Below are positions 1 through 64,000 of a stretch of 64,000 nucleotides of DNA, piece after piece. The notes under the pieces were generated by a model, which saw only the letters and a program-made list of their open reading frames with translations, was not told where the DNA came from and ran no database searches. The first letter of the stretch is position 1. Each line of letters opens with the position of its first letter. The stretch is from Lonicera japonica (Eukaryota > Streptophyta > Magnoliopsida > Dipsacales > Caprifoliaceae), in assembly GCA_021464415.1 (NCBI GenBank), contig CM038467.1:35557226-35621225 (forward strand), written 5' to 3'. Position numbers and translations under genes: made by a program.

Positions 1-154
1 TTGAAACTTGCAACGTAATTGACCTATTAGCGTAAAAGGAAAAATAAAGAGTTTGAATACATCAATTTGTGCAGGAACCGAAATGTTTGGTTAAGGTTAT
101 GTTTGGATGCCCCCTTTTGTTTAATTTTTTTTTTGTAGTTGGGATATTGAAAAA

Positions 155-775
155 TAAGACTTGTATGAAAAAGTTTTATATATAAAAAACCAGAGAATAA
201 TATTTTTGTAAATTAAGGGCCTATATGACAAAACTCCGAAAAGAGTGCAAAGTTAGCTTTGTGTTAAATTTTTAAATCAAATTTTTTTTATGAAATCACG
301 CAAAATTAAATTTGCATTACATGTTTTTTAGCATATTATTATAAGTAAGTATTTAATTCACAGAGTAATTTTAACAAATTACATATTCAAAACATATTTA
401 TTAATAAAATGCACATAGTAATTTTTTCGGAGTTACGCAAAGTTAAATTTGTAATCCTTATTTTCTAAAACATTACTATATATTTGTATTTATTTGACGT
501 TATTTTAAAGTTTTACGAATGAAACATAAGAATAGACTTGTTAAAAAATATAAACACAAAAATTTGCATTAAATTTTTTTGATTGCAAAGTTAAGTTTCC
601 ACAAATCGCAATTTTGTGCAAAGTTAAGTTTTGCACTAAGTCAAAACCCTTATTTTAAAACACAATTGATAAATAAAGCCCTTATGTTAGAATGATAATG
701 ATATTTAGGCCCTTATTCTAAAATATATTATTCATTGATTTTTTTTGCGAAAAATATTTTCGTGCAAGGCCTTTT
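155..775. mobile_element. MITE-like element, copy 1
   Basis: Both ends carry an imperfect inverted sequence around 'agggcctat' and 'aggcccttatt', next to a 'gaataatat' block. The interior repeats short runs such as TGCAAAGTTAA. The same end and interior structure is seen at 14148-14783, so this is a dispersed non-autonomous DNA element. It has no coding capacity. I could not define an exact target-site duplication, so the ends are approximate. Confidence 0.45.
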
Positions 776-2498
776 ACCTTATTTCCAGTTTGCTATATAT
801 TATTAATTGCGATTATGTAACGTTTTTTTTTTATAAAATGTCTATCGTTTTAATCGTGTAGTGTACTTATATTTCTCCTTGTTTGAGAGTTTATTGTAAG
901 TATTATGAGGAGGATTTTCTTCTCTACTTTATTGAGGAACATGTATGCATTTGAGCATTTATGCAAGCCTGATTCAAACTTGAAACAAAACCATTTTGTA
1001 TATATATATATACAAGGAAATTTTGTGCTCGAAATGAAAATTGTGTGTCAATTAACCGAGATTTTCATTTTCTAATGGGTAAGTTTCGCTGTTTGGCACA
1101 ATGATTGTCTGCAAAGAAATAAATGTTTAGCTAAATAAGATATTGTTTGACATAAGAATTGATTAAATACATTTTTGTAGAATTTCAAAATATGTTAAGT
1201 AAATTGACAAAGTAAAAATTACGTACTTGATCCAACCTGAGGGTATTCATAATACTAATAATGAAAAAAAAAAAGAAAAAAAGAAGCATAAGCTAGTTTA
1301 CATAAACTAGTTTTCCTGCACATGTTGCACGTGGTTCTAGTGTTTGCCAAAGGTCATTTAGCTCATTAATAAATATGTACTAAGAATTGGATAATCAGTG
1401 TGAAGTGTAAAATAGAAAATTTGTCCAAAACAAAAAAGCTTGTTAGGTATATGCAAAAATAAACAAAAATATATTATCAAGTGTAAAATTCAATTAACAA
1501 ATATAAGAAAATCACATAATCGGTCTACTATAAAAAGATGTTGATATATGAAAACAAATTCGGTCTACTCTAGCAAAATAGCCTTAATGGATTACAAAAG
1601 GTGGCGCAAAAAAGAGAGAAAAAAAAAAAAAAGAAAATCTCCTACGCAAATATCTTAGTTTTCAGGATATTCATATTTGGCACTCCGAAATCATAAATTC
1701 TCTTTCCATAATTTTTCCTAACTAATTTTATTGTTCGATACATTAGATGTCAATGATGAAGGCTAGCCAGGAAGTCACAATAGGAAACCAATGATCCACG
1801 AAGAAACCAATTACATTTCATATATAATTTTCCATAAAAGTAAACATATGTTCCAACTATGACTATTTATATGAATTTTAATTTATGTCAAGAAATATAT
1901 ATCCAACCATATCGAAGAAAATTTCACGATCATTAAAAATTCAAAAAGACAAATCAACAATCAAATTGGTGCAATTTCGTGTGGAACATTTGTCAGTGAG
2001 CAACATCACTAAGCAAGAACAAATGGAATGTTTTAGTTCCATAAATGTTTCTGTCGTATATATATAAGTTTTTCAAAAGACTGATTTGAACCGCGATCGA
2101 CAATTCCTTTTAGGCTGCATTTCGTACATAAAAACATAGCTTTAATTAATGGCTAAATGTTGAAAAGGTATCGGTAGAACCCAGCCAAATATATATATAT
2201 ATAAAGAACAGGCTGAACAGCCTTAGATTTTAGAAAGCAGGAGCCGAGAAGAACCGGTGTAAGGCGTGTTGAGACTAGAAACCTCACGTCCAAAAAACTA
2301 AAAGGATTAGTCCACAAAAAACCAAAACTAAAAGTCTTAACAAATCTAGATTACCTTTGCAAGTATATGCCACCAGTGAAAATTGGAAATCAAGAACAAA
2401 GAGAAAATGGAAAGAGAATCAGATATATATAGAAATAGAACTTATTTTCCTCGAAAGGTATTCGAGAACAACACTATATCACATGCTAAACAAAGTAA
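776..2498. other. AT-rich intergenic DNA, nothing recognised
   Basis: This stretch has long A and T runs, an AT dinucleotide tract near 1000-1012 and a purine-rich run near 1618-1640. A 60-residue reading frame at 1885-2067 has low-complexity codon use and no recognisable motif. I see no gene, RNA or transposon boundary here. Confidence 0.5.
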
Positions 2499-3060
2499 CA
2501 ATTCATGTCTACATATAATAGCTACAACACAAACAATTTGAAGGACACACTTAAGATTGCTATACGCTAACATACTACAGCAGAAATACTTTCATCAAGT
2601 AGAAAGAAAGAAGTTGCTAAATGAGTAGCTTCTCCGATAACACCCTAAAACTTGTATATCACCACACTTGAAAACAGGCTCTTGCATCTTGGAATCAACG
2701 TGTCCCACCTTCAAAAAATATTTAGGACAAAAAGGTGGATAAATTTCATTAGTTAAAGCCACTACGCATATGATATATTCATTGACGAATAAATAACAAT
2801 TCATGTTTATATATAATAACTAGCTAAAACACAAACAATTTGAAGGACACACTTAAGATTGCCATACGCTAACATACTACAGTGAAAATACTTTCATCAA
2901 GAAAGAAGTTCTATAGTGATACGTGGGTGCTCTGACAATAGCCCAAAACTTGTACATCATTGTGCACTTGAAAACAGGCACACTCGATCTTGCATCTTGG
3001 AATCGTCCTGTCTTGCCTTCAAAAACAATTTTAGATAAAATGGTGGATAAATGTCATTTA
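2499..3060. repeat. Direct repeat of about 260 bp, two diverged copies
   Basis: The stretch from about 2499 to 2757 is repeated at about 2799-3060. Both copies share blocks such as 'acaatttgaaggacacactt', 'cgctaacatactacag' and 'cttgcatcttggaatc' in the same order. It lies downstream (3') of the LRR receptor-like gene, which reads leftwards, so it may belong to its 3' untranslated or flanking region. No protein is evident. Confidence 0.6.
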
Positions 3061-3539
3061 ATTTGTTAAATCAATTAAACATATGCTTGAACAGCTTCTA
3101 AGTAAACATGGCCGTGTGGTGAATATTTTTTCATAGGATTCATATTTCAATGACAAATTTATTAAATATCAATTGCCAGAGGATGTAATATGGTCAAAGA
3201 AGCAAAGTAGAGAAAATATAAGACTGAAGAAACATTTTTCAACTATCAGTTAATTTTAATTTTTTTCATAAAGATGAATAAATGGTTCGCACAACAAGTG
3301 ATCACAGGATAGTAAATAAGATTTACGTACTGTTGATAATGGATTACATTGAAATTAGCGTTTTCCTTAAAATTTGTAAAATTCAAACATGTCTCCTTAC
3401 GAGGGACAAAGGGAGTAAATGATTAGCACTATACTTGCACGCCCCATTAAGAGACTTGCTGTATCTTAGTGTTTTCGAATGATAGCAACATGAGTAACAT
3501 GCAAAGGGAGGTAATAAAAAAGAAGAAGATACTAACCAA

Positions 3540-6515
3540 TTATCCCCGAACCTTCCTTTGCAATCTTGCCATATTTAGTGCTACTGTCACATAGATCCAA
3601 TCTTTTGTCTTGTCCAAAAGCTTGAAATAAGCATATCTCCATGAACTTCGAAGCAATAACGGAACGAAGAATCCCCAAAACCCAACAACAAAACCAAGAA
3701 CAACACTTACATAGAACCCAATTGTTACAAGTCTATCATCGTCCTCTTCATTAGTCTTGTCTTTGCCATGATTATTAGAAGGTTCATCTTCTCCAGGGCA
3801 CTTATTTGGCAGTGGAGGCCCACAAAGTTCACGATTTCCAGCATACACTGAGCCATCGAAGCTCTGGAGTTGAGTGCTTGATGGAATTTTGCCCGAAAAA
3901 TTGTTACTTGACAAGTCCAAGACACAAAGAAAATTCAAACTAGCAAGGCCCATAGGAATCTCACCAAAAAGTTGGTTCTCGGACAAGTCAAGTACTTCTA
4001 ACTTCTCTATTTGACCAATCTCTTGAATGATTTTTCCCTTCAAATTGTTTCTTGAAAGGTTCAGGGAAAGTAATCCTGTAAGACTTGCAAGCTCTTGAGG
4101 AATTTTTCCGACTAGCTTATTGCTAGAAAGATCGATGCATTTTAGTAGTCCCAAAGTACTTCTATATTCTAAGACTTTTCCTTTCCATTGCACCAAAGCA
4201 GCAGCCATGTAGACACTGAACCTTTGTTCTTCAAAGTAAGTGAATTCTTGTATTCCATCTCCAAAATACATGGTGGTGCTTGAATTCTTTGTTTGAATTA
4301 ACGAATATAATTTGTTGAAGCATTGTGGAATGTTTCCTGATATTTTGTTCTGAGAGAGGTCCAAGACTTGAGTGCTATTAAGACTACATATGCTAGGAGG
4401 TATGTTTCCGCCCAACTCATTCCTTCGGAAACTGAGGACATTTAAACCTCTTAGGTGTGTCCCTATCCAAGCAGGTATTTTTCCAGATAACTTATTTTCA
4501 CTCATGTCAATAACTTCCAAGCATGTACAGTTATTCAAAGATGAAGGGAGCTCCCCTATGAAATTATTGTTACGCAAGCTTAACAATTGAAGCACATTTA
4601 GGAAGCCAAAAGAGGATGGAATTCTCCCAGAGAAATTATTGTTTGCCAAGTCAAGAATTTTTAAACGTCTCGCAGAGATCCAACAGTCCGGAACTTCACT
4701 TGATAGTAGGTTATTTGAGAGATCAAGATAGCGTAAGAACTTGATCACATTTGTGCACAATGAAATAATCGATCCAGTGAACTTATTTTTAGATAGATTT
4801 AATGCTGACAGACTGTGAGGAAGTGAGGGTATTGGACCCTCAAAACAATTAGAATGGAAGTCCATTGTTAGAAAAGTAGCAAACTTGAGTGATAAATCGG
4901 GTAGCATACCATGGATTTGGTTATCAGAGATATTTAGGTATTGCAATGTTGGTGAGAAATCCCAAAACCAATGAGGAATTGTATCAGAAATTCCGGCACT
5001 AGAGATGTCAAGAGCTTCAATATTATTTTGAGATCGAAGCCACTCTGGAAAATGTGGTCCCAATTTGCAATTACAAAGGTTGACACAATCCAACTGAAAA
5101 AGAGGAACCCAATTAGAGCTGAACTCCAAAGTAAGCAAGTTCGAAGACAAGTCTAAATAGGTCAAGTTCGAAAGTTGCCCAATGCTTTCGGGAAGTCTCC
5201 CTTTTAGCTTATTGTGGCCAAGAGACAAGTGTGTCAACAAAGGAAATGATGTTAGGTGAGGAAATGACCCATTCAGTTGATTATTAAACAAGTCAAGAAC
5301 AGAAAGAGGAGAAGTTTGACCAAAACTTTTAGGGAAAGAACCTTGCAATTTATTAGAACTAAGCCACAATTCCTTCAAAGATGAAAATCTTGTAAAATCA
5401 GGTAATGAACCACGAAATTCGTTTGATCTTAAATCTAAAGTCTCCAATGAGTTCTTTGATGCAATCAATGTTTGGAAAAGATCAGGAAGTTGTCCTACTA
5501 AATTGTTTTCGAACAGGGATAGTGATCGTAAACAACTTAAATTCTTAAATGATTTTGGAATTTCACCTTCAAGGGAAGCAAAAGAAAGATCAAGAGTTTC
5601 GAGGGATATCATATTCCTGAAAGCATCAGGAATAGAACCTCCTAAAGGATTACGACACATATAAATTACAACAAGGGTACTACTGAAATTGAACAACCAA
5701 TTGTAAGTCGAATAAGAAGTGAAACTGTTACCACTCAGATCAACTGCAGCAAGAGGAATAGAAGATAAGTTTGTTGAGAGAAGTGAGGAAGGATTGATTC
5801 CAGGGAGTCCGCAGTAAGTCAGGCCTAATTCTGTTAAGAAAGAAAGCTTACTAATGGGTTGCAACCAATCGATCTTCCCGAGGTCCACATAACTTATGTC
5901 AAATTGCCGTAATAAGCGAAGATCAGAAAGCCACTCTAGGTTTTCAACACTCAATACTGATGGGTAACTATGTCCCAAGCGGAGAGAGCGCAAGTTGGTA
6001 AGATTACCAATCTGATGAGGAATTGCTCCAAAAAAGTTATTATATTGCAGATTCAGGTATCGTAAACTGCGTAGCGAACCAATGAAATTCGGAATAGGAC
6101 TCTCTCCAAATTTATTAAAACTGAGATCTAAATATGTCAAATGTTGCAAGTCAAGCAATGAAGGATTGATCTTACCTCTTAAAGGCTCGAAAATATATTC
6201 TTCATTTTGTAAATCAAGACTGATAACATGACCAGTACGGTTACTACATTTGATGCCTCTCCATCTGCAGCAATCTCTTTTGTCTTCTTCGTTCCCCCAA
6301 GAAGAGAGAATGCCATCATTATCTACAATGCCTTTTTTAAACTCGAGTAAAGCTTCTCTCTCGTTCTGCATGCACCCCTTCTTCACTGTGCCATCTCCAC
6401 CTACCGAAGTTACTCCAGAAACTAGTTTGTTGCATGGTAGCAACAAAACCAGGACAATGTAAAAACAGGTGTGTTCAAAGAACAAACTTTGTTGAATTAT
6501 CATTTTCGAAACCAT
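3540..6515 (-). CDS. LRR receptor-like protein (RLP), EIX2/Cf-type
   Basis: This is a 991-residue single-exon open frame for a cell-surface receptor-like protein without a kinase. Residues 1 to about 34 form a hydrophobic signal peptide; a second Met at residue 5 could also start it. Residues about 48-105 are the LRRNT_2 cap, with the pairs CMQNEREALL and DCCRWRGIKC. A long series of roughly 25-30 plant extracellular LRRs (LxxLxLxxNxLxGxIP) follows, broken near residues 775-825 by a non-LRR island. The C-terminal cap (ELCGPPLPNKC), an acidic stretch (NEEDDDR), one membrane segment at about 930-954 (FYVSVVLGFVVGFWGFF) and a short basic tail come last. This order is that of RLPs such as tomato EIX2, which sense microbial patterns or effectors at the plasma membrane and signal through SOBIR1/BAK1-type kinases. 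The ligand cannot be told from the sequence. The frame has no lesions, so it is probably functional. Confidence 0.93.
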   Translation of the reverse strand: MVSKMIIQQSLFFEHTCFYIVLVLLLPCNKLVSGVTSVGGDGTVKKGCMQNEREALLEFKKGIVDNDGILSSWGNEEDKRDCCRWRGIKCSNRTGHVISLDLQNEEYIFEPLRGKINPSLLDLQHLTYLDLSFNKFGESPIPNFIGSLRSLRYLNLQYNNFFGAIPHQIGNLTNLRSLRLGHSYPSVLSVENLEWLSDLRLLRQFDISYVDLGKIDWLQPISKLSFLTELGLTYCGLPGINPSSLLSTNLSSIPLAAVDLSGNSFTSYSTYNWLFNFSSTLVVIYMCRNPLGGSIPDAFRNMISLETLDLSFASLEGEIPKSFKNLSCLRSLSLFENNLVGQLPDLFQTLIASKNSLETLDLRSNEFRGSLPDFTRFSSLKELWLSSNKLQGSFPKSFGQTSPLSVLDLFNNQLNGSFPHLTSFPLLTHLSLGHNKLKGRLPESIGQLSNLTYLDLSSNLLTLEFSSNWVPLFQLDCVNLCNCKLGPHFPEWLRSQNNIEALDISSAGISDTIPHWFWDFSPTLQYLNISDNQIHGMLPDLSLKFATFLTMDFHSNCFEGPIPSLPHSLSALNLSKNKFTGSIISLCTNVIKFLRYLDLSNNLLSSEVPDCWISARRLKILDLANNNFSGRIPSSFGFLNVLQLLSLRNNNFIGELPSSLNNCTCLEVIDMSENKLSGKIPAWIGTHLRGLNVLSFRRNELGGNIPPSICSLNSTQVLDLSQNKISGNIPQCFNKLYSLIQTKNSSTTMYFGDGIQEFTYFEEQRFSVYMAAALVQWKGKVLEYRSTLGLLKCIDLSSNKLVGKIPQELASLTGLLSLNLSRNNLKGKIIQEIGQIEKLEVLDLSENQLFGEIPMGLASLNFLCVLDLSSNNFSGKIPSSTQLQSFDGSVYAGNRELCGPPLPNKCPGEDEPSNNHGKDKTNEEDDDRLVTIGFYVSVVLGFVVGFWGFFVPLLLRSSWRYAYFKLLDKTKDWIYVTVALNMARLQRKVRG

Positions 6516-6578
6516 TACTATTACGATGAGGATTTAGAGATGGTGTTTTGTAGTTCCCTTCTGCCCATGTAATCAACT

Positions 6579-6590
6579 ACTATATATATA
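6579..6590 (-). promoter_or_regulatory. TATA box candidate for the RLP gene
   Basis: A tatatata run lies about 65-75 bases upstream of the minus-strand ATG at 6515. That is a normal plant spacing for a TATA box with a short 5' leader. It is the only strong TATA-like run just upstream of the gene. No further element was recognised. Confidence 0.45.
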
Positions 6591-6599
6591 CAATCATAG

Positions 6600-7640
6600 A
6601 GGAAATTCTAAGGAAAAGTCTTAGCAAGCTAGTACATATTTTCCGTTTGATCACGATTACGTTTCACACTATGTATTACCTTTTGTTTTGATTCCTGTGC
6701 ATTGGGCTTTGTTAATTTGTACCCAAATGAGTTGTACCATTATTTCTATCAAAAATATTCATATAAATGAAAGTGTAACTCTAATTAAGTGATCGTTTTG
6801 TTCGAGTTTTGATTTGTTCCTGTTATTTTATATTGGTAAATTCACACAAGAAGCTTCTTATAGTTTGTGCCAAGAGGGTGAATTTTTAGTTGATACGACT
6901 CAAACTTTCCATGTAAAATTACTATTTTAAATTCGAGAAATGAACAAATATTCAAACCAAACGAGCACTTATGCTTTTCTTTAGTACAGCTGATGTTTGA
7001 GTATTATTTTCATGGTGGCAAATCCCAATATTTGCAACGTTAGAATTCGTATTTACATGCTTTTCCTTTTTCTCTTTTTTCATTTTAAGGGAGAGGAATA
7101 GAAAAATCCAAAAGGTTATTAAAAATATAATGACAATTAAATGAATTTAATACTGTATAACATGTCTATACATAATAAAATAATATTATTACTATAATTT
7201 TTAAAAATCTAGCGGGGCCTACGACCCCCCCCACCCCCCCCCCCCTTCTCGCGTCCGCCTGATGATACACGCTGGCTTGAATTATCCCACCTAACCCATG
7301 TTTTCTGGTCCCAGATATGGCTGATTTTTTCAAAAATAATAATATGAGTGGAGACCTTGGTCTTTGATGCCTGACCTGAACGCAGGGTAAATTCCTTAAT
7401 TAATTATTAGGAACTAAAGCCTTGTTTTTCTCTTTTGCACACAAGTTTCAAGATGAATGGTAAGTGTAGTCATTTCGTAAGATAGACGTCGCAAGTTGTT
7501 CACTTTTTAATTTGTAGAAATTGGGGTGATCTGTCCAGATTATTTTTTTCTTAGAGTTGACACCGGTGCCATGGCGAAAAATGATTTTATTACAATACAA
7601 TATTATATATGGTGTACATATAATTTTCTTATGGTTGATT
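6600..7640. other. Intergenic DNA upstream of the RLP gene, with a poly-C tract
   Basis: No convincing gene is present. An almost pure C tract sits at about 7225-7246. The 71-residue minus-strand frame at 7448-7663 overlaps the start of duplicated block A and shows no protein motif. Confidence 0.45.
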
Positions 7641-9775
7641 ATGGAATGTGTGCTGCAAACCATTCGAGTTGGTTTGCAAAGTTAACAAATTAAAATTGAG
7701 CCATCTCTTTAGGTTAGTTCATTAAACGAGTTGTACCTAAGTCCACTGGCGGAACCAGTAAGGAATAAGCGGGGGCTAGCTCATCTAGTTAGTTTTTATT
7801 TTTTTTACTATATATGTGATATTTTTTGAAAATAATAATAATAATATATACAGAAACTTTTATGCATAAACATATACTTGAGGATACCTGGCGTAAAAAA
7901 AATTAAAACTTTGATTAAACAACATAGCTACTCAATGACTCATAGTTCTCACTTAATTTCTCACTTCTCTCACTCTCGGGTTCCCATCTCTCTCTTTTGT
8001 TTCTCCACCATAACTCCACAAGCTCCTCCGCAACTCCGCTCCTCCATACTGCCATGGCGCCATCACTCCATGCCACCACTGCTCTACCTCCACTCCTTCA
8101 TGACTCCATGGTGCCGGTGCACTACCACTGTGCTACTCTTTACTTCTCCACAACAAGCTCCTCCACTCTTAGGTAATATTTCTGGATTCACTTTTCAAAA
8201 TTAGGGATTAAATTAGTTGCATAATATTATTTGTATTTATTTATTAATTCCATAACATTAAGTGTATTTCTTGAACTATTGATTAAATGTTAAATATTTT
8301 GTGATTTAGATCTAAACCCCTAATTATTGAATATTAACTCTATTGTTGATTTATTACATGATTTTAGTTTTATTATTGACCAGTTTGATAATATTAGTTG
8401 ATTTAGGTCTAAACTCCTAATTGTTGAATGTTAGTTTTATTGTTGAATGTGAAAAACCGTAGAATGATATTTGTAATTTCTCGTAATTGATTGCATTTGC
8501 TATTTCAGTTGTATGAATTATTATTATTAATGTTGTTATGTTTGCATTAAAATTTTAAGACTTTAAATATAATTTAGTATGTTTTCAATTTTGCCCCAAC
8601 TTGATCAAAATCCTGACTCCGCCACTGCTTAAGTCTAATTTCACTTGTTACGATAATACCTAAATCTAAAGGACCCTGAATTTTAAATAGTATAAGGGCT
8701 TAATCGACCCATTTAATAGTTTGAAGGCTAAATTGGCACAAATCAAATAGTTTATGCGCTTTTGGGGTTATTTGCTCTTAAAGTAGCTGAACTCAAACAA
8801 GACCGATATTTGATGCGTTAGAAGCTTGGTTTTGCACAAGAAAATAAATTGTATATATGAACTTGTAAAACCAAACTTACTAAGTAAGGAATTCCATAAT
8901 ATGTTCAAACTTGTGTTTTTCAGTTCCCTTGTGCCCATTAGTTGCACGACAAAAAACTTCCAATAGTTTCCATGAAAAATTTGTAAGATTTTCAACATTT
9001 TTACTAATTACAAAGCAGACGCCAAATATTTTATAGGTGAAAAAAAATAAGCATTCAACGGATCAAAATATTCGCTGCTGTCAGATTTACTATCATTGGA
9101 ACCGCTCGTGGAAGAGTTGGAAAGTTACATATATATATATATATAATTATTAAGGGTAGCACTTTTGACAAAAAAAAAATTTGTTAATGTATTTAAAGTA
9201 TGATCGATGTACAATTATAAAATGTATTATTTTTTGTCACCGGTGAAAACTGCTTTGCTAATAATTTTACTCAATTATTAGTTATGCCCTCTTTCGTTGG
9301 TCCAGATTTCCGTTTATCATGGTAAGATTAGGTATAATTTATGACTTTTGTGTTGACTGAAGTGAAATTAAATGTGCATGCATGTTGTTTTTTACCTAAA
9401 TTAGTTGAAATATTGCAGTCAAAAAGAGCTACAATTTTGGGGTCCATTTTCTTTACTTTGATAGAACTTGAGTACTCTAAACATTTAAACAAGCATTGTC
9501 TTACCACTTGAATTTTATCACTTGCTCTCAAAATTTCAGGTTTTTAACTCTCGTACAATTCAAAATAGCTTGCGTACTTAATTATGATAAATTTGGTCTC
9601 CAGAACTCCAGCATTGAGTTGTAGTGATGGAAGACGTGGTTGGTGATGTTTTGCGACTTTTAAACCCGCTGTATCTTTTGGATTTAATGGAAATTGGGAT
9701 CAGAATGCTCTTGACCTTTTGATATTAAAAAATCTTTTAAAATTAATTGTTTAAAATCTGATACTAGTCTAAATT
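7641..9775. repeat. Duplicated block A (paralogue of B and C)
   Basis: From 'ggaatgtgtgctgcaaacca' onwards this stretch follows blocks B (44420-48775) and C (48776-50600) in order: the 'gagttgtacctaagtc' site, the 'gaccctgaatttta' block, 'ctaaattggcacaaat', the 'aaaaaacttccaatagtt' block and the closing 'gagttgtagtg' block. Block A lacks about 450 bp present in B and C. Block A alone carries the hAT-like insertion. The shared order over kilobases indicates segmental or tandem duplication of a low-copy locus. Confidence 0.7.
7744..8627. mobile_element. Non-autonomous hAT-like element, 884 bp
   Basis: The ends are inverted: CACTGGCGGAACCAG on the left, and the right end reads CAGTGGCGGAGTCAG on the other strand. 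The flanks are CCTAAGTC (7736-7743) and CTTAAGTC (8628-8635), an 8-bp duplication with one mismatch, which is the hAT superfamily size. Paralogous blocks B (near 44575) and C (near 49108) hold the uninterrupted site, which confirms an insertion. A 108-residue open frame at 7878-8204 is serine/histidine-rich, lacks transposase motifs and is probably not a gene. Confidence 0.82.
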
Positions 9776-10340
9776 TGGACGTATTTTTTAACGCGCTATT
9801 TGGCATACATAACTCTCTTCATTTATCCAAACCATATGTCTTAGATACGAAATTTTTAATCAACTTTTCCTCAAAATACCCACTTAAAAGCACATTCATC
9901 CATTACCCGTGATTTAATTTCCTATAGTTCCACTTTAACATTTTGACTCTCAAGCTCTTGTCAAGAAAACACTAACTTCAACATAATCAGTAGTCAAGAA
10001 TACAATTTATATTTTATTGCCAGATTTGATACGTTAATCATGTTTCTAAAAGAATATGACACTATCAATTTGACATGTCTTCCAAAAAAAAAGTGGGATG
10101 ACTACATATGTGACAATCAATTTGAGACGTTTTGAGAAGGAATACATAATTTCTTTACAAACTAAAGAAAGTACAAGTTCAAAAATCATCTTTGGCTACT
10201 AAAACCTTCTCATCAATCTCTTCTACATCTATTCTCAAAAAAAACAATGCACAAAACAGTACCCACCAAAATAAATCACAAAAACAAAATTTTCAGAAAG
10301 TTTAAATAGGAAGCCAACATAAAAATTCCAATCCTCAATC
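9776..10340. other. AT-rich intergenic DNA
   Basis: There is no open frame or repeat boundary I can support. The sequence lies between duplicated block A and the first Helitron-like copy. Confidence 0.4.
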
Positions 10341-10344
10341 CTTA

Positions 10345-11105
10345 AATAAAACAGTATAACTCCATATATTTTTATATTAATAGTAGTATTTCAAATTAAT
10401 TCAAAATCTACTCTATTTGGTTAAAATAATTAAATTAACAATGATTTTAATCTATATTTATGTTAAATAAAATAGTATAAACGTATAACTCTGCATATTT
10501 TTATATTAGTATTATTTTTCGAAATGAATTCAAACTCTACTTTATTGGCTAAAGTAATTAAACAAATTAAAGTTTATGTTGAATTAGGTGTTTTGTGAAA
10601 AACTTCTATATAATTTCATAACAAATTTCTCAATAACAAGGCTATTTAATAGATTATATTAAAATTAAAAAACTCTTTGCGTGAATTAGAATTTTGTTCC
10701 AAAGCTCACCCTAAATGTATGTATATTAAACTCTATTTTACTTGATTGCTTTTAACATTATAATAAATTAAATTTGTATTAATTTATATATTCTAAAACT
10801 TATTTGTTTATTTATAATAATGTTTGATGTTTAAATAAAAAAAACATTAATATATTGTGGCTGTGACTCAAAAATACACTCCAATAGAATAATCAAAATT
10901 TAACAATCAGTTAGCTAATAATCAAATTCACCTGGTCAATTAATAATCAATAATGAAACTTAAAGAGCTTTTCTCAATTATCAAAATGGGGATCTCATTG
11001 ATTTTATTTGTTTTGGATAGTCTTTCGGCCCAAACTTTCTTTAAAACTAAAGTCAAATTAATTTCTTGCCAATTAAATTAGCAGGGCTCATAATTTTAGC
11101 TAGAG
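10345..11105. mobile_element. Helitron-like family copy 1, 5' truncated
   Basis: This stretch matches 13100-13815 almost block by block: 'ataactccatatatttttat', 'cttctatataatttcata', 'ttccaaagctcaccctaaat', 'aatacactccaat' and 'gggctcataattttag'. The copy at 13035 begins with a Helitron-like 5' end; that end is missing here. It is non-coding. Confidence 0.5.
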
Positions 11106-11199
11106 GCAATGAGTTTAAAGGGTTTCTTTCAAAATTAAAACTAGTGAAATGACATGTTACTTTTTCATTATAAAGTAGGGACGACCAATATTAAAAAGA

Positions 11200-11460
11200 T
11201 ACCTTGCAGTGCTCAAATTATTACAAAAGACCCAAAACACCCTCGAATTCACTGCAAAAATGATTTTGCGCTAAATGGGACTGCAACTTGTCAAGATGAA
11301 TTCAGTGCAACAATAATTTTGCAATAAATCCAAGTGCAATTACCAGAAATATTTCAGTGCAAAAATAATTTTGCACTAAAAACGCGTGCAATTACCAGAA
11401 AAAATTTAGTGCAAAAACCCTTTTGCACTAAATCCGAGTACAATTTAGCATAGATAATCA
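11200..11460. repeat. Short repeats 'agtgcaaaaataattttgca' type
   Basis: At least four near-copies of a unit with 'cagtgcaa.aataattttgca' and 'gtgcaattaccagaaa' occur here. They lie next to the MULE transposase relic and could be its subterminal repeats. The pairing of 'ttagtgcaaaa' with 'ttttgcactaaa' makes small hairpins. Confidence 0.45.
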
Positions 11461-11669
11461 AAGTATTTCGCATTCAAATAAACAACTTGCGAAGAATAGC
11501 AATCTCTTGATATTATTTATTCCACAAAAATAGAAAAACATTTTCATTCATATGTCAAAATCAAAATTACATTTTTTTAAAATCAAAACTAAAGGAACAC
11601 AAAAAAAATTTCAAATACCATCATACCATGAATTTCAATTCTAAAATATTCACTAAATGTAATTATACT

Positions 11670-12240
11670 TTTCGGAGTAAAATCTAAAAAATAGGTGCAG
11701 TGCACGTCTTCTTGTTGTGATATCCATAATGGTTACATCTTCCACACTTTCGTTTCTTCTTTGTACTTGAACCGGCGCTCTCAATTTGATTCTTTTTAGG
11801 ACAACCCTTCCTGTTGAATTCTCATTAACCTTCTCCTTCAAGCATTTTTTAACCTCCGGACATAAGATTGTTTTTCAATTCCTCAACATTTCACGTCTAT
11901 CAAACATTTGCTTCATTATTTTCACACGAATTTGATCTAACATTATTGTTGTAGGAAGATTCCTTTCATTTTCAACCCACGAGTTATAACTTTCGGCCAT
12001 ATTAGAACACATAACAAAATATCTTCTTCTCGAAAAAACGCATTAACCCAATGATCAAGTGGTGTGCCCCAAAAGAAATCTTCCGTAACATTCTTTGCAA
12101 GTGTCTTAAGGTCATTGTACGCATAATCTAAATATAACATCAAAACTGAAATACTACAAAAGCATATTTGCAGTTTTCCTGTAGTTAAGAGGGGAAAAAA
12201 AAGAAAGGAAAACATAGCAGAGTGCAAAAATACTGCATTT
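11670..12240 (-). pseudogene. MULE (MuDR-type) transposase C-terminal relic
   Basis: On the minus strand, in shifting frames, I read segments typical of the end of plant Mutator-like transposases. First comes a 'HWVNAFF' segment near 12050. Next, in another frame, 'NMAESYNSW' with a following '[11 protein letters not shown]' (about 12000-11940). Last is a basic linker with '[13 protein letters not shown]' and a zinc knuckle of pattern [14 protein letters not shown] near 11760-11700. In intact MULEs these follow the DDE catalytic core and the SWIM region. Here frames change several times and a stop interrupts the segment after 'RREMLRN', so no working protein is made. The catalytic aspartates upstream were not found. 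Confidence 0.7.
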
Positions 12241-13034
12241 AAAAATACTTAGATCAAATCCTTTAAAAACATGAACATTCAGCCATTATTTGATCAAATC
12301 CTTTAAATTATAAACTAAAAACAACCAAAATGAAACAATATTTTTACAAGTTTTACACAAATCATAAGATAGTTCTCCATAATCTAAATATATCATCAAA
12401 ATTGAAAAAGTACAAAAGCAGTTTTGAAGTTTTTCTGTAGTTTTGAGAAGAAGAAAAAAAAAGGAAAACAGAGCATAGATAGATTTATTGAAATCATGCT
12501 AAAACAACCTATCAAAATATGAATATTCAATCATTATTTCATCAAATCCTCCAAATAAATGATAGAATCAACCAAAACGAAGCAAAATCACATCTAAAAA
12601 TATGAAGAAAAAACTATACCTAGATAATGCTTCAACATCCATAGAGCTAAGATATTTATTCTCCTTTCCTTCGTTAATCATGTCGATCTATGATGCTTTC
12701 GGTCAATCTAATATGCTTGCATTCATCACTTCAATCGTAATCGCTTTTCCTCTCTTCAATCCCGTCGATCGTATATGGTCGCCTCTCTCCCTGTTCAACA
12801 CGAGATTAAGAGTTGAAAAAGGGAAAGACAATTTAATCATTTTAAAACTCTTAAATTATTTAATTTATAAAAGGAAAAATACTTATAACTAACCTAAAAA
12901 CCAAAATTGTCCTTAAAACCAAAAATTAATGTGAAAAAATACTTCATGTTTTAAGTTAATATATGATATCTTTTTGGTGTATAAAATTATGGAAGGAGGT
13001 CTCTAAACCCATTTTCTCATCTATGGAGTGAACA
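12241..13034. other. Region upstream of the MULE relic, possible 5' exon
   Basis: Two imperfect copies of a block ending in 'aaacaaccaaaatgaaaca' type sequence occur at 12241-12560. On the minus strand a short frame ends at 'gaagcattatctag' just before 'gtatag' near 12620, which could be a 5' exon of the MULE gene. This is weak evidence. Confidence 0.3.
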
Positions 13035-13815
13035 TCTATACTATATATAAAAGTACGAATAATTTAAGTATTTTTCCATTTTTTTGTAAAGACAAATATG
13101 CCTCTTGATTTTAAACAAAAAGATTTTAAGATTTACATTAAATAAAACACTATAACTCCATATATTTTTATATTAGTAATAGTATTTCAAATAAATTCAA
13201 ACTCTACTCTATTTCGTTAAAATAATTAAACAAAGATTTTAAACTAGATTTACATTAAATAAAATAGTATAAATGTATAACTCCGTATATTTTTATATTA
13301 GTATTATAATTAGGTGTTTTCTATAAAACTTCTATATAATTTCATAACAAATTTCTCAATAACAATGTTATTTAGTAGATCATATTAAAATTATAAAACT
13401 TTTAACGTGAAATAGAATTTTGTTCCAAAGCTCACCCTAAATGTATGTATATTAAATTCTATTTTACTTGATTGCTTTTAACATTGTAATAAATTAAATT
13501 TTTATTAATTTATATATTATGAAACTTATTTGTTTGTTTATAATTGTGTTTAATGTTTAAATAAAAAATATAAAAATATTGTAGCTGTGGCCCAAAAATA
13601 CACTCCAATGGCATAATTACATTTTAACAATCACTTAGCTAATAATCATTTTCACCTGGTCAATAATTAAACTTAAGAACTTTTTTCAATTATCAAAATG
13701 GGAATCCCACTGATTTTATTTGTTTTGGAAAGTCTTTCGGTCCCAACTTTCTTTAAAACTAAACTCAGATTAATTTCTAGGCAATTAAATTAGTGGGCCT
13801 CATAATTTTAGTTAT
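13035..13815. mobile_element. Helitron-like family copy 2
   Basis: It begins TCTATACTATATATAAAAGT, the usual plant Helitron 5' start (TC followed by an AT-rich stretch). The body matches copy 1 (10345-11105) through to 'ggcctcataattttag'. No 3' hairpin plus CTRR end was found, so the right boundary is only the end of similarity. It is non-coding. Confidence 0.5.
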
Positions 13816-14147
13816 TGATATAGACAATAACCATTATATATGGATCATGATTAATTCTAACAAAATGTTAAATGAGTAAGGAAATTCTCATTTGATTATT
13901 CAGTTACGAATATTTCATTGGAGATGCTCTTGCCCCCTTTCTTAAAAACTTTTTAACCACATATTCTTCCAAGCATTTTGCTAACGAGTTACAGACTGGT
14001 TATGCTTTTCTTCTTCAGAAATCAATGCTTCCGTACTTGGTGTCTTATTTCTCATTTTGTCACTCTAATTTTGACAAAAGCACCTTTTGGCTTTTGTTTA
14101 GCTACTCACTTTCTTTTCTTTTCCTTTTTTTCTAGAAATTAGGTAGA

Positions 14148-14783
14148 AGGGCTTATTATACATTGATTTTTACCAAAAATCCAATGAATAATATTTTTTT
14201 GAATGAAGGGCCTATTTTTAATTGGTAATTAGTGTAAGAGGCCTATTTTGTTTTATATTTTAAATGAATGTATTTGAATAAATTTAAATATCATTTAATT
14301 AATAAAAACATGTTATGTATTACCTAAATTACCACTTTTTATGAAATTTTCACAAAAAATATGGATTGCAAAGTTCATATTGCAATAAAATATGAACTGC
14401 AAAGTTCATATTGCAGTGAAATATGTACTGCAATATGAACTTTGCACTAAAAATATGGACTGCAAAGTTCACATTGCAGTAAAATATGGACTGCAATATG
14501 AACTTTGCACTAAAAATATGGACTGCAAAGTTCACATTGCAGTGAAATATGGACTGCAAAGTTCATATTGCAGTGAAATATAGACTGCAAAGTTCATATT
14601 GCAGTCCATATTTTAATGCATATTGATATTTTTTTAGTTTATTTTAAGGGTTGGGGTGTCATTTTATAATATAAAAAAAAGACACATGTCATATTATCAA
14701 TAAAATAAAAAATAGGCCCTTTATTTAAAAAAAAATTATTCCTTGGCCTTAGTGTGAAAATCTTTCTCTAATAAGCCCTTTTT
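14148..14783. mobile_element. MITE-like element, copy 2, with TIRs
   Basis: The left end 'agggcttattatacattgat' is mirrored on the right by a sequence whose reverse complement starts 'aagggcttattagagaaaga'. The similarity continues for about 70 bases with small gaps ('gaataat' and 'gggcctattt' at both ends). The interior is the repeat array at 14360-14610. It has no coding capacity. The same family occurs at 155-775. A target duplication could not be fixed. Confidence 0.6.
14360..14610. repeat. Tandem palindromic repeats (TGCAAAGTTCATATTGCAG)
   Basis: The unit 'ctgcaaagttcatattgcag' and its reverse complement alternate about ten times, joined by 'taaaatatgga' or 'tgaaatatgga'. The array can fold into long hairpins. 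Open frames on both strands here are repeats of the same few residues and are not genes. Confidence 0.8.
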
Positions 14784-16380
14784 TTTTTAATTGCCCTTTT
14801 CTGAAATCAAATTGAACTGTAGTCCTTGTTAATGGGTGGGCGGTCCATTTAAGTACACTCTCATCAGGCGCATGGCCACCCTTGGTTTTGTGGGATCTAG
14901 TGGCCGGCCTCACTTAATTTTTACAATAGATGTTTAAATATGGCATATTTTAGATAAATTTGAGTTGGTGTGTATTATTAAGTCCACTTAAATTAAAAAA
15001 AAATTAAATTAATAGTGGGGTCAAATTATAAAAGAAATAAAATAGTATGGAGCTTAATCCCAATTTCTTGCCAAACTCTCTCCAAAAAGTCCAAAACGTG
15101 TATCCCAACTGCATTTTGAACGATACAAATGTATTTAGAATTTCTATTCAATTGTGCCGTTCTAGGCCGATCCACTAAACAACTTTTGCTACACTACTGA
15201 CTCTCATGCATTGGTCTCTTTCTTTTGCAAACTCTTAATTTCTTTACATTAATTAATTATGGTTCCAATCAGCTTATCAAGTGGGCTTCAACAAGTTTTT
15301 AACTAATTCCTATATCACCTATGTATCCTAGTCAAGTGAATTTCATTTGTTGCCTACTTTGCGATCTTTGTTTTGTAAGAATAAACAAAAAACGTTACAC
15401 GATTTTCATATTTCATACTTAAAAGCATAATTTCTAGTTTTACTCATTGCAAGTTCACAATTCAATATAAGTTCAATAAAAAGAAACATAGCTATTTTAT
15501 TTCATCACTGTGCATAGATCAGTTTTTGAAAACAAAATTTTAGCAAAAATTAACATTTTTTTTGTTATAAACATAACACAAAATATAGACAAATTAGTAA
15601 ATTATTACTGTGTATAGTAAAATAAAAAATATATAAAATTAAAATCTTGTTTACTCAAAATAATTTCCCTAAATTTTATTTTTTAAGGGTGCGTTTGTTA
15701 ACATGGAAACAGGAAAAGAAATTAAAAAAATAAATCGAGATATATCAAACGGAGTGTTAATCATTATTTTTTAGGTGCATTTGATACCAACATGACAAAT
15801 AGAAAATAAAAATAATTAATTTTTATGAGAAATTAAAAAATAAATTGAGAGATATCAAACGTGATAAAGTCGCTATCAAGTTTAGTATATAATTCTAAAG
15901 GTAGACAAACCATTTATGTATACAGATCTGTTATATACAGAGGATAAGTGAAATGCTCTCCTACTATATATCTCCCCAATAAAGAATCAAAATCACCTAT
16001 CACTACCCAATCTTCCAAAAATTATGAAGAAAAAATCAACGAACAATCAAATCGCGATAATATAAAATTTGTGTTTAATTTAGTCCAATATCTTATCATA
16101 TTTTATAGTAGGTAAATGATTTGTATGTTTTGTAACTTAGATCGAACGTATCAAACTAAGACGAAGATTTAATGTTGCAGTATAAATGTTTTCACCCACA
16201 ATTAATCATTTATATGAGATATGAAACATAAACTAGGTGATCAATTCAAATAATAAACTTGTTTTTCAAATTAATCATGCAAAACACATTTTTTATAACA
16301 AGAAAAGTGTGTGCCATACATTTAATTTTTTCTTCAACCGTTTATGTTAGGAAAATGTTAATGCAAAACCAATTTTTTAT
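14784..16380. other. AT-rich intergenic DNA, nothing recognised
   Basis: There is no open frame of note and no transposon ends I could define. Several long A/T runs are present. Confidence 0.4.
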
Positions 16381-16384
16381 GTTT

Positions 16385-16795
16385 GAACATTAGGCAATTT
16401 GTGACACGATAACACGATTCAAACTCAATATAGAATTAAAAGGTTAGGTTAAATTTAAACGGGTTAGTGTTAAAATTGGATCAACCCGGCCACTTAACCT
16501 AGTTAATAAATGGGTCGGGTTAGGGTTAACCCGCGTAACACAAAAATAACCAATATAACACATTTAATTCAACTATGTTTAATGTGTTGTTTATTTAAAA
16601 TGTCTTTAAATATTTTAATAAATAGTTTACACGTGTTAACTCGTGTAACCCAATTGATAAACAGGTCATGTTAGTTTTGAAAATTGACACGATTAGTTAA
16701 TCGTGTCGGGTTAGTATTGACCTATTTACGTATAACACAAGTTCACAACATGAACCCGCACAATATAGCACAATTGCCACCCCTAATTAAACCAG
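16385..16795. repeat. Dispersed repeat with 'gggtcgggtta' / 'aattgccacccct' signature
   Basis: The stretch is full of 'cacgat', 'gggttag' and 'aacccg' words in both orientations. It closes with 'gcacaattgccacccctaa', a signature I have seen at the end of a common interspersed repeat in plant genomes. Class and exact ends are unknown. Confidence 0.35.
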
Positions 16796-16859
16796 CTTAT
16801 AATAAGTTTGTAATTATTTTTTTTTACGTATTTTGAACAAATAAATGTATACATATCTA

Positions 16860-18015
16860 TCTATACTATATACTAAAGTACAAATAACTTATGTGTTTTT
16901 TCTCTTTTTCGTAAAGAAAAATATGCCCTTTAATTTTAAATACAAGATTTTAAGATTTATATTTAAAAAAAAAACAACAAGATTTTGAGTTTATTTGGCT
17001 AAACTAATTAAACAAATTAGTGTTTTTCTTGTATCAGATGTTTTGTATAAGACTTCTATAACTTTAAATACAAGATTTTTAGATTTATATTAAATAAAAT
17101 AGTATAACTCCATATATTTTTATATCAATGTTACTATTCTAAAAAAATTGAACTCTACTTTATTTGGCTTGAATAATTAAACAAGTTATAATTTGAGTTG
17201 AATTAGATGTTTTGTATAAGATTTCTACGTAACTTGCTAACAAAAACTTCCCAAGAAGAAAAACATTTAATAGATCGTAATAAAATTACAAAACTTTTAA
17301 GGTGAATCAGAATTTCGTTCCAAAGTTCACACAAATGCAAGCATGTAAATTAAACTCTACTTTACTTGATTTGTTTTAGCATTATAAATTTATGTTAATT
17401 TATATATCCTAAAGCATATTTGTATATTTATCATTATGTTTAATGTTTAATTAAAACAAAAAAAAAATTGAATATATTGTGGTTGTGGCTTGGTAAGATA
17501 TTAATGTATTTATTTTTTTACCATTTTAATATTTTCTCTGTTAATCTATTATTTGTTTGATTTTATGCACAATAATCACACATGTTTTTATTTGAATTAA
17601 TTATCTACCGATTCAAAAATATTAGTAAATATATTGCTCTCTTATGTCTCTAATGAAGAGTCTGTTTGGCGCCTATATACTAAAATAAACTAGTGCGACA
17701 AATTTGAGAGTCATGATGATATTACTGAGGGACGTCTTAATCATAATATTTTGGCATACAAAGTCTAATTTTTTTTTTAGACGGGGATTTTATCATATAT
17801 CAACAACATATTTCTATAGTAGACTGATTTTATGACTTTCTTACAATTATTAATTAAATTTTACAATTGATACTATGTTTTTGTTTATTTGTTATTATTT
17901 TTATTTCTAACTTCATACTAATTATTAAATTCTAACTATCTAGAAATTCATTAATAAACTTAATGACCCTTGTTGAACATCGAAATCAGGTGCAATGCAC
18001 ATGCATAACAATTAG
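16860..18015. mobile_element. Helitron-like element copy 3, about 1.16 kb
   Basis: It starts TCTATACTATATACTAAAGT after an A. It ends in 'ggtgcaatgcacatgc', a small GTGC..GCAC hairpin, followed about ten bases later by TTAG and a T. This matches the Helitron layout: 5' TC, a hairpin just before a CTRR-type end (here TTAG), and insertion between A and T. Part of the body matches copies 1 and 2. No Rep/helicase is encoded, so it would be non-autonomous. Confidence 0.55.
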
Positions 18016-18097
18016 TAGATAGAAAAACGATGATGGTCTTTATGATGGAAAAACCACGGAAGACAGCGCTAGAAGATGTTTTACTTGACATGGGGTA

Positions 18098-18841
18098 TGT
18101 TGACCTAAGGTCTTAATCTTATTTTGATAATAACAATAAATCAATCATGTGTAATTTGGGAGCATATTATTCATTTACATTTTTATCTATGCACCTATTT
18201 AGGGGGAGCATATTATTCATATGCTTAAAATTATTATCTTTTTATAAACACACATTAACTCTATTGTCATCATCAAAAAGGGGGAGATTGTTGACCTTAA
18301 AGTCAATTAATCTTATTTTGATAATTACAATAAGTTAATAAAATGTTATTTAACTCGGTTGTTCCAATGATAATAGCCATTTTAACCGATATATCTTCCG
18401 ACCAAGTGTAACTTCAAACTGAAGCAATCAAAATATCACACAAGCTTTACAAACGCCTCTACTCACAAGAAATGAACTCAAGTGATATACATGTGATATA
18501 CAAAGCCAAGAAAAGATCTAGATCATCAAGCAAGTGAAGATATGCACAAGAATGATCTCCACATGTTCTACAAGTTATCAAAACCAAGAAAGGATCAAGA
18601 ACATCCAACAAGTAAAGATACGCACAAGAAAATCAAGCATCACGAAGACTTGAATTATCATTAAATTGAGTGAGTGCTTAGATTTTATGTATAGATACTT
18701 TATTGATCAAATCCCTATAGCTCAAACATATTCTTGCATCTTTTAAAGATTGATTCAAATTAGCTTGAAATTGAATTTATTTGAAAACCATCATTTTACA
18801 AAAACCGAGTTTCAAAATAAGATTAAGACCTTAGGTCAACA
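18098..18841 (+). mobile_element. Rearranged copia derivative with 30-bp inverted ends
   Basis: The left end TGTTGACCTAAGGTC is the start of a copia LTR (compare the element at 38029). The right end, 18812-18841, is the exact reverse complement of 18098-18127 over 30 bp. Both sides are flanked by GGGTA (18093-18097 and 18842-18846), a perfect 5-bp target duplication. Inside are about 58 bp of LTR start, about 130 bp of internal 3' region ending in a polypurine run (aaagggggaga), and a second LTR start at 18289 running to about 18820. So both termini are the U3 end of the LTR, instead of U3 and U5. No protein is encoded. Confidence 0.75.
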
Positions 18842-19214
18842 GGGTAGATTTGAATTATTGACGCCGCTAGAAAAGCGTGTTGCGATAGCCCAAGTGCAGG
18901 CACGTCAAGTTATTGTAAAGTCTCGGAAGTCCGAGTATCGAACCACAGGGATAACTGAAAAGGAATGGAATGGATTACGGATCAAATGGTTTTCTTGATT
19001 TTTGTGAGTTGGAGATGTTGTGAAACAACGAAAATGTAAAACGGTTTTGTAAATTAATAAGAAAGCAGTAAGGTAGGTGGAGGTTAGCTACGATACGACA
19101 GACGGTTGTAGACACCCCGATCCGTGACCCCCGCAAGAACCCTAACGACCTACGAGACTACTATTTTTGGAGTCCAGGACACACCCGAGCACCCGAAACT
19201 ACCCCGGGGGGGTT

Positions 19215-19494
19215 TGTTGCGCGACAAACCTATTTTTATGAAGGATTGTCGCACGACATATCACATTGTCGCGCGACAATCATTGGAATGTCGTGCGACA
19301 ATCCCACTATGTCGCGTGACAATCCCACTATGTCGCGTGACAATCCCTCTCTGCACCCGACCAACCACTTTTTGACACATCACAGTGTCAGGACCCATCA
19401 CTTCAGCCGTTTGTCGCACGACATACAGGAATGTCGCGCGACAAACAGATATGTCGCGCGACACTTGCCCTTTTTGGGAAAATGTCGCGCGACA
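19215..19494. promoter_or_regulatory. Cluster of ten TGTCGCGCGACA palindromes, 5' LTR
   Basis: Copies start at 19215, 19247, 19267, 19289, 19310, 19331, 19412, 19432, 19452 and 19483. Four are the perfect 12-bp palindrome; the others differ by one base, mostly C to T or G to A in a CpG. The last copy ends 15 bp before the TATA box. The layout suggests multiple sites for a dimeric DNA-binding protein; the protein is unknown. Confidence 0.8.
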
Positions 19495-19509
19495 ATCTTC
19501 CCCGAGCAG

Positions 19510-19517
19510 TATAAATA
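19510..19517 (+). promoter_or_regulatory. TATA box of the 5' LTR
   Basis: TATAAATA followed by GGCC sits directly downstream of the palindrome cluster and about 300 bp into the LTR. This is where a U3/R promoter is expected. The same sequence is at 36006-36013 in the 3' LTR. Confidence 0.8.
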
Positions 19518-20686
19518 GGCCAACACCTCAGAGGGAGAGAAGAGCGACTTGAATCTGGAAAATCTGGAGCTTTAGTCTGATTTTATCAAGCATTTTATAT
19601 TATCATCTTATCTCTGAAGAATTATCGAATCTGTTCCCGACACTCGACGTGTCCCGTCTCTGGAATCGAATTCTCGGAAATATCTGAAGAAGGAGAAGAT
19701 TGTTATCGCCGGAGATCTCTCTGCCGTATTATATTCTCTTTCTTATTATTATTATTCTCGTCGGGAAGGTAAATAAAGTTTCTTCTGGTAATTAAACAGG
19801 TCTATCTGTGTACTTGTTTTATTTCTGTTGTTTTATCCACGTTCTATTTGAATAAACTTATTGCCAAGTTATAAATAGTCTACCGTCTTCAAAACAAAAG
19901 ACCCTGATAAAATCGTTTGCAAAACCAGAAGAGTAAGTATGTTATCGTCCGGATAAAATTCTGTTTTCAAAACCCAGACTGATACGACTTATCTAGGAAT
20001 TAGAATCAAACATATCCTGTCTTCTCTATAGACTGCTATGTGATTGATAACTCTCCCCAAAGATTTCTAGTTCCATATTAAATCAGTCCCGACATAGATC
20101 CGAACTTTTACAAAAGTAAACACAACACGAGAAAACCGTCATTATCTGAGGAAATAATACGGGATACTCTTTCAAAATAAAAGGTTTCGTCATTTGTATT
20201 TACATCTTTCAATAAATAAAACATCGGATCTCGGAACACAAAGGTTTTCATCCCTTTCCCGTTTTCCCCCAGAAATTAGGGTTTTCATTTGAAAAGTAGT
20301 AGTCTGTCAGTAAAAGCATTAAAGTTTTTCAACATAGAATAAACATATAAGACCACTAGAGACCGAAAGGGCGGAATGGGTGCTTAACACCTTCCCAAAC
20401 TGTAATATAGTTTCCGAACCCTATAGAATCCTGGTTTCGCAGACAAAACGTGTAAAGAAAGGCTTATCTTTAGCCTTTCCCCTTACACAACCCTTTTTGT
20501 CCGTTTTCTCGTAAAACGTACTGGCGACTCTGAACGAACCCCCTTGCATCTAGAATAGACGTAAGGACACCCGATATGAATCATCAAACAACTCCAAGTA
20601 AATGGAGCGACGGAATCCCTTTCGACGCTTCAGACGCCCAACGAACGGGGACGAGACCCGGGGATCGCATTTGCGGATTCTCACAG

Positions 20687-20705
20687 TGGCGACTCTGCTG
20701 GGGAC
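20687..20705 (+). other. Primer-binding site (tRNA-Arg type)
   Basis: TGGCGACTCTGCTGGGGAC starts two bases after the LTR. It resembles the complement of a plant tRNA-Arg 3' end plus CCA (TGGCGACTCC..CTGGGGA) with two or three mismatches. A primer site of this kind is usual for Tat/Ogre elements. It would prime minus-strand DNA synthesis. Confidence 0.75.
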
Positions 20706-21435
20706 ACTAGAAAACTAGACTCTTATATGTGGACTTTTGTTTATCTGTTGAATACTTGCTTTTTCTGCTTTCCCTACTTATGTTAATTGATTGAGAAAAA
20801 ACATTTTTTTTGAAAAAGGGAATTTTTCAAAAATACGTAATCAAGATAATGATATTTGTAAACCCAACCTTTTTCGCATGCACTATCACAAATCATGCAT
20901 TGGTTCTACGAGTGTGAATTTACCCCAAACCCTCGGAAGTATTATAAGTGAGTAGGGAGTTGGCTTGCTTGGGCCAACATAAACCGAAAGCATTTACTTC
21001 CACTCTCCTTGGCCAAGTACGCCCCCGAGGTATATCGAGTGACGAGAACACTCACGTACCCGGGAAGTATATCAAAAGGCTCTTGCACGTACCCGCCCCT
21101 GGGGTATATCGCAAGGTCTTGCTAAATAGGAGGGAGCCTGAAGCCTTAACCGTTCGTACACCTGCGCTGCATATAAGATCGAGTCAAGTTAAAACACTTG
21201 TCAAACAGCCGTAGGGGATGTACCACTTTACGGCTTACTTTTCGACACCCTTTTTAAAATCCGAGGCTCTTCTCAGCAATTTTTAGTGGTTCTTTTGGCA
21301 AAAATCAAGTCGCATCACAGTCTTCCTTCATCTTCGCCACGTGGTTTCGTCTACAGTCGTGAAGCAACAAACAGACTGGAAGGTTGGGTCGGCCGTGATC
21401 ACACCGGAAGACTAGTAAGACCAAGCACACCTGAA
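20706..21435 (+). other. Untranslated leader of the Tat/Ogre element
   Basis: This is the stretch between the primer site and the likely gag start. A 88-residue frame at 20948-21214 has no recognisable domain and contains repeated 'gtaccc..gggtatatc' words. The frame upstream of 21436 also stays open back to 21286, so gag could start there, but the stretch resembles leader sequence. Confidence 0.5.
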
Positions 21436-23358
21436 ATGGCCGATGAACGCGAGAATCGAGAGACAGATCAGAGCCTAGCCGAGGCATCATTAGCTCAGCC
21501 AACCCTAGCCGAAATGCACCGTTTACTCATGACCGTCAGCAGGGATCTGGCAAACCTCATGAACGAGCAACAGGGTACCCGAATCCGAATAAAAGAATTG
21601 TCCGCCGAACGAACTGCACCACCAGGGTTTGATCGACTACCACCGAATCAAGATCCGAACCAAGGACGGTCTTCACAAGTACTCCCCCCAGTTCAAGGAA
21701 CCAATCCACCCCAAACGGGCCCTATCGTAGCTGGTCCCGTTCAAACCGACCCCAACAATCAGAACTAATGGGCCCCGGATTCAGGCCCCACTTACCAACA
21801 GCAAGAGCCACCCATAGTCTGGCCGCAACCCCAAGTACAACTCGGTTTTGACCCCCAATACCAACCATGGCCACAAGTTCCCGCAAGACCCATTCCACCA
21901 CCGGCCCCAGCAGCCCTCCCTAATGAATACCCAAACATCAACCGACTTCGGGCAGTATATGCAGAATCGGTAATATCACGGGAACAACCCGACGAGGTGT
22001 CAAGAGAGAGTGAGGAAATGAAGAAGCTGAAAGAGCAGATGAGGGTCCTACAGAAGGGGGTGTCCCTAATAAAAGGAGCAGACGAGATCACGGATATGAA
22101 TGCCTTCTCTCTCTACCCAGAAGCAAGATTACCCCAGGGATTCAAACTCCCTTCCATCACCAAGTTCACTGGAACCACGCCCCCTAAAACCCACCTACAG
22201 TCCTACATCAGATCCATGCAAATGTCCGGTTGTGGAGAGCCGGAATTAGCACAAGCCTTTCACATGACTCTCACGGGAGCCGCCCTGAGATGGTTCTTTG
22301 GTCTAGAAAGGCATCACACGCAGACTTGGGGAGATATCGTCAAAGAATTTATGACCAAATACGGGTCCAACGAGGATTTGGAAATTACCCGTAAACACCT
22401 GAAAATGGCCAAACAGGGCGAGAAAGAAAGCTTCAGCGACTTTGTCACCCGCTGGAGGGAGATGGCCTCCCAAATGTCCAAACGACCCGATGAAGAAGAA
22501 CAGCTGGAAATCATTCAGAAGAACTTCACTCCAGCCGTACTGAGTTGCATGGGAAAGCATGTATTCCCACACTTCAGGGCCCTGTTGAGTATGGGGTCAC
22601 AAGTAGAGGAAGAATTGGCCAAGAAAGTTGAAACCGATACCAAGAAAGCCGTATACACCGGGAGAAAGACAGCCACTACAGCCGTGAATCAAATAAGCTC
22701 ATACCCCTATCAACAGAACCCCTTTCAACAACCACAACAGCCACCTCCGATGAGTTGGCCCGCACAAGGAGGCCCTTCGAACACCAAGGACAAGAAAAGG
22801 AGAAACTTCTGCACCCTCCCCACTACACTGGTAAAAAGTCTGGAGCTGCTCCGAAAGGCCAGACTAATCACTCCACTCAACCCTCGCCCCCCACCAAACC
22901 CTATTCCAAATACCTGGAGAATGAATGAGAATTGTGCGTATCATCAAGCTGCAGGACATGACACGGAGCGTTGTTTGGCCCTTCGTCATCGTATTCAAGA
23001 CCTAATTGAAGCCGGAACCATCCCCGCATCCGGCGGGCCCAATGTTACTAACAATCCACTTCCTAACCATGCTCCACCTGCAGGGATTAATGCCTTAACC
23101 ACTGGTGAAGAAGGCTTCGATCCCGTGGGGCTCATTCGAGATGACCCAGCCTACAGGGCACCCGATGTACTGCCAGCAAAGGCTCAAGTTGCCCCAGGCC
23201 TCAATCCCATAATTGACCAATGGATGGCCAAAATGAACTTCCTACCCGGGCAGGGTTTAGGAAAGGCAAATCAGGGGATCTCACAGCCACTTACAATCAA
23301 AACCAATCCCAGAAAATCTGGGATAGGATGGACCCAGAATAAGAAGAAACAATCATGA
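21436..23358 (+). pseudogene. gag: gag of the Tat/Ogre element, one internal stop
   Basis: One frame encodes the capsid-type polyprotein but is cut by a TAA at 21766-21768; the frame is open on both sides, so a single C-to-T change of CAA is likely. The first part (MADERENRETDQ) is charged and followed by Pro/Gln-rich sequence. From about 22090 comes the retrotransposon gag core (LKLPSITKFTGTTPP-like start, ALRWFFGLE, TWGDIVKEFMTKYG). Near 22920 a Cys/His element (CAYHQAAGHDTERC) is the nucleic-acid-binding knuckle. The C-terminus (about 23225-23340) reads FLPGQGLGK..GIGW, a G-patch-like motif. Gag would assemble the particle that packages element RNA. It ends in ATGA, overlapping the pol start by four bases. 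An upstream start at 21286 is possible. Confidence 0.85.
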
Positions 23359-26300
23359 AAATCCCAAAACCCCCCAGGGAGACAATCTGTATGACAGAAA
23401 CCTCCCCCGGGACTTTCAGTTGGTCGACAGAGCCGGAATCGTCAGAAACTTCAGAGGAATCAAACCCGGCATCCCTTTGGATCCAACAGATCACCCGTTC
23501 AGGAAGGGTATACCAACCACCACCGACGGAGGCCGAGAAAACACCGCCACCGAAGGAAATGGGAGAAGATAGAGTGCTTGAGCAGTTGAAGAAGACCCAG
23601 GCACACATCACCATTTGGGGCCTCTTGGTTGCCTCCAAACCCCACAGGACCGCTTTCATCAAACTTCTAGACGAAGCCGTGATATCGCCGGACTCCACAC
23701 CCGAACAACTGCCAAATATGATCGGGTCACTTACAGTCCAAAGAAGTCTGTCATTTTCAGATGAGGATCTGTCTCCATTGGCGAGGAAACACAGCCTGGC
23801 TCTCCATATCACCGTCCGAACCCGAGGGAAGATTTTGCCACAAGTCCTTATCGACAATGGGTCAACCATAAACGTCTGCCCTTTGAAGACCGCTAGATGC
23901 CTGGGTATCTTGGATTCAGAGCTTTCTCCATCCGCCGTGACTGTCAGGGCCTACGACAATACCAGAAGGGCCGTTCTGGGTTCTCTGAAGCTAGATCTCA
24001 TGGTCGGTCCCGGAAGTTTTTCGGCCGATTTCCAAATCATAGACATTCCCTCCAGTTTCAACCTCCTGCTGGGAAGAGCGTGGCTACACGACATAGGAGC
24101 ACTCCCCTCCTCCTTGCACCAAAAGATCAAGATACCGTTTGAAGGGAACATAATTACCATCCAAGGAGATCCTGAAAGGACCTTGACAGATGTGGAGTTA
24201 CCTGTTTTGGGAATCGGGAGCCAGAGCATACAGTTAAGAGGCTTTTCTTATGAGCCTCAAGTACAAACTCTCAGCACTCAGATAATCGAATATCTTCCCC
24301 CTGACAATATCCCCGGTCTCAGCACCAAGATTACAAATATGTTGAGAATGATGAAATACTTGCCTGGAGCCGGTCTGGGAATGGGACAATCAGGACTACT
24401 TCAAGCCTTGGAACCGGTAACGAGGTACGAAAGGGAAGGTTTGGGGTACCAACACACTGAAGAAGACGATCAGCAAAAAAGGGGCCGAGGGCATCAGTAT
24501 CCGAGTTTCAGCTCTTTGAACGGGTTTTTTGTCAAAGAAGGAGAGGACTTCCCCTTTTGCGGTTTTCAGGAACCTTGGAGAAACAGAGACGGAGAGAACC
24601 TGCCGGGATGGGAAATCTTCTATGAAGAGGACCTATATGTCAAAGAAAGCATCGAACACAGTTTCTCCACCAAATTAACAATCGGGTTGAAAGAAGGAAA
24701 TGAAGACAAGACAGATGAGGAGGAAGAAATGATCGGAGATCTTTTCGACATCATGGTTCTAGGGGATGACGAGCCAAGGGATGACCCCGTACACCTGATA
24801 TACGCTGATCCAAACTACCAAAGAGAAAGGGAAAAGAGTGAAATTGTAAGGGTGAGAGGTGAGAGTGAAAGTAAGGCTAGGAAAGAGCCACTCCTAGATT
24901 TACTCTTTAAACTTGTACCTGTAAACACTATTATCAATGAAGAAAACTCTATTTTGCGTTATCTTGTTATTTGTAATTCTGTAATAGCTTATAAGGAGTT
25001 AGAAAGACTGAACGAACACCCAGAACGGGAGGAACAGCGTATACAGAGTGCGGAAGGAGACACTCTCGAAATTAACCTCGGAACAGAAGAGGAAAGAAAG
25101 GAGGTCCGCATTGGGACAAGTCTGAGTGAAACAGAAAAAGAGGAATTCACACAAACTCTGAAAGAGTACGTGGATGTCTTCGCCTGGTCTTATGCGGATA
25201 TGCCAGGATTGAACAGTCAGATAGTCATGCACGAGATACATACCAAGCCGGAGTTCAGACCTGTCAAGCAAAAGTTAAGAAAACTTACGCCAGAATGGTC
25301 CCTAAAGGTAAAGGAAGAAGTGATGAAACAACTGAGTGTAGGGTTTTTACAGGTGATCGATTACCCTTCATGGTTAGCCAACATTGTGCCCGTTCCAAAG
25401 GCAAATGGGAAGGTCCACATGTGTGTGGATTACCGGGATCTTAACAAAGCTTGTCCGAAGGACGATTTCCCATTGCCCAACATCGATTTGATAATAGATA
25501 ACACTGCCAACCATGCCCTGAAGTCATTTGTAGATGGTTTTGCCGGGTATAACCAGATTAAAATGCACCCGGATCACCAGGAGAAAACGGCATTCATCAC
25601 ACCATGGGGAACATACTGCTACACCGTTATGCCATTTGGGCTGAAGAACGCCGGGGTAACCTATCAGAGAGCAGCCACCGCTATTTTCCACGATATGATC
25701 CACAAAGAAGTAGAGGTGTATGTGGACGACATGATAATCAAATCAAAGGAGAGGGAAGGTCACATACCAGCCCTGCGAACTTTCTTCGACCGGCTCTGCC
25801 AGTATCAGATGAGACTCAATCCGCAGAAATGTGTGTTCGGGGTGACCAAAGGAAAACTCCTAGGTTATGTTGTCAATAAGAGAGGAATCGAGGTAGACCC
25901 CGCCAAGGTTCAAGCTATCCAAGAAATGCCTAAACCTCGTACTGAGAAAGAAGTCCGGGGATTTTTGGGTAATCTGCAGTACATCAGTAGGTTCATCTCT
26001 CAGCTCACTCAGACTTGCGAGCCCATCTTCAAACTCCTGAGGAAATCTTCACCGGGAGAGTGGGACGGTCAGTGCCAGGAAGCTTTTAATAGAATCAAAG
26101 AATATCTCTCCAAACCCCCAGTATTAGCCCCACCACAAACCGGACTACCTTTAATTTTATACCTAACTGTCACTGATTCAGCCGCGGGAGCAATGCTAGC
26201 CCAACACCTGACTAATACCCGGAAAGAGCAGGCCATCTATTTCCTCAGCAAGAAGCTGTCCCCATTTGAGATGAACTACACACCATTAGAGAAATCATGC

Positions 26301-28329
26301 ACCGCTCTCATCTGGGTAACACAAAAACTACGGCACTACATGCTGGTTTTCTCAGTCATCCTAGCATCACGGACTGACCCGTTGAAATACCTCTTCGAGA
26401 AACCGGCTCTCTCGAACCGAATGGCAAAATGGCTATTTCTACTCTCCGAATTCGACATCACCTACATGACCCAGAAGGCAGTTAAAGGCAAGATCATAGC
26501 TGATTACCTGGCCCACAATCCAATATTGGGAGATGTGCTAGAAGAAGCCGAGTTCCCAGACGAAACCATCATGAATGTTGAGATCGATGAATACTGGAAA
26601 TTGTACTTTGACGGGGCCGCCAATCGGAATGGAAACGGGATAGGTATCCTGTTAGTCTCTCCAGACCAAACTCACTCCCCGGTATCATATCGTCTGGACT
26701 TCTTCTGCACCAACAACATGGCTGAATATGAAGCCTGCATACTCGGGTTAGAGATCGCACTTCAAAGGGGTATAAAGAGGATACAGGTATACGGAGATTC
26801 AGCACTAGTGGTCCACCAGGTTCTAAAAGAATGGAAGATCAGAGATGAGAAATTAGTCCCTTACCTCGCCCGAATGGAGGATATCGCGGGAAAGTTCAAG
26901 CATACGGAATTTTACTATCTCCATAGGTCTCAGAACAGTTTTGCCGACGCACTGGCAACCCTGGCATCTATGATCGATATCCCGGAGGGGATGGAAGAAA
27001 TAACCCTTACGGTACAAAAGAAGTCAGAACCAGCACACTGCACGGCCTTGGTGGTAGAGAATGAAGGGGAAGGGGATCCAACCACTTGGTTTTACGATAT
27101 CTGGAACCTGCTGAAGAACCATCAGTATCCTGAGAAAACAGACAAGAAAACACGGGTCACGCTCAGAAGATTAGCATCAGGGTTCATACTTTGTGCCGGA
27201 AGATTGTATAAAAGGAACTACGACGGAACTCATCTTCAATGCCTCACCGAAGAAGAATCAGTCAGAGTAATGGATCAGATACATGGGGGTGATTGCGGAC
27301 CTCATATGAGCGGACATAAACTTGCCCGCAAGATCATCAGACAAGGTTATTTCTGGTCTACTCTGCAAACCGATGCACTAATCACGTACGCCGTTGTCAC
27401 AAGTGCCAAATTTATGCTAAGTCCCAGAAGCTTCCTCCAAAAGAGTTATACACCATGACTGCTCCCTGGCCTTTCGTAACCTGGGGAATCGACGTCATTG
27501 GGAAGATCTCGCCCAAAGCCAGCAACGGCCATGAATTCATACTAGTGGCCATCGACTACTTCACCAAATGGGTAGAAGCCGAGTCTTACCAGACCCTGGA
27601 TGCCAGAAAAGTAGCCCGATTCATCAAAAGGAATATTGTTTGCCGATATGGGGTCCCACACGAGATCATCTCAGATAACGGCACCCACTTCGAAGGAGAA
27701 GCTAATACCATCATGGAAGAATACGGTATTACCAGACACAGGTCTTCGCCATACAGGCCACAAACCAATGGGGCAGTTGAAGCCGCCAACAAAAATCTGA
27801 AGAATATCCTAAGCAAATGACCGACACCTGTCGAGACTGGCCAGAGAAGTTACCTTATGCATTATGGGGATATCGCACCACCGAGAGGGTCTCCACCGGG
27901 GCAACCCCGTTCTCTCTTACATACAGGATGGAAGCAGTCCTCCCTGTTGAGTTAGAAGTCCCCTCCCTCAGGGTAATACTAAAAAATCAAGTCAATGAAC
28001 TAGAATGGGTCCAGGCACGTTATAACGAGCTAGCCCTACTAGATGAAAAGAGATTGAAAGCCGCATACCACCATCAGGGGTATCAGAAGAGAATCGCTCG
28101 AGCATTTAACCAGAAAGTGAGGACTCGGGGTATCAATGAGAACGATATTGTATTGAAAGAAATTCGAGAACCGGCCAGAGATCCGAGGGGTAAGTTCGGG
28201 CAGAAGTGGACAGGGCCGTACATCGTCAAAGAAATCGATACAGGAGGTGCCGCTATACTCACTGATTTGGATGGGCAGTTACTACATTCACCAGTCAACA
28301 TGGATCGACTGAAGAAGTATTATCAATAG
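23355..28329 (+). pseudogene. pol: pol: protease, RT, RNase H, archaeal-type RNase H, integrase
   Basis: The frame opens at the ATG overlapping the gag stop. In order: aspartic protease with DNGST at residue 167; a G-patch-like motif (YLPGAGLGMG) near 24360; reverse transcriptase with YVDD at residue 789; native RNase H; a second RNase H starting near residue 1081 (LYFDGAANRNGNG), as in Tat elements; then integrase. A one-base loss near 27388-27392 shifts the frame before the integrase zinc finger Cys pair, which continues in the frame of 27455-27820 (GIDVIG, SDNGTHF and the NGAVEAANK catalytic acids). A second one-base loss near 27813-27817 shifts again into 27817-28329, the integrase C-terminus. 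Pol would process, copy and insert the element; here integrase is split into three frames, so it is probably inactive. Confidence 0.9.
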
Positions 28330-28554
28330 GTGTGGCATATAACAAGAACTACGTAAACCTGAGCCCCAACTCAAAACTTTTTGTTCTTTGTAAAAATCAA
28401 AAAAAGGGGAACGTAGGCAACCTGAGAAGTGACTTCGGGCCCGGTTTAAACTTTCTAAATAAATTTATTTCCCACAAGCAGTCCCTCATATATTATTAAA
28501 AGGTGGTTCAGAACACCGAAGGTTACAAAGGAGACATAACAAATACGAAAGAAA
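28330..28554. other. Gap between pol and the antisense gene
   Basis: The two genes converge here. The sequence has an A-rich and a T-rich stretch that could hold cleavage and poly(A) signals for both strands. No gene is seen. Confidence 0.4.
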
Positions 28555-29812
28555 CTAATCCCTAGGGGTTGGCCACACTGGGTCCTCAATAGCCAAGTCG
28601 ATCCGAGCTTCGTCCAAGATCTGATATGCAAAGACAATATTATCATCAGTAGCCTCCGTATCCATGAACCGGAACCACTCCATTTGAAAGGGGTCGTCGA
28701 TCAGTTCTCCTTCCAAAGATTGCCAGCAAGAGCGGATGATATCAGCCCGGAGGGGCCGGGTAATACCAAAACGGGCATAGTTGAACTGACGAGTCAGTCG
28801 AGCACGCCACATCCTCTCTACCGATAAAGAAACATATGGGGTCAAAAAATTTAGACTCAGGAGAGAAGTTGTTCAGACCAAGGGGAACCTCCTGAGGAAT
28901 GTTAAACTGCCGAAGAAGACGCCCAGGGAGATAAAAGGAAGTAAACCAGAGCCCACGGAGCCGAACATAGTTCTGACCCCCAGTACTAAGTACCATCTCC
29001 CTCAGCTTCCACCAAGGAATGTTCCACCGGATAGCCCGAAAGTTCTCCGAAAACCACACCGTCCAATCAGAGGAAGACATGGTCAAAGCACCAAAGAGAG
29101 GCCGATGGAAGAAATGAGTCGGATTGTCGAGCTGAACTCCGTTGAAACCCACCGATCGAAAGCGCTCTAGCAGCCACATGTATAGCAGACGCGGACTCCC
29201 CCGGAAGAAGGGCGAAGCCCCCCGTTGAACATCATCAAGACCATTCAGGGTCTCTGCAAGAATGATCGGCACCATAGACTCCCCATTTCTAGCCTGGTAA
29301 ATCAGACTCAGAATAGTCGGATCAACACGGGAAGAACCCGTCACCAGCAGCATATCAGAAACCAGGCAAATCAGGGCCGCTGCAGTACGCCCCACGCCAT
29401 AAGAGGCCCTATCTTCATAACGATGAAAGAACCTCACCATTTTATGAAGGTCAAGAAGACCGTCGGCAATGAAACCATCACAGGCCGCCTGGGGAATGGC
29501 TAACAGAGCAATTAGCATGTCACGGGGACCGATTTCTTCTATGGGAACTGCCATCGGGAGACGAACGTCAGAACGTAACAGTCAGGAGAACTCCTCATAG
29601 GTCGGGCAGAGCTCATCTAGTCCAAAGCGGAAGAGATGGTCCGCAGGACTCCAGAAATACAAGGCACCTAATAGAAAGGAAAAATCGACGAGACGATAGT
29701 ACCAGCCCGCTAAAAGACTAAAGGCACCAAAGTTCAGACCATTTTCGGAAGATATCAAAGCATCTCTAGCATTGACATAAGAAAAATCAGATTTTGTGCG
29801 ATAAGAAGACAT
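28555..29812 (-). pseudogene. Antisense gene A: PMD/DUF7745-like protein
   Basis: One minus-strand frame runs from ATG 29812 with an in-frame TGA at 29584-29582, continues open to about 28850, then needs a one-base shift in a T run (about 28846-28852) to finish at 28555. Total is about 418 codons. The start has 'WSPADHLFRFGLDELCPTYEEF', cut here for length to the key residues W, FRFG, ELCPTYEEF, followed by AALICLVSDMLL and PIILAETLNGL. This is the layout of plant DUF7745/plant-mobile-domain-type proteins, found in many plant transposons and linked in host genes (MAIN, MAIL1) to silencing. I infer kinship only from motifs. The gene is intronless, opposite to gag-pol, and has its own promoter at 29851. 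The lesions suggest it no longer works. Confidence 0.6.
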
Positions 29813-29850
29813 TTTTGAAAGGTGTGGGGATGAAGGAAGGAAGATGGGTG

Positions 29851-29929
29851 TATTTATAGCAAAAAAAGAGGGACCTGTACCTGTTTGTCGTGCGACAAAC
29901 CCATATCCAGGGTGGATTGTCGCGCGACA
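29851..29929 (-). promoter_or_regulatory. Promoter of antisense gene A: TATA plus two palindromes
   Basis: On the minus strand CTATAAATAC (TATA core 29851-29858) lies about 40 bp before the ATG. Two palindromes, TGTCGTGCGACA (29886-29897) and TGTCGCGCGACA (29918-29929), lie just upstream of it. This copies the arrangement in the LTR. Confidence 0.7.
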
Positions 29930-30254
29930 AACCCCTTTGGGGTCACCCTAATTTGGTTTTTTCTTACACATAGCAGTCATTTTTACCAAAAGAATCATTT
30001 TTTATATGCTTTCTTGTTCTCACTTTGCTCTTTTTTTACAGGAAAAGTATCACTACACTACAAGGTATGGCTTCTAAATCACTGACTCTTATATATATAT
30101 ATATCTTTCACACACAGAGAATAAAAGTATAATCAAACACAGATAAAGATATTTTATAAATCCTATAAAAGAACAGTTTTTAAATATCTGTCTAAACATG
30201 TCTAAAATAAATACATATCTGTCCAAAACTAACACTAAATGCAGAAAGGGAAAA
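29930..30254. other. Spacer between antisense genes A and B
   Basis: AT-rich, with an AT tract near 30091-30104. It would be the 3' flank of gene B. No gene is seen. Confidence 0.4.
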
Positions 30255-33200
30255 CTAATCTACTCGGGCGCGTTTTGACACGCTCCCACTATCGCCTGAG
30301 CCCTCCTCGGGAGTAAGATCAACAACTGGGACGCCAGGAACAGGAGGAACTGCCGCCTGAGAAGGCCCCGTGGACTGGACCGGTGCCGTAGGACAAATCA
30401 CCGACGATCGGGAACGCCTGGAAATCCGACTACTGCTCCTCCGAGAATCCGTCCGGGCATGAGAGGAAGTCAGGGGGTCGTCCGGCCGTAAGGAGATGTC
30501 GATAGCCCTCTGATAATCACGCATGTAGGCTGGAGGGTCTCAACCGACATACTGGAGCAGGTTCCAGCTGTAGAGGTACTGGGCGTGCCAAGCCCGTAGA
30601 TCTGCCACCCGAACACTCACCCGCTGTAAAAAGACACAAGATAAAAGAATCAGCGCAGTCAAAATAGATAGATATAGATGTAAAGGTACCAAGAGAAGTT
30701 GAAGAAAGTACCTCGTCATCAGGGCGACCACCCAGATAGTCAAAAGTATCCTCAGGAAGAGGGTACTCCGGGACGGGATATCGACGTAATCCAGCGCCAA
30801 CGTAAGAGATGTCCCTGGGAAGTGGAGGTAGATCTACCCACGGAAAAGACGACCCCGCCGGAACACCAGCAGAAGTGGACCCGCCCTCCTCACGGATCGG
30901 GAACAAGGGAGGCCGGGATGAATAACCCTCGAAACCTGGAGATCGGGCAGGAGGACCCATGACAGTCGCCGGAAGAGGAGTCAACGTGGCGTAGGTACGG
31001 ACCCCCGGAGGATCCACTATGGCCGTCGCCCTCAAAGGAGGTACCCCACTAGAAGGAGTAGCCACCGCAGCTGGACGAGTCCGCCCGAACTGCCGTAGTC
31101 TGCCCCAAGGTCCGCAGGCTCCCAGGACCTCTCAGACAATCCCGCTCTCCCCTCAGCAGCCTCAGCAGCAGCAAAAAGGACCCCCGGAGACACAGAAGGG
31201 CCGGTGGGAAACTCGAAACTCGAAACCCTCAGTACGCTGCTCCCTCACAGGTGTCGCCTGAGGCGACGGCTCCGGAACCGCTGTCGCGTCACCTCCCTCG
31301 CCCTCTGGCCGACCACCGCCCTCGACCGCAGCAGGAACATCCCTCTCTCCCTCAGGATTCTCGTCCTCAGAATCCGAAATGTTGTCCCTCTGATCGGGGA
31401 CAGGTGGCAAGTGACCCAGAACCGCCCTAGCTAAATGGGTCTGTCCCCGTATGTAGTTGGGATCACCTCCCAATGCCCGGTACCTCTCATAGAAGACCCG
31501 TCCCCGAGTCCCCTTCGGCTCCCTCATCAGATAACGGGCAGTAAAAACGGGGTAGTATCCCTCCTCGATGAACGTCTGGAAGCCGAGTCCGTCGACCAAG
31601 GCCTGCACCGTCACCGGATCGATCTCGCCCGTCCGCCTCATCAGAACAGAAGGGAATAATGGAATACGAGGCCACTGGGACGGCGTGTGCTGGCGAATGA
31701 CCCTCTCGCCCAAATAGAAGAGAAGGCCATACTCATCCCGGATAAGCCGCCTAGTCCTCGAGGCGATCAGGGCGCGGCCATACCCATAATGGGGACTTAG
31801 ATCACCCCAAGGGGCCCACTCAACCTGAAAAGAAAACAAGTTTTTTATTCTCAATAATTTATATATTCTATCTAACTATCAAAGAGCAAGAGAACTAAAA
31901 TATTTACCTGCTCCTCCAACAGGTCGTGAACGGCAGCAGCTCCGGTCTCCCGAGTCCGGTATACATAGGGAGCTCGGTAGTTCCCCGCAATGAATCGGCA
32001 GAGAAAAGGGAACTGGTCCTCGTTCTCAACGAGGAGATCCACCTGGGCACGACCCAGGCGGGTATAAGCAACAAACCAACTCTGAAAAGGAAAGATAAAA
32101 GAAATCAGCAATGATCAACAGGTAATATGTAAAGAACTAAAGCAAAAAAGGACTAAAGTATGTACCTCCCACAGCAGAGAAAAGCCCTTGAGGTTCAGGG
32201 CTAAATGGCGAGAGACCTGGTCCATGGCATCATAGAGAACTGCAAGAATGAAGCCTCCCCAGTCATAGTCAAACATGAGGCTGAAGTCCCGAAGATAGGG
32301 CAACCACTAAAGATGAGCCGTATCCCCACCACGAGCCTCGAATAAATCATGGAGTGTCAACAGAAGAAGGACGCGGGCATACTGGCGCGCCTCCTGACGG
32401 GTCATAGGAACCCCTGAAGCAACTAGCCGAGCTCTCTCTGTGGCTAGCCGCGTAACCAAGACACCCCGAGGAATCGTATCACCGGAACTCCGTCGGTCCG
32501 AGAACCATCCAAGCGCACTAACAATACCCTCTGCCGTCAGACGCAAAGGGACATCGATCTGAATGGGGACCCCCCCTGAAGGAATCCCGGTCAGAGCAAA
32601 AAGATCAAGGGTTGTCATCGTCATCTCACCCAAGCTCCAATGGAAGGTATGAGTAGTATCCCACCAATGGCAAGCCAATGCCGACACCAAAACTGCCGCC
32701 CTAGAAACCCGCTCTGGGAGGGCGTCGAAGAGAGAGCCAAAAGGAGTCGCAAGAATCAACTCCTGGACAGGGGCCGGTGCCCGTTGCCACTCCGAAGATA
32801 TAGTGTTGGGAGAACCCCAACCCCGGCCAACCCACTGCAGACAAGAGAACGAGTATGGGGTTATAGGGGTAAATTATGTAATTTCCCAAACCTGAGGGTA
32901 CTTTGGTGTAATTATGAGAGATATGGGGTTATAGGGGTAAATTATGTAATTTTCCAAACCTAAGGGTACTTTGGTGTAATTATGAGAGATATGGGGTTAT
33001 AGGGATAAATTATGTAATTTTCCAAACCTGAGGGTACTTTGGTGTAATTATGAGAGATATGGGGTTATAGGGGTAAATTATGTAATTTTCCAAAACCTGA
33101 GGGTACTTTGGTGTAATTATGAGAGTTATAGGGCTATAAAGGGTAAAATATGTAATTTTCCAAACCTGAGGGTACTTTGGTGTAATTATGAGAGATATGG

Positions 33201-33954
33201 GTAAATTATGTAATTTTCCAAACCTGAGGGTACTTTGGTGTAATTATGAGAGATATGGGGTTATAGGGGCAAATTATGTAATTTTCCAAACCTGAGGGTA
33301 CCTTGGTGTAATTATGAGAGATATGAGGTTATAGGGGCAAATTATTTAATTTTCCAAACCTGAGGGTACTTTGGTGTAATTATGAGAGATATGGGGTTAT
33401 AGGAGTAAATTATGTAATTTTCCAAACCTGAGGGTACTTTGGTGTAATTATGAGAGTTATGTGGGTTATAGGGGTAAATTATGTAATTTTCCAAACCTGA
33501 GGGTACTTTGGTGTAATTATGAGAGTTATAGGGTTATAGGGGTATATTATTTTTTTTTCCTAAAAGCTAAAGAGGTATCACAGGTAAAAGTATGTGTTCG
33601 CTAAATCGGGCGTTATTCCTAGGCAGACATGCACACTAACATTATTGAAAATGAAATACAGGAAACAACAAGAAACAGAACAGATAAATACATAAAAAGA
33701 AGACATACCAGAGATCGACGGCGAATCTCGTGAGAGACAGGCTCCATCAAGAGCCACGGGACATCCGGGATTGGAGCAGCTCGGATAGCATCTCGATAGA
33801 CCACCGCCCGACCGCGGCCTATCCCATCCTCATCGTACCAATCCAAGTCCTCCCAGTCGTCATGATGAGGGCTGCAGCGGAGAACGCCCTGAGCATCAGT
33901 GAAGGTGACCTCCTCCTGGTCACCCTCCAGTCTGTCAGGATGAGTAGAGTCCAT
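30255..33954 (-). pseudogene. Antisense gene B: plant mobile domain (PMD) gene, five exons
   Basis: Exons on the minus strand are 33954-33709, 32834-32166, 32081-31908, 31824-30712 and 30623-30255. All four introns have GT..AG borders and keep the frame (for example CTG|GTATGT and TGCAG|TGG). Exon 2 holds the PMD signature: HWWDTTHTFHWSLGEMT followed by LDLFALTGIP. In host PMD proteins this core is followed by several hundred residues as here. The C-terminus is Ser/Arg-rich with VDLTPEEG. Lesions are a TAG at 32309-32307, a TGA at 30542-30540 and a probable frameshift at about 31060-31170. An upstream ATG at 33999 is possible. PMD is known from host silencing factors (MAIN/MAIL1) and from transposons; a role in counter-silencing is only my inference. 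Confidence 0.75.
32840..33550. repeat. 68-bp minisatellite, about ten copies, in intron 1 of gene B
   Basis: The unit 'gggtaaattatgtaattttc' continues with 'caaacctgagggtactttgg', 'tgtaattatgagagatatgg' and 'ggttatag'. About ten tandem copies run between the acceptor at 32835 and the donor at 33708 of the first intron. Copies differ by few bases, and some lack the 'ggggttata' part. All lie in the same orientation. Confidence 0.9.
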
Positions 33955-34090
33955 CGGTATAGGTAAAATATGTGAAGAGGCCGGAAAAGCCGGAAACACG
34001 GCAGAGCTTCCGCGCTAGAAAGAAGAGAGAAAGAGAGCTAGAGAGAGAAAGAGAAGGGAGAGAATGAGGTGGAATGAGCTCAGCAGGAGG

Positions 34091-34174
34091 CTTATATAGT
34101 GGGTCAGTTTGTCGCGCGACAAATGGCCACATTGTCGCGCGACAAAAAGCTCCCCACCGAAGTGTCGCGCGACA
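34091..34174 (-). promoter_or_regulatory. Promoter of antisense gene B: TATA plus three palindromes
   Basis: On the minus strand ACTATATAAG (core 34091-34098) lies about 140 bp before the ATG at 33954. Three perfect TGTCGCGCGACA copies are at 34110-34121, 34133-34144 and 34163-34174. The nearest is 11 bp from the TATA box, again as in the LTR. Confidence 0.72.
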
Positions 34175-35130
34175 ATCTCCCATCTCCCCTGATTTTTTTT
34201 TGACCTCTTTCTCATTTTTATCTCCTGCAGGAGGACTTCCGAGGAGCAGTTTTCGAAAAAATTGCTAAAACCGCACACCCATGATAAAGATTTCAAAGAG
34301 AAAACTTCCAAATCATCTCTCCGAAAAATGCGAGAACAGAATGCCGCGATTAAAAGTAGTCTCTGATCTCACAGAAGGACCGAGACCATCAAATAAGAAA
34401 AAGCAGAATAGCGAGATAAGATGGGAATAGAAAAAATTGAAAGAGTAGAAAAGAGGAGAAACCCACATGAGCGCCCAAAGCAAGCGAGAGAAATAGACAT
34501 GTAGAGTGACAGGGAGAGCCACACCAAAAGTGATAGCTAGGCCAAAAAACGGCTCAGGGCTTCGTTTTAGGGTGAGTAAGGCTCCTGATCACGACAAAGG
34601 GATGAAAAGACTCCTGGTCAAAAACAGAGAGGGCCAGGAAAAGTCTTTCCCAAAAGAGGGAGAAATAAGGGCATCGAAAAACAGAAAACGATGTTGGGCC
34701 CACCAAAAAGAGAAACTGAGAAAAGAACAGAGATCAGAGATTGGACTTTTAGACAAATTTTCTTTTCAGCACGATACAGAAGAGATGGTTTGGAAAATCC
34801 TCGAATCATCACGCTGCGGAAAGCAAAAAAAAATCGAAGACTGCCTTCTGAGAAAAGTACCCTCACTCGAGGAAAACATGAGAACAAAATTCAAGAAAGA
34901 TACAGGAAAGCGGACATTCGGATAAGATTTGACCTCGAGGAGCTCTTTTCACCCTCACGAAAGCTTCTCTCTCTCACACTCTAGCAGTCTAAAGAGAAAC
35001 AAATTAAAATTCTACAAAATCACAAACACAAGCCCTTTTTAGAGGCAAAATCACAAGCCCTCTCCAGAGGCAAGAGTTACTCATGAAAGTCCTCCCAGAG
35101 GCATTTTTCCTTCTTCTTTCAGGTCTAGAA
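34175..35130. other. Non-coding 3' part of the element
   Basis: Open frames on both strands here (longest 139 codons at 34506-34925) are rich in Lys/Arg/Glu from GA-rich DNA and match no family I know. I treat the stretch as non-coding, upstream of the 3' tandem repeats. Confidence 0.45.
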
Positions 35131-35420
35131 GCCCTCCCAGAGAGGCACAACGGTAGTCCTCCCACCTGAGGCGAAGCCCTCCCAGAGAGGCACAGCGGTA
35201 GTCCTCCCACCTGAGGCGAAGCCCTCCCAGAGAGGCACAGCGGTAGTCCTCCCACCTGAGGCGAAGCCCTCCCAGAGAGGCACAAACGGTAGTCCTCCCA
35301 CTTGAGGCGAAGCCCTCCCAAAGAGGCACAACGGTAGTCCTCACATCTGAGGCGCAATGGTAGTCCTCCCATCTGAGACGCAAAGGAGATCAATGGTAGT
35401 CCTCCCATCTGAGGCAAGTG
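35131..35420. repeat. 45-bp tandem repeats near the 3' LTR
   Basis: Units at 35131-35175, 35176-35220, 35221-35265, 35266-35311 and 35312 to about 35355 share 'gccctcccagagaggcacag' plus 'cggtagtcctcccacctgag'. Partial units follow to about 35418. Long frames on the minus strand are translations of this repeat. Repeats at this place are typical of Tat/Ogre elements. Confidence 0.9.
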
Positions 35421-35454
35421 GAACAAGTCAAAGCCCTCGAGAGAGTCAATGAGG

Positions 35455-35515
35455 TAACAAAAGCCCTCTCCGGAGGCAAAACCAAACACGAAGCCCTCTC
35501 CGGAGGCACTCACAA
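35455..35515. repeat. 'aagccctctccggaggca' repeats
   Basis: Two close copies, with similar words also at 35038-35100. They probably share an origin with the adjacent 45-bp array. Confidence 0.6.
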
Positions 35516-35623
35516 GCACTTTTTGCATAAACACTTCTTTAGAGTTCATGCGGGAGCCATAGATCATGGTCTCTTCCAGTCGCCTCAATTCCTTGCAAGC
35601 AAGGAGCTTGAGTCGAGAGGGTC

Positions 35624-37181
35624 TGTAGACACCCCGATCCGTGACCCCCGCAAGAACCCTAACGACCTACGAGACTACTATTTTTGGAGTCCAGGACACA
35701 CCCGAGCACCCGAAACTACCCCGGGGGGGTTTGTTGCGCGACAAACCTATTTTTATGAAGGATTGTCGCACGACATATCACATTGTCGCGCGACAATCAT
35801 TGGAATGTCGCGCGACAATCCCACTATGTCGCGCGACAATCCCTCTCTGCACCCGACCAACCACTTTCTGACACATCACAGTGTCAGGACCCATCACTTC
35901 AGCCATTTGTCGCACGACATACAGGAATGTCGCGCGACAAACAGATATGTCGCGTGACACTTGCCCTTTTTGCGGAAATATCGCGCGACAATCTTTCCCG
36001 AGCAGTATAAATAGGCCAACACCTCAGAGGGAGAGAAGAACGACTTGAATCTGGAAAATCTGGAGCTTTAGTCTGATTTTATCAAGCATTTTATATTATC
36101 ATCTTATCTCTGAAGAATTATCGAATCTGTTCCCGACACTCGACGTGTCCCGTCTCTGGAATCGAATTCTCGGAAATATCTGAAGAAGGAGAAGATTGTT
36201 ATCGCCGGAGATCTCTCTGCCGTATTATATTCTCTTTCTTATTATTATTATTCTCGTCGGGAAGGTAAATAAAGTTTCTTCTGGTAATTAAACAGGTCTA
36301 TCTGTGTACTTGTTTTATTTCTGTTGTTTTATCCACGTTCTATTTGAATAAACTTATTGCCAAGTTATAAATAGTATACCATCTTCAAAACAAAAGACCC
36401 TGATAAAATCGTTTGCAAAACCAGAAGAGTAAGTATGTTATCGTCCGGATAAAATTCTGTTTTCAAAACCCAGACTGATACGACTTATCTAGGAATTAGA
36501 ATCAAACATATCCTGTCTTCTCTATAGACTGCTATGTGATTGATAACTCTCCCCAAAGATTTCTAGTTCCATATTAAATCAGTCCCGACATAGATCCGAA
36601 CTTTTACAAAAGTAAACACAACACGAGAAAACCGTCATTATCTGAGGAAATAATACGGGATACTCTTTCAAAATAAAAGGTTTTGTCATTTGTATTTACA
36701 TCTTTCAATAAATAAAACATCGGATCTCGGAACACAAAGGTTTTCATCCCTTTCCCGTTTTCCCCCAGAAATTAGGGTTTTCATTTGAAAAGTAGTAGTC
36801 TGTCAGTAAAAGCATCAAAGTTTTTCAACATAGAATAAACATATAAGACCACTAGAGACCGAAAGGGCGGAATGGGTGCTTAACACCTTCCCAAACTGTA
36901 ATATAGTTTCCGAACCCTATAGAATCCTGGTTTCGCAGACAAAACGTGTAAAGAAAGGCTTATCTTTAGCCTTTCCCCTTACACAACCCTTTTTGTCCGT
37001 TTTCTCGTAAAACGTACTGGCGACTTTGAACGAACCCCCTTGCATCTAGAATAGACGTAAGGACACCCGATATGAATCATCAAACAACTCCAAGCAAATG
37101 GAGAGACGGAATCCCTTTCGACGCTTCAGACGCCCAACGAACGGGGACGAGACCCGGGGGTCGCATTTGCGGATTCTCACA
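35624..37181 (+). repeat. 3' LTR of the Tat/Ogre element (1,558 bp)
   Basis: It has the same ends as the 5' LTR, nine palindrome copies from 35732 to 35990 and a TATA box at 36006-36013. It is followed by the ACGGT target duplication. Compared with the 5' LTR it lacks one 21-bp palindrome unit. No clean polypurine tract precedes it ('ggagcttgagtcgagagg'). Confidence 0.95.
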
Positions 37182-39432
37182 ACGGTAATTGCAACCTCAT
37201 ACATAGATTTCAACACATAGTTGTCATAAGTGGGGAATGTTGTGATAACTCTCAATAGCAAAGGGTGCGAAGCTAGGCAACTCATTCCCGGGTCAAAGCT
37301 ATATCAAGAGAAAATATCACAAAATTTCACCTAAGATGAAGCTATCATATCTATCTCTTAGCCACGGGTGCGAAGCTAGGCAACCCATTCCCATTGAAGC
37401 TAATACGAGGTAGAGATCGTAGTCTCATCAAAACAAGGTTTTAAAATAAGCATGTATGTGAAATCTCATTGTTTAAAAGAATGAAAATTATGTAGCGAAT
37501 CATCACAATGACACGGAATGCAGTTTGTGGAATAGAATCACCAACTAGCCAACAATTACTTTAGAAAGACGATAATGAGTCTAGATAGCACGTAAAGTGT
37601 ACAAAGCACTCAAAATATCATAAAGCAATGCAGAAAAACTAGATTAACAATTTTATAAATCATCTATGGAATTTAAGAACTCTTAGTAATCTCTATAAAG
37701 AGGAACAAAAATCCATAGATGGGAAATGAGCTACAAGCTTCTTAGAACCATATAAATATGTTGTATTTTTATTAATCAACAAGCATTAAGCATACAAGGC
37801 ATGAAAAGTCTAATAGTACAATGAAAATACCTAGAAAGCTTGTAGAATGAAGGATTTCGAAAGGAAAATGATTCACAAATATTTAAAAAACTTTAAACAT
37901 GGATTGAGAAATTAATTATCGAAAATTATATCGAGATCAACCTCCGTAACCTTAGTAAAAGACTACTCTATAATAAATGCAAGAACAAATATTATAGAAG
38001 AAGAAATCATTCTTACAACAAAGACTTATGTTAACCTAAGGTCTTAATCTTATTTTGATAATAACAATAAATTAGTCATGTGTAATTTAACATGTTTCTT
38101 GATATAAGTATACAGTTCATTTACGTGGAAAATTCAAGAAAAACATGACAAGGATCAATCTTTCACTATTCGATAATTGGACAAGACAAGGAAAATCAAA
38201 TCTCTCAATGCAAATCATGAAGCACAAAGGATCAAAAGACTATATGAAAAGTTTCAAATGAAGATCAATCCGAAGAAACAAATCAAAGCATTCGAAGACT
38301 CGTTAATTCAATAATTGAGTGAGTGCTTAAGATTTATGTAAAGTTATTTTATTGATCAAATCCTTATAGCTCAAATGTATTCATGCATATTTTAAAGATT
38401 GATTCAAACAAGCTTGAAATTGAATTTATTTAAAAAAATCATTTTACAAAGACCGAGTTTCAAAATAAATTCATATTAATTTTAAATGATCATATTTTAA
38501 GTTATAATAAAAATAGGTATCTTAGAAACATATCTTTGAGGTTCAAATCGTTAGAATTTTATTTGGAACTAAATTGTTAAATTGCAAAAATATTTTTATT
38601 TTACATTTAAAATTCGCTTAATTTTTGCCCAGTTTTGATTTAATGGTAAGATGGATGCTTTCCCGAACTCCAATCATTTTGAAATTTTTACAGTAGTTAG
38701 ACAACATCTCCTGGAACTTTTTCCTAAAATTTGAGCATGATCCAACAGTCCAATTGAGAGAAATTAACAAAACAAATTTGAATCATTATAATACTTTATT
38801 ATTCATATATTCAAATATATGAAGATTCAAGAACACATTTTGATCAATCTTTCATCTTTTGAGCTATATATTTTTTATCAATCTTGATAACTCTAGTGTC
38901 AGCTTTAGTTGTAATCTTCAAATATACTTGAGAGTTATTGTATTGGTGTGTATCACCACAAATAATTCATTCTTCATTTCAAAAGAGAGTTTGTCTCTTT
39001 GTAGAGCAAGAGAGCATATCTTGTGAGAAGTGTAGTGGGTATAGCTACGTTGTGAGTGTTGTGTGCATATCAACATTTGTATTGAGGTTTGATCTTCACC
39101 CGAAGAAGATTGAATAGTGGAAATTCTCGGAAAACTAACCGAGCGCGGACGTATGGTTTAGAAAACCGAACCGCGAGGACAAAAAGTCTCGAGCTTCAAA
39201 TTGGTTTAATCTTTCTAAACTCAAGCTCTCTTTTTATTGGTATATTATTACTTGTATTTTGAGATTGCTTATTTGCTTATCTTGGGATTGATTACTTGAA
39301 GTTTATTATTTTCTTAATATTGTTGCTTAGCTAAGTTGCTTTGCTTAAATATTTTAAAAACGTTTTAATTCTGCATTAAAATTTTAAAACCCTATTCACC
39401 CCCCTTTCTAGGGTCATTATCCGACCAACAAT

Positions 39433-39447
39433 TGGTATTAGAGGTTG
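39433..39447 (+). other. Primer-binding site of the deleted copia element
   Basis: TGGTATTAGAGGTTG starts two bases after the 5' LTR. It is one base off the usual TGGTATCAGAG initiator-Met primer site of copia elements. Confidence 0.75.
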
Positions 39448-39486
39448 TACTCTTATTTTGATTTAACAATCTTAGAGTTTACGATC

Positions 39487-41227
39487 ATGTCTATATATCA
39501 AGGAACCGGTTTTTCCGAAGGTCTCTCCACCCATAAACCACCTCTATTTGATGGTAAAAATTATAGCTATTGAAAAAGTAGAATGAGTATATTTTTACAA
39601 TCTAGTGATTTTGAACAATGGAGAGTTGTACTTGAAGGACCCTATGAAATTACCGAAAGAGATGATAGTGGAAAAATTGTTCCTAAGAAAATGTCTGAGT
39701 ATGATGAAAATGATATTAAGAAAATTCAATAGAATGCTAAAGCCTCAAATGCTTTAAATTGTGACTTAAGCATTGATGAATATAACAAAATTTCTAGTTG
39801 CAAAACGGCTAAAGAAATTTGGGATAAACTTGAGGTTACCTACGAAGGAACCACTCAAGTTAAAGACGATAACATAAATATGCTTGTTCATGATTATTAA
39901 TTATTTAAAATGGAGCCTAATAAATCTCTTGCTTCCATGTATAGTAGATTTTCTATTATTACTAATGATTTGAATCTTCTTGGAAAAGTTTATTCTAATG
40001 AAGATAAGATAAGAAAAATTCTTAGGATTCTTCCAAAGAAGTGGCGTCCAAAAGTGACGGCGATTCAAGAAACAGAATCTCAAAACACTCAGCATGGACG
40101 AGCTTTTGGGATCTCTAAAAACTCATGAGAAGGAACTTCAAAGAGAAGAAGAAGCGGATACAAAATCAAAGAAAATTTTAGCTCTCAAAACTATCCAACA
40201 TGAAGATAATGATGTATCAATGGATGGTGATGAAGACATGGCACTTTTATCTAGAAAATTTATAAAATTTCTAGCTAAAAAGAAAAATTCTCAAGGAAAG
40301 GATAACAAATATCCATCATCCTCTAGAGGAAACAACGATCGATCAAATCAACAAAGAGGAGAAAATGAAGAAATCAAAAAGTGCTATTATTGTTATGAAC
40401 CCGGTCATATCAAGCTAAATTTTCCCGTTAGAAAGAAGGAGAAAATGGATAAACGAGATAAAGTATTCAAACAAGTGAAGCATGCACTAAAAGGAACATG
40501 GAGTGATTCCAAAGAAGGAGAATCGGATGCCGATTCTAGCGATGAAGAAACGGCCAACCTTTGTCTTATGGCAAATGGAGATGAGGTAAATTCTAACTAT
40601 AGCTCATTTAGTGATAATTTTGATGATAATAAAAGTGTGCATAATGAATATGATGAACTATTTACCATGTTTGAAGAATAACATATTAAATTTGAAATTT
40701 TCTCAAAAAGATATGCAAGTCTCAAGAAATAAAATTTCATTACTTCTACTAAATATGAAACTTTAGAAAAGGAAAACATTTATTTTAAAAAAGAAATCAA
40801 TTATTTGAAAAAGGGAAAAGAAAAGGAGAATTCAAACTTACTTGCACTAGAAAATGAGGATTTGAAAGAAAAAGTAAAGGATTTAACTAATAGTTTAACC
40901 AAGTTGACAAATAGAAAATATAACTTGGATAAACTATTGGGAGTACAAAGGTGTGTCTTTGATAAAGCCGGTTTGGGTTATAATCAAATCCATAACCAAA
41001 AGGATTACAAAAATTTCTTCAAAACATACACACCGCATAATCCCACTAATCTTTGTTCATTTTGTGGACGAAATACTCATAGTGCACATTCTTGTTATTA
41101 CAAAGAAAAGAATTTTGCTAAGAACAAACTTGCTTGGATTCCTAAAGGAACCACTATGTACACTAACCCCAAAGGACTCAACTTATTTTGGGTACCAAAA
41201 GAAAAGTTACTTAAGATTTTGGTGTAG
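39487..41227 (+). pseudogene. gag: copia gag remnant
   Basis: The reading starts MSIYQGTGFSEGLST and has the copia gag words PPLFDGKNY and AKEIWDKLEVTYEG, but stops fall at about 39571, 39730 and 39898. Open pieces then run 39910-40128, 40094-40681 (other frame) and 40805-41227. The zinc knuckle near 40382 reads CYYCYEPGHIKLNF: the fourth ligand Cys is now Phe. The last piece holds a coiled-coil, then LGVQRC.FDK.GLGY and a second Cys/His element (LCSFCGRNTHSAHSC), the known end of gag in SIRE-like copia elements. The frame ends soon after FWVPK, where pol should begin. The gene is dead. Confidence 0.8.
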
Positions 41228-41249
41228 ATTTGCATGAGAGCAAAAGCTA

Positions 41250-42179
41250 GCAAACTAAGATGGAGGCTTTCCTGAACTCCGATCATTTTGAAATTTTTAC
41301 AGTAGTTAGCCAACATCTCCTGACACTTTTGACTAAAATTTGAGCATGATCCAACGGTCAAATTGGGAGAAATTAACAAAACAAATTTGAATTTTTTGTC
41401 AAAACTAGCTGTTGAAAAGTTTGAAAATGTATAACTTTGACCCAAAACCTTTCTTAATCATCCTCAACAGCCATATGATTTTGAAAGCTATATATATGAT
41501 GTCTTAGACCTGTTTTAAGACATCTTGAATCATTCTAATACTCTATTATTCATATATTCAAATATACAAAGATTCAAGAACACATTTTGATCAATCTTTC
41601 ATCGTTTGAGCTATATATTTTTTATCAATCTTGATAACTCTAGTGTCAGCTTCATTTGTAATCTTCAAATACACTTGAGAGTTATTGTATTGGTGTGTAT
41701 CACCATAAATAATCCATTCTTCATTTCAAAAGAGAGTTTGTCTCTTTGTAGAGCAAGAGAGCATATCTTGTGAGAAGTGTAGTGGGTATAGCTACATTGT
41801 GAGTGTTGTGTGCATAGCAATATTTGTATTGAGGTTTGATCTTCACCCGAAGAAGATTAAATAATGAAAATTCTCGAGGAACTAACCGAGCACGGACGTA
41901 TGGTTTAAGAAACCGAACCGTGAGAACAAAAAGTCTCGAGCTTCAAATTGGTTTAATCTCTCTAAACTCAAGCTCTCTTTTTATTGGTATATTATTGCTA
42001 ATATTTTGAGATTGCTTATTTACTTATCTTGGGATTGATTACTTGAAGTTTATTATTTTCTTAATATTGTTGCTTAGCTAAGTTCCTTTGCTTAAATATT
42101 TTAAAAATGTTTTAATTCTGCATTAAATTTTTAAAACCCTATTCACCCCCCCCCCTCTAGGGTCATTATCCGACCAACA
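41250..42179 (+). repeat. Truncated 3' LTR of the copia element
   Basis: This stretch matches 38647-39430 of the 5' LTR, with about 140 extra bases near 41390-41530 that the 5' LTR has lost. It starts mid-LTR directly after the gag remnant. Confidence 0.8.
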
Positions 42180-42411
42180 ACTTACAAGAGAAAAATGAAG
42201 AACAAAATACACTTTAGCTCTCCTCTCTCTCTCTAGAACTCCTTTGTGGTGTATATGAATAATAATCCCCCTCTCTATTTTCTATTGATCCCCTAGCATA
42301 AAACAATAGCTAAGGATGTACTTTAATCAATAAACAAAGCAAGGGAAAATATCTAGGAATAAAATTCCCCAAAATAAGGCTAAAAGTAGATGTTGGTGGC
42401 TGTCCCCGCCA

Positions 42412-42508
42412 GGCCATGATCGATCATGGCCAACCTATGATTGTGGAGTGTTCTGCCTGAAGATAATTTGTACCATGATCGATCATGGAATTCCATGATC
42501 GATCATGC
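42412..42508. repeat. Three palindromes CCATGATCGATCATGG
   Basis: A 20-bp perfect palindrome GGCCATGATCGATCATGGCC lies at 42412-42431. Two further copies at 42473-42488 and 42493-42507 are joined by 'aatt'. They sit in the old minus-strand LTR. Confidence 0.8.
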
Positions 42509-42762
42509 TTTTGGAAATTCTCCAAATCAGCACTTTGCGAGCCTTTGGCTAGCACTTGATCAATTCCTCGAAGGCCATTGCATCCTACGCCTATAAGCAC
42601 ATAGAAACACAACAAAAGCACACCTAGTGGGATGATATTAGATACAAAATTTGCTAAGACACTAATATTAAGATAAGTGGGTAATTAGGTAGAATTAATG
42701 CATCAAACGCGTCAAGCGACTCAGAGAAAAAGCTTAAACATGACAATATTATGCGTTTATCA

Positions 42763-43496
42763 ACTATTATGAATTCAATTCAATGGACTCTTTCTATCAG
42801 ACTCCTTTAGTAGATCAACAAGACTATGCATACTTATGTTCTTCAAATAAATCTTCATTTAAGGGTATCTTTCACATATGTCATCAAGAGTTTCTTGAAA
42901 TTAATTATTTGACCACTGCACATATTTGGTAGATAATCCCTCGAAGAACAAACAGTATCCCATTTCAACATATTTTAAGGATACAATAATTTCAACCAAA
43001 TCAATGATTTTAAGCGGTACTTATTTGGTATCATCAGATTTGGAATATAGAGTATCTCCTTGAAAATAAACTCGACTCTTAATAAATAAATAATTCCATG
43101 CCATTTTATTTAGACTAACATAAAACTACTATTACTTTATTGGGATCCCCGTTAATGGTTACAATTAACTAAAACCGACGACAAAACAAATGAACTAAAT
43201 CAAAAAATAAAATTATTGGGATATACTGAAGAATAATCAAAGTTATTTTGAAGAATGCCAGATTCCACTAAATATATTATTAAACCTACTTTTCTTCAAT
43301 TTCCTAAAAATCTTTTTCGCATCTAGAACTTCAACCTGTGCAAGTTTTTCGATGTAGCCAGAAGTCGCAATCTTCTTTCTCCCACTACTAGAGTTTGTTA
43401 TAAGTGATATTAATATAGAAAGTAATATCTTCCTTTTACATACCTGAATTAGCCTCTTTTGGATAAAGCATTTGCAGCTGCAAATTCACATTATGT
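42763..43496. other. Intergenic DNA, nothing recognised
   Basis: Sequence between the solo LTR and the armadillo pseudogene. No open frame or repeat boundary is supported. Confidence 0.4.
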
Positions 43497-44436
43497 TCAT
43501 CCTATGTGAATCTTCTTCGGTTTCTCATCTTTGGATTTTACAAGGTTGATGAACCTTTTCCGAAACATAAACTCCTTGAATTCTTGTAACCCAATTAGAT
43601 TTTTCGAGACCCCACAAGCCAGAACAACCAATTCACCCTCACACTTGCCAATTGTGCATATGTTCAATAGAGGAGTCACCCCATCATTCGATGAAAAACA
43701 CCACACGTTCTCACCGTTCTCTATGAATTTTATCAAATAGCAGATGGACAACTCTTTATCCAATCGACTCCCATGCTCCAAAGCCTTAAACAATGCCTCT
43801 ATAATCCCCGCTTGTACCAATAGACCCCTATATTATTGAAAACCTGCCATCATTAAAACCACATTTACTGCAATTTTTTTAAACCTCATTTTCTCTTGAA
43901 TCAATACATTTCACCAAACCCAAAATTAGGCCATCTATTTCGATAGCAGCCTTTATATACTTCTCATCATCCTGCATTACTTCATTCAAAAGCACCAATG
44001 TTTCTTTCTTTACATTACGAATATTTAGCCTCAAATTCAAGTCTTGCACATATACTCTCATACTCTCAATAGAGGCAAATTTGCAAGGCTTTGAATGAAC
44101 AATGGCGGAAATATTTAACACCCATCCACTACTATAAATCTCGAAGAGTGACTTATAAATAATTCTCAAATTTTGTATAAACAATATCGAGTTTGCTTCT
44201 CATCAGCAACTTACAGCTGTTGGGGAGCTGTATGCACCGACGAGCATGGTTGTTACAGTCCGTGATGGTGGCCATTATTGCTTCCAGTAAGCCGGAGAGT
44301 GATGAGTTTTTGTCGTAATTATCGTGGCTTTCGTTATCTTTGAGAGCCGAGTATATCACCGAGCTTTTGGAGCTGTGTACGTATGGATTGCCATTTCTGG
44401 GGAAAGATACCATAATAATTTGACCTCGATTGGTTT
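43497..44436 (-). pseudogene. Armadillo-repeat protein pseudogene (block B)
   Basis: Three minus-strand pieces read as parts of one plant ARM-repeat protein. The N-terminal piece ends at about 44153 (SGLLEAIMATITDC, helical, like the N-terminus of plant VAC8/U-box-type ARM proteins). A middle piece is at 44184-43879 (VKKETLVLLNEVMQDDEKY). A clear ARM repeat is at 43820-43497 (GIIEALFKALEHGSRLDKEL, then GVTPLLNIC and LVVLACGVSKNLIG). Stops separate the pieces, and the C-terminal repeats are absent after 'KPKKIHIG'. ARM proteins act in protein binding, often in ubiquitin-linked or vacuolar roles; no role can be assigned here. The first piece is repeated in block C. Confidence 0.62.
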
Positions 44437-45113
44437 GCAGCACACATCCCACAATCAACCATAAGAAATGTGTGCCAAGAGGAATGTGTGCTGCAAAGCA
44501 ACGGAGTTGGTTCACTACGTTAACGAACCAAGATTGACCTATCTGTGAAGGCTAGTTCATTAAATAAGTTGTACCTAAGTCTAATTTTGCTTGTTACAGT
44601 AATACCCAAATCCAAATGACCCTGAATTTTACTAAAATAAATGATAGAATATTTTTTTTAGTTGGAAAAAAATTGGAAAACAAAAAAATATTAAATTGAT
44701 CAAGAAAGAACACCATGTTGTCTAAGAGATCTGCTATATATAAACGTGGCTTCACAACATCTTCCTTTTTCCTTGCCACCTCAACTTTATATATCATTAA
44801 TTGCTCAACAAAAAAATTCCAAAAGTTCCTTACAAAAATTCTCTTACCCAAAAATTCCATTGATAATCAAGTAGGGATAACTGAATGTATAGCTGTAAGC
44901 CTCAAGCCTCTTTTCTTGGTCTAGATTTTCCATTTAATAATGATAAGGTTTCGCATATACATGCATTACTTGTGTTTCTCACAATGAATGTACCCTTAAA
45001 AATGAGGTTCACATGATTGTTGCCATCTAAATTTGGATGGGCAACTGAAAGGAAAGGCTTATTTGGCTGGACATAAATAGCATAAAAGCTGAATCAACCC
45101 ATTTAGTAGTTTA
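44437..45113. repeat. Duplicated block B, part 1
   Basis: This matches block C (about 48960-49640) with high similarity, including an AT-rich stretch and 'caacaaaaaaattccaaaag'. The match stops at 'tagtagttta', where the copia remnant is inserted, and resumes at 47471. Minus-strand frames here and in block C both read a 'RNFWNFFVEQLM' segment. Confidence 0.7.
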
Positions 45114-45268
45114 TGTTAAGACTACAAATCCCACATCGAAAAAAAAAGAATCATCACGAAGCAACATATAAGATGGAGGGGCTACTCCACCCATAACCAA
45201 TTGATTTTATATTGGATGCTCCAAACTCTAATATGAGAGTAAGTTAGAGTCTCGAGTTCTCAAATGCA

Positions 45269-47330
45269 TTTTTATGGGTTATTCATCCTCTCAGAAAGGG
45301 TATAGGTGTTATCATCCTCACACTCGAAAATTATACATGACAATGGATGTTGTCTTTCATGAAGAAGATATGTATTTTCATCAGGCTAAACTTTAAGGAG
45401 ATAATCAGAGAAAATTTCAAGCTTTTGATTTTGTTAGTGGGGATGAGGATACGATAATTCAACTCGAGGTATCCCCATAGTCGACTTCACAACTACCAAA
45501 TCCAGCAAGTTCACCGCTAAATTCACCAAGTTCACTACTGAATTCACCATAGTCTTCAAGTTTGCCATCGCCTAATACAAATAACCAATTGTCTCCTTCA
45601 GACACATCTGAATATCAAGTTCCTCCAACTGATACTCAGGTATTTTCTCATGAACCTCCCAAAAAACAACTCCTTAATCAAATCAATCGAAGTGTGCCTA
45701 AACAAACATATGAACCTGATCTTGCTAGTAAGGCCAAATATCCCATGAGAAACTACATGTCTTACAATAAGTTGTCAGAATCGAATAAGTCATTTATAAA
45801 TTAATTATCTTCTGTATCTATTCCTAACAATGTGCAGGAAGCCTTAGGTAATCCAAAATGAAAAGCAGCAATGGACGAGGAAATAAAATCCTTAAAGAAT
45901 AATGGCACATGGGACATAGTTGAATTGCCAATAGGAAAAAAGCGTGTTGGTTGCAAATGGGTGTACACAGTGAAACATAAGATAGACGAGACCATCAAAA
46001 GATTCAAAGCAAGACTTGTAGCGAAAGGTTACACCCAAACACATAAGGTCAATTATTTAGAAACATTTGCACTAGTGGCAAAAATTAACACTGTTCGTGT
46101 TTTGCTCTTTTTAGCGGCAAATTTGGATTGGCCATTGCAACAATTTGATGTGAAGAATGCATTCCTGCATGGGGATTTAGAAGAGGATGTATACATAGAG
46201 TTCCCACCATGTTATAATGTTCCTGTAGAGCACAGAAACAAGGTATGCAAATTAATAAAGTCTTTGTATGGTTTAAAACAGTCTCCGAGAGCTTGGTTTG
46301 GGAGATTTACCAGATCAATGAGGAAGTTCGGTTACAAACAGAGCAATTCTGATTATACATTATTCTTAAAAAGGTGCCATGGGAAAATCACAGCACTAAT
46401 TGTCTATGTTGATGACATGGTTATCACCGGGATGACCTACATGAACAAGAAACACTAAAGAAATATCTATCTCGAGAGTTCGAGATGAACAATCTTGGCG
46501 AGCTAAAGTATTTTTTAGGGACTTAGGTGTCCAGATCTTCAAAATGGCATATTTCTCTCCCATAGAAAGTATGCATTGGATCTACTAAGTGAAACTGAAA
46601 TGTCTGCCTATCAACCGTCAAATACTCCCATGGAAGAATGATTGAAATTGGAAATTGAAGCTGATCAAGTGCCTGTTAATAAAGGGCATAATCAGAGATT
46701 AATAGGGAGGTTAATGTACTTAGCACATACCAGGCCCGATATTTCTTATGCATTGAGTACAGTTAGTCAATTCATGCATAGTCCTAGAGAGAAGCATATG
46801 CAGGCTGTGATGAAGATTCTTAATTATCTGAAGGCAACTCCTGGAAAAGGGATTTTGTTTACAAAGAACAGTGATTTCTTGAAAGTTGAAGGGTACACTG
46901 ATGCTGATTGGGCCAAAAATGTTGGTGACAGACGGTCTACATCAGGATATTTCACATTCGTTGGTGAGAATCTCGTCACCTGGCGAAGCAAGAAATAAAA
47001 TGTCTTCTCTCGTTCAAGCGCTGAAGCGGAATATCAAGGAATAGCAGTGGGTGTTCAAGAATTATTATGGTTGAAGTTGCTATTGACTAATATAGGTTAT
47101 CCACCGAACGAACCTATGGTATTATATTGTGACACTAAGGAAGCATGCAATATTGGTCACAATCTAGTTCAACATGATAGAACAAAGCATGTGAAAGTTG
47201 ATAGGTTCTTCATTAAAGAAAAATTGTAGGAGAACATAATTACAGTGCCCAATAAACGCTCGGAAGAACAGCTGGCCGATGTACTCACTAAAGCTGTTTT
47301 CAACAAGATATCTATGCACCAATTTGAGGG
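45269..47330 (+). pseudogene. pol: copia pol remnant: integrase end, RT, RNase H
   Basis: From 45269 the end of integrase reads GYSSSQKGYRCYHP with several stops. After a Pro/Ser-rich linker, RT occupies 45871-46458 (WVYTVKHKIDE, FDVKNAFLHGDLEEDVY, SLYGLKQSPRAW, and YVDD in VYVDDMVITG). A frameshift near 46445 and stops follow. RNase H is in pieces at 46642-46998 (RLMYLAHTRPDISYA, GYTDADWA) and 47047-47229, with a TAA replacing the Gln of the usual KKQN motif. It is a dead Ty1/copia polyprotein whose gag and protease are absent. Confidence 0.88.
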
Positions 47331-47334
47331 GGAG

Positions 47335-47470
47335 TGTTAGAATATATGATTTAGTTTCCTTAGGCTAATAGGTTTTCTTATTATGTTTGGTTTCTTATCT
47401 ATCCCTATAAATAGGAGCTCTTCTTATATCAAAGTTAAGTAATATAATTAATTATCTCTTATTCTCAAGA
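47335..47470 (+). repeat. Short 3' LTR (136 bp) of the copia remnant
   Basis: It begins TGTTAG right after the polypurine run and has its own 'ctataaata' TATA-like word near 47404. It ends 'ctcaaga' at the target duplication. Confidence 0.65.
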
Positions 47471-47475
47471 GTTTA

Positions 47476-48775
47476 AGGGCTAAATTGGCACAAATCCAAT
47501 AGTTTAGGCGCTTTTGGGGTTATTTACTCTTAAAGCTCGTTTGGTTCGAGTTTTAAATCATTCATGGAATGCTATATTCCACATAAAGATTCCCTTATTT
47601 AGCTCGAGTTTTGGTTTAGGAATGCATCATTTTAGGAATGGAGTATTCCTTCAAAGCTCTCCCTCTTAAATGAATGGGAATAAAGGATTACTCTACGTAT
47701 TATCTTTTAGATTTTCTTTTAAAATTACCTCTCAATACCAAAATATCTCTTCTAAGTATCAAGACAACTTTTTTTTTCATTTATATTATTTAAAAAAGAA
47801 AAAAAATTGTTATTAAACTTTTTCTTTTTTATTATTAAATATATACGACGACTTTTCACAGGTCCTTATAAGAAAACCAAATTTTACCTTTGTATAGGAC
47901 ATGCCTTTTAATTTTATAAAATTAAGAATATTTTGGTAATTCACATGTGTTTCACTCCTATTCTCATTTGAACCAAATATAGAGATGTAATTTAACGTTA
48001 CAGGAAAGAAGAATTATTGTTCGAACCAAACATTGGCTTTCGATGCCAGGAGAAAAGCTTTCCAAAAATCTAGGAGTTCCAGAATATGCTCAAACTTGTA
48101 TTTTTTTAGTTCCCTTGAGCCCATTAGTTGCACAACAAAAAACTTCCAATAGTTCCTTGGAAAATTTGTAAGGTTTTCATATATTTTAGTAATTACTAAG
48201 CAGAAGCCAAATATTTTATAGATGGAAAAAAATAAGCATCCAACAAATCAAAATCGTCACTGCTGTCGAATCTACTTTCATTGGAACCGCTCGTAGAAGA
48301 GTTGGAATTTTACGTGTGTGTGTATATAATTACTAAGGGTAGCACTATTGGCAAAACAATTTTCACTAATGTACTTTTAAAGTCTAATGTACAACCATGC
48401 AATACATTATTTTTTGTCACTAGTAGTCAAAACTGCTCTGAGAATAGTTTTACTCAATTATTAATGATGGCCTATTTTCTTGGTCCAGAATTTCCGTTTA
48501 TCATGCTAGGATTACGTATAGTTTATGACTTTAGTGTTCACTGAGGTGAAATGTGCATCGCATGCTGCTTTTTATTGAAATTATTTGAACTATTGCAGCC
48601 AAAAAGAGGTACAATTCCGGGGTCCATTTTCTTTGCTTGAACTTGAATACTCTAAAAATTTAAACGAGGTTTTTTTTTACCACTTGAATTTATCACTTGC
48701 TCGCAAAATTTTTAAGTTTTTAACTCTCGTACTATTCAAAACAGCTTGCCTACTAAATTTATGGACCGATGGGCA
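47476..48775. repeat. Duplicated block B, part 2
   Basis: This continues the match to blocks A and C: 'ctaaattggcacaaat', the 'aaaaaacttccaatagttcc' stretch, and 'ggaaccgctcgtagaagag'. It contains no convincing gene. Confidence 0.65.
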
Positions 48776-50600
48776 AAGTTGTTACAGTCCGTGATGGTGG
48801 CCATTATTACTTCCAGCAAGCCGGAAAGTGATGGGTATTTGTCGGAGTTATCGTAGTTTTGGTTATCTTTGAGAGCCAAGAGTGTATTACCGAGCTTTTG
48901 GAGATGTGTACGTATGGATTGCCATTTCTGGGGTAAGATACCATAGTAATTTCACTTCGATTGGTGTACAATACACATTCCATAATCCCCCATAAGAAAT
49001 GTGTGCCAAGAGGAATGTGTGCTAGAAACCAATCGAGTTGGTTCGCTAAGCTAACGAACCAAGATTGAGCCATCTATAAAGGTTAGTTCATTAAACGAGT
49101 TGTACTTAAGTCTAATTTTGGTTGTTAAAGTAATACCCAAATATAAAATGACCCTGAATTTTACTAAAATAAAGGATATAATATTTTTTTAGTTGGAAAA
49201 AAATTGGAAGACAAAAAATATACTAAATTGATCAAGAAATAACACCACATTTTCTAAGAGATCTACTACATATAAATGCGGCTTTACAACGTCTTCCTTT
49301 TGCTTCACCACGTCAACTTCATATATCATTAATTGCTCAACAAAAAAATTCCAAAAGTTCCTTATAAAAAATCTCTCACCCCAAAAATTCCATTGATAAT
49401 CAAGTAGGGACAGTTGAATGTTACATAGTTGTAAGCCTCTGGCCATTTTTCTTAGTCTAGATTTTCCATTTGATAATGATAAGGTTTCACATGTAAATGC
49501 ATTACTTGTGTTTCTCACAGTGAATGTACCCTTAAAAATGAGGCTCACATACTTGTTGCCATCTAAATTTGAATGGGGTAAAATGGGCTTATTTGATTTG
49601 ATTTAAATAATATAAAGGCTTAATCGACCCATTGAGTAGTTTAAGGGCTAAATTGGCACAAATTCAATAGTTTAGGCACTTTTGGGGTTATTTACTCTTA
49701 AAGCAGCTGAACTCAAACAAGACTGTTATCAATGCATTAGAAGCTTGGTTTTTCACAGGAATAGAAATTTTACATGAACCAGTAAAACGAAACTTATTAA
49801 TTAAAGAGTTCCAAAATATGTTCAAACTTGTGTTTTTCAGGTCCCTTGAGCCCATTAGTTGCCGGACAAAAAACTTCCAATAGTTCCTTGGAAAAATTGT
49901 AAGGTTTTCATATATTTTATTAATTATGAAGCACAAGCCAAATTTTTTATAGATGGAAAAAAAATAAGCATCTAACAGTTCAAAACCGTCGCTGCTGTCG
50001 GATCTACTTTCACTGGACCCGCTCGTAGAAGAGTTGGAAAGTTACGTGTATATATATAATTATTAAGGATAGCACTGTTGGCAAAACAATTTTCGCTAAT
50101 GTACTTAAAGAATGATGTACAACCATGCAATGCATTATTTTTTGTCACTAGTGAAAACTACTTCTAGAATAGTTTTACTCAATTATTAACTATGCCCTCT
50201 TTTCTTAGTCTAAGTTTTCTGTTTGTCATGGTAAGATTACATACAATTTATAACTTTTGTGTTGACTGAGGTGAGATGTGCATCGCATGTTGCTTTTTAC
50301 CATTTTCTTTATTTTGCTTGAACTTGAATTACTACTCTAAAACATTAAACGAGAATTGTTTTTGTCGCAAAAGTTTAAGTTTGTAACTTTTGTATAATTC
50401 AAAACAGCTTGCCTACTAATTAATTTTATGACAAATTAGGTCTCCAGAGCTCCAGCATTGAGTTGTAGTGGTGGAGAAAGTGGTTGGTGATACCTTGCGA
50501 CTTTTAAACCCATTGAATCCAATGAGAATTGGGATTGGAAAGCTCTCATTGCTCTGGATCCAAAACTGGACGTATTTTTGCTATCCAAATAGTGAAATTC
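48776..50600. repeat. Duplicated block C with an armadillo gene fragment
   Basis: The block opens with a copy of the N-terminal ARM-pseudogene region (48776-49073, minus strand, including MVSYPRNGNPYVH). It then runs through the same markers as blocks A and B to the closing 'gagttgtagtggtgg' block. The ARM fragment is cut at its 3' side, where block B ends. The tail of the block (51040-51165) matches the first 125 bases of the window. Confidence 0.7.
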
Positions 50601-51486
50601 ATAAACCATACTCTAATTCTAATTTGATGGAATTAAGGTTGCCAAACCAAACCTCAATGTCACAGTCTAGAATTGTCATAAAAAAGATTTCTACCAAATT
50701 ATCTTTTAACGTGGTCATATAAATGATGTGGTGACAAACTAATTTTTTGTTTACAAATATTTGTCACTATTTAAATATAAGAATTATTTCAAACGCAGTA
50801 TTTGGCAAAACTCTTTTCTTTACTATTCATTCGATTTGCCTTCTAATTTGAAATTAACTTTTTCATTTATTCAAACCATATCTTAGCCAAATTCTCTTGC
50901 CAGAGTTATTATTTAGGCTCATTGAACATTTGACCCACGGATCTACAGCCAGACCTCTTTATTCCCCTACTGAGGTTGGTTCAAATGTTCAATGAGCCTC
51001 AATGCGAATTCAACCTATTAATTAGATCAATCGTGGCATCGAAACTTGCAACATAATTGACCTATTAGTGTAAAAGGAAAAATAAAGAGTTTGAATACAT
51101 CAATTTGTGCAGGAACCGAAATGGTTGGTTAAGGTAGTTGTGTTTGGATGCACCCTTTTGTTTAGGGGGGCTGATAAATGCACTCCCATTTTTTGTCACA
51201 AACACCCTCTAGAATTTTTATTAATATTAAACTAAAGTTTATTCCTACCACCCTCTTATTTTTATATAATATAAATATTTACAATTAGCTAATAATGTAA
51301 TTAACTTAAAAAAAAAACACCCACCACCCATCACAACTCCCACTCCCGAGTAAGCACGTGTTTCTGTCAGAGGTTCCATCTCCACCCACCAAAAATCTCA
51401 TTTTGCAGAAGAAATCAAATAGTAACAATATTGGTTTGAGTGATTAAGCATAAAAAATCATGGTTAATGAGTTTAATAATATATAA
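50601..51486. other. Intergenic DNA between block C and the MULE-OTU gene
   Basis: About 125 bp at 51040-51165 are nearly identical to positions 1-125. The rest is AT-rich and could hold the promoter of the next gene. No gene is seen. Confidence 0.45.
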
Positions 51487-54400
51487 ATGGAAGTGTTGAA
51501 GAAGCTCAAAGATGGTGGTGAAGTAGAAGAGAAAGATAAATATGGTGTTATATTTGGTGACCTAAATGATAAAGATAGATCAGAAGAGGTATATTTGTTT
51601 CAGTGTTACCTTATATTTGTGCATTTTAATTTTTCATTTGATGAATGTTGTAAAATCATAATGAAAAAGTTTGTCCAAAAAAAACAGAGGTAAAACAGAG
51701 CTAGGGGTTTTAAACCCATCAGTTGCTCTCCCCACATTAGGCGAGTGATATGCACATCACTCACCCCACATTGGCTGAGTGGTGTAACAGAGCTCTGTAT
51801 TGGTATTTTCTGGATAATTTCTTACTTATATAATTAAAATATTACAGGACCCAAATTGCCTTGATTCTTCTATTTGGAACGATATTTCTCTTCTTGAAGA
51901 AATTGATTTGACCGCAATTAAATTGGAAGCAACTAGTAAAGTTCCTTATCCCGATGTCGATGAAGAAGCCATGAAAATAGAGCCTCATTCTCAAATCCAA
52001 ATGAAATGTGATGACCTTAATTTGGACGGCGAGGAAGGAAAGAATGTAATTGATGGAGAGCCTAATAATCCGAGTTGTGCCGACCAATCATTTAATGTTA
52101 GTGTGTCTAATAGTTTTAACATCTTAGATTCTATGGAGAATGACTATAACCCAACAAAATCTATTGACGTGGCTCATGTGTTTATAACAGAAAAAGTAAG
52201 TATAATGAGTACTTAACTAACAACTTTACTGTACTTATTTTCCTATAAAATATAAAAATCACTAATTTATTCAATTTTGGTTTCCATAGATATTTGAATC
52301 TCGCCATGCTCTAGTAGATTGGTGTCAAAGTAAAGGAAAGGTGATCAACACTATAATCGTGACCCAAAAGTCAGACCACGGTACTAGTAAAAGGAGGCCA
52401 AGGCTATATTTGGGTTGTGAAAGAGGAGGCAAATATCGTAATAACCGCAAAGAGGGAAAAAAAACATGAACCGAAGAGAGATAGTGCTACAAGAAAATGT
52501 AATTGCCCATTTTTAATTCGTGGTTTGAATCTTGGTGGAGATCGATGGAAGGTACATGTGAAATGTGGAGTTCATAATCATGAGTTACCAAAAACTCTAG
52601 TGGGGCATCCATATGCGGGAAGATTGAACAAACACGAAAAGAAAATTCTGAGTGAAATGACAATTACTGGAGTAAAACCAAAAGAGGTTCTTTGTGGAAT
52701 CAAAGGTCGTGATGAGACGAATGCTTCCACGATAAGGACTATTTACAATGCGAAGGCGAAGATGAGATTGCATGCTATGGAGGGAAGGAGTGCCATTCAA
52801 CAATTGATGAAAATTCTAGTGGATAATCATTATGTTTATTGGCACAGATGTGATGAAACTACTGAAGAGGTTTTGGACCTCTTTTGGGCTGAACCCAATT
52901 GTATTTTGTTGGCGAAGCAATTTTTCTCTGTGATTATAATTGATTGTACTTATAAAACAAACAAGTACAAGATGCCCTTATTTGCTATGGTGGGACTTAC
53001 ATCGACAAACAGAACGTTCTCTATTGCCCACTGTTTTATGTATAAGGAGAAGGAGGAGAATTATCATTGGGCTCTTCTAATGTTAAAAAGGTTGTTCGAG
53101 CCCCATGAACTTCCAAGCGTCTTTGTAACGGATAAGGAGTCCGCTTGTATTAGTGCCATCGGTAATGTTTTCCCGGATGCCCGTCGCATGTTGTGCTCAT
53201 TCCATATTTCAAAAAATGTAGAACAAAGATGTAAACCTTTATTTCAATCGGGTGCTGTTTGGAATTCATTCATTCACGGTTGGAGTAGTATTATGATGAC
53301 ATCATCGAAAGAAGACTTCTTTCTAAGGTGGGAAGAATTCAAGAAAGACTGGAAGGAGATTCCAAAGGCCATAGAGTACTTGTCGGACAATTGGTTTCAA
53401 CAAAGAGAGTTGTTCGTGTTAACGTGGACGAATGAGATAAAACATCGTGGAAATAGGACGACGAATAGAGTCGAAGGTTCGCACGGCAAGTTGAAAAGGC
53501 ACCTTGAGTCGGGTGAGGGAACTTTCTCAATTGTTTTTGCGGAGATGGCCAATATGTTGTGTTTACAAATTAATGAAGTTAAAGCCGTTTTCGAGAGAAG
53601 CCTTGGTGCGATAAAAGAAAGACACCGCAGTTTTTTATTGAAACAACTTAGGGGAAATATATCACTTTTTGCTTTAGACTTGATAAAGGATGAGGATGTC
53701 AGATCGAATGATATTGGTATAGATCCATCGTCGTGCGATCACGTGCTTCGTACGGTTTATGGTTTACCATGTGCACACGAGTTGGTGTTATATCGTCGTG
53801 CAAATCGGCCCATACCATTGGATGCGGTTGATGATCATTGGCAAAGGTTGACAATCGTACCAAAAAAAGAGGATGGATCTGTTGAAGAAGATCTTTTTAA
53901 AACGGCCGAGATTTATTTGTTGAAGAAGTTGTATGATCAATCGACGCCGGACGAGAAGAAGGCAATTTTGATAAAATTAAAGCTCCTCGCTATGCCATAT
54001 TTAACGTCACTCAAAGAGCCAACCCCCGTCATTCCAAAGGGTAGACCACAAGGGAGTAAGAGAAAATTGTCCCGAAAGGAAATAAAACATGAATCATCAA
54101 CAAAACGGAATCCATCAGGGTTTGAGTATGCGAAGACCAAAGAAGAGGCACGATTAGTCGTTACACAATCATCCCAAACTAATAAATTGAGGCAAGTTGT
54201 TATAAAGGAGAAGAAAGAAGGGAAGGCCGATTTTAGCCAAAGTTTTTTCGAACGTTATCTCCAATTCATCCCCAAAATCATGAATCCATTTATCGCAGAT
54301 ATAGAAAATGTTAAAGGTGATGGTCATTGTGGTTTTCGAGCCATTAGTGAACACATGGGATGGTCGGAGGATGAAAAGGGTTTGTTGCTAGTAAGAAAGG

Positions 54401-54828
54401 ACTTGATTGCGGACCTAGAAAGGTACAAGCATATGTATGACAGCGTGTGGGGAGATTGGTTTTACAATGATAATCGATATATACTAGAATTTTTTGAACC
54501 CATATGCAAAGATGACAAGCACTGGATGGTGATGCCCGATATGGGTTTCCTTACTGCGTCGGCTTATAATTGTGTCGTCGTGATGTTTTCAGCAATATAA
54601 AGTCTGACCTTTTTTCCGCACGATGAGGGCCCGCGGGAGGGAAGCGACATTCGTGTCCTAGCAATAGCACTCGTACATGGAAATCATTTTGTTAAAGTTC
54701 AGTTGAAGGATGATTCACCGATCCCACCTGTTGCGAGCATGTGGAATAGGCTTCGAACAGAAGAGGCGGCCGCTTGGGAAGAAACTTTTGCTAATAGACT
54801 AATATTGTATAAAGAAATGGGTAATTAG
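51487..54828 (+). pseudogene. MULE/FAR1-type transposase with a C-terminal OTU domain
   Basis: Three exons are visible: 51487-51588, 51848-52195 and 52290-54828, all with GT..AG introns that keep the frame. The third exon has a FAR1-like zinc cluster (CNCPF, CGVHNHEL), then the MULE DDE core: first Asp in IIDCTYKTNKYKM, second in VFVTDKESACI with the CSFH pair, and Glu in NRVEGSHGK. A SWIM-type end (CDHVLRTVYGLPCAH) and a basic linker follow. From about 54295 an OTU cysteine-protease domain begins (VKGDGHCGFRAIS) and its late His lies in HGNHFVKVQL. An extra A in the run 52457-52464 shifts the frame and a TAA at 54598-54600 cuts the OTU domain; reading continues to 54828. It is a relic of a protein combining DNA transposition and deubiquitinase-type folds. 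No terminal inverted repeats were found. Confidence 0.8.
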
Positions 54829-55965
54829 GGGTACATGCAAAAGATTGTCCAATCATAAAAAAAGGATTATGATTGGACAATCTTTTGTTAATGTGTATAT
54901 CACATGTAATTTTTTGTCAATCTTAACCCTCATGTAATTCAAATGACGAAGCAAATATCGTAAGTTTTTTTTGTAAATCTCTAACTCGTGTGCAATTATT
55001 GTGATGAGGTCTCACCGATGTAATTTTTTCTAAGGATGCAACAATCATGTAAGTTTTTGGGAAACTAATGAACAAATTGGTCACCGTATCGAGGTCGGAA
55101 GTCCATACAAGTTCCACCAGGCTGTGTAGAGGTTATCAAGCTCGAAAAACATTAAAGTTTAGTTCCATATCGTCTGCAATAGGTATAAAGGTCGGACGTC
55201 ATTAAAATCCATGTGTTGTTAAAGTACCATATGGTGTGCAAAGGTCAGATGTTATTAAGGTTCCATGTGAAATTATTGTGATATCTCCTACGCATTTTTT
55301 TATGAGAAAATGGTGTTCCAAGATCGAAAGTTAGTCAATGATTGGGGTATCAAGCTCGGCACACAATCACGATGTCAAATTGGGTGTGGTGTGGGTAAGA
55401 TGCTCGGAAGTCATAAAAGTTTTGTGAACAGTGCATCGATATAACAAATTGATTTCCAAATAGTTAAAACTAAGTTCGGAATGAGGTTTGATAAGTAATT
55501 GTATCCCGTTTAGTCTAAACATAGATCGAAAATTTATATCCACTGAATTTGCTGACAACAAAGCTCGGAAGGAACTTTTAATCGGTAGATCGCTAGTAAG
55601 AGGAATTTTAATTTTTTTTTTAATTTATACTTTTTAATGGGAAAATGGTGTGAGAAGCTCAGACAAGCTTAAAGTTCCACACGGACATTGTTTGGGGGTA
55701 TCAAGCTCGAAAATCATTAGAGTTTTGAGTTCAATACTGTCAATATTGAGTTTGTAACCAGCTCAAGACTCATTAAAGTTCCCCAAGTTCCAAGTATCAA
55801 GCTCGTGTGAGCTGACGTCGAAATTTTATTTCCTTTGTGACTGTCATCGGAATGTAATTTCCCTCGGTAGCAAAGGAATTAAATTTTTAAGGCTCCATCA
55901 CACGGGACTTCACGTCGGCATGCTAATTGAGGTCGGACTGATATAATTGTATGCGGGCCTTGTCG
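54829..55965. other. Spacer upstream of tandem unit 1, AGCTCGG-rich
   Basis: This spacer resembles the one at about 59690-60190 (shared 'gggaaactaa.gaacaaattg' block). It repeats phrases of the type 'gctcggaagt.a..aaagttcc'. There is no gene. An inverted pair 'agattgtccaatcat' / 'atgattggacaatct' lies at 54841-54890. Confidence 0.5.
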
Positions 55966-56329
55966 CCACGTGGCGACACGCGGCTGGCCTGTACTGGGAA
56001 AAGCTGTCGACAGCATTGAAATGACCCATATTAAATGCAATTTCATCATTAGGCACGATTATAGAGGGAAAGCACGCCGTGTTGGAAAAAAACTGTCCAC
56101 CTTACCCACTTCTCATTTTTCAAAATCACAAACTCTTCCTCTGCAATTTTCTTCCCTCCTTTCTCTGTACGAGCGACGAACTAAACATCCGTTCTGAAAT
56201 TGCGATTTTCTTTATTCGAAGTTTTTCTCTCACTGTAAGTCTTCCCTATCCCTCACTCTAGTATCGTCGTTCACTCTAGTATCGTCGTTTACATTTTTTT
56301 TTCAGAGGGTTAGGGTTTAGATAGACTAG
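55966..56329 (+). promoter_or_regulatory. Conserved leader of tandem unit 1
   Basis: From 'cggctggcctgtactggg' to the ATG at 56330 this is nearly identical to 60230-60570. It contains a likely 5' UTR intron: donor 'gtaagtcttcc' near 56233 and acceptor 'tttttttttcag' near 56304, both conserved in unit 2. The conservation suggests promoter and leader function. Confidence 0.5.
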
Positions 56330-58522
56330 ATGAGTCTAAGAAGGTATTTAGTTAGGGGCGATGAAGAACTTGCCATCTTCTCTTAGCGTTTTATCCCCGA
56401 TGGGTGTACGGTTAGGCTTCCTGAAGCAAACGAGGAGCCCACTATTCTTCCAGGAGATGGGGAGATCGGTATTTATACTGTGCTATTTGAACAGGCGGGA
56501 TTGAAACTCCCCTTGGACCCCCTGTTGTGTGACGTGTTGAGACGATGCAAGTTGGCTCTGTGTCAACTAAGTCCCAATGGGGTTAGAGTAGTGTTAGGTT
56601 GTGCGGCCATGAACAGACTGTTGGGGGTGAAACTAACGTGGAGGGAGATTTTTTGGTGTTATTCCCTCTATAACAGTCCCGGCGATCAGTCACGCTATTA
56701 CCTCCGAGCTCGTGTTAAGGCTCCCGATTTGGTTAAGTGTTTGACAAAGTCCGAAAAAGGCTATGACGAAGGCATGGTAGTGGTCGGCGGTGCTTGGGAC
56801 GATGGGAACATACATAAGATAAAAAGATATATAAATCACCACGTTGGTAGGATTTTTAGGTGTATTTTTGTCATTTAATTCGTGTTATATTCTGTATTGG
56901 ATTTTTATACAAATCTTGTGTTTGTTTCGCAGTGAAGCCCGATCGTCCGAGCTCTAAAGTGATTGACTGGGACTCCATCAATCCGGTCATTAATTACAAC
57001 GGTCCAAAGGGGATTCGTCTTATTGAACACCCCCGAGCTGCTCACATCTTACTGGGTTACACCCCCTGGGACACCGATTTTTTGACGGAGAGACCCAATC
57101 AGCCGGATTGGGTTGGCAACACCAGAAGGCCGAGCAGACTAGAGGATAGGCAGAAGGTTCGAGTCCGACCTCCATCCAAGCCTACCATTCATACTGGGAT
57201 TACTATCCGGGAGGGCCCTGTTGAGAGAGCGGGTGTGACTCTAACTGGGCTCGTTGCTGATTTGGGGGGACCTACAACGTCGGCGCCAGTACCTTTTCCA
57301 GATAAGGGGAAAAGGAAAGCGACAGAGGAAATTGCCAGAAGCTCGGAAACTCCAACCGACCCTGAACTCGTTGACCTTTACCAGGGCATAGAAGCCAGTA
57401 CTTACCGAGATATCGAAGATCCGGTGGAGATGGCCCCAAAGAGGAGGAACTTGAGCCAGGCTTTACAGGACGATGCGGAGGCTGGGCAAGTTGCCGTGAG
57501 GTCTTCTCCCAAGAGGCCTCGCTATGGCCACAGAGCTATGGTGATTTCCCCAGCATCCTATCCCTCAGCAGGTGAGAGATTGGAGGCCTCCGATTTCCCG
57601 GCTGAAAAAGATCAGCCGGAAAGAGTTGAAGGTCAGGTACCAGAACAGGTAGAGGAAGAGCCCGACCGTAATTGGCGTCCTGTGTTTCGCTACCAGGGCC
57701 GAGAGTTACTGGAGTCTGATTCGATATATCGCTCCCCCTCCGTTGCGGCCACCATCATGTACGGCATCACAAAGGCTGATGACGTTTGCGAGCTCAAAGA
57801 CATCCCTATTGTTCAACTCAGGAATGAAGCCCTCCAGGATATGTTGAAGGTTAATATCCGAGCTTATATCAATTCTTACCTTTATAAATTTATGTTGCGC
57901 CTTGTAATTCTTTTTGACTTTTTCTGACCAGGCCGCCCAGAAGTTTATGGTGTTAGATGACAGGAAGGCTATGATGAGTAGGAACCAGAATGAGGCCCTC
58001 GCGCACCTGGAAGATGAAAAGAAACGCCTGAATGAGCAGCTGAAGGCAAAGAAGAAGGAGTTGGACTCCGCCAACGGCGTGATATCTAGTTTGAACCGCC
58101 AGCTGGGGAGTGCTCAGGAGGAGGCGTCTTTTCTGAGGTCGGACCAGCAGCGTCTGAAAGAGGATAAGGAGCGCCTGAAGAAGGAGAACTCGGACCTCAA
58201 GGCGGAGAAGGACCAGGAAATTAACGATGCCGAGCAGAGGGGTTATGATCAATGCTTCGAGGAAAGCGTTGCCGAGGTCAAGGCAATAAAGTCGAAGCTA
58301 TACCAGGCTAGGTATGACAGGGGGCTCGATGTTGCCAAGGTGCCTCCTTCGAGCGATCTGAGGGTTCCGGTGCTCATTCCTGCTGGCTTCCAGTTTGCTG
58401 TAGACGCGCCTGTGGTAGAGGTAGCTGAGGTTGGCCAGGAAACTGAAAACAGGGAGGTGGTGGGAGCAGGAGGCGGGGTTGGTGATGGGCAACAGGCAGG
58501 AGAGGGTGAATTGCAGGATTAG
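56330..58522 (+). pseudogene. Transposase_28-like plus coiled-coil gene, unit 1
   Basis: Exons are 56330-56846, 56933-57849 and 57932-58522; introns are GT..AG and keep the frame, giving about 674 codons. Exon 1 has the 'putative gypsy-type transposon' signature: LKLPLDPLLCDVLRRCKLAL followed by GCAAMNRLLGVKLTWREIFW. A TAG at 56384-56386 interrupts it; unit 2 keeps CAG at that place, so the stop is recent. Exon 2 is acidic and Pro-rich. Exon 3 is a long coiled-coil (LEDEKKRLNEQLKAKKKEL through LKAEKDQEIN). Proteins of this kind are abundant in plant genomes and transposon-linked; their biochemical role is unknown. The stop is 18 codons from the start, so a downstream Met could rescue the product. 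Confidence 0.62.
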
Positions 58523-59067
58523 GCTTTCAACTATATTTTTTTTGTGGTTTTTGTAATGGGATTTGTAAATTCGTATGTTATTAAGCTCGGAACTGCTGAA
58601 CTATTTGTCGAGTTGACACTCAATATTGAGCTCGGTGCTAAGTAGTTAACTCTTTTTGATAAAATGCTTTGGTTTTTTTCCAAAAATGTTGTGTTGATTG
58701 CCGTTTCGTTTTGTCGGATAAACTGTGAAGAAAGCATTGGTTCAGCAACAATTTTTTGCTGCTGATAAGAATAAAGAAATAAGCTTAACACGGTCGATAC
58801 CATTAATAATTTTAACTTCAAAAGATATATTTACAAGTTCGAATGTTAGAAAGCTCGGTAAAATGTAATACTTTGTAAATTTTCCATTGGAATGCTTTTC
58901 CTTTCCCAGTTGGCCACGTGCCTTTTGTCTATTGGCCACTGGGCAACTAATGAAAGGGGTGTGCATATTCCCAAGGTGCTTCTGGGAGTGAATGCAACTA
59001 ATGTCCTCTCGTTTTCCAAGGATATTCATTGCACTGGGTTTTATGACCCCCTGTGTAACTCCTACCC
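58523..59067. promoter_or_regulatory. 3' flank of the large gene and promoter of the small gene, unit 1
   Basis: It begins with a 'ttttgtaatgg' block shared by all four genes of the two units. The second half (from 'gttggccacgtg' near 58907) is conserved in unit 2 from 63325, including 'attcccaaggtg' and 'ccaaggatattcattgcac', and leads to the TATA box. Confidence 0.5.
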
Positions 59068-59075
59068 TATATAAA
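59068..59075 (+). promoter_or_regulatory. TATA box of the small gene, unit 1
   Basis: TATATAAA in 'ccctatataaatcggactct', 46 bp before the ATG. The same word precedes the unit 2 copy at 63489. Confidence 0.7.
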
Positions 59076-59121
59076 TCGGACTCTTGACTGTTTCTTTATT
59101 ATTCCTCACAGTTCCATTTCA

Positions 59122-59331
59122 ATGGCGGATCTTAACAATGAATCCGTTTCCGATTCTGCTCCCCCAAACGCTGAAGGAGTAGATGCTACAGAAGTGGCCA
59201 ACATGTTGAGGGCCTTTCTTCACCTCAAACGAAAACACTGTCGTCTGAGGAATAGCTACGACCGCCTCGCCGGTCGATTTCTTCGTTTGAAAGAACGATT
59301 TGCGTCTCTCAAGCGCAGGGGGCCTTCATGA
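59122..59331 (+). CDS. Small basic helical protein, 69 aa, unit 1
   Basis: The frame starts MADLNNESVSDS and ends KRRGPS. The middle (VDATEVANMLRAFLHLKRKH) and the following RNSYDRLAGRFLRLKERF form a positively charged helix that may be a coiled-coil. The unit 2 homologue (63549-63770) is about 78 % identical with the same start and no frameshift, which argues that it is a true gene. It has its own TATA box and a 3' flank like that of the large gene. I do not recognise the family. It could be a truncated relative of the coiled-coil gene, a regulator of it, or a shortened transposon protein. No membrane or signal segment is present. Confidence 0.6.
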   Translation: MADLNNESVSDSAPPNAEGVDATEVANMLRAFLHLKRKHCRLRNSYDRLAGRFLRLKERFASLKRRGPS

Positions 59332-60229
59332 ATAGAGCTTCGACAAGATTAATAAACAACTCGACAAGGTCATGAGGGTCGTCGAAGTTTAAACATTAAG
59401 GCTCCAGCCCGAATGAATTTTAGAAGAAAGCCTTTCATTTTTTTCTTTTTGTTTTTATCCTATTGTAATGGACATTTTTTTTAATCAAATGCATGCTTTT
59501 CTTTCATGTGTTTTGTTGATTGCTCTATCGTTTTCAATAATGTTGCGTGAATAATTTATTCGCTATAGGTGACTAAATCAAGCTCAGCCTATTGATCTCG
59601 GCGACACTTATAAATTTAACACGACCCAAAACATAAACATTTTATCTTTACACCTAACCAACATACGTTTAATATGTTTAACATACTTCATAATTTTTTG
59701 TAAAGATGTAAGCATCACGTAATTTTTTGGGAAACTAACGAACAAATTGATGTTGATCACAAGCTCGGAAGTAAACAAAGTTCCACAAGTTGAATCCCCA
59801 CTTGGTAGGAAGCTCGGACATTATTAATGTTCTCAATCGTGTTGTTAAAATGCCATATGGTGTACCAAACGAGAGGAGATTAAAAGTTCCATGTACAATT
59901 ATTGTGATGAGTTGTCACCTCTGAAGTTTGTTATGAACTAATGGTCTTCCAAGGTCGGAAGTACCTAATGTGCCTTTGGTAGAATTCGTATTTGCCAAGT
60001 ACCGGCGGACGTAAATAGCGTATTCACAAAGCTCGGAACCATATTTCCTAATGATTGAACTCCATTTCGTGTTAAATAAGTTCGGACTCAAATATCATGC
60101 TACCTCACTCGTGACTTGTTCAGTAAGCTCGGTATACAATTCCAATCGGTAGAAATTCAGTAAGACCTGAGCAGGATTTCACTTCGTAGTGAAGGCAATG
60201 AAATTGGAAACTGGGCCAGTGCCCCACGT
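59332..60229. other. Spacer between tandem units 1 and 2
   Basis: It starts with the shared 3' block (about 59440-59545). It continues into the spacer related to 54920-55960, with several AGCTCGG motifs. No gene is seen. Confidence 0.5.
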
Positions 60230-60569
60230 GGCGCCTCGCGGCTGGCTTGTACTGCGAAAAGCTGTCGGCAGCATTGAAATGACCCATATTAAATGCAACT
60301 TCATCATTAGGCACGATTATAGAGGGAAAGCACGCCGCGTTGGACAAAAACTGTCCACCTTACCCACTTCTCAAATTTCAAAATCACAAACTCTTCCTCT
60401 GCAATTTTCTTCCCTCCTTTCCCTGTACGTGCGACGAACTAGACATCCGTTCTGAAATCGCGATATTCTTTCTTCGAAGTTTTTCTCTCACTGTAAGTCT
60501 TCCCTATCCCTCACTCTGGGTATCGTCGTTTAAATTTTCTTTTAGAGGTTAGGGTTTTAGATAGAATAG
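60230..60569 (+). promoter_or_regulatory. Conserved leader of tandem unit 2
   Basis: Close to 55975-56329, including the proposed 5' UTR intron ('gtaagtcttcc' donor, 'tcttttag' acceptor). Confidence 0.45.
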
Positions 60570-62642
60570 ATGACTCAACGAGGGTATTTAGTTAGGGGGG
60601 AAGAACTTGCTGTATTCTCTCAGCGATTTATCCCCGATTGGCATATATATTGTCCTATTTCAACAGGCGGGATTGAAACTGCCCTTGGACCCCCTGTAGG
60701 GTGACTTGTTGAGACGTTGCAACTTGAGGCTGTGTCAACTGAGTCCTAATGGGGTTAGAGTGGTCTTAGGTTGTGCAGCCCTTAACAGATTGTTGGGGGT
60801 GAGTCTAACTTGGAGGGAGATTTTCTGGTGCTATTCCCTCTGTAACTATCCTGGCGATCGTACTCGCTATTAGTTCCGAGCTCGGGTTAATAATCCCGAT
60901 TTTGTGAACTGTGACGAAGTCAGAAAAAGGATTTGACGAGGGCTTTCTAGTGGTCGGCGGTGCTTGGGATGTTGGGAATATACATAAAATAAAAAGATAA
61001 ATACATCAACGTCTTGGTACGATTTTTAAGTTTAATTTTGTGATCCATTTCGTGTTATATTCTGAATTGGATATTTATACAAGTCTCGTTTGTTTTGCAG
61101 TCAATCTCTGTCGTCCGAGCCCTAAATCTCGTGAACAATTTCGTGATATTGATCACGCCGAGCTTCCCAAAACTTATTCCGTTGCACTCATTGACAACGA
61201 TTTCTTCTCGGAGATTGGCAATCAGTGGGTTTGTGTTTGCAACGTAAAACCGAGCAAACTTGAGGTGGGCTTAAGATAAAAGTACTACTTCAATCCCGAC
61301 CTACCATTCCTACTGGGTTTTCGATCAGGGAGGGCCCTGTTGAGAGAGCGGTTGACACGCCAACTGGGGTCGTTGCTGATTTCGGTGGACCTAGCACATC
61401 GTCTCCAGTGCAAGGTAGGGGGAAAAGAGAAGTTGCCGAGCACGTTGACTGAAGCTCGGACAAAGTTGAACCGAGATATCGCAAATCCTGTGGAGATGCC
61501 CCCAAAGAGAAGGAACTTGAGCCAAGCTTTACAGGACGACGCCAACGCCGGACAAGTTCCTGCGTCGTCTCCTCAGAAGAGGCCACGCTATGGCTACAGA
61601 GTTGCCGTGACTACCCCACCATCCTCACCCACAGCTGGTCAGAGGATGGAAGCAGCCGACTTCACCGCTGGAAATGATCAGCCCCAGAATGTTCAAGGTC
61701 AGGTAGCCGAACAGGTACAGGAAGAGCCTGACCGCAGTTGGCGTCCTGTGTTTCGCTACCAGGGCCGTGAGTTGCTGGAGTCTGATTCCTTATATCGCTC
61801 ACCCTCTGTTGCAGCCACCATCATGTACGGCATCACAAAGGCAGATGATGTTTCCGAGCTCAAAGACATCCCTGCTGTTCAACTCAGGAATGAAGCTCTG
61901 CAGGATATGTTGAAGGTTAATGGCCGAGCTTATTTTTTTTCGGAATTCGCAATTTATTTTTTCCTTGTTATTTGGTATGTCTTTCTCTGAACAGGCTGCC
62001 CAGAAGTTCACGGTGTTGGACGATAGGAGGGTTATGTTGAGTAGGAACCAGAATGATGCCCTCACGCAGTTCGAAGCCGAAAAGAAGAGCCTCAATGAAC
62101 AGCTGAAGGTAAGGAAGAAGGAGCTGGACACCGCCAACGGCCTGATATCTCGTTTGAACCAGCAGGTGGGGAGTGCTCAGGGGGAGGTGTCTTTTCTGAG
62201 GTCTGATCAGCAGCGCCTGAAAGATGAAGTAGAGCGCCTGAAGAAGGAGAACTCGGACCTCAAGGCGGAGAAGGACCAGGAAATTAACGATGCCGAGCAG
62301 AGGGGTTATGATCAATGCTTCGAGGAAAGCGTTGCATAGGTCAAAGCAATAAAGTCGAAGCTATACCAGGCTGGGTATGACCGGGCGCTCGATGCTGCCC
62401 AGGTGCCTCCTATGAGTGAGCTGAGGGTTCCTGTTGTCATTCCTGCTGGCTTTCAGTTTGTAGTAGAGGCGCCTTCGGACAAGGAAGCAGAGGTCGGCCA
62501 AGAACCTGAAGGCAGGGAGGTGGTGGAAATTCAATCCCCTGTTGGTCAGGCTGCTCATAGCCGGGTTGGTGATGGGGAACAGGCTGGAGAGGGTGAATTG
62601 GAGGATATTGCTGATCATGACCCTTCCATCCCACTGGATTAG
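60570..62642 (+). pseudogene. Transposase_28-like plus coiled-coil gene, unit 2 (decayed)
   Basis: This is a degraded copy of the unit 1 large gene. Exon 1 (from ATG 60570) has lost part of the start and has stops, for example in 'ccctgtagggtg' near 60698. Exon 2 (from 61101) has a large internal deletion, then stays open at 61480-61915. Exon 3 (61995-62642) carries the coiled-coil but has a TAG at 62337-62339 where unit 1 has GAG. The splice borders at 61915/61916 and 61994/61995 are kept. The last part adds a 'QSPVGQAAHSRVGDGEQAG' tail absent from unit 1. Confidence 0.65.
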
Positions 62643-63488
62643 GCTTTCATGTAATTTTTTTTTTTTTTCGTTAACGTTTTTGTAATGGACATTTTTTGTC
62701 AAATGCTTTGCTTTTATTATATATACGTTGGGTTGATTGCGATCGAGTCAAATGCGTTGGTCTTGAAGCTCGGAGTCCCTTCTCGACTTTTAAGATTTTA
62801 AAAGTTAGAATTTTAACATGGTTGATTCCATTAATATTTTTAAAATTTTAGCTTCGGTAAAAGGTCGGCACAATTGAAATATGTCATACTTGCGTTGGTG
62901 TTGGGTAACAGGCTCGTTAAAGTTCGAAATATGTCAATGTTATTAACGAGCTCGGCACGATTGAATGTACTTTTTGCGGAACGCATTGCTACCCTCAGCA
63001 AATGATGTGTGCAAGATTGTTTTTCATTGTCGTCCTTCATAAGCTCGGACTGGAAAGCCACGGCCCAAAGGTGGTGCATTTCAACGTCATTAATAATTTA
63101 AACATGCTGCATAACTTGTACTTTTATCTTTAATTAAGAAAGAAGTTTAACATGGTCGATGCCACTTTTTGTTTTAAGCTCGGCTTGCCATTAAGCTCGG
63201 TTGGGATATGAAACTTTCCTCGAGTACGATTTTCTTTATGTAGTATACATCCTTTTAGCCGACTATATATCTCCTTATTTATATCAAACTTTGATCTATT
63301 CATCTATTGTAATTATGAACGCCAGTTGGCCACGTGGATTTTTTCTAATGGCCACTGGGCCAGCAGAGTGTTGGTATATTCCCAAGGTGTTTCTGGGAAT
63401 GAATATAATAATAAATGGTGAATGTCCTCTCATTTTTCAAGGATATTCATTGCACAGGGTTTTCTGACCCCCTGAGTAACTCCTACCC
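62643..63488. promoter_or_regulatory. 3' flank and small-gene promoter, unit 2
   Basis: The shared 3' block lies near 62670-62745, then comes a stretch with at least five AGCTCGG motifs. From about 63325 the conserved small-gene promoter begins. The 88-residue frame at 63201-63467 crosses this promoter and is not a gene. Confidence 0.45.
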
Positions 63489-63496
63489 TATATAAA
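63489..63496 (+). promoter_or_regulatory. TATA box of the small gene, unit 2
   Basis: TATATAAA, 52 bp before the ATG, in the same context as at 59068. Confidence 0.7.
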
Positions 63497-63548
63497 ATCG
63501 GACTCTTTAACTGTTTTTTTTTTATTTATACCTCACAGTTCCATTTCA

Positions 63549-63770
63549 ATGGGTGATCTTAACAGTGAATCCGTTTCCGATTCTACTTCTCCGTGCGCTG
63601 AAGGAGTAGACGCTACAGAAGTGGCCAACATGTTGAGGGCCTTTCTTCGCCTTAAACGAAAACACCGTCGTCTGAAGAACAGCTATGACCGTCTTTCCGG
63701 TCGATTTCTTCGTTTGAAGGAAGGATTTGCTTCTTTCAATCCCCAGAGGCCTTCTTCAAGAGAGCTTTGA
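63549..63770 (+). CDS. Small basic helical protein, 73 aa, unit 2
   Basis: MGDLNSESVSDS start, then the shared VDATEVANMLRAFLRLKRKH and KNSYDRLSGRFLRLKEGF. It is about 78 % identical to the unit 1 protein and four residues longer (SREL end). The frame is intact although the neighbouring large gene is broken, so selection may act on it, or decay has not yet hit so short a frame. The family is unknown. The 3' flank carries the shared 'ttttgtaatggac' block at 63890. Confidence 0.6.
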   Translation: MGDLNSESVSDSTSPCAEGVDATEVANMLRAFLRLKRKHRRLKNSYDRLSGRFLRLKEGFASFNPQRPSSREL

Positions 63771-64000
63771 CAAAATTAATAAACAACTCGAGAAGGTCAT
63801 GAGGGTCCTCGAAGTTGAACCATTAAGGCTCTTCACACCGAAGGAATCTTTGAAGAAAGCCTCTCTTTTTTTTTTATCAATCTTTTTACTCTTTTTGTAA
63901 TGGACTTTTTTTATCAAATGCATGCTTTCTTTCATATGTTTTGTTGGTTTCATTTTGTCGGAATGTACTGTGAAGAATTTATTAGCTTCAGATGGTGTTA

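Follow-up and report, generated by a model that had tools for sequence, protein, structure and literature searches.

The 12-bp palindrome TGTCGCGCGACA was found in both LTRs and in front of two antisense genes of one retrotransposon, where it is probably a double-stranded DNA binding site, a putative upstream element common to the LTR promoter and the two antisense promoters. This reading was drawn from one element only. The window (the whole stretch of 64,000 bases that was analysed) contained 24 copies of the palindrome with at most two mismatches, against 0.39 expected (the mean of 100 dinucleotide shuffles, in which the largest count was 2). The element and its parts were as follows.

19107..37181, plus strand: full-length Ty3/gypsy LTR retrotransposon of about 18 kb with Ogre-type features (LTR ends, TSD, and LTR alignment)
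19107..20685, plus strand: 5' LTR, 1579 bp (LTR alignment)
19215..19494, plus strand: ten-copy palindrome array in the U3 of the 5' LTR (motif scan)
19510..19517, plus strand: TATA box of the 5' LTR, TATAAATA
21769..28329, plus strand: gag-pol region with the gag ORF, the pol ORF, and the integrase core in the following broken frame (ORFs and Pfam domains)
28742..29812, minus strand: antisense gene A, with ATG at 29812 and an in-frame stop codon at 29584-29582
29851..29858, minus strand: gene A TATA box, TATAAATA in minus-strand orientation
29886..29929, no strand: pair of palindrome copies ahead of antisense gene A (motif scan)
31165..33954, minus strand: antisense gene B, with ATG at 33954, introns of the GT-AG type positioned by eye, and an in-frame stop codon at 32309-32307
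34092..34098, minus strand: gene B TATA box, TATATAA in minus-strand orientation
34110..34174, no strand: three palindrome copies, all perfect, upstream of antisense gene B (motif scan)
35624..37181, plus strand: 3' LTR, 1558 bp (LTR alignment)
35732..35990, plus strand: nine-copy palindrome array in the U3 of the 3' LTR (motif scan)
36006..36013, plus strand: TATA box of the 3' LTR

An earlier note on this DNA had counted ten copies in the 5' LTR, nine in the 3' LTR, two at gene A, and three at gene B, and the motif scan returned the same clusters. The note had also seen no copies outside the element, which held at two mismatches or fewer, all 24 copies being inside and the remainder of the window containing none. 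With exactly three mismatches, four further sites were found: the one at 8940 lies outside the element, and those at 26882, 31282, and 34500 lie within it but apart from the clusters. Twelve of the 24 copies were perfect and the other twelve contained one mismatch, which in 11 of the 12 was a C-to-T or G-to-A change at a CpG, as had been claimed for most variants. The remaining variant, TATCGCGCGACA at 35979, is the copy nearest to the TATA box in the 3' LTR and counts against a shared promoter site. Every cluster faces a TATA box located on the strand of its own gene, and the distance from the nearest copy was 15 bases in both LTRs, 27 bases in gene A, and 11 bases in gene B, in agreement with the 11-28 bp given earlier.

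For a point picked at random in the element, the chance of a TATAWAW no more than 30 bp away on the correct side was 0.014 for the plus strand and 0.016 for the minus strand, and the joint chance for three independent clusters was about 4e-6. With the rates of the whole window, which is richer in AT (0.039 and 0.037), the joint chance was about 5e-5. The distances from the motif centre to the TATA box were 21.5 bp (LTR), 33.5 bp (gene A), and 17.5 bp (gene B); these are not all whole helical turns, and therefore no alignment with the core promoter is claimed. The arrays at genes A and B are out of helical phase with the TATA box, which counts against the shared promoter site.

The site was found to extend beyond the palindrome to about 18 bp, GWWTGTCGCGCGACAWWC. 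The two bases adjoining each side were A or T at 58 of 60 positions, compared with 47% A/T in the other spacer bases of the 5' LTR. Among 14 copies, the pairwise identity of the 12-mers was 93%, whereas that of the 8+8 flanking bases was 37%; the common unit is therefore the site and not a longer block. The spacings between copies were close to whole helical turns (p about 4e-5, all 12 spacings; p 7e-4 with one per tandem array, 9 spacings), the tendency being weaker outside the tandem arrays (p 0.013, 6 spacings) and in genes A and B alone (p 0.055, 3 spacings). Each site contains three CpGs, and of the 43 CpGs counted across the three promoter stretches, 38 fell inside motif copies. The scarcity of CpG around the motif is a local one, since R-U5 in the LTR is CpG-rich too (o/e 1.17), and this counts against the shared promoter site. 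The wider site, the near-whole-turn spacings, and the concentration of CpGs in the motif copies are new in this analysis.

Its sequence identifies the element as a Ty3/gypsy LTR retrotransposon that has features of the Ogre type (Tat clade). It is bordered on either side by ACGGT as the TSD, its reading frames are broken in this copy, and it had no blastn similarity to the remainder of the window at E 1e-3 or better. The two LTRs differed at 18 of 1558 aligned bases. The Pfam domains of the element were gag, RT, two RNase H, and the integrase core. In the pol ORF, RT_RNaseH reached up to residue 1037, followed by RVT_3 at 1096-1207 and by the integrase core in the next frame, and hence the second RNase H lies between RNase H and integrase, an arrangement given as the rule for Ogre and Retand alike in the cited part of PMC6317226. 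According to the same source (Neumann et al. 2019), 57% of Ogre elements contain PMD. GTGGCGACTCTGCTGGGGAC is present directly after the 5' LTR; the PBS of Ogre is recognised by complementarity to tRNA-Arg. Relatives were sought with the pol ORF and with its RT part, which matched 2 and 3 stretches, respectively, and none of these was a relative by tblastn.

Antisense accessory genes are commonly carried by Tat-clade elements, according to passages of PMC11963269 and PMC7264820. The PMD extra ORF of the Ogre lineage was found in gene B, where exon 2 matched PMD above the Pfam cut-off of 34.9 bits (E 3.6e-9, 36.7 bits). The piece of gene A below the stop codon matched PMD weakly and below the same cut-off (E 0.0025, 17.5 bits). 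The PMD-type proteins of the earlier note thus stand for gene B and fall short for gene A. The gene B coordinate 31165 is the end of the exon 4 open frame and not a settled 3' gene end. NCBIfam gave no match for the two antisense pieces, a PDB sequence search with the gene A and gene B proteins gave nothing convincing (best E-values 0.09 and 0.66), and an AlphaFold prediction for the gene A piece, made without an alignment, was unusable (mean pLDDT 37). Both antisense genes are interrupted in this copy by an in-frame stop codon, which counts against the shared promoter site.

Binding, activation, and co-regulation are predicted here as follows. A factor of two-fold symmetry would bind the 18-bp site, several bound copies would stack on about one face of the helix, and the bound factor would raise, or keep open, sense and antisense transcription jointly. 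The site is symmetric and may therefore be used by sense and antisense promoters alike, and with three CpGs per site the binding could be sensitive to methylation. The dimeric factor suggested in the earlier note agrees with the dyad symmetry of the site and with its repetition at one sense and two antisense TATA promoters, an arrangement suited to cooperative dimer binding. The note also suggested that the element might encode this factor; the PMD match of gene A is below the cut-off. A host factor is somewhat likelier as the candidate binder than the antisense proteins of the element.

The palindrome was also sought elsewhere. A 14-mer scan of viral_contigs returned 65 stretches, of which 63 contained a single site and two contained a pair, separated by 768 bp in one and by 2192 bp in the other. 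At least two sites with two or fewer mismatches were present within 200 bp in 9 of the 65 stretches, with three at most, and none resembled the LTR array. Two perfect copies 5-35 bp apart were found in no stretch of viral_contigs and in 8 stretches of genome_contigs, all of them bacterial records. Among the open-access papers searched, the 12-mer was present in one, on chicken PRMT4, and the inner 10-mer in eight, that one included; judged by their titles, these do not deal with plant transposons, and a word search there for a palindromic motif with a TATA box in a plant gypsy LTR retrotransposon found none. The palindrome was compared by eye with some plant and E2F-type sites, the consensus being VCGCGB for CAMTA and TGTC for ARF, and none of them was adopted. 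It departs from VCGCGB at a single flank whichever way it is read, it misses the cores of the E2F and DREB-type sites by one base, and its TGTC-type half-sites are abutted and not spaced as in an ARF site.

By analogy, the closest precedents are the Sirevirus palindromes, present in LTRs and upstream of ENV, and gene23 of Grande, which is antisense with its own promoter. Published systems are compared here through the cited passages of each paper. Bousios et al. (2010, PMC2829016) describe the Sirevirus palindromes as family-specific and CG-containing, with numerous copies ahead of the TATA box in the LTR; here, likewise, 10 and 9 copies were found 15 bp from the TATA box. In the linker, 77 of 79 Sirevirus copies were upstream of ENV (PMC2829016); in our element, the two and three copies were upstream of genes A and B, antisense rather than ENV. 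The Sirevirus clusters are rich in CpG, as here, and no binder is described for them in those passages (PMC2829016). A CGG-CCG core is present in 12 of the 13 listed Sirevirus motifs (PMC2829016), whereas TGTCGCGCGACA contains neither CGG nor CCG. Sirevirus is a Ty1/copia element with a sense ENV, whereas our element contains gypsy-type gag and RT, the integrase after RNase H, and two antisense genes, each having a TATA box of its own. The Sirevirus precedent, which the earlier note did not name, makes the idea of a shared motif less novel.

Grande gene23 lies antisense between pol and the 3' LTR and has its own promoter and a nuclear product (PMC7264820), an antisense layout that is repeated here. 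The antisense gene of Retand encodes TRP28, for which a regulatory role was proposed (PMC11963269), in place of the PMD found here. A motif shared by the LTR and the antisense gene is not described for Grande or Retand in the cited parts of PMC7264820 and PMC11963269; likewise, PMD extra ORFs and a second RNase H are reported for Ogre as here, with no promoter motif mentioned in those passages (PMC6317226). The motif arrays of our element are present in its non-coding parts. The TnpA protein of Spm uses repeated 12-bp sites, and its motif is unrelated to this palindrome. In VANDAL, a DNA transposon, tandem arrays of a short motif in non-coding parts are read by the element's own protein, and the motifs YAGTATTAY and AGTTGTCC/AC differ from this palindrome (PMC5735166, PMC10398659). 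Spm is also a DNA transposon, in which the element-encoded TnpA activates a methylated element promoter (PMC10398659).

The protein of gene A or B may itself be the binder and may drive the LTR as well as its own promoters, or keep them unmethylated, by analogy an autoregulatory anti-silencing loop like that of VANC or of Spm TnpA. This is a sharper form of the shared promoter site, so that the two probabilities overlap, and on its own we consider it rather unlikely. Apart from the LTRs, the motif with two or fewer mismatches is present at the promoters of exactly those genes, and the rest of the window has none; VANC proteins bind short repeated motifs of their own elements (PMC5735166), the methylated Spm promoter is mentioned as activated by TnpA (PMC10398659), and the nuclear location of the gene23 product of Grande (PMC7264820) points the same way. 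In Arabidopsis mutants of MAIN/MAIL1 (PMD), the down-regulated genes were enriched for one promoter motif, but the authors allow for another transcription factor, and DNA binding by PMD is not demonstrated in the cited passages (PMC7156037). Neither the PDB search nor the low-confidence model connected these genes, by sequence or by fold, with a DNA-binding protein, and the stop codons in both genes also tell against an element-encoded binder. The boldest form, in which the antisense proteins would bind the CpG-rich palindrome at the LTR and their own promoters and override methylation, making a self-sustaining trans-acting regulon with a private DNA code of self versus host, is unlikely.

The Sirevirus precedent also gives rise to an alternative at the level of RNA, since small RNAs are in excess where the palindromes of Sireviruses cluster (Bousios 2016, as cited in PMC10760457). 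The genomic RNA has U3 at its 3' end, and the palindromes may pair in this RNA into hairpins that attract small RNAs and silencing, or may have another RNA role, as has been proposed for maize Sireviruses. The folding z was -12.3 for the 3' U3 array, -4.7 for cluster B, and -5.8 for cluster A, and none of 200 shuffles was equally stable for each of the three folds; however, strong folding is expected of any array of one palindrome. Pairing needs neither the identical 12 letters at three places nor the A/T flanks, nor does it require a location just upstream of the TATA box and outside the antisense mRNAs, and we regard a role as RNA as quite doubtful. Much the least probable is a passive spread, in which tandem duplication and gene conversion multiplied one functionless palindrome. 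The LTR arrays do contain tandem units, the 3' LTR is short of one 21-bp motif unit that the 5' LTR has, and the gene A spacer resembles the first LTR spacer (13/20, p 0.0004), a likeness that falls to p 0.046 after trimming the three bases adjoining each site. Against such a spread, the flanks are far less alike than the 12-mers, the gene B spacers are unlike the LTR spacers (p 0.20 and 0.84), CpGs are retained in the motif with few in the spacers, and a TATA box lies on the proper strand in front of each cluster.

If the palindrome is a shared promoter site, it would tie the antisense genes to the control of the element, and it provides a concrete DNA bait for the putative binder. A design described for the Ty1/copia Sirevirus would also be extended, taking in antisense genes and an element of the Ty3/gypsy type.

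The 12-bp palindrome TGTCGCGCGACA was found 24 times in the 64,000 bases of the window at up to two mismatches, against a mean of 0.39 and a maximum of 2 in 100 dinucleotide shuffles. At this threshold, all the clusters described in the earlier note were recovered in the LTRs and upstream of genes A and B, the minus-strand accessory genes of the Ty3/gypsy element, as follows.

19107-20685: 5' LTR, 10 motif copies
29886-29929: 2 motif copies upstream of gene A
29858-29851, minus: gene A TATA box, TATAAATA
29812, minus: gene A ATG
34110-34174: 3 motif copies upstream of gene B
34098-34092, minus: gene B TATA box, TATATAA
33954, minus: gene B ATG
33708, 32165 and 31907, minus: gene B intron donors (GT-AG, placed by eye)
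32834, 32081 and 31824, minus: gene B exon resumptions (GT-AG introns placed by eye)
35624-37181: 3' LTR, 9 motif copies

The earlier observation is real. Its statement that no copy lies outside the element holds at up to two mismatches (24/24 inside); at exactly three mismatches, one of four further matches in the window was outside. Twelve of the 24 copies were perfect, and a CpG transition was the difference in 11 of the remaining 12, as had been stated for most variants. The window contained 57 perfect 12-bp palindromes, of which TGTCGCGCGACA contributed 12, followed by TATATATATATA (9), ATATATATATAT (8), ATGATCGATCAT (3), and TTAAAATTTTAA (2) among those that recur.

The closest motif copy was found 15 bases from the TATA box in both LTRs, 27 at gene A and 11 at gene B, in agreement with the gap of 11-28 bp on the matching strand reported before, and each TATA box was on the strand of its gene. 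For a point picked at random in the element, the chance of having a TATAWAW no more than 30 bp away was 0.014 or 0.016, depending on the strand. The joint chance of three independent clusters facing a TATA box was about 4e-6 at these rates and about 5e-5 at the whole-window rates (0.039 and 0.037). The link of the motif to promoters is well beyond chance.

Conservation was studied in 15 copies (5' LTR, gene A, and gene B); the nine 3' LTR copies were excluded because the 3' LTR copies the 5' LTR. The two bases on either side of the 12-mer give 60 positions, 58 of which were A/T, and the remaining 124 spacer bases of the 5' LTR were 47% A/T. Beyond these flanks, a G was present on the left in 8/15 and a C on the right in 11/15, so the site reads GWWTGTCGCGCGACAWWC. 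With one tandem twin excluded, the 14 remaining copies had a pairwise identity of 93% in the 12-mer and 37% over the eight bases flanking it on each side; the clusters have a site, not a block, in common.

The motif contained 24 of the 28 CpGs in the U3 array, 5/5 at gene A and 9/10 at gene B. This CpG depletion around the motif is local, because the R-U5 part of the LTR is CpG-rich (observed/expected 1.17). Alignment of the two LTRs showed 4 differences in 108 motif bases versus 14 in 1450 bases elsewhere (Fisher p 0.03), three of the four at a CpG; LTR CpG positions overall differed more (8/174) than other positions (p 3e-4). CpG decay after insertion fits a methylated, silenced insertion, and the LTR differences give no support for motif constraint after insertion.

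The start-to-start spacings were 32, 20, 22, 21, 21, 81, 20, 20, and 31 in the LTR, 32 at gene A, and 23 and 30 at gene B. Their mean cosine at 10.5 bp was 0.745 (p about 4e-5 to 5e-5, null of random spacings of 14-42 bp). Part of the regularity is explained by tandem duplication; p was 7e-4 with one spacing per tandem array (9 spacings), 0.013 outside tandem arrays (6) and 0.055 for genes A and B alone (3). Helical phasing of the copies is suggestive, and the array-to-TATA distances were not all in phase. In each LTR array, the gap of 81 bp contained an inverted repeat, TGACACATCACAGTGTCA (19373-19390 and 35869-35886), whose half-sites GACA and TGTC point outward.

The gene A cluster may be derived from the LTR array, because its spacer resembles the first LTR spacer (13/20 bases, p 0.0004; p 0.046 with three site-adjacent bases trimmed). 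The two gene B spacers matched LTR spacers no better than chance (p 0.20 and 0.84), and this comparison gave no sign of an LTR-array origin for that cluster.

The element has ACGGT at both outer ends. Its LTRs differed at 18/1558 aligned bases, besides one additional 21-base motif unit in the 5' LTR, and the K2P distance of 0.0117 corresponds to 0.45 or 0.83 million years at substitution rates of 1.3e-8 or 7e-9. A 45-bp tandem repeat (5 units, 35128-35354) was present directly ahead of the 3' LTR. The plus-strand Pfam matches were to gag, reverse transcriptase, two RNase H domains and the integrase core. The second RNase H ahead of integrase, an Ogre and Retand trait (PMC6317226), makes the element compatible with either, and the PMD extra ORF, given there for 57% of Ogre elements, suggests Ogre. 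The pol frame stops ahead of the integrase core, and TGA at 29584 and TAG at 32309 interrupt genes A and B; the present copy is broken. The element had no blastn match in the remainder of the window (E 1e-3). The viral and prokaryote collections scanned yielded no plant relative, so the promoter-site claim rests on one element.

On the minus strand, Pfam PMD matched exon 2 of gene B slightly over the cut-off (E 3.6e-9) and a piece of gene A weakly, under it (E 0.0025); gene A residues 1-75 had no match at E 0.1. Gene B is described with a provisional 3' end, and its minus-strand introns would be expected if it is transcribed in the direction opposite to the genomic RNA. Most of its intron 1 is taken up by a minisatellite with 10.4 units of 68 bp (32854-33550).

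Other features were observed nearby. The palindrome ATGATCGATCAT (wider form CATGATCGATCATG) occurred three times within 91 bp (42416-42506), where it may form the promoter array of a different element; inspection by eye showed no TATA box close by. The window also contained a MULE transposase domain in a long open frame (52363-54600), a minus-strand open frame with many leucine-rich repeats (3540-6533) and a Ty1/copia-type reverse transcriptase fragment (45862-46458; RVT_2, E 1.7e-50). In an unrelated host, two contigs of one Bacteroidales MAG contained tandem arrays of TGTCGCGCGACA with a 41-42 bp period (up to two mismatches):

L072, 2756-2890: 4 sites
L073, 1714-2016: 8 sites

Among the open-access papers searched, one contains TGTCGCGCGACA and eight contain its inner 10-mer; judged by title, none of them deals with plant transposons.

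Among the known systems compared, that of the Sirevirus palindromic motifs is the closest. In 13 Ty1/copia Sirevirus elements, most palindromes (117/127 copies) were in the LTR's upper half, and in the nine with an ENV gene, 77/79 linker copies were upstream of ENV (PMC2829016). However, the present element belongs to another superfamily, its palindrome has no CGG-CCG core, and it carries two antisense genes with TATA boxes instead of ENV. A small-RNA effect was proposed for Sirevirus palindromes (PMC10760457), and the present ones might likewise act as RNA. The folding z values (-12.3 for the 3' U3 array, -5.8 for the gene A cluster, -4.7 for the gene B cluster) agree with this, but strong folding is expected of any single-palindrome array, and the common letters, the flanks, and the location upstream of antisense starts favour action as DNA.

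Grande gene23 is an example of an antisense gene with its own promoter and a nuclear product (PMC7264820), VANC is a precedent for an element-encoded protein reading short repeated motifs (PMC5735166), TnpA for one activating a methylated promoter (PMC10398659), and MAIN and MAIL1, PMD proteins of the host, have been tied to a promoter motif that they are not known to bind (PMC7156037). The earlier suggestion that the element itself encodes the binding factor appears possible but rather unlikely. This judgement and the one on the main reading are based on gene B and on the motif sites, with the weak PMD match of gene A as a caveat. The most likely reading, held with some confidence, is that TGTCGCGCGACA would be a promoter site for a dimeric factor, common to the three promoters of the element.
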